Origin: Procambarus clarkii
Lineage: Eukaryota; Arthropoda; Malacostraca; Decapoda; Cambaridae
Length of the DNA stretch: 64,000 bases
NCBI RefSeq assembly: GCF_040958095.1
Contig: NC_091208.1
Span: forward strand, 5,673,061 to 5,737,060
Direction: 5' to 3'
Both the position numbers and the translations under genes were made by a program. Of the stretch, positions 1-64,000 are shown piece after piece. The notes beneath the pieces are model-generated. The model was not told the DNA's origin and did not search any database. It saw only the letters and a list, made by a program, of their open reading frames with translations. The first letter of the stretch is position 1, and every line of letters begins with the position of its first letter.

Positions 1-1635
1 TACAGTTGGTTTTTGTCTGCTACTGAAGACTCTGTCTTCGATGGTTCCCATATAAAAATTAGCAAATAAAACTCCTAAGGGGGAGCCCATTACTACTCCG
101 TCTATTTGTAGATACATGTCTCCTTGTAAACGCCCTTATACGGCCAAAATCGTGACCGGATAAATTTATCTCAATATCCGGCTAAGATGACCACAGGAGC
201 CGGATAAATGCCGGGTTAGCCGGATAAAATATCGGAGCCGGTTAATTTGCTGCCGATGTTACACTATCCAGACATTCAGCTGGATAATCATGGAATTGTC
301 CGTATATGAAAACCATGAGGAGGGCCGTACCTTATTAATCCCGTCTGCCTGTGGCTTGAGGCGCATGGTGTAGGAGGGGGTGGGGGTGGGTGGGTGGTGT
401 TGGGAGAGAGGGAAGCATTGGGAGGGACGACCTGGGGGGATAAGGGAGCGATGGGGAGCGGCCTATACATTACAGTACAGGAATTACCATCGATTTTAGA
501 ACAATTCATTATAGCCAAAGTAAAAAAAAATACTAGTAATTATGTAATAAAAATAACATACAAGTTTCCTAAAAACAATTTGCACAGGCTGAAGTTTCCT
601 TCAAAATTATTTTGTTTTTTTCCTGCTGGTGGCCTACGGAACGTGCCTCCTCCCTGCCCCAACTGGACCCGTCCAGGCCTGGTCAAGCCATGTGCTCTCT
701 ACCCTCATGTTTCGCCACAGTGCCGTGCCATTAGTAAAATATTTTTTAAAATAACTTTTTTTTCATAGTAACTGTTATATCCCTGGGTTCCTCAGTGGAA
801 ACCAGAGGTCAAATTGAGCTCTAAAATAATTTACTTTACATTATTTGGTGTGCTTGTCGATGCGCGTTCCTATCTTCCTTGCCAGACGTAAGACGAATCT
901 TGTTCACACAGAGCATTCAGACTCTTGAGCTTGTTGTGGATTAAGTATAACAGTGAAGTAATTATTAACTATCCTTAGAATGATTAAAATTAAACAGTAT
1001 TGTACGTCGGTGAAGATTTGTAATGTGTATAAGCTGCATGATCAATTAGGCTCTTCCCGGCAACCACAACAACTAGGGAGCATGGTGACTGGATGCTGGC
1101 GCCTTCTCTGTTCAGACTGTGTGGTGTGAAGACCTACCTGTGGGGCTCTGCCTTGATTCTCCTCCTCCTTCTCCCTTTCCCTTACCTTAAGTTCCTGTAA
1201 CTACAAAGTTAAGTACTATACCTTCATGTGTAACCATGCATACTGCTGGGCTTGTAAGACTTGTGTAGAGTTTGTGTAGTATAAGCCAGTGTTTTGGGTA
1301 TCCCTAAGTGTTGTGTTGTGATAGGGTTCCACGTGGTACTTATTACCCTAAGCTGCCTCAAGCTTTCAAGTTCTTCACTAGTAGACTTTACCCTAGCTTG
1401 TCCTAATTGTAAAACCTTGCATCCTGCTTATCTGGACCAAGGCTTTTAAAGTAAGATAGTGTGGTAAAGTAGTTATTGTTATTGTTATTTAATGTATATG
1501 GGGGGGTTGTTAAGAGGGTTCAATAAATAAGTTACTTTTTGAGGTGTATCCATTACTCCTGTTGTAGTGGCGTAGTTCATTATATCCCAGACGACAGATC
1601 TGTTTTAAAACCTTAAAGCATAAACAGGAACCTAT
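1..1635. other. Non-coding sequence, no supported gene
   Basis: I see no supportable gene here. Around 150-260 there is a short degenerate direct repeat built on the word gccggataa. A pyrimidine-rich stretch and an AATAAA at about 1,523 precede a T-rich segment, so part of this could be the LTR or leader of the element whose remnant follows. I could not define LTR ends, and the sequence does not match the TGTGAC-type LTR at 2,295. Confidence 0.4.
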
Positions 1636-1641
1636 GTTCCT

Positions 1642-2294
1642 TGGGGGCCGGGCCTAATTGTGCCACTACCCTGATACATCATGATTCTAACTTCTGGCCC
1701 TGCACCATAATACTCAAGACCCCCCATAACAGCCCGTAAATTTATAACAAGTGGTTGGCCTGACCGGAAGGAACCTTTTAATTGTAAAAAATTAGATTTT
1801 TGAGTGCCAAAACTAAAATTCTTGTTTTCCACAGAACGGTTGTGTGTTAGCCTAGGGTCCAGCTCATCTAGCGAAGGATACTTCTTGCACTGACTGGACA
1901 CCCAGCTGGATCCCTTCACGATGGAGGTGAGTGTGGCTTTGTGATAGGGGCCGTGCAAATTTTTTTTTCCAATTTTTTTTTTCTTTGGCTAGGAGCTAAA
2001 TTGATTAGTGATGGCATCTAAAATGCAGGAACTGGCAAATGATCCTTCAGGGGTAGAGATTAAGAAGCTCACCAAATCTAATTTAGTATTGTTAGGCAAG
2101 GAATTTGGCCTCGAGTTAAACGACACTGATAAAAAGTGGACCTTGGTGAATGAAATTTTACAGCATTGTATAGACCAAGAACTATTGCCAAGTGAAACAA
2201 TTTTATGCCAGCCCAATCCAGCTGAAAGCTACACCTACCACTCTACCATCTGAAGACGTAACTTCACCCATTAGAGCAGGCTTCGGAGGAGAGT
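1642..2294 (+). pseudogene. Internally deleted Gypsy element: primer-site-like sequence, gag N-terminus, polypurine tract
   Basis: A TGG-starting stretch at 1,642-1,656 resembles the one just inside the 5' LTR of the intact element at 40-46 kb, so it may be a primer-binding site. An open frame at 2,011-2,253 (ATG at 2,011) encodes about 80 residues. They form a small charged helical domain like the N-terminal part of the Gag read at 44.6-44.9 kb, including the pattern of a short repeated-helix DNA-binding-like fold. A purine-rich tract (2,278-2,294) abuts an LTR at once, so nearly all of gag, protease and integrase has been deleted. Comparison inside this window supports the gag call; the primer site is inference. 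Confidence 0.5.
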
Positions 2295-3007
2295 TGTGAC
2301 GACAATCTCTTTCAAGAGAGATTGAGCCTGCTCTTCTCTACATAAAGGTACTTATATATATACAATAATAAGATGCTACCTTCAAGATACGTTTACCAGT
2401 ACCACAAAACGTTTTGAGCAGGAGGCAAACGTACCCTAAACTCCCCCTACTCCACACTCCCTCCATGCCGGCTCCGTCATCAACCAGCAAACTACCATTC
2501 CCAGCCTGCCTGCTTTTGATTGGTGACCCGCTGACTGCACACCTGCACCTCTGCACCTCAGCGCCCTCTACTTAGTCGATGTCTGGGCTTCAACCAGTCA
2601 TTGAAGTTAGAATATCTTGTGCTCTCAAACTGTGAACAACTAACTGATATACGCTCTGTCTATCAGGTGGATGTTTCTCAGCTAGCGCTTTATTCTCAGC
2701 ACCTGTTTAATCACTTTTCTGTCTTTATATTATAGAGTAACGTCATTCCTGTTCTTAATTTTTATGTAATATTTTTTGACATGTTTGTGTGCACTGTACA
2801 TAGCCAAGGGATTCTTTTTGTTCATAATTTGTTTTCAATATTAATTAAAGTTTCATTGTTCATACTATGTGTTTTGCGTGTCTTCCCTTAATTTACCACA
2901 GACAACAGCCAAGCAGTCTATCTTTTTTTTTGTTAATGTGACTAGGCATTGACACCAGCCATTAACAGGACTGCCAAACATCTACACTCCAACACTTTCC
3001 CGTCACA
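2295..3007 (+). mobile_element. 3' LTR of a TGTGAC-family Gypsy element
   Basis: This LTR starts TGTGACGACAATC directly after a polypurine tract and ends CCCGTCACA. It shares the start (AATCTCTTTCAAGAGAGATTG), the centre and the end with the LTRs at 4,986, 23,355, 40,471 and 45,831. It is 713 bp against 686-692 bp in the others, and its last third is diverged. It runs straight into a (TA)n tract, so any target duplication there cannot be distinguished. Confidence 0.75.
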
Positions 3008-4616
<1,609 letters not shown>

Positions 4617-4618
<2 letters not shown>

Positions 4619-4762
4619 GCTATGCCCTGATTACTATCCGAGTGCCGGCGGTGGGGTGGTTCAAATAGCCTCGGCTATCACCTATTAAGGCGTCTTGTAC
4701 ATACCAGTTGCGTTGCTCCTGGGAGTATGGGTTCGAGTCACTTCTGGGGTGTGAGTTTTCAG

Positions 4763-4763
<1 letters not shown>
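4617..4763 (+). repeat. Inverted partial copy of the 260-bp unit
   Basis: At about 4,617 the array flips orientation and continues as a partial unit with the tRNA-like strand on top. The piece lacks the A-box region (the segment between the ctatcac word and attaaggcg is deleted) and has gctcctgg in place of gcttctgg. It ends in a second (TA)n tract. Confidence 0.75.
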
Positions 4764-4850
<87 letters not shown>

Positions 4851-4938
4851 GGAAGGGAATACCACCTCCGGCTGGAAGAAGGGGGGACCCATAGCCTCGG
4901 AGGAAACCACACATAACGCATTGGAGGGAATGTAGGTC

Positions 4939-4985
<47 letters not shown>
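4764..4985. repeat. (TA)n tracts flanking a short dispersed fragment
   Basis: (TA)n at 4,764-4,846 and 4,938-4,985 flank about 90 bp (4,847-4,937). That piece recurs next to another (TA)n tract at about 18,559-18,640, where it lies at the end of a non-LTR retrotransposon fragment. It may be a truncated 3' end of that element; this is inferred only from the shared sequence. Confidence 0.8.
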
Positions 4986-4988
<3 letters not shown>

Positions 4989-5668
4989 GATGATAATCTC
5001 TTTCAAGAGAGATTGAGCCTGCTCTTCTCTACATCATTATGTCTTTAAAGTACAAGATACTGTATAGAAGATACGTCCACCAGTATCGCCAAACGTTTTG
5101 CCCAGGAAGCAAATCGTACCATGCACACCCCGACACCTGCTACAGCCGCCGTAACCAGCAAACTGCTCATACTCCGCCTGCCTGTTGCTGATTGGCTGGT
5201 GTCTCGCCACATCTGCACTCACACCACCACCGAGAGTCGACGTCTGGGCAGCAGCACGCCGTACTCCTCAGAATATCTTTGTGCTCCATGGAGTTGACAT
5301 CTCTCGCTGGTAGACTAAGCCTTGGCTTTCGTGTACTAAGGGAGGTGGCAGCTTGAAGCCAGTATTCCAGCACTGCACATATTTTATTTATATTGCTATC
5401 ACTATAACTTACTTGTCTTAGCGTAACTTTTCATTGCCAGTGATTATTCATGTTGTTTTGTTTGTTGACTTGTCCTGCATTTTATGAGATTGCCTTTATT
5501 CATGTCTTGTTTTCTAGAGTAATTAAAATTTCATTGTTTATGCACTTGTGTTTTGTGTGTCTTCCCATTACCTTACCACAGACGAAAGGACAAACTTCTC
5601 TTTTTTTTTGTTATGTGACGAGGCCCTGCCCCCAGCTTTTGAAACAGCCGAACACCAACGCTTTAGCT
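4986..5668 (+). mobile_element. 5' LTR of a deleted TGTGAC-family Gypsy element (copy A)
   Basis: The LTR starts TGTGATGATAATCTC at the edge of a (TA)n tract and matches the solo LTR at 23,355-24,046 read on the other strand. It loses its last bases: after the word gaacaccaacgcttt the sequence jumps directly into mid-gag. The deletion removed the LTR end, the primer site, the leader and roughly the first quarter of gag. Confidence 0.75.
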
Positions 5669-6886
5669 TTACCCTTGCTAATCAACTTAGTTGGCCTGCC
5701 GACCAATGGGCAACCCTTCTCAGAGTACATCTTACAGGTAGAGCTGCAGTTACACTCAGTACTTTGGCGTCTGAGAATGACTACCAGACTCTGAAACAAG
5801 CAGTGTTGGACGCCTACCTTCTCTCCACCGAAAGTTATCGAAGGAAATTCCGTGACCACCTGAAGGCAAGTACCACTACCTTTCTCGAATTTGCTAATAC
5901 CAAAAGGAGATATTTTATGAAATGGCTGGAAGCAGCACATGTCTCTACTTTTGCAGAACTCGTCAACCTAATGCTAGTTGAAGAATTCTTGAGGCGTGTG
6001 CCGTCTCCTTTCCGCCTATATTTAGCAGATAAAGAAGAAACCGACTACCTAAAGTGTGCTAAGTCGGCTGACACTTACAGCCTCATCCACCGGCTGACAC
6101 TTACAGCCTCATCCACCGGCTGACACCAGAACCATCTTCCAGTAAGAAGTCTTGGTACAGTTACGAGAAAGTAAGTACCGATCAAGCTGGCTCGCAATTG
6201 TACTGTAAGTATTGTAGGCTCTATGGACATACCATAGATAAATGTGGTTAGTCTCAATACAAAGGAAATACCGAATCACCTAAACCCAAACAGACTCCTC
6301 CTAAGTCCGGTAAGCCTGTGATGAATGTTGGTGTTCATGGTAATGATCTTTCTCTTTTCAGTAAACACCTGTATACTGGAACTGTCTCTGCCAACGGTTC
6401 AAATCCGGAGGGACGTTTCAAACTGAAGATCTTGAGGGACACAGCGGCTCTTCAATCAATTATTTTGAAAACAGCTGTGCCCAATATCGCCTACACCGGA
6501 GAAACTGTCTTCATCACTGACCTCACTGCTACCACTCCTTATCCTCTCGTCAGAGTCCACCTGGATTGTCCCTTCGTGACCGGAGAAGTCCAAGTCGCCA
6601 CCAGGGAAAAGCCTTTTCCCATGCCTGGAGTGCAACTTCTCCTGGGCAACGACTCGGCAGAAGATCTGCAACCAACCAACCTGATCGTCATGGACAAACC
6701 CCAGGTGTGTACCTCTGTAATGGATAATCCCATCTTTGAGTATGTTCCAGCAAAGGTTCAAGAGAGTGATGAAGTTTCTCCTCCGGTTTTAGTGACCACC
6801 CGTGCAGAAGCTGCACGACCACAGCCAGCTGACTCTACTCCTACCGCTGTCCCTCAAGACCCTCAGAAACTACCCCCGAATCTGAC
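5669..6886 (+). pseudogene. Gag-protease pseudogene of copy A
   Basis: This is the Gag capsid domain, a CCHC zinc knuckle (CKYC...GHTIDKC, about 6,200-6,245) and a retroviral-type aspartic protease domain (DTAALQ, about 6,438; the second conserved block LLLGND is at 6,640). All align with the intact ORF at 40,950-45,035 elsewhere in this window. It is broken: a 26-bp tandem duplication at about 6,072-6,123 shifts the frame, a TAG follows the zinc knuckle at about 6,248, and the N-terminal part is deleted. As in the intact copy, protease is followed directly by integrase sequence, with no reverse transcriptase between. Confidence 0.85.
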
Positions 6887-6889
6887 TAA

Positions 6890-7934
6890 GGGGCCATGTC
6901 ACCGAAAATCCGATGAAAAATGGAATATTTACGAAAAATTACGAAAAATACTACAACGTTCTGGCAACACTGTGGTCCAAACCGTTTAATGATATCTTGA
7001 AAAATAACGTAATTAGAGTCAAATTTCCCGCTGCAACTTTCGTGAATCTGGTCCTCGCGCCGTGAGTACGCCGCGGGGTATTGTATCTTACGTTGTAGAT
7101 GTCTTATTTTTCGTAATAGCGTTGAAAATAACATGTTATGCATAAAATGAATATAAACTAACCATATGGCAACACAACATATGGTCTGACACGAGGGTGG
7201 TGCAGTCAGTGACTGCGTGTCTCTCATGGAGAGAGGATGTATGCTGACGCGCTCACACAATATCTCCCAGAACATGCTATTTTTGGATTTTTAGCTATTT
7301 GTACTGCAATATGACTTACCAAACGAACAAGAGAGAAGCACTGACAGCTAGATGCATGCGAGCTCTCCATACGAGCTGGCCGCAATGCGTAAATCACCAC
7401 TCACGAGTGACCGCAGGTTCAGTAGACTTTGAGAGCGCGCTACGCAACTCCAACTTTTAAAACTAGATAAAATTTCACAGCCTTTATTTATTATTCTATT
7501 TACATGAAACTTGCACATTATATGTAGAAAATACGCCTCTATAAACGCATGTCATTATTCTTATCTACGTAGATTTATTGATTTTATAAATAATGATACA
7601 CCTCATTTTGTTGCATACGTTTTTGGGAAACTTTTATAAAATCTGTATTATTGCACTAAATACATCTAGGAAAATAATGTGACATGCAAATCTTTATTAT
7701 ATAGTAAGGTCATAGCTGAGTGTCTTATAAATGATTTTGGTTCACAATTGTGGGCTGTGAAATTTTTTGAACATGGTTGAAAAATTCGTCTTTTTTTTTG
7801 TTTTTTGTTTTTTCTCCGTCTCTATTTAGGCTGAGATGCTGAAACTTGGCCTATGTGCAGCACCTTTCACATGTATCAGGATAATAAATTATGAATACCC
7901 TACAACAACTTTATATTTCGGGGGAGATGGCCCC
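6890..7934. mobile_element. PIF/Harbinger-like non-autonomous DNA transposon (MITE)
   Basis: A 1,045-bp AT-rich insertion splits copy A between protease and integrase. Its ends are inverted repeats beginning GGGGCCATGTCACCGAAAAT on the left and GGGGCCATCTCCCCCGAAAT on the right strand. They are flanked by TAA on both sides (6,887-6,889 and 7,935-7,937), and the uninterrupted relative at 43.0 kb lacks the insertion. A 3-bp TAA duplication and GGG-starting ends fit the PIF/Harbinger superfamily. It has no transposase ORF, so it must have been moved in trans. The duplication could also be read as CTAAG because of flanking symmetry, which leaves the superfamily call provisional. Confidence 0.75.
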
Positions 7935-9008
7935 TAAGTTGGAATTCCGTAAGTTACAGAGGGAAGATCTTACCTTGACACCATTATTTTTCCAGGCTGA
8001 GACTCAACCTGACAGTATTCCTGGGTACTTCCTAGAGAACGAGTTGCTCTACCGCAGATATAGACCCAGTAAACTGAAGGAGGAGGACGATTGGGCCAAC
8101 GTCGAACAACTAGTGATTCCTGCCAGCCTGCGGCCCACTATTCTACACCTGGCCCACGGAGCACTCTCCCACTACGGATTTAACAAGACCTACCATGGAA
8201 TCCGTCAAGACTACTACTGGCCAGGTATGGTAAATAGCGTCAAACAATGTCATACATGTCAGATGGCAGGTAAACCGAACATCTCTATCCCCAGAGCACC
8301 ACTGACTCCCATACAGGTGCCTGCGGAACCTTTCCACAGACTTATTATAGACTGTGTTGGTCCTTTACCTCGGACCAGTTCAGGTAACGCCTATATCTTA
8401 ACCATCCTGTGTCCTACCACCAGATTCCCCATAGCAGTTCCAGTAAAGAACATTATGGCTGCTGCGGTTGTGAAACACTTATTGAAGATCTTCACCCAGT
8501 ATGGATTTCCAAGGGAGGTTCAGAGTGACTGTGGCACCAACTTCACCAGTGATCTCTTCAAGAGGACACTGGAAGAGTTCAACATCAAACAGGTATCGTC
8601 CAGGCCCTATCATCCCGCTTCACAGGGTTCTCTTGAGCGTAGTCATCAGACTATTAAAGCACTCCTGAAGAAGTATTTTAATGAAACCTCTAAGGATTGG
8701 GATAAGCAAATTGACCTGATAATGTGTATCTTTAGAAGTCTTCCCAATGAGTCTCTAGGAGTATCTCCTTATGAGATGCTCTACGGACGTAAGTGCCGTA
8801 CTCCTCTCAAAGCTTTCAAAGACTCTCTACGTGATGCCACCTTCAGTGAGCATCAGAATGTGCCCCAGTTTCATCAAAACCTACAACACATTCTAGAGAG
8901 GGTCCACAGTTTTGCCCAAGATAATCTATTGAAAGCACAGGAGAGGATGAAGACTCATTACGACCAGACCAGCAAAGTAAGGAAATTTAAACCGGGAGAC
9001 TTCGTGCT
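7935..9008 (+). pseudogene. Integrase fragment of Gypsy copy A
   Basis: The frame from 7,935 encodes a retroviral integrase: an HHCC zinc-binding region (HGALSHYG, then CHTC), a catalytic core with D in IIDCVGPL, D in QSDCGTNF and E in SLERSHQT (35 residues between the last two), and the start of a C-terminal domain. Against the intact copy it lacks four residues just before CHTC. It ends abruptly after GDFVLA, where a short repeat of cgcacttct joins a MITE end fragment. The target-joining residues are kept but the protein is truncated before its GPY-type C-terminal module, so function is unlikely. Confidence 0.85.
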
Positions 9009-9115
9009 TGCGCACTTCTCGCACTTCTCGCACTTCGTGCGAGAAGTGCGTTCTGGCTATTAGGTACAACATATATATGTATATATATACATATATATAT
9101 ATGTATATATATAAG
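9009..9115. repeat. Chimeric junction: MITE terminal repeat fragment plus (TA)n-like tract
   Basis: After three copies of cgcacttct the sequence reads gagaagtgcgttctggctattaggtacaaca. This is one terminal repeat of the 392-bp element described at 13,853. It then enters a TA/CA/TG-rich microsatellite (9,069-9,112). It marks a recombination or deletion scar between the Gypsy copy and the 277-bp array. Confidence 0.7.
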
Positions 9116-10432
9116 CCTATACTTGCATAAACCACAAGTGAAGATAAACAATCTTTGGACAACACCCACCAGTGGGACTCGAACCCAGAAAGCACAACTA
9201 CCTTCCAGTAGCTGGCATAACTAGTATGCTTTAACCCACTACGCCATCAGACCTTACAAAAGAAGTAGATAGTTCGAGATATATATATCTCAAACATCTC
9301 TACCTCCCGAAGGCACCAGATGAGTGAGGGGTCAGTCTGCAATTTTCGTCAAGCCACTGTCAATGTGAGAGAACTCGTGTCCAGCTTATAAGCCTATACT
9401 TGCATAAACCACAAGTGAAGATAAACAATCTTTGGACAACACCCACCAGTGGGACTCGAACCCAGAAAGCACAACTACCTTCCAGTAGCTGGCATAACTA
9501 GTATGCTTTAACCCACTACGCCATCAGACCTTACAAAAGAAGTAGATAGTTCGAGATATATATATCTCAAACATCTCTACCTCCCGAAGGCACCAGATGA
9601 GTGAGGGGTCAGTCTGCAATTTTCGTCAAGCCACTGTCAATGTGAGAGAACTCGTGTCCAGCTTATAAGCCTATACTTGCATAAACCACAAGTGAAGATA
9701 AACAATCTTTGGACAACACCCACCAGTGGGACTCGAACCCAGAAAGCACAACTACCTTCCAGTAGCTGGCATAACTAGTATGCTTTAACCCACTACGCCA
9801 TCAGACCTTACAAAAGAAGTAGATAGTTCGAGATATATATATCTCAAACATCTCTACCTCCCGAAGGCACCAGATGAGTGAGGGGTCAGTCTGCAATTTT
9901 CGTCAAGCCACTGTCAATGTGAGAGAACTCGTGTCCAGCTTATAAGCCTATACTTGCATAAACCACAAGTGAAGATAAACAATCTTTGGACAACACCCAC
10001 CAGTGGGACTCGAACCCAGAAAGCACAACTACCTTCCAGTAGCTGGCATAACTAGTATGCTTTAACCCACTACGCCATCAGACCTTACAAAAGAAGTAGA
10101 TAGTTCGAGATATATATATCTCAAACATCTCTACCTCCCGAAGGCACCAGATGAGTGAGGGGTCAGTCTGCAATTTTCGTCAAGCCACTGTCAATGTGAG
10201 AGAACTCGTGTCCAGCTTATAAGCCTATACTTGCATAAACCACAAGTGAAGATAAACAATCTTTGGACAACACCCACCAGTGGGACTCGAACCCAGAAAG
10301 CACAACTACCTTCCAGTAGCTGGCATAACTAGTATGCTTTAACCCACTACGCCATCAGACCTTACAAAAGAAGTAGATAGTTCGAGATATATATGTCTCA
10401 AACATCTCTACCTCCCGAAGGCACAAGTTGCA
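9113..10432 (-). repeat. 277-bp tRNA-related tandem array, reverse-polarity block (about 5 copies)
   Basis: Units repeat with an exact 277-bp period (gcttata at 9,384, 9,661, 9,938). On the minus strand each unit has a tRNA-like stretch with an A box (TGGCGTAGTGG) and a B box (GGTTCGAGTCC) inside a well-paired T-arm-like hairpin (TGGG, 7-nt loop, CCCA). Each also has a 20-bp palindrome, cgagatatatatatctc. No protein frame is plausible. Units are almost identical, which implies recent amplification or ongoing gene conversion, or over-extended assembly. Confidence 0.9.
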
Positions 10433-14244
<3,812 letters not shown>

Positions 14245-14290
14245 TATATATATATATACATATATATATATGTATATATATACATATATA

Positions 14291-14678
14291 TGTTGTACCT
14301 AATAGCCAGAACGCACTTCTCAGCCTACTATTCAAGGCCCGATTTGCCTAATAAGCCAAGTTTTCATGAATTAATGTTTTTTCGTCTACCTAACCTACCT
14401 AACCTAACCTAACCTAGCTTTTTTTGGCTACCTAACCTAACCTTACCTATAAATATAGGTTAGGTTAGGTTAGGTAGGGTTGGTTAGGTTCGGTCATATA
14501 TCTACGTTAATTTTAACTCCAATAAAAAAAAATTGACCTCATACGTAATGATATGGGTAGCTTTATCATTTCATAAGAAAAAAAATTGAGAAAATATATT
14601 AATTCAGGAAAACTTGGCTTATTAGGCAAATCGGGCCTTGAATAGTTGCCTGAGAAGTGCGTTCTGGCTACTAGGTAC

Positions 14679-14682
<4 letters not shown>
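14291..14682. mobile_element. 392-bp inverted-repeat element, copy 2
   Basis: Same structure and length as copy 1 (TGTTGTACC start, GGTACGACA end), with a CCTAA/GGTTA palindrome at about 14,389-14,490. It is separated from copy 1 by 46 bp of TA/CA microsatellite. Confidence 0.75.
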
Positions 14683-14756
<74 letters not shown>

Positions 14757-14758
14757 TA
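14683..14758. repeat. (TA)n microsatellite
   Basis: About 70 bp of TA repeats ending tagacata, between copies 2 and 3 of the 392-bp element. Confidence 0.9.
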
Positions 14759-15149
14759 TGTCGTACCTAGTAGCCAGAACGCACTTCTCAGCCTACTATG
14801 CAAGGCCCGATCTGCCTAATAAGCTAAGTTTTCATGAAATAATTGTTTTTCGACTACCTAACCTACCTAACCTAACCTAGCCTAACTTTTTCATCTACCT
14901 AACCTAACCTAACCTATAAAGATAGGTTAGGTTAGGTTAGGTAGGGTTGGTTAGGTTCGGTCATATATCTACGTTAATTTTAACTCCAATAAAAAAAAAT
15001 TTACCTCATACATAATGAAATGGGTAGCTTTATCATATCATAAGAAAAAAATTAGAGGAAATATATTAATTCAGGAAAACTTGGCTTATTAGGCAAATCA
15101 GGCCTTGCATAGTAGGCTGAGAAGTGTGTTCTGGCTACTAGGTACAACA
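14759..15149. mobile_element. 391-bp inverted-repeat element, copy 3
   Basis: Third copy of the family. The pentamer tract reads cctaacctaacctagccta, then cctaacctaacctaacctataaa, then the GGTTA arm. It is one base shorter than copies 1 and 2. The terminal repeats are intact (TGTCGTACC on the left, GGTACAACA on the right). Confidence 0.75.
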
Positions 15150-15153
15150 TATA

Positions 15154-15240
<87 letters not shown>
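15150..15240. repeat. (TA)n microsatellite
   Basis: About 90 bp of TA repeats joining the third 392-bp element to the left arm of the Penelope palindrome. Confidence 0.95.
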
Positions 15241-15242
<2 letters not shown>

Positions 15243-16446
15243 AAATATGACCGAAAAAGTAAGATTAATAATTCTAACACGAATTTTCTCAATCTTTCGT
15301 ACATTTCGTTTCACTGTTGGAGGTAAATCAAAAATCAATTCTCCAAAATTCATTTTTATTTCTAGTCTGACGCGACACGAGCGCGTTTCGTAAAACTTAT
15401 TACATTTTCAAAGACTTTAGCTCACAAATACACAACTGAATAGAACTTACGCATCTCCGATTTTATATCTACATTTGAGTGAGGTGGAAGGGGTGATGTG
15501 GCATTAACACAAGACAGAACAAGATGTGGTATTAATAGGGTATTAATTTCATCAACACAAGACAGAACATGAAACAATGGATATTGAATAGAAGTGTTTG
15601 TAGAAAGCCTATTGGTCCATATTTCTTGATGCTTCTATATTGGAGCGGAGTCTTGAGGTGGGTAGAATATAGTTGTGCAATAATTGGCTGTTGATTGCTG
15701 GTGTTGACTTCTTGATGTGTAGTGCCTCGTAAACGTCAAGCCGCCTGCTATCGCTGTATCTATCGATGATTTCTGTGTTGTTTACTTGGATTTCTCTGGC
15801 GATGGTTTGGTTGTGGGAAGAGATTATATGTTCCTTAATGGAGCCCTGTTGCTTATGCATCGTTAAACGCCTAGAAAGAGATGTTGTTGTCTTGCCTATA
15901 TACCGGGTTTTTTGGAGCTTACAGTCCCCAAGAGGGCATTTGAAGGCATAGACGACGTTAGTCTCTTTTAAAGCGTTCTGTTTTGTGTCTGGAGAGTTTC
16001 TCATGAGTAGGCTGGCCGTTTTTCTGGTTTTATAGTAAATCGTCAGTTGTATCCTCTGATTTTTGTCTGTAGGGATAACGTTTCTATTAACAATATCTTT
16101 CAGGACCCTTTCCTCCGTTTTATGAGCTGTGGAAAAGAAGTTCCTGTAAAATAGTCTAATAGGGGGTATAGGTGTTGTGTTAGTTGTCTCTTCAGAGGTT
16201 GCATGGCTTTTCACTTTCCTTCTTATGATGTCTTCGACGAAACCATTTGAGAAGCCGTTATTGACTAGGACCTGCCTTACCCTACAGAGTTCTTCGTCGA
16301 CTTGCTTCCATTCTGAGCTGTGGCTGAGAGCACGGTCGACATATGCGTTAACAACACTCCTCTTGTACCTGTCTGGGCAGTCGCTGTTGGCATTTAGGCA
16401 CATTCCTATGTTTGTTTCCTTAGTGTAGACTGCAGTGTGGAAACCT
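15241..16446 (-). mobile_element. Penelope-like element fragment, left arm of a palindrome
   Basis: A 5'-truncated Penelope-like retroelement. The minus-strand ORF at 15,609-16,403 (264 residues) ends in a GIY-YIG endonuclease domain: VYAF at residues 151-154, YIG at 168-170, an Arg at 178-179, and a downstream Glu in YEALHI near 226. GIY-YIG nucleases nick target DNA for these elements. The preceding 140 residues would be the linker after reverse transcriptase, and the polymerase itself is missing. About 360 bp of 3' UTR follow, ending at the (TA)n tract. The arm is almost identical to the inverted right arm. Confidence 0.85.
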
Positions 16447-16467
16447 GGAAATCATGGAAAAGGGCGG
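16447..16467. other. Spacer at the centre of the Penelope palindrome
   Basis: Twenty-one bases separate the two arms. The arms meet head to head, upstream ends inward, with tgtggaaacct on the left and aggtttccaca on the right. Confidence 0.85.
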
Positions 16468-17714
16468 AGGTTTCCACACTGCAGTCTACACTAAGGAAAC
16501 AAACATAGGAATGTGCCTAAATGCCAACAGCGACTGCCCAGACAGGTACAAGAGGAGTGTTGTTAACGCATATGTCGACCGTGCTCTCAGCCACAGCTCA
16601 GAATGGAAGCAAGTCGACGAAGAACTCTGTAGGGTAAGGCAGGTCCTAGTCAATAACGGCTTCTCAAATGGTTTCGTCGAAGACATCATAAGAAGGAAAG
16701 TGAAAAGCCATGCAACCTCTGAAGAGACAACTAACACAACACCTATACCCCCTATTAGACTATTTTACAGGAACTTCTTTTCCACAGCTCATAAAACGGA
16801 GGAAAGGGTCCTGAAAGATATTGTTAATAGAAACGTTATCCCTACAGACAAAAATCAGAGGATACAACTGACGATTTACTATAAAACCAGAAAAACGGCC
16901 AGCCTACTCATGAGAAACTCTCCAGACACAAAACAGAACGCTTTAAAAGAGACTAACGTCGTCTATGCCTTCAAATGCCCTCTTGGGGACTGTAAGCTCC
17001 AAAAAAAACAGTATATAGGCAAGACAACAACATCTCTTTCTAGGCGTTTAACGATGCATAAGCAACAGGGCTCCATTAAGGAACATATAATCTCTTCCCA
17101 CAACCAAACCATCGTCAGAGAAATCCTAGTAAACAACACAGAAATCATCGATAGATACAGCGATAGCAGGCGGCTTGACGTTTGCGAGGCACTACACATC
17201 AAGAAGTCAACACCAGCAATCAACAGCCAATTATTGCACAACTATATTCTACCCACCTCAAGACTCCGCTCCAATATAGAAGCATCAAGAAATATGGACC
17301 AATAGGCTTTCTACAAACACTTCTATTCAATATCCTTTGTTTCGTGTTCTGTCTTGTGTTGATGAAATTAATACCCTATTAATACTCTTGTTCTGTCTTG
17401 TGTTGATGAAATTAATACCCTATTAATACCACATTTTGTTCTGTCTTGTGTTAATGCCACATCACCCCTTCCACCTCACTCAAATGTAGATATAAAATCG
17501 GAGATGCGTAAGTTCTATTCAGTTGTGTATTTGTGAACTAAAGTCTTTGAAAATGTAATAAGTTTTACGAAACACGCTCGTGTCGCGTCAGACTAGAAAT
17601 AAAAATGAATTTTGGAGAATTGATTTTTGATTTACCTCCAACAGTGAAGCGAAATGTACGAAAGATTGAGAAAATTCGTGTTAGAATTATTAATCTTACT
17701 TTTTCGGTCATATT

Positions 17715-17716
<2 letters not shown>
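16468..17716 (+). mobile_element. Penelope-like element fragment, right arm of a palindrome
   Basis: Inverted near-copy of the left arm. Its ORF runs from 16,454 (starting in the spacer) or from the equivalent Met at 16,511 to 17,305. The GIY-YIG motifs are kept; substitutions include QYIG for RYIG and CEALHI for YEALHI. The 3' UTR has an extra copy of a roughly 56-bp segment (around 17,380-17,440) absent from the left arm. As in the left arm, the reverse transcriptase domain is absent. Confidence 0.85.

Positions 17717-17793
<77 letters not shown>
17717..17793. repeat. (TA)n microsatellite
   Basis: About 75 bp of TA repeats with one phase slip, bounding the right arm of the Penelope palindrome. 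Confidence 0.9.
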
Positions 17794-18094
17794 ACTGAAA
17801 ACTCACACCCCAGAAGTGACTCGAACCCATACTCCCAGAAGCAACGCAACTGGTATGTACAAGACGCCTTAATCCACTTGACCATCACGACCGGACATAA
17901 TGAGGTGATAGAATTGGCGGTGGGGTGGTTCAAATAGCCTCGGCTATCACCTCATTATGTCCGGTCGTGATGGTCAAGTGGATTAAGGCGTCTTGTACAT
18001 ACCAGTTGCGTTGCTTCTGGGAGTATGGGTTCGAGTCACTTCTGGGGTGTGAGTTTTCAGTTGCATATTGTCCAGGGGACCATTCTGGCTTGTT

Positions 18095-18098
<4 letters not shown>
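17794..18098. repeat. Inverted pair of 260-bp-family units
   Basis: Two partial copies of the 260-bp tRNA-related unit lie head to head (reverse at 17,794-17,912, forward at about 17,915-18,098), separated by a short residue of the unit. They resemble the flip at 4,617. The right copy stops within the unit and enters (TA)n. Confidence 0.8.
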
Positions 18099-18140
<42 letters not shown>

Positions 18141-18144
<4 letters not shown>

Positions 18145-18532
18145 GTACCTAATAGCCAGAACTCACTTCTCAGCCTACTATGCAAGGCCCGATTTGCCTA
18201 ATAAGCCAAGTTTTCTTGAATTAATGTTTTTTCGTCTACCTAACCTACCTAACCTAACCTAACCTAGTTTTTTTTGGCTACCTAACCTAACATTACCTAT
18301 AACGATAGGTTAGGTTAGGTTAGGTAGGGTTGGTTAGGTTCGATCGTATATCTACATTAATTTTAAATCCAATAAAAAAAAATTTACCTCATACATAATG
18401 AAATGGGTAGCTTTATCATTTCATAAGAAAAAAATTAGAGAAAATATATTAATTCAGGAAAACTTGGCTTATTAGGCAAATCGGGCCTTGCATAGTAGGC
18501 TGAGAAGTGAGTTCTGGCTACTAGGTACGACA
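18141..18532. mobile_element. 392-bp inverted-repeat element with TTAGG palindrome, copy 4
   Basis: Fourth copy, with (TA)n at 18,099-18,140 and 18,533-18,558 on either side. The central palindrome is CCTAA repeats, taacgata, then GGTTA repeats (about 18,240-18,338). All four copies sit inside (TA)n tracts. Confidence 0.75.
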
Positions 18533-18558
18533 TATATATATATATATATATATATATA

Positions 18559-20060
18559 CCACCTCTGGCTGGAAGAAGGGGGACCCATAGCCTCGGAGGA
18601 AACCACACATAACACATTGGAGGGAATGTGGGTCCCCTCCAATACAGTTTCTGTGTGCTTTTCTCCTACCACCCCCTTCCCTTTTTTTTTTCCTTTATTG
18701 TGTATTTAAAGGTTACAAAACGTACAAGACAAATGCCTAAAGGTTATGGATCTCTTGAAGCTCCTCCGCTTCTGGACAGGAACCGAGGACGCAGCAAGCA
18801 TTTCCCCTCTGGATCGCCACACTGAGACGCTGAAATAAAAAACTGGAAGCCCTTGGGTCTCTGGTGACATCAATGAGCTTGGACCCCAATTCCTTGAGAA
18901 ATCCCAAGGCACTCTTGCCCCAGGGGCCATGCGTCTCAGACGCTATGGGAACAAAGAGGTATTGACCTTCCAGTCGCCTGTACTTGAGTGATTTTGCTGT
19001 TTCCCTGTGGTTGGCCGCCCCACCTGCTTGATCAGCTCCCAAGTGTACATAGGTGTCAGCCAGGGTGGATACACATGTGTAGTCCCACACCAACTGTCTA
19101 CCCTCCTTCCATGAGTATATGGTGATGCCATCAGGGCGAAGTGCTGGGAAATCCGGGTTTTGGACCCCTAGGATGCGAGGTTCTCTCTCCGCTGGGCACC
19201 CAGCTGAGACGAGGCTTCTCTTGATGATGTCATTGACCTCGTTGTGTCTTGCATGCCAGCCCTTTGTGCTTCCGCAATGCAACCCATGCAGTCCGTATTG
19301 GTCTGCTTCCACCCTGTTGCAAATACACTTGTATTCAGTGTGAATTGGGGCACCAAGGCGGAGGGCCACTGCTACACGAAGGGATTCTGGATCTAGGCGC
19401 GTGCCCATTGCAGACATGGGTACTGCCAGGAGGAAGTCTCCTGCATGGGGGGGCACGCACTGCTCTGAGACGGGCTTTCTCCTTGTCTGATGTTGCGACG
19501 CTTAGCATGGCATCAGCTACTTTTTCCACTAGAGGGTGGTCCCAGCCGGACTGTTTGTGTTGTTTTGTTGGCTCTATAATGGTTGCTGGGGCTGCAAGAA
19601 CATTCCACTGATTTGAACATTCAGTGAAAGCAGGATCGTGTATTCCTGCTGAATCTCTCAGGGTTGCAGGTAAAATATCTCTGACGAGGTCGTGCGATGC
19701 ATGAGAGGAGGAAAGGAAGGCTGGTAGAGCAATTTGGGAGGCTGTGCGGACACCAAGGCCGCCGAGTCTTACAGGAAGGGTTGCTTGCTCCCACTGAGAG
19801 TCGTCCAATGGCAGGTTCAGGACTTTCACCAGCATGGACCTCAGAAGGGTGTCATACACATTTAACTTAGGGCTGCTGTAGGATGGAGAACATCTCAGAA
19901 AGTAGGTCAACTTAGGGAGAGACAGGCATCTTGTAAGGAGAAAGAGAGCATCATGGGCATCAATCTTGTCAATCCTGTCCTGCATTCTCTTTAGGTCAGT
20001 GATTTTTGCAGCCAGGATATATATCACACATTCTGATATTATAACTGAAAGCATAACATT
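18559..20060 (-). pseudogene. Non-LTR retrotransposon C-terminal region with restriction-like endonuclease
   Basis: Two overlapping minus-strand frames (19,335-20,054 and 18,737-19,456) are parts of one coding region broken by a frameshift near 19,450. The upstream part resembles the thumb/connection region after a reverse transcriptase. The downstream part has a Cys/His cluster (CIC...GLHGLHC...RH) and then a PD-(D/E)XK-like block with RPDG and VWDYTC, as in non-LTR elements that use a restriction-like endonuclease. The polymerase motifs lie outside the surviving piece. The 3' end holds a T-rich strand and about 80 bp shared with 4,847-4,937. Clade assignment is uncertain. Confidence 0.7.
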
Positions 20061-20631
20061 TTTAAATTACTAAAAATAAACAATTATTTTATGATAAGTA
20101 TACAAGTTGGAAACGTTACACTGGTGGACTCGTCCACCTCCTCACACACACGTAATTATCATAAACACTACTTGTTCAGTTGATACAAGCTCTCTTCCTT
20201 AGACAATCGAATATAATACAGTCATACATTCTAATACATCATAAAACATTATTGCCCACCATAGTATGGTAGGCTGCCACCATAGCAGCCCAGCCAACCA
20301 TCTATATTAGCATAATATTGAATGTTGTATATGAGATACATTATGCAAATCACTCATATTATATGCAAATAATCTCCTACAATCTAAGTGGGTTGATAAC
20401 AGATATGTTACTAATATAGAACTTGTGAGATCCACTAGATCATAACAATCATGGTGTACTGACTGTGATGGTGGAGAGTTCCCTGGACGCTAACTGGTGA
20501 CCCTGGTATACAGACTGTGGTGGTGGAGAGTTCCCAGGACGCTAACTGGGGAGCACCCCTTCTGGGTAACCAATGGACGAGTTACCAGGTACAAGGGGGA
20601 GGACTTTATGTTACGTGCCTCAAACCCCGAT
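20061..20631. other. Non-coding gap
   Basis: AT-rich sequence with no supportable gene. Around 20,455-20,550 two copies of a 55-bp repeat (gtacagactgtgatggtgg, gagttcccaggacgctaac) belong to the same degenerate family that is expanded at 51.7-52.3 kb. Confidence 0.5.
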
Positions 20632-21672
20632 TGTTACGGCCACTATGGACCAGTAATTCCGGGATCTTGTTGGATGAACCTCGTTTATAGTATCCGACCC
20701 CAAGTCGGTAGTACGCTTTCAAGAATTTGCTAGGTAGTGCAATAAGAGAAAGGGGGTTGAACAATACACTCAGTTCCCTTCACCAATATATTTACACTTA
20801 TGCCATTAAAATAAAATAAATAGGTTATTACTACACTTATTTACATTGATGTCACTTTCACACAGGACACCAAAAGCGCTCACATGCAGTGTTCGCGAAC
20901 CCCCAACGTTTCCACCACTCAGTACCTTGTCTAACCGTACTGGGAAAAACTGATGAGTTCACCTTTCACCTGGGCCAGTCCACTAACACAGTTTCACGAG
21001 GTGCCTATACCCCACTATCGCTCTCCTGCCACATGCTGGTAGAGGACTTCAGCCACATGCTGGTTGGGGTTACCAACAACCATATACAGGAGTAGCTAAC
21101 CCTTGGCAGCAGCCTCTAGCGACCACCTAGCAGCACTTCTCTACAGGCACCTCACTGTCGTCCATTACTCTCCTAAACAAATTCCCGGGGTACGCCGATC
21201 TCTTCCAACACTTGTGTAAACAGCAGCTAACACACTGCTTCAGATCGGCGGCGGCTTACTTAGTCATCTTCCAGAACCAAGTCGAGAGTATGTGGACTGC
21301 CCAAGGTAAACTGCCATCCTCAGTACCACTGCTTCCACACGTCCCCTCTCTGGACATAAACGTCAATAATTAGACAGACGGTACACTGGGAAAACCATGA
21401 GGTAACACTCACTGGAGAGTTGACATTATGCTCTGTAGCACATCAGATGGCGCTGATCGTGCCATGCTATCCACCAGAGGTTGTCCACGTCGACCTCTCT
21501 TGCTAACCAGGGCAGGAAACCACAGCCATTTGCCGCTGTCGCGCCAACACCAATAGATGGTGTTGTCTACGTAGCATCCAATATCAGGGGGGGGGGGGGG
21601 TTGGAGTGCAGACCCATTGACGGCGCTGGAATTGCCACCCTACACTCCGACGAAGGTGACGAGACCGTAACA
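20632..21672 (+). mobile_element. Solo LTR, TGTTACG family (1,041 bp)
   Basis: It begins TGTTACGGCC and ends GACCGTAACA, flanked by the 5-bp duplication CCGAT (20,627-20,631 and 21,673-21,677). It shares its start and the segment ccgaccccaagtcggtag with the LTRs of the element at 28,922. No internal sequence remains, so the element was removed by LTR-LTR recombination. Confidence 0.85.
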
Positions 21673-21677
21673 CCGAT

Positions 21678-22126
21678 CTTATCAGATAGATGGGTCATCC
21701 CCACCCACTGATTTCGATCCTTGGTTCACGTATGACTGGGAGGCTGGAACGGGTGTACCATCAGACCTGAGAAAAACAGACAACAACAAATGGCGGAAGC
21801 ATGGATATTACTCTGGGTTATAGGAAGTTGAATAACCCCCAGAGCAAAGCAAAGTATGCTACCCGAGTCATGCACATTAGTAAATACACACCATGCTTCT
21901 ACAGGAAATATATGAATTCTACTGATCCTGACTAAGGATGTTAACTAACGTTTTACTGTACAGCTCAAGATCTTGTTTCCATGGGGTGATAAAATTGAAC
22001 TTGACTACTGATGAGAGTTGGCAGAAGGTCATTCTCTGCCTCTGACTCAGCACTTGAACCGTAAACCAGGTCAGGAATTTGGCTTGCTGAAGGCAGCTCT
22101 AGTTCCTCCCCTAGCATGATATGATT
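21678..22126. other. Non-coding gap
   Basis: No gene supported. By position this should be the 3' end of the decayed Gypsy copy to the right (its LTR or the tail of its integrase), but I cannot recognise LTR ends. Confidence 0.4.
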
Positions 22127-25100
22127 TTAAGTTATTAATGTTATTCTCTTATCCTGGTCCTCAAAAATACCTTTAATAACAAAATTGACCGGACTTTCTC
22201 TTTCCATTACTCGATAATGGCCCCGCCATCTAGGTGCAAGTTTCCTACTTTGATTGGCAGGAGCCGCGTCATTAACTCTCAAAAGGAGACTCCCCACTTT
22301 CAACTCAAGAGGTCGTACCTTCTTGTCATAATGTTGACCATAGCGGTCACGTGCAGTTTTGGAAGCTTTAGCTGCAATTTTCCACGTATTCTTCATCTTA
22401 TTGAAGACCTCTGAGGGGTATTCCTCCCCATATACAATGTTGTGTCTGTTAAGCAGACCTGATGGGAAATTACGTGAATGACCAGTGAAAAGCGAAAGGG
22501 GTTTGGTGTTAATTGACTGATGGATGGCAGTGTTCAAAGGCATCTGGACATAGAACAGGTGTTCGTGCCATGAATTTGCATCGTGCTCTGCAAGAATTGC
22601 AAGCATATCTTTAACTGACCGATTTGTCCGTTCTGTCATACTGTTAGCCTGAGGGGTGATAAGCGGTAGTGAATGCTGACGTGTTTCTAAAATCTTACAA
22701 ACTTTTCAAAAAATATTCCCATTGAATTCCAGACCTCAATCAGAGACTAACACTTTAGGGAGGCTGAATACAGTTACGAACCTATTCAAGAACGCCTTTG
22801 CAACCGTACAAGGATCTTCCTGAGGCAATGCAATCAGTGTAGTGTACCTGGACAGATGATCCACCAACACCAACACGTACCGATTGCCTGAGTGACTGTG
22901 ATGGAGATCAATCAAATCAGCTCAAACCCGATCTAAGGGCTCAAAAATTTCTGGGAATTCCTGCAATGGAGCTTGTACCTTAAGGGTACCTTTTCTCCTT
23001 TGGCAGTCAGTGCCTGCATGATTTTACGAATTTAATGACCTTTAACATGCTAACATGCTCGGAAAATATAAGAGGGACTTTGCTTTCATCTGAGTCTTAA
23101 AAATGCCCGGATGACCTGCAATCTAAGATGCATGCGCGAGTCTCAAAGCCACCGTTTTTAATGCATCTGGGATAACCAGCTTAAATACTGCTCAATCTTT
23201 CTGTCCTTTACATAATACAATATCCCATCTTTTAATTCAAAATCATGTATGGCTAAATTACGTAACTTTGAAGGGTAGTTTCCTCCTATCAAATGTTCAG
23301 TGATTTCTTTCCATCTAGGTTCATTCATCATGAATTCTATCATTTTCTCACTAGTGTGACGGTAAAGCGTTGGTGTTCGGCTGTTTCAAAAGCTAGGGGC
23401 AGGGCCTCGTTACATTAGAGAGAAAAAAAGAGAAAAGCTGGAACTTACGTCTGTGGTAAGGTAATGGGAAGACACACAAAACACAAGTAAATTTAACAAT
23501 GAAATTTTAATTACTTTAGAAAAACAAGACATGAATAAAGTTAAGCACATAAAATATAAAGGACAAGTCAACAAACAAAATAATATGAATAATCACTGGC
23601 AAATGAAAAGTTACGTTAAGACAAGTGAGTTACAGTGATAGCAAAATAAATATGAATGGAGCTGGAATATTGGCTTCGAGCTGCCACCTCCCTTAGTACA
23701 CGAAAGCCAAGGCTTAGTCTACCAGCGAGAGATGTCAACTGCAAGGAGCACTGAGATATTCTGACAATACTGGGCCACTGCAGCCCAGACATCAACTTGT
23801 GGCGGAGGGCGGAGGGCAGGTGTGACGGGACACCAGCCAATCAGTGACAGGCAGGCAAAGGACAAGCAGTTTGCTGATTTACGGTGGCGGTAGCTAGCAG
23901 GTGTCACTGTGTGCTGGGTACGTTTTGCTCTCTGGGCAAAACGTTTGGCGATACTTGCTGGACGTATCTTCTATATTATCTTTTGTTTTTACGTACTATG
24001 TAGGGAAGAGCAGGCTCAATCTCTCTTGAAAGAGATTATCGTCACACTAGAAATATTTTCAAAAATAATTTTTCATTAATAGTGGCGATGTTTCTACTCA
24101 GAGTATCTGGCACTACATGTGACGGTCCAGGCTCGTAAAGTATCTGGAATGAGTGAGCAGGCAGTTCATTAGACCAATGTAACATGCATCAGCACTTGGT
24201 TCTTTTCTTGAAAATATGAGTAAAAGCCCTTTGATCTGTATAAATCAAAAAGTGACGTTGGAATAGATACGTTTCAAAGTATCGGACACTTTCTACTACA
24301 GCCAAAGCTTCCCAGTCGATTGCAAAATAGTGGACCTCCGGCCCCTTAACCTTCCTGCTAAAATACGCTACCTGGTGAGAAAGATTATCATTATCGCGCT
24401 GCATCAAACACCCACCAATAGCTATGGCACTGGCGTCTGTGTGTACTTCCCACTCCTTATCAAAATCTGGTACTGCCAATACTGGGGTGGTAATGAGTGG
24501 ACTCTTTAATTTTATATAGGCGGTATCATGCTCTGGAATTTAATATTTTTATTAATCAGATCAGTTAAGGGCGCTGATGTACTGTCAAAACCCTCAATGT
24601 GGTGACGGAAATATCTGTCTGCTCCACAAAAAACTGTGAAAATCCCTTGCCGTCTTTGGTGTTGGCATGTCAGCAATGGCCCGACAGGAGTTGGGGTCAG
24701 GTCGGATATCGTCTGTGCTCACCTGGAACCCCAGAAACTTGAATTTCTGAGATGCCAGAGTCCCTTTTGCACATTCAATTTAAATCCTGCCTTATATAAT
24801 AGCGACACCGTCTCAGTCAAAGCTTGTAAGTGTTCATCGGACGTCCTGGAATAGATTACCACATCATCCAGGTATGCTAATGAGTGTCTTCCCATGGCTG
24901 GGCTGAGGATATAATTGATTGCCCTCAGAAATGACAAAGGGGCTGTCTTTAATCCAAAGGGCAGAGCATGAATTAATATGAATGTAACCCATCAGAGAAA
25001 GCTGTCTTTTCTCTGTCTTTCTTCGCCACTGGTATCACCCAATATGCCAATTTTGCATCCAGAGTGGAAAAATATTTGGCGGACCCAAATTGATCAATTA

Positions 25101-26470
25101 TTTCCGGAATTCGGGGTAAAAGGTAAACATCACCCATAGTAAAGTCATTGACCTTCTGATAGTCCACACAAAACCGATAACTACTATCCGTCTTACACAC
25201 TACACCACTGGCGACAACCAAGGTGACGTACTAGGCTCTATCACGTTCTGCCTCAAAATTTTATGACACTCCTCTCTGATTACTTCCTTGGCCCATTCCG
25301 AAAGCCTCCACTGCCGAGTGTAGCGGGTGGTGTCCTGTTGGAATAACGTGTTCAATTCTTTCCAGAAGGCCAATTTTGTCGTCCTCTGTTGCAAACAGTC
25401 TAGGGAATCTACGTAAGATCTCCCTCACAAGTTTCCTATCTGACTGTTGCATATGTTGCAAGTTCAGTGTCTAGATTAACTTATCTATCTCATGTATTTC
25501 TATATTTCCCTGTCACGTTCTTGTTCTTTAACTGTTTAACGCCCTCCATTACATTTAATGTAATACATTGTGCAGTGATGGCTGGTCTCTCCTCCTGGCT
25601 TTGGTACTGAAAAAAAATCCGTGTTCTTTACAATCATAGTCTGAGACACCCTATCACCTACTCTAACGCGATAGGCTTTATGTGAAATGTCGACGACTGG
25701 GATGAGCACACCTTTGTCAAGCACCAAAATTAGATGATGAAGAATTAATAATCTGTCATAACTACCCGCCACCTGAAGGGTGGTACCTGGTGCAATTTGA
25801 CATCCCACAGATACTTTAATAAACTTTACTGAATGGGGTGGGCACCATTGTTTTGTCAATGCATGCAACCCACATGACTTTTTGTCTATGTTTGGAAGAT
25901 AATTAAACAGCAATTTGGGGTAATGAATGTTGTACTTCTGATTCCCACAAATGGAAGCGACCACTGGCAGATGATCTACCATTCTAATGGGGTACACTAC
26001 CTGATCCAACCTCAATCTGTAATTCCTTGCTCCCTCGTGAGCAATCAGAGAGAAGTTAAACCGTCCCAGGAAGTCCATTCCTACCAAAACATCCCAAGTG
26101 AATGTAAGATTTTCGACAATAGTGCAATAGTGGATGTAAAAGTGGGTGTCCCACTTCGAAATTAAGTGTACCTTTGTCCAAAATGTTAATTTGTTGGTCA
26201 TTAACTGCTGTCAAATGTTTCGCACAACGCTTAAGGCATGCATTTCTCAATTTGCTGAAGGCTGAATTTTTTATAAAGGTCGCTTGGTTTTCCGTGTCCA
26301 CAAACGCCGTCAAACTCTTACCATCGACCTTCACTACAAATGTAGGCTTGCCATCCTGAGCACTGACCTGTCATGGGGTCATCCCTGACCCGTGCACTCG
26401 TGCACACATTCCTGAAATGGCCTCGACCATGACAATTCTAACAAATTTCATTACATATTCTACGTCTCCC
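22127..26470 (-). pseudogene. Decayed Gypsy-type gag-pol with reverse transcriptase
   Basis: Minus-strand pieces occur in normal Gypsy order: a CCHC zinc knuckle interrupted by a stop (about 26,412-26,455); protease (26,365 to about 25,536) with DTE where DTG is expected; reverse transcriptase (25,394-24,719) including the YLDD active site in AYLDDVVIYS; RNase H (24,479-24,189, with DAS, WEAL and the TDQ block); the start of the integrase zinc-binding region (23,343-23,158); and an integrase C-terminal piece (22,639-22,127) with TERTNRSVK and WRGHY. Frames change repeatedly and stops are frequent, so it is dead. A solo LTR of another family is inserted at 23,355. This is the only reverse transcriptase of LTR type in the window. 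Confidence 0.85.
23355..24046 (-). mobile_element. Solo LTR, TGTGAC family (692 bp), nested in the decayed Gypsy copy
   Basis: It starts TGTGACGGTAAAGCGTTGG and ends GATTATCGTCACA, with CTAG duplicated on both sides (23,351-23,354 and 24,047-24,050). It is homologous along its length to the LTRs of the element at 40,471-46,516. It splits the integrase region from the RNase H region of the host element, so it inserted after that element. Confidence 0.9.
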
Positions 26471-26649
26471 AGAAGCCCGCTGGCAACATTCTCCAGCAAC
26501 TTCTTAAGAGGCAACACTAGGAATGGGGGAAGGGGGGAAGGAGGGATGGAAGGGAGGTAAGGAATAGGTGAAGGGTTAATGTAGGAAGTGTGGTGGGTAA
26601 CAGGAGGAGGGATTGGTTGGAAGAGTTGGGGGAATAGGCGGAAGGTGAG
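26471..26649. repeat. G/A-rich low-complexity stretch
   Basis: Irregular gggaagg and ggagg words on the plus strand lead up to the solo LTR. This may be the diverged edge of the minisatellite that resumes at 27,701. Confidence 0.5.
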
Positions 26650-27695
26650 TGTTACGGTATCGACACCATCGTCGGAGTGTGGAGTGGCAATTTCAGCGCC
26701 ATCTGTGGGTCTGCACTCCAACTCCTTTTGTATTTGGTGCAATTCGGACAACGCCATCTGTTGGTGGTGGCGTGGCAGTGGTGAATGGCTCCGGTTTCCT
26801 GCCTCAGTTAGAATGTGAGGTCAATGATGACCTCTGCTGGGTGGCGTAGATCAGCGCCATCTAGGTTGTGGTTACAAGGCCAAATATCAAGTCCCCGGTA
26901 AACGAGTGTTATCCCAGAGTTACCCAGTGTACTGTCCATCTGGCTAATGACGTTTTTATGTCCACAGAGGTGACATATGGAGGAGATTGAGCTGAGGAGG
27001 GCAGTTTACCTTGGACGGTCCATGAACCCTTAGCTTGGTCCTGTGAGAAGACTAAGTAGCTGCCGTCGATCCGAGCAGTGTGTGTGTGTTAAATGCTGGT
27101 ATATGTAGTGTGGATGAAGATCAGCGTACCCGGGATTGGCTAATAAGAGTTACGGAAGACAGTGATGTGCTTATTGTGAAGTGCTCTTAGGAAACTTCTA
27201 GAGGCTTCTGCCAGGGTGTTAGCCACCACTATATTAGTTAGTCTGGGACCCCTGTCAGCGTATTGCTGAAGCCCTCTGCCAGTGAGTAACTGGAGAGCAA
27301 AGGTGGGGTATAGGCACATCGTGATACTGTGTGGGTGGACTGGCCCATGCAGGAGGTGAACTTGCCAGTGTTTGTCAGTGGACAACGTGTACCTGGAATG
27401 TAGGCTCACTTGGACTTGATGAACACTGTCGTTGTGGTGTGCCCTGAGTGAAAGAGGCAATTGAACATAAGTGTAGCAATAATCTATTAAAAATATATAT
27501 ATATAATGGTGAAGGTGTGAATATATTGGTGAAGGGAATTGTGCCTTGCTTATGCCCTCCGCCCCCTTATTTATGTATTGCACTACTGCTTGCTGCAGCC
27601 AGTTTCTTGAAAGCTTACTACCTATTTGTGGTCGGATACAGAGAGAGAGGTTATAATATCAAGAACCCGTTTACTGGCCCATAGTGGCCGTAACA
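26650..27695 (-). mobile_element. Solo LTR, TGTTACG family (1,046 bp)
   Basis: It begins TGTTACGGTATCG and ends GTGGCCGTAACA, flanked by GTGAG on both sides (26,645-26,649 and 27,696-27,700). It is in the opposite orientation to the LTR at 20,632 and closest in its ends to the one at 48,831. Confidence 0.85.
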
Positions 27696-27700
27696 GTGAG

Positions 27701-28921
27701 TGAAGGCCGGGTGGGGTGTAAGCGGGACGAAGACCAGGAGAGGGTTGGAAGGTGTGTCCTGGGAGGGGTTGCTGGGGTGGGTTGTAACCAGGGGGAGGTT
27801 GAGGGATAGGAATTATTGACTGAGGGGTTGTGAGGTTGGGTGTTGTAATCAAGGAAGGTTAGGGGTTGTAGACAGAGGGGGTTTTGAGATTGGGGGTTGT
27901 ACGCAGGGAAGCCTTGAGGTTGGGGGTTGTAGACAGGAGGGTTGTCTGGTTGGGGGTTGTAGACAGAGTGATTGTTTGGTTGGGGGTTGTAGACATGGGG
28001 ATTGTGAGGTTGGGGGTTGTAGACAGTGAGGTTGAGGGTTGTAGACAGAATGATTGTTTGGTTGGGGGTTGTAGACATGGGAATTGTGAGGTTGGAGGTT
28101 GTAGACAGTGAGGTTGAGGGTTGTAAACATGGGGGTTGTGAGGTTGGGGAGTTGTAGACATGGAGGTTGTGAGGTTGGGGGTTGTAGACCGGGGGTTGTG
28201 AGGTTAGGGGTTGTAGACCAGTTGGTTGGGAGATTGGGGGTTGTAGACCAGTTGGTTGTGAGGTTGGGGGTTGTTGACCGGGGATTGTGAGGTTGGGGGT
28301 TGTAGACAGGGAGGTTGGGGGTTGTAGACCTGGGGATGTGAGGTTGGGGGTTGTAGACCTGGGGATGTGAGGTGGGGGTTGTAGACCGGGGGTTGTGAGG
28401 TTGGGGGTTGTAGACAGGAGGGTTGTCTGGTTGGGGGTTGTATACAGGGTGATTGTTAGGTTGGAGATTGTAAACATGGGGAGTTTGAGGTTGGGGGTTG
28501 TAGACATGGAGGTTGTGAGCTTGGGGGTTGTAGACTGGGGTTGTGAGGTTGGGGGTTGTAGACTGGGGGTTGTGAGGTTGGGGGTTGTAGACAGGGAGGT
28601 TGTGAGGTTGGGGGTTGTAGACTGGGGGTTGTGAGGTTGGGGGTTGTAGACAGGGAGGTTGTGAGCTTGGGGGTTGTAGACTGGGGGTTGTGAGGTTGGG
28701 GGGTTGTAGACAGGGAGGTTGTGAGCTTGGGGGTTGTAGACAGGGACGTTGTGAGGTTGGGAGTTTTAGGCATGGGGGTTGTGAGGTTGGGGGTTGTAGA
28801 TCAGGGCTTGTGTGGCTGGGGTTGTAGACAGGGAAGGTTTGAGGTTAGGGGTTGTAGAACAGGGGTTGTGAGGTTGGGGATGTTGACAGGGAAGGTTGGG
28901 GTTGGGGGTTGTAGACAGGAG
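27701..28921. repeat. 30-bp G-rich minisatellite, left block
   Basis: About 40 imperfect copies of a roughly 30-bp unit reading ttgtgaggttgggggttgta plus gacaggaggg. Copies are more varied here than in the right block, with unit-length changes, so frames break more often. The plus strand carries closely spaced G-runs. The block is cut at aggag by the Gypsy insertion. Confidence 0.95.
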
Positions 28922-29933
28922 TGTTACGGCCCTCTCGGGTCGCAACCGGGTTCTTTCTCTGATGTAAGTAGAGTTTGGGTATCCGGCCCCAAGCTAGTAG
29001 TGGCTTTCAAGGGGTGAGCTCCGTAACGCAAGTAAATTAAAGGGGAAGGGAGACAAAGGCAAAAACTTAATAATATAATTATCACCGTCACCATAAATAA
29101 TATATAGATTATCACACGGGGGAGGAATAAACACTATTATGTACAACGTAGTCTTCCTCTGAAGACTCTGGACGTTCACGGTGCTCAACGATGCTAAGCT
29201 CTTGGTCTTCTTGTGGCCTCACGATGAATCCTTCGATTCTCTTGAGTCTACCCTGGCCACAGGCCAGCCAAATCCCAATTCCACTGGGGGCACCGTCGTG
29301 GAGGCCGTCAACCACAAATCCAGCCTGTAGCTGGCAGGTTCCAATCAGCAACGCTGCGTAGGCCACTCCACGACCGATACTAGGGTTGCGAGCCCTAGTC
29401 AAGAGCCTCGTGTGATCCCACAGATCACTCTCCTCACCACAACACCCCAGTGGTTAAGCGTCTTCACCAGTCAGCCCCGGGTACGACAATCCCTCAACTG
29501 CCACGTCACAGGCAGGCTAACACCACAGTGTTCATCCGGGGGGTGACTCACAGCTGCTGCAGCAAACACGTGGAGACTCTTCGACTGCCTTGGGTAGACT
29601 GATCCAACTTCCATTACAGCAGTCCCAGGTCGACTCTGTAATCAGACACGTCATCAGTAATAGGGACACTCTAGGGCACCTCACTTACAGGCTTAGACAC
29701 AAACGCCCGACGTATCCACTCCATAGATGGCGTTGCTGTCTAAGCTCCACCTCACCAGAGGTCAGCAGCGGCTGTGTTATGAGCTGATCAGGATGGGAAA
29801 CTAGCCCTTGTGGCCAGTATATCTCGTCCTCACTAGGTGGCGTCGTCCATTTGGAGGGGGTTTCGGGAGCTGACCCACAGATGGCGCGGTCGTCACTGCT
29901 CCGTGCTCGGACGCTGGGCTCGGGTCCGTAACA
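28922..29933 (-). mobile_element. 3' LTR of the gag-only element
   Basis: Begins TGTTACGGCCCTCTCGGG and ends GGGTCCGTAACA. Nearly identical to the other LTR of the element; visible differences include gcaacc versus gcagcc near the start and ggtgctcaacg versus gggctcaacg. Confidence 0.85.
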
Positions 29934-30497
29934 CCTCCCCACCAAAAAGAATTTGGTTTGGGGTTCTATAAAGAAAAACACAAACCAAATTAGTATGTGG
30001 ATACAACTCCACACGGACTCACGTACACTATAAACTGGAGTGATGAGGCTGTCTTGTCCACAGAACTGTCCTAAGGAGAAACCCTGGCACAAAGGAAACT
30101 TGAAGATGGAAGACAATGACCTGCCTGACCTAATTTTCCACACCTCCACTGCGACGTCAATCAGGGGCATATTCTCACGTGTCCTGAGTAAGGATTGGTA
30201 TAAGCACGACCTGGGGCGACTCGACACTTCCCTGTGTCGTGGCACCGATGATGGCTGGTCACAGACGGCATTTCTGGTGCCGGTCCGGTAGTCCTTCAGG
30301 GAGACGGGAACCTGGAATACAGCGGTCTGATAATTTAGAGTGACAGCGATAGTTAAATCAGTACTTACAGCATACTCCTCTACCAGGCCCACACCTAGTC
30401 CCAACAGGGCTGCTCGTACATCGAGGATGGCATTCGCTCTGCCACCGTCAGGTCGACCAACGTTCCGTATAACGCTGCATTTAGGCTCAGCTATCAC
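29934..30497 (-). CDS. Downstream open frame of the gag-only element, possible protease-linked extension
   Basis: A minus-strand frame (open from 30,497 and running on into the LTR to 29,685) begins where the 834-residue ORF ends. Its first 70 residues (AILDVRAALLGLGVG, then a beta-rich segment) could continue the second protease-like domain that starts with VDTGG at the end of the upstream ORF. That would need a frame change between the two. I see no reverse transcriptase or integrase motif in it. It could equally be untranslated sequence that happens to be open. Confidence 0.35.
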
Positions 30498-32998
30498 GCG
30501 GGGGTGTCAACCTGTCGGAAACAGTCACTCATAATAGCATATCTCGTACCTCCTGTATCTACCATCACCTTCCAGGTCCCTCCTTTGACTGCAACATTCA
30601 CAGTGCACGTCTCTAATACCTGGGATCTCTTCACGATGTTCAAGGGAGCCATCATCTGTCGGGTCGTACACTGGTCCTTACTGAGAACACACACGAGAAG
30701 AAAACAAAACACCGCTAAGAAACATTTGGTTAACTTAGGGACAAGTTTCATGAGCTTGTCATGTCCATAGCCGGCTATATCCACTAGCCTAGTTTGGACC
30801 GAAGAGGGCACTAGAACCTTTGTACATACTTCACATACCTCCGACGTCAGGGGAATCTCTGGCTGGTTCAATGAACGCTGTACCTTGCCATACCGCAAGT
30901 ACTCATCCGCCTTCACTCCAGACTCTTTGGTATCCGTGGGTGTTTGTACACGAGGCCTCTCTTCTTGCTCATTCGCTTCTGACATCGTAACCGCATGTTC
31001 CTCGTCGGGAGAAGAATCAGGAGACTCTGCTAGAATACTGTCAATCTGTAGGCGAGAGGAAGGATTAAACATGTTATCTATTTCCAGGTCTGTCTGTACC
31101 TGGATATTACCACTGCCTGCTGTTACCTCAGACCTTGCTGTTCCGGCTGACTCGTCCGCAACCTTGGGATGATTGTTGCTCCAATCTGTCACCAAGTCGT
31201 TGGCTAGTACCACGTCAATCCCAGCTATAGGGAGGGTATCGACTACTGCCAATGCACATGTGCCGCTGAAGTAAGGCGAGTCGAGATATACCGGCACTAA
31301 GGGGGCAATGTACTGCGTCCTAGGAAACCCAACCAGGACAACCTTTTGTCTCCCATCCACACTCACTCCCTCGGGTAACGAGCTACCCACGATCAGGGAC
31401 TGGGCTGCTCCACTATCTCTGAGCACTACAACTGATCTACCAGTGTGATCACTCGTTACGTACCCGCTTGAAGTGTGAGGGGCGAACAAACTTGGTCCTT
31501 CCTGCATAGTCGTAGACTGGCTTCCTGCTGGTGGTGTCACACAGCTCATCAACATCACCTCCATACGAGCGCCGTTACCTCTTCTGCCTCGGCACATAGC
31601 AGCTACATGCCCTTTCTGCCCACAAGTCCAGCACACCATATTCCTCCTCGGACTCCGGTGTTTCGGACTGTTAGGACTAGTCCTTCGAGGGCTACTTGGG
31701 GGCGTCTTCTCAGCGCTTCGTGGGACGGGTCTCTCCTCTTCCTGATGAGGTTTGTCAAACCGGCGGGGGTAATCCCTCGGGACGTACTTAGCAGAAGGCC
31801 TATGCGTTAGGATGTATTCCTCAGCCATTGTGGCTGCCGCACTCAAGGTCTCTACCTGCTGTTCCTCTAGGTACGTCTTCAGATCTCCAGACAGACAGTC
31901 TTTGAAGTCCTCTAACAGTATGAGCTGCTCGAGGTCTCCTTTGGTCTCCACCTTCCGAGAGGTACACCATTCTTGGAAAAGTCGCTCCTTGATTGTGGCG
32001 AATTCGGTGAAAGTGTGCTCCGAGGTCTTCTTCAGGTTTCTGAACTTCTGCCTGTAAGCCTCAGGTACCAATTGGTAAGCCATGAGCACCACCTTCTTCA
32101 CCTTGTCATAATCGCCAGAGTCATCAAGGGACAACGTGGAGTAGGCGATTTGGGCCTTCCCAGTCAAGACAGACTGTATCATGATGGCCCAATTCTCCTT
32201 TGGCCACTCCAAAGAGGCTGCGACTTTCTCGAAGGCCGCGAAGAACTTCGAAACTTCCTTCTCGTTGAACTTCGGGACCATTTTTATGTTCCTCACCGGA
32301 TCGAAAAGACTTGTGTCCATCGTTTGCCTCCGACCACCGCCTAACCGCAATACTTCTAGCTCATGTTGTCTCTCTCTCTCTTTTTCCTCTCTCTCTCTCT
32401 CTCGCTCTTCTCTCTCTCTTTCTCGTTCTTCTCTTTCTCGTTTCTCTTCTCGTTCTCGCTCTTCTCTTTCTCTTTCTCGTTCTTCTCTTTCTCGTTTCTC
32501 TTCTCTTTCTCGCTCTTCTCTTGCTCGTTTCTCTTCTCTTTGTCGCTCTTCTCTTCTTTCTTCTCTTTCTAATTCTAAACGCCTCATCGCCAATTTTTTT
32601 TCTTTTAATTCTCGTTCTATTTCTAACTTCTTCCATTCTATCTCACGATTTATTTCCAAGGCACACATTTTGACTGTAAGGAAACTTATATTTAGCTCAT
32701 CTACATCACTGTCAATGTCACTGCCTTTATCTTCCTTTCCAGTGGAAGCTACTTCCTCACTTTCTTTTGTACCTTGTGCCTCACTTTCCTGTTTCTCATC
32801 GGCCTTCAAATGCCGGTGAACCTTGGACAAGATCTCCACACAGGAATCACTGGCACGTATCTTGATCTCCAGGTAGGCACTCACCAGTACCTGTTCCTGT
32901 TTCCCCAGATATTTTAATCTGGCAAGACAGTCCTCCCTGTTCAGAAAAGCCTGAACATCGTCCAGATCGTCGATGGTAGATTTTTCTGCCATTGTCAC
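30494..32998 (-). CDS. Gag-protease polyprotein of the gag-only element
   Basis: A single 834-residue frame. N-terminal about 110 residues acidic; about 120-230 a highly charged Arg/Glu coiled coil; about 235-420 a Gag capsid-like domain; then a CCHC zinc knuckle (CWTCGQKGHVAAMC); then a retroviral aspartic protease with DSGAAQS and a second block VVLANDL. Near the C-terminus a hydrophobic segment (LTKCFLAVFCFLLVCVL) may be a membrane helix. It is followed by a second protease-like start (MVDTGG). Gag would package the element RNA; the protease would process it. The organisation parallels the ORF at 40,950-45,035 but the sequences are only distantly alike. Absence of polymerase is the main oddity. 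Confidence 0.8.
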   Translation of the reverse strand: MTMAEKSTIDDLDDVQAFLNREDCLARLKYLGKQEQVLVSAYLEIKIRASDSCVEILSKVHRHLKADEKQESEAQGTKESEEVASTGKEDKGSDIDSDVDELNISFLTVKMCALEINREIEWKKLEIERELKEKKLAMRRLELEREERREERQREEKRAREEREREEKREREEREREREEREREEKREREEREREREEREREREEKERERQHELEVLRLGGGRRQTMDTSLFDPVRNIKMVPKFNEKEVSKFFAAFEKVAASLEWPKENWAIMIQSVLTGKAQIAYSTLSLDDSGDYDKVKKVVLMAYQLVPEAYRQKFRNLKKTSEHTFTEFATIKERLFQEWCTSRKVETKGDLEQLILLEDFKDCLSGDLKTYLEEQQVETLSAAATMAEEYILTHRPSAKYVPRDYPRRFDKPHQEEERPVPRSAEKTPPSSPRRTSPNSPKHRSPRRNMVCWTCGQKGHVAAMCRGRRGNGARMEVMLMSCVTPPAGSQSTTMQEGPSLFAPHTSSGYVTSDHTGRSVVVLRDSGAAQSLIVGSSLPEGVSVDGRQKVVLVGFPRTQYIAPLVPVYLDSPYFSGTCALAVVDTLPIAGIDVVLANDLVTDWSNNHPKVADESAGTARSEVTAGSGNIQVQTDLEIDNMFNPSSRLQIDSILAESPDSSPDEEHAVTMSEANEQEERPRVQTPTDTKESGVKADEYLRYGKVQRSLNQPEIPLTSEVCEVCTKVLVPSSVQTRLVDIAGYGHDKLMKLVPKLTKCFLAVFCFLLVCVLSKDQCTTRQMMAPLNIVKRSQVLETCTVNVAVKGGTWKVMVDTGGTRYAIMSDCFRQVDTPA

Positions 32999-33009
32999 TG
33001 AGATGGAAC

Positions 33010-33300
33010 ACTAGCACTTAACACACCGCTTCACTTTAGCACTTAATGCACCGAGCACTGTTCTACGTCAATATTGCACTTTACCGCACCAAACACTGCA
33101 CTTGCCAATATTGCACGTAATTACTCCGGGCACTGCACTACACAATATTGCACTTAATCACAGCGAGCATTTCGCTCTACAATATTGCACTGAATCACTC
33201 CGAGCACCGCACTACACAATATTGCACTTAATCACAGCGAGCACCACACTGCACAATATTGCACTTAGTCACTCCGAGCACCGCACAGGACGTATAACGT
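33010..33300. repeat. About 35-bp repeats in the leader of the gag-only element
   Basis: The word acaatattgcacttaatcac with gagcaccgcac recurs about seven times, with two alternating variants (cacagcgag and cactccgag). It lies between the 5' LTR and the gag start, so it is part of the untranslated leader or packaging region. Confidence 0.8.
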
Positions 33301-33406
33301 CCTAATAGTCACACACAGGGGGAATTATTTACAGGGATTGCGCCACTTCACCACCCCTGTCAAACCTTCTTGACAAGGGGTCGGATCCCGCTGGGGATGC
33401 CAATTA

Positions 33407-35449
33407 TGTTACGGCCCTCTCGGGTCGCAGCCGGGTTCTTTCTCTGATGTAAGTAGAGTTTGGGTATCCGGCCCCAAGCTAGTAGTGGCTTTCAAGGGGT
33501 GAGCTCCGTAACGTAAGTAAATTAAAAGGGAAGGGAGACAAAGGCAAAAACTTAATAATATAATTATCACCGTCACCATAAATAATATATAGATTATCAC
33601 ACGGGGGAGGAATAAACACTATTATGTACAACGTAGTCTTCCTCTGAAGACTCTGGACGTTCACGGGGCTCAACGTTGCTAAGCTCTTGGTCTTCTTGTG
33701 ACCTCACTATGAATCCTTCGATTCTCTTGAGTCTACCCTGGCCACAGGCCAGCCAAATCACAGTTCCACTGGGGGCACCGTCGTGGAGGCCGTCAACCAC
33801 AAATCCAGCCTGTAGCTGGCAGGTTCCAATCAGCAACGCTGCGTAGGCCACTCCACGACCGATACTAGGGTTGCGAGCCCTAGTCAAGAGCCTCGTGTGA
33901 TCCCACAGATCACTCTCCTCACCACAACACCCCAGTGGTTAAGCGTCTTCACCAGTCAGCCCCGGGTACGACAATCCCTCAACTGCCACGTCACAGGCAG
34001 GCTAACACCACAGTGTTCATCCGGGGGGTGACTCACAGCTGCTGCAGCAAACACGTGGAGACTCTTCGACTGCCTTGGGTAGACTGATCCAACTTCCATT
34101 ACAGCAGTCCCAGGTCGACTCTGTAATCAGACACGTCATCAGTAATAGAGACACTCTAGGGCACTGTTACGAACCCAGATCCAGCGTCCGAGCACGGAGC
34201 AGTAACGACCACGCCATCTGTGGGTTAGCTCCCGAAACCCCCGCCAAATGGACGACGACACCTGGTGAGGACAAGGTGTACCAGCCACAAGGGCCAGTTT
34301 CCAGTCCTGTGCAGCTCACAACACAGCCGCTCCTGACCTCTGGTGAGGTGGTGCTCCGACGACAGCGCCATCTATGGACTGGATACGTCAGGTGTTTGTG
34401 CCCGAGCCCGTAAGTGAGGTGTTTTAGTGTCCCAGTTATTGATGACGTGTCTGCTTACAGAGCCGACCTGGGACTGCTGTGATGGAAGTGGAGTCAGTCT
34501 ACCCGAGGCAGCCAGTCTCCATACCTTGAACGTTGCTGCAGCTGTTGTGAAGTCGTCCCCCCGGAAGAACACTGTGGTGTGTTAGCCTGCCAGTGGAGTG
34601 GCAGTAAGAGGATTTACCCGGGACCGACTGTTGGAGACAATCATCCACTGGGGTATTGAGGACAGGAGGGTGATTTGTGATATCACACGAGACTCCTGTC
34701 TAGGGCGTACCCCTTATATCGTTCGTGGAGTGGCCGTACCAGCCTTGGTGGCTCAGAACCTGCCAGCAGACCAGCTGGACGTGTGGTTGACGGCCTCCAC
34801 GACGGTGCCCCCAGTGGACCTGTGTTTTGGCTGACCTGTGGCCAGGGTAGGCTCAACTTCTTTGGATATTTCGTTGTGTGGCCACGAAGAAGCACCAAGG
34901 ACTCAGCACCGAGAGTTGTGGCACCAGCGTCTTCAGCAGAAGACAACGATTATGGATTAATCCCCTTGTATAGTGTTAATACCCCCCCCCTTGTGTAACC
35001 GTTTTATATATTATTTATTGGTGACGGACATTATATTATATTAAGTTTTTACCTTTATTTCCCTTCCCCTTTAAGTTACTTGCGTCACGGATCGCATCCC
35101 TTGAAAGCCACTGCTGGCTTGGGGTCGGATATAACTTCCTCTAACAACATCAGAGTAAGAACCCCGTTGTGTCCCGAGAGGGCCGTAACAGGCACCTCAC
35201 TTACAGGCTTAGACACAAACGCCCGACGTATCCACTCCATAGATGGCGTTGCTGTCTAAGCTCCATCTCACCAGAGGTCAGCAGCGGCTGTGTTATGAGC
35301 TGATCAGGACGGGAAACTAGCCCTTGTGGCCAGTATATCTCGTCCTCACTAGGTGGCGTCGTCCATTTGGAGGGGGTTTCGGGAGCTGACCCACAGATGG
35401 CGCGGTCGTCACTGCTCCATGCTCGGACGCTGGGCTCGGGTCCGTAACA
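33407..35449 (-). mobile_element. 5' LTR of the gag-only element, split by a nested solo LTR
   Basis: The LTR runs 33,407-34,164 and resumes at 35,196-35,449. Its outer boundary (CCGTAACA) touches the AGGAG duplication. Removing the nested insertion gives exactly the length of the partner LTR. Confidence 0.85.
34165..35190 (+). mobile_element. Nested solo LTR, TGTTACG family (1,026 bp)
   Basis: It begins TGTTACGAACCC and ends GAGGGCCGTAACA, flanked by GGCAC (34,160-34,164 and 35,191-35,195). The empty site is visible in the partner LTR at about 29,677. It is a relative of the LTR it sits in, but inserted in the opposite orientation. Confidence 0.9.
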
Positions 35450-38400
35450 AGGAGGGTTGTGAGGTTGGGGGTTGTAGACAGCAGGGTTGTGAGGTTGGGG
35501 GTTGTAGACAGGGAGGTTGTGAGGTTGGGGGTTGTAGACAGGAGGGTTGTGAGGTTGGGGGTTGTAGACAGGAGGGTTGTGAGGTTGGGGGTTGTAGACA
35601 AGAGGGTTGTGAGGTTGGGGTTGTAGACAGGGAGGTTGGAGGTTGTAGACAGGAGGGTTTAGAGGTTGGGGGTTGTAGACAGGGAGGTTGGGGGTTATAG
35701 ACAGGAGGGTTGTGAGGTTGGGGGTTGTAGACAGGAGGGTTGTGAGGTTGGAGGTTGTAGACAGGAGGGTTGTGAGGTTGGAGGTTGTAGACAGGAGGGT
35801 TGTGAGGTTGGGGGTTGTAGACAGGGAAGGGTGCTTGGGTAAGGAGGGGGTTTGTAGAACAGGGGTTGTGAGGTTAGGGATGTTGACAGGGAAGGTTGGG
35901 GTTGGGGGTTGTAGACAGGAGGGTTGTGAGGTTGGGGGTTGTAGACAGGAGGGTTGGGGGTTGTAGACAGGGAGGTTGTGAGGTTGGGGGTTGTAGACAG
36001 GAGGGTTGTGAGGTTGGGGGTTGTAGACAGGGAGGTTGTGAGGTTGGGGGTTGTAGACAGGGAGGTTTTGAGGTTGGGGGTTGTAGACAGGAAGGTTATG
36101 AGGTTGGAGGTTGTAGACAGGAGGGTTTTGAGGTTGGGGGTTGTAGACAGGGAGGTTGTGAGGTTGGGGGTTGTAGACAGGAGGGTTGTGAGGTTGGGGG
36201 TTGTAGACAGGAGGGCTGTGAGGTTGGGGGTTGTAGACAGGAGGGTTGTGAGGTTGGGGGTTGTAGACAGGAGGGTTGTGAGGTTGGGGGTTGTAGACAG
36301 GAGGGTTGTGAGGTTGGAGGTTGTAGACAGGAGGGTTGTGAGGTTGTAGACAGGAGGGTTGTTTAGGTTGGGGGTTGTAGACAGGAGGGTTGTGAGGTTG
36401 GGGGTTGTAGACAGGAGGGTTGTGAGGTTGGGGGTTGTAGACAGGAGGGTTGTGAGGTTGGGGGTTGTAGACAGGAGGGTTGTGAGATTGGGGGTTGTAG
36501 ACAGGGAGTTTTTGAGGTTGGGGGTTGTAGACAGGAAGGTTATGAGGTTGTAGACAGGAGGGCTTTGAGGTTGGGGGTTGTAGACAGGGAGGTTGTGAGG
36601 TTGGGGGTTGTAGACAGGAGGGTTGTGAGGTTGGGGGTTGTAGACAGGGAGATTGTGAGGTTGGGGGTTGTAGACAGGAGGGTTGTGAGGTTGGGGGTTG
36701 TAGACAGGAGGGTTGTGAGGTTGGAGGTTGTAGACAGGAGGGTTGTGAGGTTGGTGGTTGTAGACAGGAGGGTTGTGAGATTGGGGGTTGTAGACAGGAG
36801 GGTTGTGAGGTTGGGGGTTGTAGACAGGGAGGTTGTGAGGTTGGGGGTTGTAGACAGGAGGGCTGTGAGGTTGGGGGTTGTAGACAGGGAGGTTGTGAGG
36901 TTGGGGGTTGTAGACAGGAGGGTTGTGAGGTTGGGGGTTGTAGACAAGATGGTTGTGAGGTTGGGGGTTGTAGACAGGAGGGTTGGGGGTTGTAGACAGG
37001 GAGGTTGTGAGGTTGGGGGTTGTAGACAGGAGGGTTGTGAGGTTGGGGGTTGTAGACAGGGAGGTTGTGAGGTTGGGGGTTGTAGACAGGGTGGTTTTGA
37101 GGTTGGGGGTTGTAGACAGGAAGGTTATGAGGTTGGAGGTTGTAGACAGGAGGGTTTTGAGGTTGGGGGTTGTAGACAGGGAGGTTGTGAGGTTGGGGGT
37201 TGTAGACAGGAGGGTTGTGAGGTTGGGGGTTGTAGACAGGGAGGTTGTGAGGTTGGGGGTTGTAGACAGGAGGGCTGTGAGGTTGGGGGTTGTAGACAGG
37301 AGGGTTGTGAGGTTGGGGGTTGTAGACAGGAGGGTTGTGAGGTTGGGGGTTGTAGACAGGAGGGTTGTGAGGTTGGAGGTTGTAGACAGGAGGGTTGTGA
37401 GGTTGTAGACAGGAGGGTTGTGAGGTTGGGGGTTGTAGACAGGAGGGTTGTGAGGTTGTGGGTTGTAGACAGGAGGGTTGTGAGGTTGGGGGTTGTAGAC
37501 AGGAGGGTTGTGAGGTTGGGGGTTGTAGACAGGAGGGTTGTGAGGTTGGGGGTTGTAGACAGGAGGGTTGTGAGATTGGGGGTTGTAGACAGGGAGTTTT
37601 TGAGGTTGGGGGTTGTAGACAGGAAGGTTATGAGGTTGTAGACAGGAGGGCTTTGAGGTTGGGGGTTGTAGACAGGGAGGTTGTGAGGTTGGGGGTTGTA
37701 GACAGGAGGGTTGTGAGGTTGGGGGTTGTAGACAGGGAGATTGTGAGGTTGGGGGTTGTAGACAGGAGGGTTGTGAGGTTGGGGGTTGTAGACAGGAGGG
37801 TTGTGAGGTTGGGGGTTGTAGACAGGAGGGTTGTGAGGTTGGGGGTTGTAGACAGGAGGGTTGTGAGGTTGGGGGTTGTAGACAGGAGGGTTGTGAGGTT
37901 GGAGGTTGTAGACAGGAGGGTTGTGAGGTTGGGGGTTGTAGACAGGAGGGTTGTGAGGTTGGAGGTTGTAGACAGGAGGGTTGTGAGGTTGGTGGTTGTA
38001 GACAGGAGGGTTGTGAGATTGGGGGTTGTAGACAGGAGGGTTGTGAGGTTGGGGGTTGTAGACAGGGAGGTTGTGAGGTTGGGGGTTGTAGACAGGAGGG
38101 CTGTGAGGTTGGGGGTTGTAGACAGGAGGGTTGTGAGGTTGGGGGTTGTAGACAGGAGGGTTGTGAGGTTGGGGGTTGTAGACAGGAGGGTTGTGAGGTT
38201 GGAGGTTGTAGACAGGAGGGTTGTGAGGTTGTAGACAGGAGGGTTGTGAGGTTGGGGTTGTAGACAGGAGGGTTGTGAGGTTGGGGGTTGTAGACAGGAG
38301 GGTTGTGAGGTTGGGGGTTGTAGACAGGAGGGTTGTGAGATTGGGGGTTGTAGACAGGGAGTTTTTGAGGTTGGGGGTTGTAGACAGGAAGGTTATGAGG

Positions 38401-39090
38401 TTGTAGACAGGAGGGCTTTGAGGTTGGGGGTTGTAGACAGGGAGGTTGTGAGGTTGGGGGTTGTTGACAGGAGGGTTGTGAGGTTGGGGGTTGTAGACAG
38501 GGAGTTTGTGAGGTTGGGGGTTGTAGACAGGAGGGTTGTGAGGTTGGGGGTTGTAGACAGGAGGGTTGTGAGGTTGGGGGTTGTAGACAGGAGGGTTGTG
38601 AGGTTGGGGGTTGTAGACAGGAGGGTTGTGAGGTTGGGGGTTGTAGACAGGAGGGTTGTGAGGTTGGGGGTTGTAGACAGGAGGGTTGTGAGGTTGGAGG
38701 TTGTAGACAGGAGGGTTGTGAGGTTGGTGGTTGTAGACAGGAGGGTTGTGAGGTTGGGGGTTGTAGACAGGAGGGTTGTGAGGTTGGGGGTTGTAGACAG
38801 GAGGGTTGTGAGGTTGGGGGTTGTAGACAGGAGGGTTGTGAGGTTGGGGGTTGTAGACAAGGAGGTTGTGAGGTTGGGGGTTGTAGACAGGAGGGTTGTG
38901 AGGTTGGGGGTTGTAGACAGGAGGGTTGTGAGGTTGGGGGTTGTAGACAGGGAGGTTGTGAGGTTGGGGGTTGTAGACAGGGAGGTTGTGAGGTTGGGGG
39001 TTGTAGACAGGGAGGTTGTGAGGTTGGGGGTTGTAGACAGGGAGGTTGTGAGGTTGGGGGTTGTAGACAGGGAAGGGTGCTTGGGTAAGG
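35450..39090. repeat. 30-bp G-rich minisatellite, right block (about 120 copies)
   Basis: Near-perfect 30-bp units (ttgtgaggttgggggttgta plus gacaggaggg), with variants gggaggttg, ggctgtgag, ggttatgag and a 21-bp short unit (gttgtgaggttgtagacagga). The variants recur in the same order, for example gggagtttttgagg followed by ggaaggttatgagg at about 36,505, 37,591 and 38,356, so the block has a higher-order structure. Because 30 is divisible by three, frames stay open on both strands. A 1,151-codon minus frame of Thr-Ser-Gln-Pro-type decapeptides results and is not called a gene. Confidence 0.95.
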
Positions 39091-40470
39091 AGGGGGTTTG
39101 TGTGTGAGAGATGTGCCTGTGTGCATTATCCATTCATGGAGGAAAAACATTTCCCGAAACGTGTAACTTTAAAACTCTTTGTCGGATCTAAGTGAAAAAT
39201 TGACACATCTTACATTTCCATAAATGATCACTAGTGAAAAATCGAAACGTTTCTTAACTCAGTCCTTGGAATAATTCTCTGTGTGTCTAGACCGAACTCC
39301 AATTCATTGCCACCTATTTTAATCGACTTACACAGCCCCACTGATAAATCACAAGTGACTTCGCCGTTGACAAGGCGACGACAGTTGCCGGCGGCAGAAT
39401 CTTGCTAAGCTCAACCAATGAATGGAATTCTTGAGTCTCGTATTCCTCGTCTACAATTCGTAATAACTGCGCGGACAGATAGAACATGTTCACGCCACTC
39501 ACTACCATTTATCACCGTGAAACAAAATCACTGTATATGAAGTTTGAATAAAACTCCGTGGACAAATATACAAAAAAAAAGATTATGTTAATTTATTAAA
39601 TGCCCGAAAATATTAGTTAAAATAAAATGATCTTGATATAATGTAATTATTTACTATACTTATTTGACAATCGATATTGATTGATATCGTGATCAAAAAG
39701 AATTAAAGTAAGAGTGCTTTGCCTCTTAAACACAAGTCCAATATAATCCGGAAAATATAATATATAATTACTGAACACCTGAATAAAATACTCCAGACTT
39801 GTACAAGTATTGTTTACGAAGGAACTACACTGAGTTTAATGTCAACAATTTATCTTGAAACTTTCTTTTATATATCATATACAAATAATATTTGAAGTCT
39901 TCCAGTTCAGCGCATATTTAATTAACCACTTTACGTTAACAAAATTGTTCAAATTTTCTGCAGTTCTTAGACGCACTTTGATTGAAGACGTTACCATGAT
40001 AATTGTAATTGAATACTGGCGCGATGTTTAAATCTTCAACAATTATTTAATCTGAACGCCCGGCGCTAAGAAATAATTATAACTATTTATCAGGAAAATA
40101 TTAATGTTAAATTAATTCTTTACGTTAACTGATTGAGCTTGATGTTTACATAATATACACTTGTTTACTGATAGCTGGTTTGTAGATTACTGAGAATCTT
40201 TGACTGATAACTACACACTGTTCCTAGCCACATAACAGAGTTGTGCTGATTCTTAATTAAAATCAGTAATTATTCTTCCCAAATTTTAATTAAAATACTG
40301 TCGCGTAGGTGACAATGCTGGGACTAATAAAATGACTAGCTAGATGCTTGGACATATGGTTAAGTTTACAAAAGTAAAGATCACTGCCCCTACTAGGCGA
40401 TGAGAAAAAAGCTAGAAAAAATCAGTCTCAACGCTAAATTCGCTTAAACGACCAAAAATCGACTTTATAT
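39091..40470. other. AT-rich non-coding stretch
   Basis: No gene, repeat array or mobile-element end recognised. It is AT-rich unique-looking sequence, the longest stretch of apparently ordinary intergenic DNA in the left two thirds of the window. Confidence 0.5.
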
Positions 40471-41156
40471 TGTGACGGTAACGCGTTGGTGTTCGGCTGT
40501 TTAAGGCTAGGGGTATGGCCTCGTCACATAGTTATAAAAAAAAATAGAAAAAACTGGAACTTCGTCTGTGGTAAGGTAAGGAGAAGACACACAAAACACA
40601 AGTAAACTTTAACAATGAAATTTTAATTACGTTAATTAAATCAAAACATGAATAAAATGCACAAACAAATTCTTATAATAAAATCAATCAATCAAAATAA
40701 TAAGAATAATTAGATGACACAATGAAAAGTTACGTTAAGACAAAATAACAAGAAGTGCAATATACAAGTAAATGGGAGGTGCTGGAATATTGGCTTTAAG
40801 CCACCACTTCTCTCAGTACACGCTAGCGTCTAGCTGGGAGGAGTGGTGACAACGAGAGCACTGAACATTCTGAGGTATGAGGGTGGGGCGACCCCAGACA
40901 TCAAGTAGTATGGGGGGGCGAGTGCAGGTGCAGCCAGACCGGCGACCAATCAGCGGAGCCGGTAGCGATCAACATGTAGTTTGGTGGTTTGAGTCCGAAC
41001 AGGTGGCTGGCTGCATATGTTTTGCTCACCCTGGCAAGCCTTGCTGGTGTTGTTGTTGTTGTTGGACATGTCTTCCATAGTCGTTTTATATAATTTCAAC
41101 GACGTGTTTGTGGAGGGAAGAGCAGGCTCAATCTCTTGAAGGAGATTATTGTCACA
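40471..41156 (-). mobile_element. 3' LTR of the reverse-transcriptase-less Gypsy element
   Basis: Begins TGTGACGGTAACGCG and ends GATTATTGTCACA. 686 bp, same length as its partner. The C-terminal end of the long ORF reads into it as far as 40,950. Confidence 0.9.
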
Positions 41157-44100
41157 ACTCTCCCCCGAAGCCTGCGGTTCTGGAAGAAGTACGTCGTTAT
41201 GTGGTGGAGTAATGGATGGAGTCGCTTCTACTTCATAAACTCTGGAGAGATCATGGGCTAAGATGTTGTCAGACTCTTGGTATAGCGTGTCTCCAGGTTG
41301 AATTTCTGCAGTTAGCAAGCCCATAGTAGAAGACGTTGAGATGAGAAGGGGGCGTGCTGCAGGAGGTGTAGGGTGGTGTGGTCCGTATTGATGGTGGACC
41401 GAGCACTTTTCAGGTGTGAAGTGAAGTGCTGAAGCTTCAGGATGAGGAAGAGTAGTTCCTTGCCAATTGTTCCGTCGTTCCTTGTAGCAGTAGTCGCTGA
41501 CAGGTGTATTCTTCTCGCCTCGTTGCTGCATCACGACACCACCATCGTCGGTACCATTGGCGTCGACATGGAGGATGAAGGGCTTATCTGACGAGGTGAG
41601 AGTGGAATTAGAAGAGGGCAAAGGAGCACGATTATTATCCTGAAAGCATTTGGGAAGATCATTAAGGATTTCGGAATTAGAAAGCGCTGACTCCTTGTCA
41701 GTGCTTTCGGGAGGAGAAGCTGGGAAGGTCTCACTGTGGATGTAGGGTTCTGTGAATGTGGAATAGTTAGTCAAGACAGTGGGAGGAGTACCATTATATT
41801 GCTTCAGGAGGTTGACGTGGCACAGCTGGGTCTTCCGCCGCCTATCTGGAGTCTCTATGACGTAAGTGTTGTTGCCTCTGCACTCTTTGACGCAGTAGGG
41901 TCCTGAAAATCTGTTTTGTAAAGGTGAACCTGGGATAGGGAAATAGGCAAGGACGAAGTCTCCCGGCTTGAATTTTCTTACTTTGCTGGTCTGGTCGTAA
42001 TGAGTCTTCATTCTCACCTGGGCTTTCAATAGATTATCATGGGCAAAGCGGTGGACTCTCTCTAGAATGTGTTGAAGGTTTTGAAGAAACTGGGGCACAT
42101 TCTGATGCTCACTGAAGGTGGCATCTCTGAGAGAGTCTTTGAAAGCCTTAAGGGGAGTACGGCACTTACGGCCGTAGAGCATCTCATAAGGAGATACTCC
42201 TAGGGACTCATTGGGGAGACTTCTGAAAATACACATTATTAGGTCAATCTGCTTATCCCAATCCTTTGAGGTTTCACTACAAAACTTTTTCAAGAGTGCT
42301 TTGATGGTCTGATGACTACGTTCAAGAGAACCCTGTGAAGCAGGATGATAGGGGCTGGACAATACCTGTTTGATGTTGAACTCCTCCAGTGTCCTTTTGA
42401 AGAGATCACTGGTGAAGTTGGTGCCACAGTCACTTTGAATCTCCCTGGGAAATCCGTATTGAGTGAAGATCTTCAATAGATGTTTTATAACCGTAGCAGC
42501 CGTGATGTTCTTCACTGGAACTGCTATGGGAAATCTGGTGGTAGGACACAGGATGGTTAGGATGTAGGCGTTACCTGAACTGGTTCGAGGTAAAGGACCA
42601 ACACAGTCTATTATGAGTCTGTGGAAAGGTTCCGCAGGCACCTGTATGGGAATCAGTGGTGCTCTGGGAATGGAGACGTTCGGTTTGCCTGCCATCTGAC
42701 ATGTATGACACTGTTTTACGTACTGTTTGACGTTATTTACCATACCTGGCCAGTAGTAGTCTTGACGAATCCCATGGTAAGTCTTGTTGAAGCCGTAGTG
42801 GGAGAATGCTCCGTGGGCCAGGTGTAGAATAGTGGGCCGCAGGCTGGTGGGAATCACAAGTTGTTCGATGTTGGCCCAATCGTCCTCCTCCTTCAGTTTA
42901 CTGGGTCTATATCTGCGGTAGAGCAAGTCGTTCTCTAGGAAGAACCCAGGAATACTGTCGGGTTGAGTCTCAGCCTGGAAAAACAATGGTGTTAAAGTAA
43001 GATCTTCCCTCTGCAACTTACGGAACTCCAACTTGGTCAGATGCGGGGGGAGTTTCTGAGGGTCTTGAGGGACAGCGGTAGCAGTAGAGTCAGCTGGCTG
43101 TGGACGTGCGGCTTGTGCACGGGTGGTCACGAGAACCGGAGGAGAAACTTCATCACTCTCTTGAACCTCTGCTGGAACATACTCAAGAATAGGGTTTATT
43201 GGCACAGAGTTACACACCTGGGGTTTGTCCATGACGATCAGGTTGGTCGGTTGCAGGTCTTCTGCCAAGTCGTTGCCTAGGAGAAGTTGCACTCCAGGCA
43301 TGGGAAAAGGCTTTTCCCTGACGGCGACTTGGACTTCCCCGTTCACGTAGGGACAATCCAGGTGGACTCTGGCGAGAGGGTATGGAGTGGTAGCAGTGAG
43401 GTCAGTGATGAAGACTGTTTCCCCGGTGTAGACTATGTTGGGCACAGCCGACTTCAAGATGATCGATTGTAGAGCCGCTGTGTCCCTCAAGATCTTCAAT
43501 TTGAAACGTCCCTCCGGAGTTGAACCGTTGGCAGAGACAGTTCCAGTATACAGGTGGTTACTGAAAAGAGAAAGATCATTAACATCAACACCAACATTCA
43601 TCACAGGCTTACCGGACTTAGGAGGAGTTGGTTTGGGTCGTTGTTGGTCAGTGGTTCCCTTGTATTGAGACTTACCACACTTGTCTATGGTATGTCCATA
43701 GAGTCTACAATACTTGCAGTACAGTTGTGAACCAGCTTGATCGGGGCTCACCTTCTCGTAACTGTACCACGACTTCTTACTGGAGGATGGTTCGGGTGTC
43801 AGCCGGTGGATGAGGCTGTAAGTGTCAGCCGACTTAGCACACTTCAGGTAGTCGGTTTCTTCTTTATCTGCTAAGTAGAGGCGGACAGGAGGTGGCACAC
43901 GTCTCAAGAATTCTTCAACAAGCATCAGGTTGACGAGTTCTGTAAAAGTAGAGACATGTGCTGCTTCCAGCCATTTCATGAAATACCTCCGTTTCGTGTT
44001 AGCAAACTCAAGGAAGGTAGTGGTACTTGCCTTCAGGTGGTCACGGAATTTCCTTCTATAACTTTCTGTGGAAAGTAGGTAGGCGTCCAACACTGCTTGT

Positions 44101-44936
44101 TTCAGAGTGTAGTAGTCATTCTCAGACGCCAAAGTACTGAGTGTGACTGCAGCTCTACCTGTAAGATGGACTCTGAGAAGTGTGGCCCATTGGTCGACAG
44201 GCCAACTGAGTTGATTAGCAAGGGTTTCAAAGGTGGTGAAAAACACATCAACTTCTGCTTCTACAAAAGATGGCATTAACTTACTTGCATGTGATATATT
44301 AAAACTGACGGGAAGATTGGCAGTAGCTTGCTGGCGTTGAGTGAAGTGTGAAGTTTCCAAGGCGATTTCGCGTTGACGACACTCTAGAGCCAGAGTCGCT
44401 TGTTGCTTGTCATGTTCGCGTTGTATTTCCAACTCGCGTTGTTTTGTTTCAAGCTGTACTCTCTCACGTTCATGGAGCAAGGCGACCTCACGTTCGTGGA
44501 GGGCGAGTCCACGTTCGTGTTCTTCTCTCCTCAAAGCAGCTTCGCGTTCTTGTTCGTCTCTCCTCAAAGCAGCTTCACGTTCTTGTTCGTCTCTCCTCAA
44601 AGCAGCTTCGCGTTCTCTGAGGGTGATTTCTCGTTCTTGTTCTTCCCTCCGTATGGCAGCTGTTCGTTCTTCAATCTTGGCCAGCTCTAGTTTGAGTTTC
44701 ATTGTCGCCAAATCAGTTTTATCTGTAATATAGTAAGTTTCATGAGTTTCAGAGTCTATCTTACCTTGCTCTAAATAGTAATCCAGCAACAGGTTGTGTA
44801 GGTCATTTTTGTTGGCTTGGTAGGGAACTTCTAGTTGATACTCATGTGCAAGAGTTTGTAATTCAGTCCTCTTGGCACGACTTAAAGTCCCTATTTCACC
44901 TGCTGGATTTGCACGGAAAGTTTGGAGACGAAACAT
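40950..44936 (-). CDS. Gag-protease-integrase polyprotein lacking reverse transcriptase
   Basis: The frame is open from 45,035; I choose the ATG at 44,936 (context CACCATG), giving 1,328 residues. In residues counted from the upstream Met: 34-100 N-terminal helical domain, 110-225 Glu/Arg coiled coil, 240-410 Gag capsid-like, CCHC knuckle at 440-453, aspartic protease with DTA at 518-520 and LLLGND at 584-589, integrase zinc domain (H741, H746, C776, C779), catalytic core D810, D869, E905 (35 residues between the last two), and GPY-type C-terminal module at about 1045. Only about 80 residues of linker separate protease from integrase where reverse transcriptase and RNase H should be. The frame is uninterrupted, so the architecture is not decay in this copy. 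Confidence 0.9.
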   Translation of the reverse strand: MFRLQTFRANPAGEIGTLSRAKRTELQTLAHEYQLEVPYQANKNDLHNLLLDYYLEQGKIDSETHETYYITDKTDLATMKLKLELAKIEERTAAIRREEQEREITLREREAALRRDEQEREAALRRDEQEREAALRREEHERGLALHEREVALLHERERVQLETKQRELEIQREHDKQQATLALECRQREIALETSHFTQRQQATANLPVSFNISHASKLMPSFVEAEVDVFFTTFETLANQLSWPVDQWATLLRVHLTGRAAVTLSTLASENDYYTLKQAVLDAYLLSTESYRRKFRDHLKASTTTFLEFANTKRRYFMKWLEAAHVSTFTELVNLMLVEEFLRRVPPPVRLYLADKEETDYLKCAKSADTYSLIHRLTPEPSSSKKSWYSYEKVSPDQAGSQLYCKYCRLYGHTIDKCGKSQYKGTTDQQRPKPTPPKSGKPVMNVGVDVNDLSLFSNHLYTGTVSANGSTPEGRFKLKILRDTAALQSIILKSAVPNIVYTGETVFITDLTATTPYPLARVHLDCPYVNGEVQVAVREKPFPMPGVQLLLGNDLAEDLQPTNLIVMDKPQVCNSVPINPILEYVPAEVQESDEVSPPVLVTTRAQAARPQPADSTATAVPQDPQKLPPHLTKLEFRKLQREDLTLTPLFFQAETQPDSIPGFFLENDLLYRRYRPSKLKEEDDWANIEQLVIPTSLRPTILHLAHGAFSHYGFNKTYHGIRQDYYWPGMVNNVKQYVKQCHTCQMAGKPNVSIPRAPLIPIQVPAEPFHRLIIDCVGPLPRTSSGNAYILTILCPTTRFPIAVPVKNITAATVIKHLLKIFTQYGFPREIQSDCGTNFTSDLFKRTLEEFNIKQVLSSPYHPASQGSLERSHQTIKALLKKFCSETSKDWDKQIDLIMCIFRSLPNESLGVSPYEMLYGRKCRTPLKAFKDSLRDATFSEHQNVPQFLQNLQHILERVHRFAHDNLLKAQVRMKTHYDQTSKVRKFKPGDFVLAYFPIPGSPLQNRFSGPYCVKECRGNNTYVIETPDRRRKTQLCHVNLLKQYNGTPPTVLTNYSTFTEPYIHSETFPASPPESTDKESALSNSEILNDLPKCFQDNNRAPLPSSNSTLTSSDKPFILHVDANGTDDGGVVMQQRGEKNTPVSDYCYKERRNNWQGTTLPHPEASALHFTPEKCSVHHQYGPHHPTPPAARPLLISTSSTMGLLTAEIQPGDTLYQESDNILAHDLSRVYEVEATPSITPPHNDVLLPEPQASGESCDNNLLQEIEPALPSTNTSLKLYKTTMEDMSNNNNNTSKACQGEQNICSQPPVRTQTTKLHVDRYRLR

Positions 44937-45036
44937 GGTGAAATTAGCAAATAAAGGTACACGAATATTCAATAGTGAAATGTCAGAAACAGGACAACGT
45001 GGCAACTGGTACCTATCCTGTGTGATCTTTAACAAT

Positions 45037-45830
45037 TAACGTTAAGTGAAAGATATTAAATGATTAAATTAAATCAAGGGCGCAGGAAATCTTGTACCCG
45101 GTACTCATGTAAGAGAATAAGGGCAAGAAAATCCTACTAACAAATGAAACAAAGTTTCGAAAACAAATGAAACAGTTAAATGCTTCAAAAGTAAAATTGG
45201 TAGTCCAAGGATGTAGGCATACCTTGCCAAGTCTCTATAGGACATAAAGCAAGTTTTCCCCACTGAATTTAATATGATACTTACAGAATTAGCGAACTTT
45301 TGTGCTCTGAAAAAATAAGCTAATTCCCTACCGTTGTATGTATCATCATCTCTGACTGACGTGTAGGGGTGCGAGGTGTCAACTGGTGACGAGAACTGCT
45401 GCTGAGGTCCCAATTCAGCAACTAAAGTTCGAGCTAGAGGAACTATGGCCCTCTTTGTCCTCCTACAGTCAGATTGCAGAAGATTGGGTACTCTTGACCC
45501 GGGGCAGACCACAGTACCAGGGTACCAATATGATGATCTGTCAGAATGAGAATTATTCAAGGGACATAGATGGTAAATACGAGTAATAACAAGGAGGGAG
45601 AGATGACCAATTAAGAGTATGACCGCGGCCTACAGTCACCACGTAATCCAAAGTTGTCTCACCTTCACTATATGTTACTCTCGTAATGCACAATACACCG
45701 CACCTTATAAAAATGAAATTGAATATGAAAAATAGTAAAACTACGTTAACAAAGTTAAATACGCTTACCATAAATTACCACTTGGCACCAGTACCTGAGT
45801 GAAGCTCCTAGGACAGGCCCCCATATAACT
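45037..45830 (-). other. 5' leader of the reverse-transcriptase-less Gypsy element
   Basis: About 800 bp between the 5' LTR and the Gag start. It has short ORFs but nothing recognisable. The primer-site-like TGG stretch is at its LTR-proximal end. Confidence 0.6.
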
Positions 45831-46516
45831 TGTGACGGTAACGCGTTGGTGTTCGGCTGTTTAAGGCTAGGGGTATGGCCTCGTCACATAGTTATAAAAA
45901 AAAATAGAAAAAACTGGAACTTCGTCTGTGGTAAGGTAAGGAGAAGACACACAAAACACAAGTAAACTTTAACAATGAAATTTTAATTACGTTAATTAAA
46001 TCAAAACATGAAAAAATGGACAAACAAATTTGTATAATAAAATCAATCAATCAAAATAATAAGAATACTTAAATGACACAATGAAAAGTTACGTTAAGAC
46101 AAAATAACAAGAAGTGCAATATACAAGTAAATGGGAGGTGCTGGAATATTGGCTTTAAGCCACCACTTCTCTCAGTACACGCTAGCGTCTAGCCGGGAGG
46201 AGTGGTGACAACGAGAGCACTGAACATTCTGCCGTAGGAGGTTGGGGCGACCCCAGACATCAAGTAGTATGGGGGGGGCGAGTGCAGGTGCAGCCAGACC
46301 GGCGACCAATCAGCGGAGCCGGTAGCGATCAACATGTAGTTTGGTGGTTTGAGTCCGAACAGGTGGCTGGCTGCATATGTTTTGCTCACCCTGGCAAGCC
46401 TTGCTGGTGTTGTTGTTGTTGTTGGACATGTCTTCCATAGTCGTTTTATATAATTTCAACGACGTGTTTGTGGAGGGAAGAGCAGGCTCAATCTCTTGAA
46501 GGAGATTATTGTCACA
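45831..46516 (-). mobile_element. 5' LTR of the reverse-transcriptase-less Gypsy element
   Basis: Begins TGTGACGGTAACGCG and ends GATTATTGTCACA, then ATAT. Differences from the 3' LTR are few, for example cataaaatgcacaaac versus aaaaaatggacaaac and a G-run length change. Confidence 0.9.
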
Positions 46517-46520
46517 ATAT

Positions 46521-47935
46521 CCTTCAAAGCTTTGACACAAAACACTTTGATGGCACACTTGAATGATCATTGACAACCCGTGGGACGCATATCTGGCCCC
46601 CACAACTGGAATTTATCACAAAAACGGAGCTACACACAATCGACTTCGAAAAAATAAAAAAAATAAAATTGATATAAATGCGATTTTTCATTCCAGAATT
46701 CCAACACAGGTCGCATAATGCTTCCACACACTATTGTTCACTGATGGCCCACGAAACGCATATCTAAATCAAAACTCGAATTTATTCCAAAATATTCAGT
46801 TTTGTAGCAATCGAGTCTGAGAAAAATTCCCCACAAAAATGTTCTCCCAACTTTGCACTAATTCTTTCACTGATTTCACGTCACTCACTTGTAAAAGTAG
46901 TAAAACCACTCACCTTAGTAATTCTCCCTGAGAATTAATAATGTAAAACACAGGTAAAACCAGACTTCAGACAATTATGTTTAAGGGGACTTAGAATTAA
47001 AAAGGCGCTTATTTTACGGGAATCACTTAAACAAGGGCGAACATTTAATTAACAAGGGGGACTATTTAATTAACAAGGGGATCACTTAATTAAGGGCAAC
47101 ACTCAAATAATAGAGAAACACTTAATGAAAGGGGGACACATAAATTGAAGGGGAGCATTTAATGTAAAGGGGACACTTAAATATTATTTAAGAGAACTCG
47201 ATTTAAAAGTTATAACCGTTCCCTACCGGCCCACAATCTCGCTCTATCCTAGGTAACCGCTATCACACAGTATGAAAATGCCGCGGTAACGGTTAGACTA
47301 GAATGTGGAACGACTGACGAAATCTCGTGTTTGACACTACTGTCACTGCGTTGCTATAAAAATTACTAGTTCATCCCCTCAGTTTCACTTCAATCACTTT
47401 CATGAATTTACCATAATCCTAGGGGTTGGGTCGTCTCCCACGCCCTCGGAAAACAAAATAACGTTTTATTTAGTTCTCTGCCCTGACAGCTCGGAACCGG
47501 AACTGCTGTTGCGTATGTAACCACGCAACACCTTCAAATAAATAGAAGAAGGTCTAGTAAATACCCCTATCCAATATCCACTTAAGGTTGTGTCCATAAC
47601 TGCCCACACTTAATGTTTACTCTCCTATACCCTACTCTTAATGTTACCAGCCACCTCACCACAACCAGAGAACCTCCGACTCCATGTAGAATATACTACC
47701 ATGGGATACCGTCAACCTCCTACCACTACAGCATGTGACCGAACGGACAGATGCGTGAGGCGTCAATAATTCTCAAGAAGATGACGGAAAACACTGCTGA
47801 GACCATTGTAACACCTCCTGTTGCAAGTCCACTTAAACCCCCTCCTTAACACTCCTTACCAAGCCCACTTTGACCCTTACTGAGCTCGCCAGCTCTATGT
47901 TAAACTGAATCTATATAAATAAAAATGTATATATT
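46521..47935. other. AT-rich sequence with a short degenerate repeat
   Basis: No gene supported. At about 46,985-47,190 a 25-30 bp degenerate repeat (aaggggacacttaat and variants) occurs about eight times. The rest has no structure I can name. Confidence 0.5.
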
Positions 47936-48494
47936 TGTTTGTTCAAAATCGCTAATCTCTGAAAGTTCTTCACTGATTGCCTTGAAATTTTGACACAACG
48001 TTTCTTTCGCATACGAGCGTGTTTTTATATACATACTATATAGATGTCACGTGTATGACAGGTAAAAACATGTTTTTTTTTAAAACTGTGTTTTTCATGT
48101 GAATTTTCATGTGAATGAAATCTATGAAACCTCTTTGCTGATTGCTTTGAAATTTTGACACAACGTTATCTCGAGGTTATCTTAAGATGATTTCGGGGCT
48201 TTTTTTAGTGTCCCCGCGGCCCGGTCCTCGACCAGGCCTCCAACCCCTAGGAAGCAGCCCGTGACAGCTGACTAACACCCAGGTACCTATTTTACTGCTA
48301 GGTAACAGGGGCATAGGGTGAAAGAAACTCTGCCCATTGTTTCTCGCCGGCGCCTTGGATCGAACTCAGGACCACAGGATCACAAATTCAGCGTGCTGTC
48401 CGCTCGGCCGACTGGCTCCCGACGTTGCATTCGAATATGCGCGTGTTTTTTTATATACTTACTATATGCATGCCACACCTCTGACAGGTAAAAA

Positions 48495-48528
<34 letters not shown>

Positions 48529-48720
48529 CGCCTTCTTTTGGTTATAAGAGCAATACATGCTGTTATCTCAGAAAGTTCTTCACCGATTGCTTTGAAATTT
48601 TGACACAATAATCCACTCAAATATGAGCATGTTTTTATATACCTACTATATTGATTCCACACCTGTGACAGGTAAAAACACACTTTTTGCAAAACAGAGA
48701 TATCTGTTGTATGTAAAAGC
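47936..48720. repeat. About 200-bp dispersed repeat, three tandem copies
   Basis: Three copies of a unit containing gaaattttgacacaacgtt, then a gagcgtg word, tttttatatac and tgacaggtaaaaaca (starting near 47,955, 48,125 and 48,565). The middle copy is split by a SINE. A poly(T) run of about 24 sits at 48,497-48,521. Confidence 0.75.
48168..48421 (-). mobile_element. tRNA-derived SINE
   Basis: On the minus strand it starts with a tRNA-like head (A box GGCCGAGCGGACAG; B box GAGTTCGATCC) and continues into a GC-rich body. It interrupts the 200-bp repeat with the target word ACGTT on both sides (48,163-48,167 and 48,422-48,426). The head resembles a Ser/Leu-type tRNA. There is no coding capacity, so it depends on a LINE in trans. 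Confidence 0.85.
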
Positions 48721-48830
48721 TTCACACGCTGTACTAAATATGTTTCGATTCCATATCAGTGTTTCTGATTGATAAATTGAATTTTCTTAGATTTCAATTT
48801 ATTTTCCTTTTGATTTAATTATTTTGTGAC

Positions 48831-49898
48831 TGTCACGAACTCGACGACGATCGTCGGAGCATGGAGCAGCGACGTCAACGCCATCTGTGAGTCCGCTCCC
48901 GAAACCCCCACAAAATAGACGACGCCATCTGGTGGTGGCAGTATGATACCTGCAAGAGACTCTAGATTCTTGCCTTGGTCAGCCCGAAGAGTAGCTGTAG
49001 CTGACTTCTGGTGAGGTGGCGCCTAGAAATCAGCGCCATCTATTGGGATATGAGTTGTATGTCAATGTCAGAGTCCGTAAGTGGTATTTCTTAGTTCACA
49101 AGTACCGGCCAGTTTACTGATGACGCGTCTGTATCCACAGAGGCGACGTAGGGCTACAGTGGTACGAAGACAGTCAGTCTACCCAGGGCTGCCTATTATC
49201 TCTCTACTCTATTCTGCTTTACGTGAGCAGTGAGTCGCCACCGAAGAGGAACTGAGTAGTATCTACTGTCTGCCTGTGAAGTGGCAGTGACAGAATTCAG
49301 CGTATCCCGGGACTGGCTAAAGGAAGAGACGACCGACAGTGAGGTGCTACGGAGGAGTGTAACTAGCAGTTGCAAGAAGCTCCTGCCAGGGGTACGCTAC
49401 CCTTGTATTTGTTTGTGTAGAGGCCCAGCAGCGCGAGGCTGGTGTTCTCTGCCAGCATCAGGCTGGAGAGTGATTGTGGGCGTTCACAAGGAGCACCTAT
49501 TGATACTGTAGATAGGCTGGCCCATGCCTAGGGTAGACTCGTTGGTGTTTCCCAGTACTGGTTGAGGACGGTACTGTATGTTGAGGAAACACGGAAGTTG
49601 ACAAGGCTGCTTTGCATGAGCATCGAGGAGCGCTTAGTGTCCTATGAGAGCGACACATGTGTATATATCATTGTAGTAATACTTCGTTCATGATTCTATT
49701 TAGGGTGATGGGAAAGTGATAATATGTGACTATATATTGATAAAGGATGAAGTGTCGTATTCCTTTCAACTCCCCCCCTTGCTTTTTACTTGCATTACCA
49801 AGCCTACTCCTTGAAAGCCACTACCGATTTGGGGTCGGATACTAGTACTTTGGTTCCTCCAGCAAAGAACTCGTTTGCGACCCATAGTGGCCGTAACA
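48831..49898 (+). mobile_element. Solo LTR, TGTTACG family, diverged (1,068 bp)
   Basis: It begins TGTCACGAACTC and ends GTGGCCGTAACA, flanked by GTGAC (48,826-48,830 and 49,899-49,903). It contains the ggggtcggatactagt segment seen in the other members. It is the most diverged member recognised. Confidence 0.8.
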
Positions 49899-50059
49899 GT
49901 GACATTGCATTAGATTTGAGCTGTGTTGTTTACCATACCGCTCATTTCATGAGTATAGTAAATTTTTCATTTTTTCATTTCGCTTTTTTAACTGTTCTTA
50001 TTTTTCACTGATGGGAACCTTAGATCATTAGATGTTCCCATTTTTCTGATGGGAACATC

Positions 50060-50510
50060 AGATCATTTAGGAATGCATTGGATGAGGGAGTGAGGAATGC
50101 TGGGGAGGACAAGGAGATGGGAGTGGTGGATGGTGGGGAGGATCAGGGGACGGAGGAGCGGGTAATGATGAGGAGGACGAGGGGACGGGAGAGTGGGGGA
50201 TGGTGGGGACGAGGGGAGTGGAGAATGGTGGAAGGGAATGGGGAGTGGGGGATGGTGGGGAGGTCGAAGGGACGGGGGATTGAGAAATGGTGGAGAGGAC
50301 AGGGGGACATGAGAGTGGAGGATGGTAGGGAGGACCAGGGAACGAGAGAAGAAGGGGCATGGTGAGGAGGACCAGGGAACGAGAGAAGAGGAGGCATGGT
50401 GAGGAGGACGAAGGGACTGGGGAGAGAGGAATGGTGAAGAGGACAAGTGGATGGGGGAGGGGGAATGGTGAAGAGGATGAAAGGACATGGGGGAGGATTA
50501 CTGTGGCCGG
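50060..50510. repeat. G/A-rich degenerate minisatellite
   Basis: Irregular units of about 40 bp on the theme gaggaggacaaggggacggg, then agagtgggggatggtggg. Open frames on either strand come from composition only. Confidence 0.8.
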
Positions 50511-51730
50511 GTTCAGCTTGTTATTGATAAATGGGAAATACAACCTGTATGTTATTTTTATCTTAGTAATTTATAATGCTTAACTTAATGTTGCCACTGC
50601 CCCCCTGGCTGTTGACTGAATGTGACTGCCTTTACTGATCTCCCAAGGCAGACAAAGTCCAATAATTATGAACTCGAAGGGCGTAGGACATCTGGGAGAT
50701 GAACGCTTGAAATGAATTATAGAAACTCTTTACTCTACTTACATAGAATCCAATGTCAATTTTAATACAAAATGGCATGGAGGGACACAGGGAAACTCCC
50801 AACGCAGATTGTACTGAGAAATATATTGATTCAAAATGACTTAGAAGGAACATTAACTAAACGATAAAATAAATCAAAATGACTTTATTTATTCAATAAC
50901 ACGAATTTTATATTCTAATTGCGAACAATCCTACTTCGGCAATACGGTATTCATACACTGACAATACATGAGCTCGAGAAGCACATTACCTTATTCCCTG
51001 CAAGTACCTGCCAAAGATGTTGAATGGCTTACCCCCAGATCCCCTTGACCTGTCCAAGTTCCCCACTCCACTCACACTAACTAAATTTACTTTTAACTCC
51101 TTCAAGAAGGCCTATGGTTTCCCCGCACGAGCTTGGTTCTGGGCGAGGAACTCCAATCACTTCAAACCACATCTCGATGCCCCGGCCCATTGGCCAATGG
51201 GTGTCAGGCACCACCCAGGGAGACTCCGCCTCTCAGGTTTAGTCCAATCACTCGAACCCCTCAGGCTTAGTCCCCTGGCACCACTAACCAATGAAACAAA
51301 AGCCCTCGCTCCTGACCAATGAAATACTTGACAACTGCCCGCTGGCGGTTTTTTCACGGAATCTGGAAATAAGCGGTTACAACTAGATTCTTGAGAAATA
51401 GCCTCGTCTAACCAGCCATCCAAGAGGGAAACTTTAGAATATGGTTTTATGGCCCTGTCTGATATTTATTGCCGCATTTTATCAATGACTATAAAGGAGA
51501 CAGGGGAGAGGAGAAAATGAGAAGATGGTTGGGGAAAAGAGCTGGGGAGGACTGGGGAAGAGGACAGGAGAAGAGGGGACGCTCGGACCTAAGACGGTCT
51601 CATTGCCTAAGGACACTTGACTCCACAGTTTATGGCAGGTGGGAGACGGGGAGGCAATGACAATGCAAGGGGAGATGAACCAATGGGAAGGGGAAGGAGC
51701 AGACAGGGGAGCAACATGACCGCTATACCA
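50511..51730. other. Non-coding gap
   Basis: No gene, array or element end recognised. Part of it (51,190-51,330) is moderately GC-rich with short direct repeats (cctcaggcttagtcc and cctctcaggtttagtcc). Confidence 0.4.
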
Positions 51731-52280
51731 AGCCGCTAACTGTTACCACAGCGTACAGTCTGAGAAGGTAAAGAGTTCCCAGTACGTTAAATAGTGACCA
51801 TAGTGTACAGTCTGTGTTAGTTAACAGTTCCCAGGACGCTAACTGTTGACCATGGTGTACAGACTGTGATGGTGGAGAGTTCCCAGGACGCTTACTATTG
51901 GCCAAAGTGTTCCGAATGTTACGGTGGAGAGTTCCCAGGACGCTAACTGTTGACCATGGTGTACAGGCTGCGATGGTGGAGAGTTCTCAGGACACTAAGT
52001 GGTGACCATGATGTACAAAATGAGATGGTGGAGAGTCCCCAGGGCGCCAACTGGTGACCATGGTCTGTAGTCTGTGATGGTGGTGGGTTCTAAGGACGCT
52101 AACGGGTGACCATGGTGTACAGTCTGTGATGGAGGAGAGTTACCCAAGAAGCTAACTTGTGACTGTGGTGTTCAGACTGTGTTGGTGGAGAGTTCCCAGG
52201 ACGCTAACTGTTGACCAGGGTTAATAGACTTCAATGGTGAAGAGTTCCCAGGATGCTAACTCTTGAACATAGTGTATAAC
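51731..52280. repeat. Degenerate tandem repeat of about 53 bp
   Basis: About ten units on the theme gttcccaggacgctaactg, then ttgaccatggtgtacagactgtgatggtggaga, all diverged. A short outlier of the same family lies at 20,455-20,550. Confidence 0.8.
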
Positions 52281-53095
52281 ACGTGCCCGTTTAATTGTGC
52301 TCGAAACTAGCACTATTAATAAACTAGCACAATCCCATTAATTCCCCCCCACTCCACACATGGGGCACAGAAAATGAGGAGGAATGAAAGTCTGGGACCG
52401 CCTAATTTCCTGTCTATATTACAGGAACGTTCATACAGTTAAATATAATGAGAGACACAGAATAGTACAGTACATAACGTGACTTTTCTGAAAGTCCCAG
52501 CCACTGGCAAAGAGTTAGCTATCAATTTACATATACAAGTCTCACACACTGGGCAACCCGTTCTCACACAAGACAGCACATATATGAATTAATGCTTAAA
52601 GTCAATATGTTGAATATGAATTAGTAAATATGTGATATATTCCCAGTTACTTTTTTTACCAAGGCCCAAACTCTTCCTCATGTACCAGTTTACGTGTCAC
52701 AGTACCCGTCCGTCAACATAGCAGAATATTCGTGATTGGTTCAATTATAAGGAAAATTGTAGTTTTCAGGTCCCACATGGGTTGTGAAATTTACCTGCTA
52801 TTGTCCATGCTCTTATAATATTACAGATCAGCTACTTCCTATTGAAGGCTCGTAGTTTTGTTTTGAGAAATATTAGATGTTCTTAGTAAATTATAATAAG
52901 CACTAAAAATTATTACATAGAATAACAGTCCTTCACCAAACAATATTATATACCATAGTTTGTGCTTTAAAAATCTTTAAAGAATGTTTTGTAGGAACGC
53001 TAACAGAAAAGGATGTTACGTTGGAATGTCTATGGGGTAAACTACTGCAAACAGGACGGTATTGTGTCTACTATACCAACTATAGCTAGGATGGG
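52281..53095. other. Non-coding gap
   Basis: AT-rich. I see nothing that supports a gene or a named repeat. Confidence 0.4.
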
Positions 53096-53375
53096 TATAT
53101 TGTCACCTACCGCCTATTAGGTGGGAAAGGGATCCAATACCACCCACAGGATGGGTATGAGGGTCACATCCACCCACAGGATGAGTATGGGGATCACATC
53201 CACCCACAGGAAGGGTATGGGGTCCAATACCACCCACAGGATGAGTATGGCATCCACTACAACCCACAGGATGGGTATGGGGCTCCAACCACCCATAGAA
53301 TGGGTATGGGGCCTCCAACCACAAATAAAATGGGTATAGGGTCCAATAACACCCACTGGATGTGTATGGCGTCCA
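53096..53375. repeat. About 30-35 bp tandem repeat (cacccacaggatgggtatgg)
   Basis: About eight units of caccacccacaggatgggta plus tggggtcc. The word resembles the last part of the 3' UTR of the non-LTR element that ends at 55,775, so the array may come from a retrotransposon tail; that link is inference. Confidence 0.8.
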
Positions 53376-53399
53376 TTGCCGCGCGTCGAGCTCGAAAAC

Positions 53400-54130
53400 C
53401 GCAGCATTCATCATAGAACCATGCCTATTTCACACAGATTCCTTAATAAACGTAAGAGTTTTATATGTCACAAGAAAGATAGAAATATAAGCTTCATTCT
53501 AAATACCTTACCATGGGCATATTTAAATTTAAAGCGAAGATACGTGTACTTTTATAATAGCCGAGCTTTAACCCCGGACAGATTAATCGACCGAGCAACT
53601 CTCTCTCAGAACAATGTTTATTTCACGTGAATTCGTTAATAAACATATATGTTTTATATGTCTCAAGAAAGGCAGACATATAAGCTTCACTTTAAACACT
53701 TTACCATGGACATATTTAAAGTTCTAATGAAGATACATGTATTTTAAAAATTACGGAGCTCCCACCCCGTACAGACTGAACGACAGAGCAACTCTCTCTC
53801 AGATCAATGTTTATTTCACGTAAATTCGTTAATAAACACAAATGTTTTATATGTCTTAAGCAAGATAGAAATAAGAGCTTCATTTTAAATACATTACAAT
53901 AGACATATTTATAGCTCAAGTGAAGTTACATATGTTTTTATAGTAGCGCTCAGTAGCTTGTCGGGCATGGAGTGCAGACGCCTACGCACTTGCCGATATA
54001 TTGTATAATTAACAAAGATACGCTAATAAAGCCTAAAATCTTATATGCCTCCAGAAAGACCGAGATATGAACATTATTATGATTTCACCAAATGAAATAT
54101 ATCATGTTCGAGAACAAAGATATAGCAATT
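53400..54130. repeat. Degenerate tandem repeat of about 194 bp
   Basis: Units share ctatttcac...ttcgttaataaac, then tatgtc..aagaaag..aga and a ttaccatgg/acatattta block, beginning near 53,425, 53,618 and 53,812. More diverged relatives occur to about 55,560. No coding role is visible. Confidence 0.7.
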
Positions 54131-54800
54131 TTAAATTAAGTTTCGACTCTTGCTCGGGCGAGAGAGAGAGGGAGCGACTCGCCCCATCTATTGGAGATTC
54201 TGTCCACTAAAGACCCAAAGCTACTCAAACCCTCCTAGCATTATTTAAGTAATGAAGTAATATGGTATATTTACTATAATGTGGGTGCTGAATGCAGAAC
54301 ATGAGAAAACATATATTTACTCCAAACTAATATAATTTCATTATGAAATAAGTAAATAAGTAGCATCAAAGGAAGTCGACGGTCCAAGCGTCAATGTTGT
54401 GGAGCGACTTATCCAAGATATATCGTTGTTTGGAAAGTGTTTGTTGACATATCCAGTTGTCGCACTTCTCTGCACAAATTATCACAAATTTAAATTATAA
54501 TGTTAACAAGTAGAATACGTATTTTTAATAAAATCTAACATAACTAGCCAGAAAACATTTAACATTTATTAAAAAAATATATGTTTGGAAGTTAAATCGA
54601 CTTCATAGGACAATAGTTTTGTTATATATACTCGTTATTCGTTGACATGCGTTCGCTACTTAAACTACCATGTACTGTACTTATGTAAAATCTCCCATGT
54701 CTCTTCGCTCATCTCACCGAACCCTGCAGGCTCTTTGATATATTGTTTAATTAATTGAGATTCACAAATAAAGCTTATAATTGTATATGTTATCAAAAAG
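54131..54800. other. Non-coding gap with very diverged copies of the 194-bp repeat
   Basis: AT-rich sequence. The phrase ataaagcttataattgtata near 54,767 looks like a remote copy of the preceding repeat; otherwise nothing is recognised. Confidence 0.4.
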
Positions 54801-54804
54801 GCAG

Positions 54805-55080
54805 AGCTTATTTTAGTTCATTTATTATGCACCCCATACCCATCCTATGAGCGATAGTGGAGTGTTACAGAGGCACATAATGGGCTCAGGGACTGAGCCC
54901 CACAATTCATATAGCCAAGCAAGTTATAATCTTGATAAGCTAGTTACAAAAGTCAATGCACATTGTCACATCAACAATGGGCTCGAGTCCGACCACAAGT
55001 ACAGTTTATAATTTAGGCAACTGACATATATGGAGGGCTAGTGTCACAATTGATATGTTTATCCTACACATAACCCCCTC
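54805..55080 (-). mobile_element. Non-LTR retrotransposon 3' end fragment
   Basis: On the minus strand it ends in GGGGTGCATAATAAATGAAC, the same terminal motif as the element at 55,775. It shares the agaggcacataat.ggctcaggga and acaattcatatagccaagcaa words with it. It is a second, shorter tail of the same family. Confidence 0.7.
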
Positions 55081-55774
55081 TCCCCTATCCAATGGGCAGC
55101 GGTGGATAGGTTACAATCAAGTCGTTTTTTGCGTTTTATTCAGAGATTAGATCTTATTGGGTGAGGAAAGATATTCGTATTTTAAAGAAGGCTTCTTGGC
55201 TGATGCTCTCCATTGATGGAAAATATACAACCTTTTGAAAATCAATGTTAGTTTGATCTTGATATTGTAATTAACGAAAGTATTTATGTCATCTGAAAGG
55301 TAGAAATATAGGCTATATTTAAAATCCTTTGTCATAAATATAACTAAAGTGAAAACGAAGATATATGCGTTTTGATAGTTACTTGATGGCTAGCTCTGAG
55401 AGTGTGAAGCCCTGCACACCAGCCAATAAATTGTATAATTAGTTTCCATATATTTTAATTAATCTTAAAAATCTATATGTCAGAAGAAAGGAAGATGTAG
55501 CCGTTAATGTGACAACATTTAAAAATATATATATCTTAAGTTAAATAAATAATACCACCTTATTGCCGGTGTCCGGACACATGAAAATTACCTAGGTATC
55601 AGTATCCAGCCAGGCGGGGATCACAGGCTGCACAATACTGATAAATTATGTAATGCACTACTTGTGGTCCATCTCGAACCCATTTATGATGTGACGACTT
55701 ATAGCGAATTTTGTAACAAGCTCATCAAGATTGTAACTTGCTTAGCTAAATGAATTGTGGGGTTCGGTCCATTC
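55081..55774. other. AT-rich gap
   Basis: Contains a distant member of the 194-bp repeat (about 55,140-55,540). At 55,690-55,770 there is an inverted scrap of the non-LTR tail (cttgcttagctaaatgaattgtggggtt). Confidence 0.5.
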
Positions 55775-56670
55775 ATTTTCTTTCTTTATTATGCACCCCA
55801 TAATACACATCCCGTGGGCGGTGGTGTAAAGGATTACAGAGGCACATAATCGGTTCAGGAACTGAACCCTCTAGTTCGTTTAGCTAAGCAAATAACAATC
55901 TTTTGACGCTAGTTACAAAATTATTAATGTACACATACTTATGCATACATGTACATATTCATACGTATACATATATACAAACATATACATATTTAATCAC
56001 CACCACAAATACACACATCAGTAATCTTTTGTGTCACAAATGATTCAACAAGAGGCTCACAACAGTCACTATACAAGGCACTTTACATTTATGGTGAGTC
56101 ACACAGTTACTAGTCTTGCTCCACACCCACCCAACTGGGCGGCAGCTTTACAGTCATGTGCTCCACACCCACCCAACTGGGCGGCAGCTTTACAGTCATG
56201 TGCTCCACACCCACCCAACTGGGCGGCAGCTTTACAGTCATGTGCTCCACACCCACCCAACTGGGCGGCAGCTTTACAGTCATGCGCTCCACACCCACCC
56301 AACTGGGCGGCAGCTTTACAGTCATGTGCTGCACACCCACCCAACTGGGCGGCAGCTTTACAGTCATGTGCTCCACACCCACCCAACTGGGCGGCAGCTT
56401 TACAGTCATGTGCTCCACACCCACCCAACTGGGCGGCAGCTTTACAGTCATGTGCTCCACACCCACCCAACTGGGCGGCTGCTTTACAGTCATGTGCTCC
56501 ACACCCACCCAACTGGGCGGCTGCTTTACAGTCATGTGCTCCACACCCACCCAACTGGGCGGCAGCTTTACAGTCATGTGCTCCACACCCACCCAACTGG
56601 GCGGCAGCTTTACAGTCATGTGCTCCACACCCACCCAACTGGGCGGCAGCTTTACAGTCATGTGTATGCA
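55775..56670 (-). mobile_element. 3' UTR of a non-LTR retrotransposon, expanded by a 42-bp minisatellite
   Basis: Read on the minus strand, it follows the ORF ending at 56,671 and ends in GCATAATAAAGAAAGAAAA at about 55,775. That end combines a poly(A) signal and a short A-rich tail. Most of it is the 42-bp tandem block described separately. Confidence 0.75.
56119..56663. repeat. 42-bp minisatellite, about 13 copies
   Basis: Near-perfect units (ctccacacccacccaactgg, gcggcagctttacagtcatg, tg) with few substitutions (gctgct, gcgctc, gctgca). 42 is divisible by three, so five frames stay open and give fake proteins of 175-234 residues. Confidence 0.95.
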
Positions 56671-57011
56671 TTACCTACAGTAAGCAAATTTTGGATACTT
56701 CGCTAAGATTTCGGGCAGCACATCATTATGAATGAAGTACTTACACATTTCATGGACACTATTGATGTTGTTATCTTTAAATTCCGCGATTTTTCACATT
56801 CCATTATATAATGACGCAAAGTATGCGAATAGTTCTGCTGACAGAGTTTACATTTAGTCAAATCTACATCATCAGATGTTACAAACTTCCAGAGGTACTT
56901 GTAGCTGAGCCTAAACCTAGCAGTGGTAACATCTAGAAGTCTGCTAACATTATTGGATGACCCATAGACGAGCGATTCATCAAAGTTTATACAATATTGT
57001 GAAATTGAGAG
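56671..57011 (-). pseudogene. C-terminal end of a non-LTR retrotransposon ORF
   Basis: A minus-strand reading from 57,011 gives the segment following a reverse transcriptase domain. It includes a basic stretch (TTARFRLSYKYLW) and then a CCHC-type motif (CKLC...HTLRHYIMEC). A frameshift near 56,805 is needed to continue to the natural stop at 56,671. The open frame starts at an in-frame stop just upstream, so the copy is 5'-truncated or broken. The same region recurs across many invertebrate LINEs; I do not assign a clade. Confidence 0.7.
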
Positions 57012-57395
57012 TCAGTGTAGTAACATAAATTGGTAAATCATAAATATTGTAAGTTAAGAATCTGATGCGTGTGTGTGTGTTGGGGGGGGGGGGGGGCGGG
57101 GGTTATACCCTTGGTAAGCGAGAGTGGAAAGTAACCTTAGACGTACTGCGGCCAATGGTGGGGGGAGGGGGAGGGAGGGTGGGAGAGTCAAATCCACCCT
57201 CCAACATCTGGACATAGTACCACCAGCCTCCACAACACTCCATCAGCCTCCAGCTGATGCTTGTAGATGCCTCATCTAACCTCACCTATGTCACACATTA
57301 ACCTACAGTTCCTGTGATATTTACACTCCTCATCACAGTGGCGTCTCACCAATATAAACTGTATTGGATTTTGTCCCGAAATAGCTATATGCTGA
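57012..57395. other. Non-coding gap with a G-run
   Basis: Contains gtgtgtgt and an uninterrupted run of 14 G at about 57,082-57,095. No gene recognised. Confidence 0.5.
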
Positions 57396-57399
57396 CTGG

Positions 57400-57575
57400 A
57401 CGTGTATGTATGTATGTATGTATGTATGTATGTATGTATGTATGTATGTATGTATGTATGTATGTATGTATGTATGTATGTATGTATGCATGAATGGATA
57501 GATGGATGTATGTATGTACGCATGCATGCATGTATGTATGCATGTATGCATGTATGTATGTATGTATGTATGTAA
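57400..57575. repeat. (TGTA)n tetranucleotide microsatellite
   Basis: About 90 bp of perfect TGTA repeats, then imperfect TGCA/TGGA variants to 57,575. Open frames in it are artefacts. Confidence 0.95.
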
Positions 57576-57589
57576 GTAGTATATTCTGT

Positions 57590-57900
57590 GCCAGATAGGC
57601 GCACTTAACAAACAATGGGGGGTACTTATCAGACAATGGAATCAGAGGCGGGGAGCCAGATAGGCCCACTTATCGGACAAAAGGAATCAGAAGCGGGGTG
57701 ACAGATAGACCCACCTCAAATTGTAGTCTACGGTGTGCCCCCACCACATGTCACTTACACTGTGTCATCTCCGTTTAAACACTACACTCATTATAAATAT
57801 ATAGGACTAATTAAGGATATATATATATATATTCGAACAAGTCTGAATGGCCCCTCCCTTATATGGGAGTATTTAAGGAGTATTAAATTATAAATCCTCC
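57590..57900. other. Flank of the viral block: short degenerate repeat and AT-rich sequence
   Basis: 57,590-57,715 has about three copies of a roughly 60-bp unit (ccagataggcccacttatc, gacaa, ggaatcagaagcgggg). 57,835-57,855 (cgaacaagtctgaatggccc) is close to a stretch of the 260-bp unit at 3,353-3,373. The left end of the viral element should lie between here and 57,930; I could not see its terminal repeat. Confidence 0.4.
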
Positions 57901-57934
57901 CCCTCCCCCAAAGGTTAAAAAAAACATCAAATAA

Positions 57935-57952
57935 TTTATTAAATGCTTTATT
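57935..57952 (-). terminator. Poly(A) signals downstream of the spliced viral gene
   Basis: On the minus strand two AATAAA hexamers (57,947-57,952 and 57,935-57,940) lie 100-120 nt after the stop at 58,057. Confidence 0.6.
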
Positions 57953-58056
57953 AGGTAAAAACTACAAAATGTATAAGTAATTATGTTAGTTAATAATTGT
58001 AGTTTACAGAGTGCTCTTGCCATATTTCACTTACTACAGCTCTATCCCTCCCCTCC

Positions 58057-58632
58057 CTATCCCACACCCCCATCCTCGTCTGAGTAGAATTGTGACGATT
58101 CCTCATCAGTGAAGAGTGGGGGAAGGTCTTGAGCCCCATCCCCCCCCTCTCTTGGGGGGGTGGGGTGAGTTGGGTGGACACCTTTTGGCTGAGTTTCCTC
58201 CTCTCTCTCATCGGAAGTGTTCTGGAAAGAGATGGGGGAAATAATTTATAGTGATTAAAGGTTTTTTATATAATTATATATTTTATTAGAAAAATATTAT
58301 ATTTTTCTCTAAGAACAACTAGTACATACCTCTCCCCCTGCAGGAGCGGCCTTGTGTCCTTTACAGCAGGCATCGTCTATTAGACTACGTAACAGCATCT
58401 TGTTTGGGGCAGACCCCCCACGTAGAATTACTACTCTACAAATGTGGACGGGTCCCAAGAACTGCACTGGAGAAAAACATAAGAGGTGAAATAGAGGATA
58501 TACAAACTTTTTTTTTATTGAGGGAAATAAAACATAAAATAAATCTATTAGCAGAAAGATAGGGTAATACTAACCAGGTCCTTCAAGGACTTCAATCTTC
58601 CCCGCAGGTGTTTTTTGAGAGACACCTCCCAT
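58057..58632 (-). CDS. Three-exon small viral gene, function unknown
   Basis: Minus strand. Exon 1 58,632-58,575, exon 2 58,466-58,330, exon 3 58,221-58,057. Both introns are 108 nt, start GTTAGT and GTATGT, end in pyrimidine-rich TTTTTCTCCAG and CATCTCTTTCCAG, and bring in-frame stops if unspliced (TAG at once in intron 1). Joined coding length is 360 nt, 119 residues plus stop. A TATAAAA lies 51 nt upstream of the ATG. The predicted protein has a hydrophobic/Cys-containing middle (residues about 20-60) and an acidic, Pro/Ser/Glu/Asp-rich C-terminus like an activation or interaction tail. At residues 34-38 it carries LRGGS, a possible adenain-type cleavage site. I recognise no family. Position next to the protease suggests an accessory or early regulatory gene; that is inference. 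Confidence 0.7.
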
Positions 58633-58682
58633 TTCGTAGGAGGAAGACAGTCTTCTGAGGGGGGTGGGTGGGGGAGAGGGGT

Positions 58683-58689
58683 TTTTATA
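58683..58689 (-). promoter_or_regulatory. TATA box of the three-exon gene
   Basis: TATAAAA on the minus strand, between the protease stop (58,724) and the start at 58,632, followed by a C/T-rich stretch. It gives the small gene its own promoter. Confidence 0.65.
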
Positions 58690-58723
58690 GGAGGCTACAC
58701 CCCTTGTTAGGTAGGTTGCCTAG

Positions 58724-59290
58724 CTAACAAAAATATTCTCTACACCACCTATAAGAACCAACCCCTATACCTCTACAAAATGTCCTAACACAATGATGTT
58801 TCATAGGAAAATATCGTCTTGCATAAGCAAGGGCTCGTTTATCATTTAATTTTAAAGTAATGCTTGAAAATACATTATGTAAGTAGTGTACTGTTGAAGT
58901 CAACCCCAGGTGGCTCACCCTATGAACGAACATGACGCAATACAGTCCACAGGCGAGAGTAAAATCACTCTGGAGTCTGTAGCGCATTCCAAACACCTTT
59001 CTTATTTTGTTAGTTTTAATAAATCCTTGAAAATGACGTCCGTAAGTAACTGGCGATATTGCATAACTATCAAAAAAAAACATCCGATGATTAACTTTAT
59101 CAACATAAATTCCTACCCAATGTCCCATAGTGATTCTGCTATTTGAAGGTAAAATATTAGTTATGAAAACAATAGGTTTTCTTGAAGATATATTTAAATG
59201 TTCTATCTCATCAGCATTATAACAACCTAGGTAGAGTGTTCGATCCCCTAGATTATTTTTTAAATTAATATTTATATCATAACAATTCAT
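58724..59290 (-). CDS. PRO: Adenain-like virion maturation cysteine protease
   Basis: 188 residues. The catalytic set of adenovirus-type proteases (family C5, Ulp1 fold) is visible in order: His57 in GHWVGIYVD, Asp74 in FFFDSYA, Gln107 in RLQSDF, Cys114 in ACGLYC. In adenoviruses and Polinton/adintovirus elements this enzyme cleaves capsid and core precursors inside the particle after (M/I/L)xGG-x or similar. Size is close to the usual 200 residues. It starts 9 nt after the capsid gene stop. No breaks. A possible substrate site, MRGG-A, is present in the neighbouring core protein. Confidence 0.9.
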   Translation of the reverse strand: MNCYDININLKNNLGDRTLYLGCYNADEIEHLNISSRKPIVFITNILPSNSRITMGHWVGIYVDKVNHRMFFFDSYAISPVTYGRHFQGFIKTNKIRKVFGMRYRLQSDFTLACGLYCVMFVHRVSHLGLTSTVHYLHNVFSSITLKLNDKRALAYARRYFPMKHHCVRTFCRGIGVGSYRWCREYFC

Positions 59291-59299
59291 TATGTTTTT

Positions 59300-60658
59300 T
59301 TACGCTCGCACGTCACACAGAACAGTTCTCTGCCCATCGATGGATAGTACCCCGGTCGTTTCCCCAAACAGTAAAACCAGCCTGTTATATGTAACACCCC
59401 CACCAAATTCAAGCTCCATACGCAAGTTGCCAGATTTCTCCACAGGGAGGGAATCTTTTGTTTGAATGGTGGTTAAGTCAAAGGCGAATATTGATCTTCC
59501 CTTATTAAAAGAGTCATAGGCCAGTAGTGAATCACGCTCTAAGCCTAATGTCTTCAAAGTTTCATAATAAAGGCGGGAATAATGGTTATCGAAATCGCCA
59601 CCAATTCGGTAAATTGCATTATTGTTCAAATACATAGCAATACTTTTCAGCTTTGCATTTTCAAAATATAATCCATTACCTTGGTGAAGACCGGCGAAAT
59701 AATTCATTGGAACGATTATCATGTATATCTTGTGTGGAATTACTTGCGCCCATGGTTGATCAATTAAGAGACTAGTTTGATTCCCTGCTAGAACATATGT
59801 TTTAGAAATGGTTCTATTGAAAGTATAGGTTATGGGGTCGGGGGATGCTAACAGTGAGCTGTTTAAGGCCAGGTAAGCACTTGGGTAGGGGAACACCCGC
59901 GTCACCCATAACTTAGCATAATCCATATGCAGGCGATATTTAGAGCCATCGTCCACGCTTGTATTTAGGACCCAGGCATGGGGGGAGAGCTCCAATCTTA
60001 GTCGCATATCTATATTATCTAATATGTATTGGTCTAGGGATGATATATCCAATAGGAGGGGGAAACACATCGACAAACCTTTACTTTTTAAATCACCCAT
60101 AAATTTTTTATCCTTGGCGGTTGCTCCAGTAAAATAAGTATTTGTAAACTCATTAGTGATTATACCGTCGTCATCTCTCCAGTCCCTACGAAAGCCTCCA
60201 ATTCTCCCCAAGGAAGACATTTTTGATGGAGGCATGGAGGTAATTAATTTAATAAACGACCAATAATTAAAATTAGTATTTGTTTCAACTACCTGCTCTC
60301 CTAAAAACACCTGAACACCTTTAAACATGGTATTTGACAACCCATTCACAAATTCCACATGGTCATCCTCTTCCAATTTTGTGGTATCGTCATCTTTCGT
60401 TAAAGATACCTTAAAATCTATAACAATATTAGCTAGATCTAAGAAGGCGCCCTGGGTTCCAGGGATGCGGAATTCTAAGTAATTATCCCGCAAACGTTGA
60501 TTAATGGGGAGGTTGACAGGTAGAACTTCTATTTGCTGCGTAGAGGCAATTGAACTCTCCACATTACGTATTCTGTTACTTCTAGGAAATTGGTCAATAA
60601 TACTGGAACTATAATATTCTAGTGGTATTTTGACCCCAGCTCCGCTAGGCTCCCCCAT
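59300..60658 (-). CDS. MCP: Major capsid protein, Polinton/adintovirus type (double jelly-roll)
   Basis: 452 residues, uninterrupted. Features I associate with the Polinton major capsid (hexon-like) family: an N-terminal stretch after LEYYSSS; a beta-rich first domain (LDLANIVIDFKV, GVQVFLGEQVVETNTNFNYW); a Tyr/Asn-rich middle; and a C-terminal block with FAFDLT, NLRMELEFG and SIDGQRTVL that fits the family's terminal strands and end. In this family the protein trimerises into pseudo-hexagonal capsomers. It starts 29 nt after the core protein stop. It is somewhat shorter than many Polinton capsids. Assignment is by pattern recognition; a structure prediction or HMM search would settle it. Confidence 0.8.
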   Translation of the reverse strand: MGEPSGAGVKIPLEYYSSSIIDQFPRSNRIRNVESSIASTQQIEVLPVNLPINQRLRDNYLEFRIPGTQGAFLDLANIVIDFKVSLTKDDDTTKLEEDDHVEFVNGLSNTMFKGVQVFLGEQVVETNTNFNYWSFIKLITSMPPSKMSSLGRIGGFRRDWRDDDGIITNEFTNTYFTGATAKDKKFMGDLKSKGLSMCFPLLLDISSLDQYILDNIDMRLRLELSPHAWVLNTSVDDGSKYRLHMDYAKLWVTRVFPYPSAYLALNSSLLASPDPITYTFNRTISKTYVLAGNQTSLLIDQPWAQVIPHKIYMIIVPMNYFAGLHQGNGLYFENAKLKSIAMYLNNNAIYRIGGDFDNHYSRLYYETLKTLGLERDSLLAYDSFNKGRSIFAFDLTTIQTKDSLPVEKSGNLRMELEFGGGVTYNRLVLLFGETTGVLSIDGQRTVLCDVRA

Positions 60659-60687
60659 GATCCCTCCGAAAGTTGAAGTATGACTGC

Positions 60688-61113
60688 TTACGTTAGCGAA
60701 AACACATCATTTTTATACCCAAGGCCTCGTTTACATTTTTTATTTTTATTTTTTCGCCTAGAGAGTCTTTTAATTTTACCTCCCATTACCAATTTCTTTC
60801 CCACACTCTTAAGAGCATCAATACCGTGAGTTCTCAGAGCACTTTTTACATCCCGTTTACCACTGCTTAAATCACCAAGGACATTTTTCCCAAAATCGAT
60901 GGCGCTAGGTGTTACAGCTTTCATGAAAAATGGTATGGCCCGTCGAGCAATACCAGCCAAGGTCCCAAAGAAACCTCCACCAGATCTGAGATAAGGCGCT
61001 TGGAATGTGCGTATGTCATTCATCGCCCCCCCTCTCATCCCATGTCTCCTAGGGGGAGGTGCGAATATCTCCCCGAACTCCCCCTGGGAGGGTGGGTGGA
61101 ACGGTATTCGCAT
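60688..61113 (-). CDS. pVI/pX-like minor core protein
   Basis: 141 residues, pI clearly basic. Pro/Arg-rich N-terminus, a Gly and hydrophobic segment (GGGFFGTLAGIARRAIPFF, about 45-64) that could form an amphipathic membrane-active helix, an Ala/Gly/Lys middle, and a Lys/Arg-rich tail (112-130). This is the layout of adenovirus pVI/pX-like proteins that Polinton elements encode beside the capsid genes. Residues 26-30, MRGGA, match an adenain-type cleavage site and would remove the N-terminal peptide. A TATA box lies about 50 nt upstream. Confidence 0.75.
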   Translation of the reverse strand: MRIPFHPPSQGEFGEIFAPPPRRHGMRGGAMNDIRTFQAPYLRSGGGFFGTLAGIARRAIPFFMKAVTPSAIDFGKNVLGDLSSGKRDVKSALRTHGIDALKSVGKKLVMGGKIKRLSRRKNKNKKCKRGLGYKNDVFSLT

Positions 61114-61159
61114 TCTGAGGTCTCTTCCTATAATAACCTAAGTCGAGGCTAAACACTTC

Positions 61160-61170
61160 TTTATATATAT
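61160..61170 (-). promoter_or_regulatory. TATA box upstream of the core-capsid-protease unit
   Basis: TATATATAA on the minus strand directly after the penton-like gene stop (61,175), about 50 nt before the core protein ATG. It could drive core, capsid and protease as one transcription unit, since the gaps between them are 29 and 9 nt. Confidence 0.6.
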
Positions 61171-61174
61171 GTTG

Positions 61175-62040
61175 CTATACCTTAGGGCGGATATGTAAGA
61201 CCGCCGTAACCGACCTCCCATCTTCAAAACTAACCATTCGACCAAACTGATCTGTTATTTTAATGCTAACTTTCTCCAACGTGTTAGTGTTTAATGTTTT
61301 GTACACTAGAGGGTGAGCCCCTCTAGAATATGAGTCATGATAATTGATTGCATCTAAGATATTTACAATCTGCCCTCCGTATCGTTCAGGCTCGATGACG
61401 TCACTATAAATGAGTAAATAGTCACAACCCCCGTCAATGTCTGGGGGCGATAAGGCCACAGTCTTGGAGGCTGACGTAATGTCATCTGTTTTTGCTCGAT
61501 AAATGGTGTATTTGCGACTGCTGTCAAAACCAAGTACATTAGCTATTCTGTGTTTAAATTGAAAGCTGAGAGAATTTAATGAGCCAGTACTTCCACTGTT
61601 AAGAGTTGAAGCTAGTAATACCCTCTCTACAGATTGGTCATAGGTGAGGATTGGTTCTTTATCTGAGAAGTATATTTTGAAATCATCCCTAAAGCTAAGC
61701 TGCATGTCGGTTGTTATTTGTCGACTAACCACGTCTGTAATGAATTTGATGTTTCTTGATAATATGTTGGTTTTTGGGTGGAAGGTGTATATGAGGTGTT
61801 CTGGACTCTTAGAAAGAGTTCCACGTTTAAAAGTGGCATAGATATCTATACCAGAGTCCTCCTCATCTTTGATGATGGCATTAATTCGCCTGGGGAGAGT
61901 ATGTTGACTAAAGCCACTTCATGTTTAATGGAAGGGTTTAAATGTAGTGTTGGGATGGTGTTTGTAAATGCTGAACTCGTGTTGTTGTAAATATCTCCTT
62001 GATCGAGACTGGTAAGATATATGTAATGTTCTTCCCCCAT
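61175..62040 (-). pseudogene. Penton-like minor capsid protein gene with one frameshift
   Basis: Two minus-strand frames: N-terminal part from ATG 62,040 (ACAATGG context; an upstream in-frame ATG at 62,112 is less likely) to a stop at 61,846, and C-terminal part open from before 61,890 down to 61,175. The break lies near 61,880-61,905 beside a C4 run, and a single lost base would explain it. The N-terminal part has the EEHYIYLTS and NTTSSAFTN words, and the C-terminal part the SDVIEPERYGG and VTAVLHIRP words, that I associate with the Polinton penton-type protein, which fills the fivefold vertices. The frameshift could be real inactivation or a homopolymer read error. Confidence 0.7.
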
Positions 62041-62121
62041 TGTCCCGTTATGTACTGAAAGGCCAATATACAGGGGATGGGTTTTTGTAAGAAGGGAGAA
62101 AATAAACAACATAACTTATAT

Positions 62122-62132
62122 TTTATTTTATT
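62122..62132 (-). terminator. Poly(A) signals after the 330-residue gene
   Basis: Overlapping AATAAA hexamers (62,127-62,132 and 62,122-62,127) on the minus strand lie about 170 nt after the stop at 62,302 and just before the penton-like gene. Confidence 0.55.
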
Positions 62133-62301
62133 AAACTACTTAAAGAACTACAACAGGTGAAGATTCCCACACATTTTTTAAGAATAGTGATTAACCACTC
62201 CCCCCTCGCTACTACTACTGCTGGCTGCTGCTACCTCCACTGCTGCTTCCGCCGGGGCTACTGTAGCTGCCACTACCTCATCTTCTTTACTGGAGTGGTG
62301 G

Positions 62302-63294
62302 TTACAGCTTTCGTTGTTTTTTCGGGGGGGAGGATAACAGGAATATTTCCTGCGACTCTCCATCGAGGATGGAGTCGATACGGCGATTCGCCCCCGTTTC
62401 AAAGTCGAGGAGTGGCTCAATCCTCCGTTTAACTGAGGTTGACGTTGTAGGGGGCGGTGGAGAGGTGGCGGTGGAGGTGGAGCCGTATTCCTGAGAGTGT
62501 TTCTTCTTCCTGGGTGTGGCTGGTGGTGCTGGAGGAGTAGAACGAGAAGAGGTTCTTGGTGTGGTACCACCCTCTCCCACCACGGCGTCGAGCGTTATAG
62601 TAAGATTATCAGCACTTGGGTCGTCGAACGGGAGGGGTGCCACTGATGGGGTAACAGCGGCAGGTCGTTTGAGGATGACTAATTCTTTGTTGACTTTGGC
62701 GAGTTCTTGATGAAGAGACAGCAGCATGGGTCCAATGTCCTTGTGCCAGTTGACCATACCGTCGCGGGAAGCCCCTAAGCCGTAGGGTACCACTAGTCGA
62801 GTCATGGTTGGGGTTGCCGCCATTAAATTGCCCACCTTTGTTAGGCTCATCTTGAGCCAGTATCTGCGATTCTTGGCGGTATCCAGGGTGACATTAGGGA
62901 CGTAGTGAGTGTCGGCGGAAGTCTGCACTTGTTCCTGGGCTATTGGGTTTGACTCGAAGGGGGCTCCTGCCCCGAATGCAGAAATCAACCCCACAAAAGT
63001 GGGCCTGAAGTAAAGGACGGGCTCCTCTATGAGATCTTGTCCGTCGGAGGGGAGAGGGGCTATCTTCACAACAATGTCCCCCGGGGTAGACCGACAACGA
63101 ATTATTGCCCTATTGGCATTACCCAGTCCTTCACGTTCCACACGGGCGTAGGAGAACGTCTTCCAGATGACGGAAGCCAGTCCATAGGGTCGCACAACAG
63201 CAGCTGCCAGATCGTAGATGATGACGTCCCCCACCCCAAAGGCGTGGGAGTCAGTGATATCGTCGCTGACGGTCTTGATACAAGCCAGAGACAT
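62302..63294 (-). CDS. Viral protein of unknown function with nuclear signals
   Basis: 330 residues, uninterrupted, ATG in strong context (CACCATGTC) and TATTTAAA 75 nt upstream. Residues 1-180 look globular (alternating beta-type segments, conserved-looking YFRPTFVG and RRYWLKMSLTK). 183-210 is a Leu/Lys helix that could form a coiled coil. 212-300 is Pro/Ser/Thr-rich and disordered, with PRKKK at 261-265 and VKRRIEP at 288-294. The C-terminus ends PPKKQRKL. Three basic clusters suggest nuclear import. The coding sequence is GC-richer than the AT-rich capsid genes next to it. I recognise no family; a DNA-binding or replication accessory role is only a guess. Confidence 0.7.
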   Translation of the reverse strand: MSLACIKTVSDDITDSHAFGVGDVIIYDLAAAVVRPYGLASVIWKTFSYARVEREGLGNANRAIIRCRSTPGDIVVKIAPLPSDGQDLIEEPVLYFRPTFVGLISAFGAGAPFESNPIAQEQVQTSADTHYVPNVTLDTAKNRRYWLKMSLTKVGNLMAATPTMTRLVVPYGLGASRDGMVNWHKDIGPMLLSLHQELAKVNKELVILKRPAAVTPSVAPLPFDDPSADNLTITLDAVVGEGGTTPRTSSRSTPPAPPATPRKKKHSQEYGSTSTATSPPPPTTSTSVKRRIEPLLDFETGANRRIDSILDGESQEIFLLSSPPKKQRKL

Positions 63295-63368
63295 GGTGAG
63301 AGGGCGGGTGTGGGGAGCTCGTCGTCGTCAACTGTAGTATAGTGTTCCAGGAGCGGCGGTGGGCGACC

Positions 63369-63376
63369 TTTAAATA
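63369..63376 (-). promoter_or_regulatory. TATA box of the 330-residue gene
   Basis: TATTTAAA on the minus strand in a GC-rich surround, followed by a possible initiator (cactatactacagttg) before the start codon. Confidence 0.65.
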
Positions 63377-63426
63377 CACCTGTGACCCACCTGGGGGGAG
63401 AGGGGTGAAGGGGTGTGGGGTAGAGA

Positions 63427-63773
63427 TCACCTTATGTGCCCATAGACACTCCGCCCAGACTCAAAGGCTGTAATCATATCACGATGTTGGAAGGTTAATT
63501 TTTCCATCTGCCAAATCTCTGTCTGGATCTCCGGAGATGAATACTCCTCATACCTTTTCACCGTTTCTCCAAATGACTTAAAAAACCGTTCTGGGGGAGC
63601 ACTCAACACAAGACGGTCATAACAATCCCATAAGGCATATATCAATCTACTTTTGTGTTCGACAAACTTGTAGTAACGTTGAGTAGCAACCAAACGCTTC
63701 AATAGGGGAGATTTTTCTCCCTCCTCTACTGCCGCAGGGGGGGGTAGAAGCTCTCTCCATGGTGGATACACAA
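63427..63773 (-). CDS. Viral ORF without an ATG, probably a 3' exon
   Basis: About 115 codons are open between a TAA at 63,790-63,792 and the stop at 63,427. The only in-frame Met codons are in the last quarter, and the first candidate start would be GTG at 63,771. A good acceptor-like sequence (CGACTTTATATTCAG) ends at 63,774, exactly where the open frame would have to begin after splicing. An out-of-frame ATG in strong context (63,760) opens only 37 codons. The product is basic and aromatic (RYYKFVEHKSRLIYALWDCY). No family recognised. See the partial ORF to the right for a possible first exon. Confidence 0.55.
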
Positions 63774-63817
63774 CTGAATATAAAGTCGTTTAAGATGTGC
63801 TTCATATAGGTTTTTTT

Positions 63818-64000
63818 TCAATACGGTTCCCAATGGGGTCTCCTATGGATACCCCTACCCCCTTTTAACTGTGATCTTGCGCGAGAATTACGTATAAAGG
63901 ATGGGTCTACACCAGCCACCTTCAGTAAAATCCTTACATCTGCCTTGTCACCCGTCCTAAATTGTCCCTTAGTAAAGGCTATAGTTTTAATTATATCTAA
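63818..64000 (-). CDS. Partial viral ORF or exon running off the right edge
   Basis: The minus strand is open from the window edge for 60 codons to TGA at 63,818, with no Met, so the start lies beyond 64,000. It is basic (RTGDKADVRILLK, RRPHWEPY) and unlike anything I recognise. Phase-1 donor-like sites GGG|GTAGGG (exon end 63,859) and GGG|GTATCC (63,853) would splice in frame to the acceptor at 63,774 and fuse it to the ORF at 63,427. If unspliced it ends on its own stop. Confidence 0.5.
   Translation of the reverse strand, partial: LDIIKTIAFTKGQFRTGDKADVRILLKVAGVDPSFIRNSRARSQLKGGRGIHRRPHWEPY

What the first reader, a model, noticed from the sequence alone, without database searches (positions are those of the whole stretch)
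57900..64000. Endogenous Polinton/adintovirus-like gene block with open capsid, core and protease genes
Seven minus-strand genes in a compact block include an adenain-type protease with all four catalytic residues, a double-jelly-roll-type capsid protein, a basic core protein and a penton-like gene. Three of the four structural genes are full length with no stop. In repeat-rich DNA full of decayed elements this stands out and suggests a recent or still mobile virus-transposon. Small accessory genes that I cannot match to any family sit at both ends.
Basis: partly seen in the sequence, partly recalled or inferred. Interest (0 to 1): 0.88.

Follow-up and report, generated by a model that had tools for sequence, protein, structure and literature searches.

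The report
Young, high-copy crayfish Polinton virus-transposon
A stretch of DNA from what is probably a crayfish holds one end of a Polinton, a virus-like mobile element whose capsid gene occurs in at least 93 near-identical copies in this genome and shows the mark of natural selection, so the element likely spread recently, and it probably did so with the help of virus particles.

Summary
Observation confirmed, interpretation largely right. The minus-strand block encodes an adenain-type protease, a 452-aa capsid protein with a predicted double jelly roll, a basic core protein, a penton gene (frameshifted in this copy) and unknown accessory ORFs.

The element begins at 57,575. Sister copies show inverted ends starting AGTAGT; 5 of 15 paired copies are 15.46-15.49 kb long, the rest 10.6-27.6 kb, and 4 of 4 examined have perfect 6-bp target duplications. 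The 4.03-Gb genome holds at least 93 capsid copies (73 without a stop) and 185 matches to the terminus. The window's capsid gene is 0.15% from its nearest copies.

In 53 copies, capsid, protease and core changed under purifying selection on internal branches (omega 0.12-0.18) and more freely on terminal ones (0.47-0.97). This fits spread through working virions followed by decay, but virions were not shown.

It is a new member of the Polintons (Mavericks); adintovirus membership is open. New are the decapod capsid lineage, the many young copies and a predicted zinc-ribbon leader on the polymerase.

The parts
57569..57574 (.). Candidate left half of the 6-bp target-site duplication (last bases before the element, in a TGTA microsatellite)
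   Evidence: Position inferred from the terminus; perfect 6-bp duplications seen in 4 of 4 sister copies examined; the right half for this copy was not seen
57575..57762 (.). Left terminus and inverted repeat, beginning AGTAGT
   Evidence: BLASTN homology with 17 of 20 sister copies starts at 57553-57575; 16 junctions read, 15 distinct flanks; terminal 39-mer and subterminal 47-mer found in inverted pairs elsewhere in the genome
58724..59290 (-). Adenain-type cysteine protease, 188 aa
   Evidence: Pfam Peptidase_C5 E=3.2e-4, 20.9 bits against a cut-off of 21.3; weak adenain alignment over Q107 and C114; passes the intactness test in 35 of 53 copies; 2 relatives of 17 candidates
59300..60658 (-). 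Major capsid protein, predicted double jelly roll, 452 aa
60688..61113 (-). Basic core protein (position of PW in vertebrate Mavericks), 141 aa, 29 K+R against 8 D+E
   Evidence: passes the intactness test in 40 of 53 copies, internal-branch omega 0.12; no family above its cut-off. Equivalence with PW is by position only
61175..61732 (-). Penton (minor capsid) gene, C-terminal piece; frame broken in this copy
   Evidence: 10 relatives of the gene as it stands in another copy, 867 candidates; alignment A2; predicted fold of a relative matches mavirus and adenovirus pentons
61846..62112 (-). Penton gene, N-terminal piece, 88 aa; a 312-aa frame over the gene is open in 12 of 20 other copies
62302..63294 (-). 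Accessory ORF of 330 aa, no match to any family
63427..63771 (-). Accessory ORF of 114 aa, no family above its cut-off
63818..64000 (-). C-terminal end of a 300-aa basic ORF that continues past the window (L009:1818-2720), no family match

Best explanation
The block is one end of a Polinton (Maverick), an integrating virus-like element that encodes its own DNA polymerase, integrase, packaging ATPase, protease and predicted capsid proteins, and that likely spreads by packaging its DNA into virions and reinserting it into the germ line. Inferred cycle: the family B polymerase copies the linear DNA (protein priming is assumed from relatives); the ATPase fills a capsid of double-jelly-roll and penton proteins, matured by the adenain-type protease with the basic core protein; the chromodomain integrase then inserts the DNA, which makes the 6-bp target duplications. 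Shown here: the genes and their order, the left end, inverted ends and target duplications in sister copies, the young high-copy family, and purifying selection on capsid, protease and core. Inferred: virion formation, reinfection and present-day activity. This copy is unlikely to be self-sufficient, because its penton gene is frameshifted.
For: Integrase with rve (E=2.5e-9) and Chromo (E=1.1e-8), ATPase (Pox_A32, E=3.3e-9) and DNA_pol_B_2 (E=9.1e-16) on the same contig. Capsid fold and penton fold of a relative. (AGT)2 ends, inverted repeats and 6-bp duplications, as reported for vertebrate Mavericks (PMC8097293, passages read). The order integrase, minor capsid protein, small protein, major capsid protein, protease matches vertebrate Mavericks, with accessory ORFs in between. 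At least 93 capsid copies and 185 terminus matches. Internal against terminal branches: capsid 60 S/21 N against 117 S/149 N, Fisher p=2e-6; protease p=0.0017; core p=4e-5.
Against: No virion, transcript or insertion polymorphism was available. The window's penton gene is broken. The right end of the window's own copy was not seen, and no clear inverted copy of the left end appeared in the readable flank. The protease match is 0.4 bits under Pfam's cut-off. Capsid intactness is inflated, because copies were ranked by protein score. Conserved capsid genes could also serve movement inside cells. Protease and core were mapped on the capsid tree, so recombination among copies could disturb the branch counts. 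Four scans of viral contigs found no relative.
Confidence: 0.85

Rival explanations
1. A DNA transposon that moves only inside cells by its polymerase and integrase; the capsid genes are passengers or serve a role without virions.
For: No virion had been observed for Mavericks (abstract of PMC8097293). Many copies lie in one genome, and some lie close together on one contig.
Against: Capsid, protease and core show internal-branch omega of 0.12-0.18 with higher omega on terminal branches, which is not expected of passengers.
Confidence: 0.2
2. A member of the adintoviruses (Adintoviridae) in the strict sense.
For: Integrase with a C-terminal chromodomain, a feature given for adintoviruses in PMC11071296 (section 16 read).
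Against: Of 27 capsid relatives the two that bear a name are crayfish proteins. In the viral fold library the hit named Adintovirus is 11% identical. Reference hexons were not at hand.
Confidence: 0.25
3. A dead or domesticated old endogenous virus.
For: The penton gene of this copy is frameshifted; 18 of 53 protease copies failed the intactness test, one of them only because the alignment missed the first base.
Against: The capsid gene is 0.15% from its nearest copies, flanks differ from copy to copy, and many copies have open genes.
Confidence: 0.03
4. Contamination by, or misassembly of, a free virus.
For: None found.
Against: Copies sit on contigs of many megabases in unrelated flanking DNA, with target duplications where examined.
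Confidence: 0.01

Closest known systems
Vertebrate Mavericks (Barreat and Katzourakis 2021, PMC8097293; passages read)
   Same: Module order integrase, minor capsid, PW, major capsid, protease; (AGT)2 ends; 6-bp target duplications; inverted repeats; similar size (mean 16.9 kb there); purifying selection on core genes
   Different: Here the ATPase lies on the integrase strand, not with the polymerase; [quoted passage not shown] at least four accessory ORFs lie between integrase and penton. That paper gives at most 38 intact elements per genome; here 73 of 93 capsid ORFs are stop-free, but whole-element intactness was not counted
Polintons with jelly-roll capsid genes (Krupovic et al. 2014, PMC4028283; passages read)
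   Same: Major and minor capsid genes, packaging ATPase and adenovirus-type protease together
   Different: A decapod lineage with a young, high-copy family
Adintoviruses (definition read in PMC11071296, section 16; Starrett et al. 2021 not held)
   Same: rve integrase with a C-terminal chromodomain; a penton with adenovirus-type fold
   Different: Hexon likeness by BLASTP and polymerase OTU domain not tested; the capsid fold scores higher against PBCV-1, iridovirus and faustovirus capsid chains than against adenovirus hexon
Mavirus virophage
   Same: Capsid and penton folds among the matches
   Different: Element in an animal genome; about 10% identity only

Membership tests
Polinton (Maverick) | Family B DNA polymerase | tested here: met
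   DNA_pol_B_2 E=9.1e-16; YFDFES and YSDTDS strings present (their reading as exonuclease and palm motifs is recalled); its end lies in a stretch that is withheld
Polinton (Maverick) | Protein priming (terminal-protein domain) of the polymerase | not tested
   First 500 residues from the listed start gave no Pfam match; no structure was predicted
Polinton (Maverick) | Retroviral-type integrase | tested here: met
   rve and Chromo, both above cut-off
Polinton (Maverick) | Packaging ATPase | tested here: met
   Pox_A32 E=3.3e-9, above its cut-off
Polinton (Maverick) | Adenain-type protease | tested here: met
   Peptidase_C5 E=3.2e-4, 0.4 bits below the curated cut-off; Q107 and C114 align with adenain in a weak match
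Polinton (Maverick) | Double-jelly-roll major capsid protein | tested here: met
Polinton (Maverick) | Single-jelly-roll minor capsid protein (penton) | tested here: met
Polinton (Maverick) | Terminal inverted repeats, AG-starting ends and 6-bp target duplications | tested here: met
   In sister copies: 15 inverted pairs under 30 kb among the listed termini, 4 of 4 examined with a perfect 6-bp duplication. The window copy's right end was not seen
Adintovirus | rve integrase with C-terminal chromodomain | tested here: met
   definition
Adintovirus | Hexon recognisable by BLASTP to adintovirus hexons | tested here: inconclusive
Adintovirus | Polymerase with N-terminal OTU-like domain | not tested
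   No Pfam match in the first 500 residues from the listed start; no fold predicted

The most novel reading that the evidence does not exclude
A living Polinton: this decapod lineage is still making virions and reinserting into the crayfish germ line, and its polymerase is made from a spliced transcript that adds two zinc-ribbon modules at its start, a form of Polinton replicase not seen before.
Probability: 0.3. Interest if true: 0.78.

Novelty: new member of a known kind. Interest (0 to 1): 0.5.

Why it matters
Whether Polintons form infectious particles is an open question; the abstract of PMC8097293 says that Maverick particles had not been observed. A probable crayfish genome with at least 93 near-identical capsid copies, many with open genes, in a group that can be kept in the laboratory, makes particle searches and insertion-polymorphism tests practical. 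The branch test (constrained while spreading, looser after landing) is independent evidence from an invertebrate that structural genes mattered for propagation.

Tried and rejected
Viral contigs: four scans (capsid alone, capsid alignment, penton alignment, integrase) gave no relative. PHROGs (7 proteins of the block), NCBIfam (9 proteins) and PDB sequence searches added no family for the accessory proteins (the best PDB hit of the 117-aa protein, a ribosomal L22 at E=0.011, was judged chance). A profile of the penton family found nothing in the PDB by sequence; only the fold did. The top hit of the capsid model in the viral fold library was an uncharacterized bracovirus protein at 19% identity and TM 0.35, not followed. 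Old dead element: rejected on copy divergence. Literature; no listed title or abstract start described a Polinton of this kind in Procambarus. PMC7859515 has one Polinton line (0.09) in a repeat table for another crayfish (passage). In PMC10454600 'Maverick' occurs once, in the introduction, and 'Polinton' never (passages). Passages of PMC11071308 and PMC6431247 were seen. PMC8502044, PMC5898198 and PMC10748475 were not held; one search failed on a search word.
Full report

Beyond the window. The window is C59:5,673,061-5,737,060 of a 4.03-Gb assembly. The next 8 kb hold, on the minus strand, the rest of a 300-aa basic ORF, a 117-aa basic ORF, an integrase with chromodomain (371 aa) and a packaging ATPase (218 aa), and then, on the plus strand, a family B polymerase open for at least 1,143 codons from its listed start. 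The two sets of genes point away from each other. The last part of the polymerase lies in a stretch that is withheld, and this was left so.

Ends. BLASTN homology to sister copies starts at 57,553-57,575 in 17 of 20. Sixteen junctions were read, with 15 distinct flanks; two share a flank and look like one duplicated locus. The end begins AGTAGT, the commonest motif of vertebrate Mavericks (PMC8097293). The terminal 39-mer, with up to three mismatches, occurs 99 times forward and 86 times reverse, with 0 for the reversed control. Only part of these 185 places is listed. Among the listed places I read 15 inverted pairs less than 30 kb apart: C21, C25, C37, C44 and C13 at 15,463-15,487 bp, and ten others from 10.6 to 27.6 kb. 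In five of the pairs (C18, C21, C25, C37, C44) a subterminal 47-mer is inverted too, so the repeats span at least about 188 bp. At the four pairs whose ends were fetched, the six bases on both sides are identical (TATATA, TTACTC, CACCAT, TAACTT); TATATA lies in a TA repeat and is weak by itself. The first 47-50 bases of the two ends are identical in three pairs and differ at 4 of 52 positions, compared without gaps, in C37. For the window's copy the right end was not seen.

Copies and age. The protein search scored 93 of 3,039 candidates, all 93 matched, and 73 of 93 have no stop (my count from the listing). Ranking by protein score favours intact copies, so this share is an upper one, and 93 is a lower bound of the number. 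Of 53 copies at hand (40 of the 93 were not fetched), the capsid passes the intactness test in 46, the core in 40 and the protease in 35. Median pairwise capsid divergence is 1.6%, the maximum is 8.2%, and the window is 0.15% from three copies. A 481-base piece at the start of the polymerase gene has at least 40 copies at 98-100% (40 of 394 candidates scored), so the amplification was not of the capsid gene alone. No date is given, because no rate was at hand.

Selection. Changes were counted by parsimony on the capsid tree with a transition-weighted neutral expectation. Capsid: internal 60 silent and 21 replacement (omega about 0.13), terminal 117 and 149 (0.47). Protease: 43 and 22 (0.18), terminal 45 and 65 (0.49). 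Core: 18 and 6 (0.12), terminal 24 and 63 (0.97). Fisher p is 2e-6, 0.0017 and 4e-5. The two root branches were kept apart (omega 0.18, 0.32 and 0.35). Without that separation and with unweighted sites the result was similar (internal 0.12, 0.17, 0.21; terminal 0.36, 0.38, 0.80; p 1e-7, 0.004, 1e-4). Of 16 changes involving a stop codon, 15 lie on terminal branches. The structural genes were thus constrained while the element spread and less so after each copy landed. Limits: capsid copies were ascertained by score, the tree is from the capsid gene only, and internal nodes of a young burst are poorly resolved.

How it likely works. PMC8097293 argues that constraint on the virion genes of Mavericks points to spread through particles and reinfection (passage). 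I take this as the most likely mode, with movement inside cells as the main rival. Virions, reinfection and present activity are inferred, not shown.

Known or new. The Polinton features that were tested are met, the protease narrowly; protein priming was not tested. Adintovirus in the strict sense stays open. Differences from vertebrate Mavericks are the ATPase on the integrase strand, genes pointing outward, several accessory ORFs between integrase and penton, and two predicted exons before the polymerase, each with a cysteine-rich zinc-ribbon-like pattern, whose GT-AG introns and phases fit the polymerase frame (Pfam matches weak, best C1_2 at E=0.0014, below cut-off). Splicing is predicted only. 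The searches listed under Tried and rejected showed no earlier description in Procambarus, but the library is open-access only.

Noticed in passing
L009:5963-6104 and L009:6238-6393 (right of the window): Two cysteine-rich, zinc-ribbon-like predicted exons upstream of the polymerase ORF, with GT-AG introns and matching phase; weak Pfam zinc matches.
   Followed up: partly
C51, four capsid copies between 29,800,378 and 29,838,240: Four capsid copies in one orientation at 11.8-12.8 kb spacing, closer than the 15.46-kb element length; the one fetched (L028) keeps the left end and capsid but lacks the 5' part of the core gene. Looks like a tandem duplication of a truncated copy.
   Followed up: partly
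Terminus pairs on C6, C11, C14, C16, C18, C36: Besides the 15.46-kb group, seven pairs lie 19.1-22.6 kb apart; the extra 4-7 kb may be an insertion or a longer form.
   Followed up: no
window 15609-16403 (-) and 16454-17305 (+): Two nearly identical ORFs (264 and 283 aa) in inverted arrangement, 50 bases apart; the YIGKT pattern recalls the GIY-YIG domain of Penelope-like elements (recalled, not tested).
   Followed up: no
window 40950-45035 (-) and 5548-9063 (+): A 1,361-aa open gag-pol-like ORF that looks like an LTR retrotransposon, and a broken near-copy of it (family recalled, not tested).
   Followed up: no
window 35450-39071: A 30-base minisatellite with about 123 copies and extreme GC skew, with long ORFs on both strands, and a related array at 27856-28925.
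   Followed up: no
window 56117-56664: A 42-base minisatellite, 13 copies at 98% matches, open in several frames on both strands, just left of the element.
   Followed up: no
window 57403-57582; C21 copy (L015, L062, L063): The window's copy sits at the edge of a TGTA microsatellite and the C21 copy in a TA repeat.
   Followed up: no
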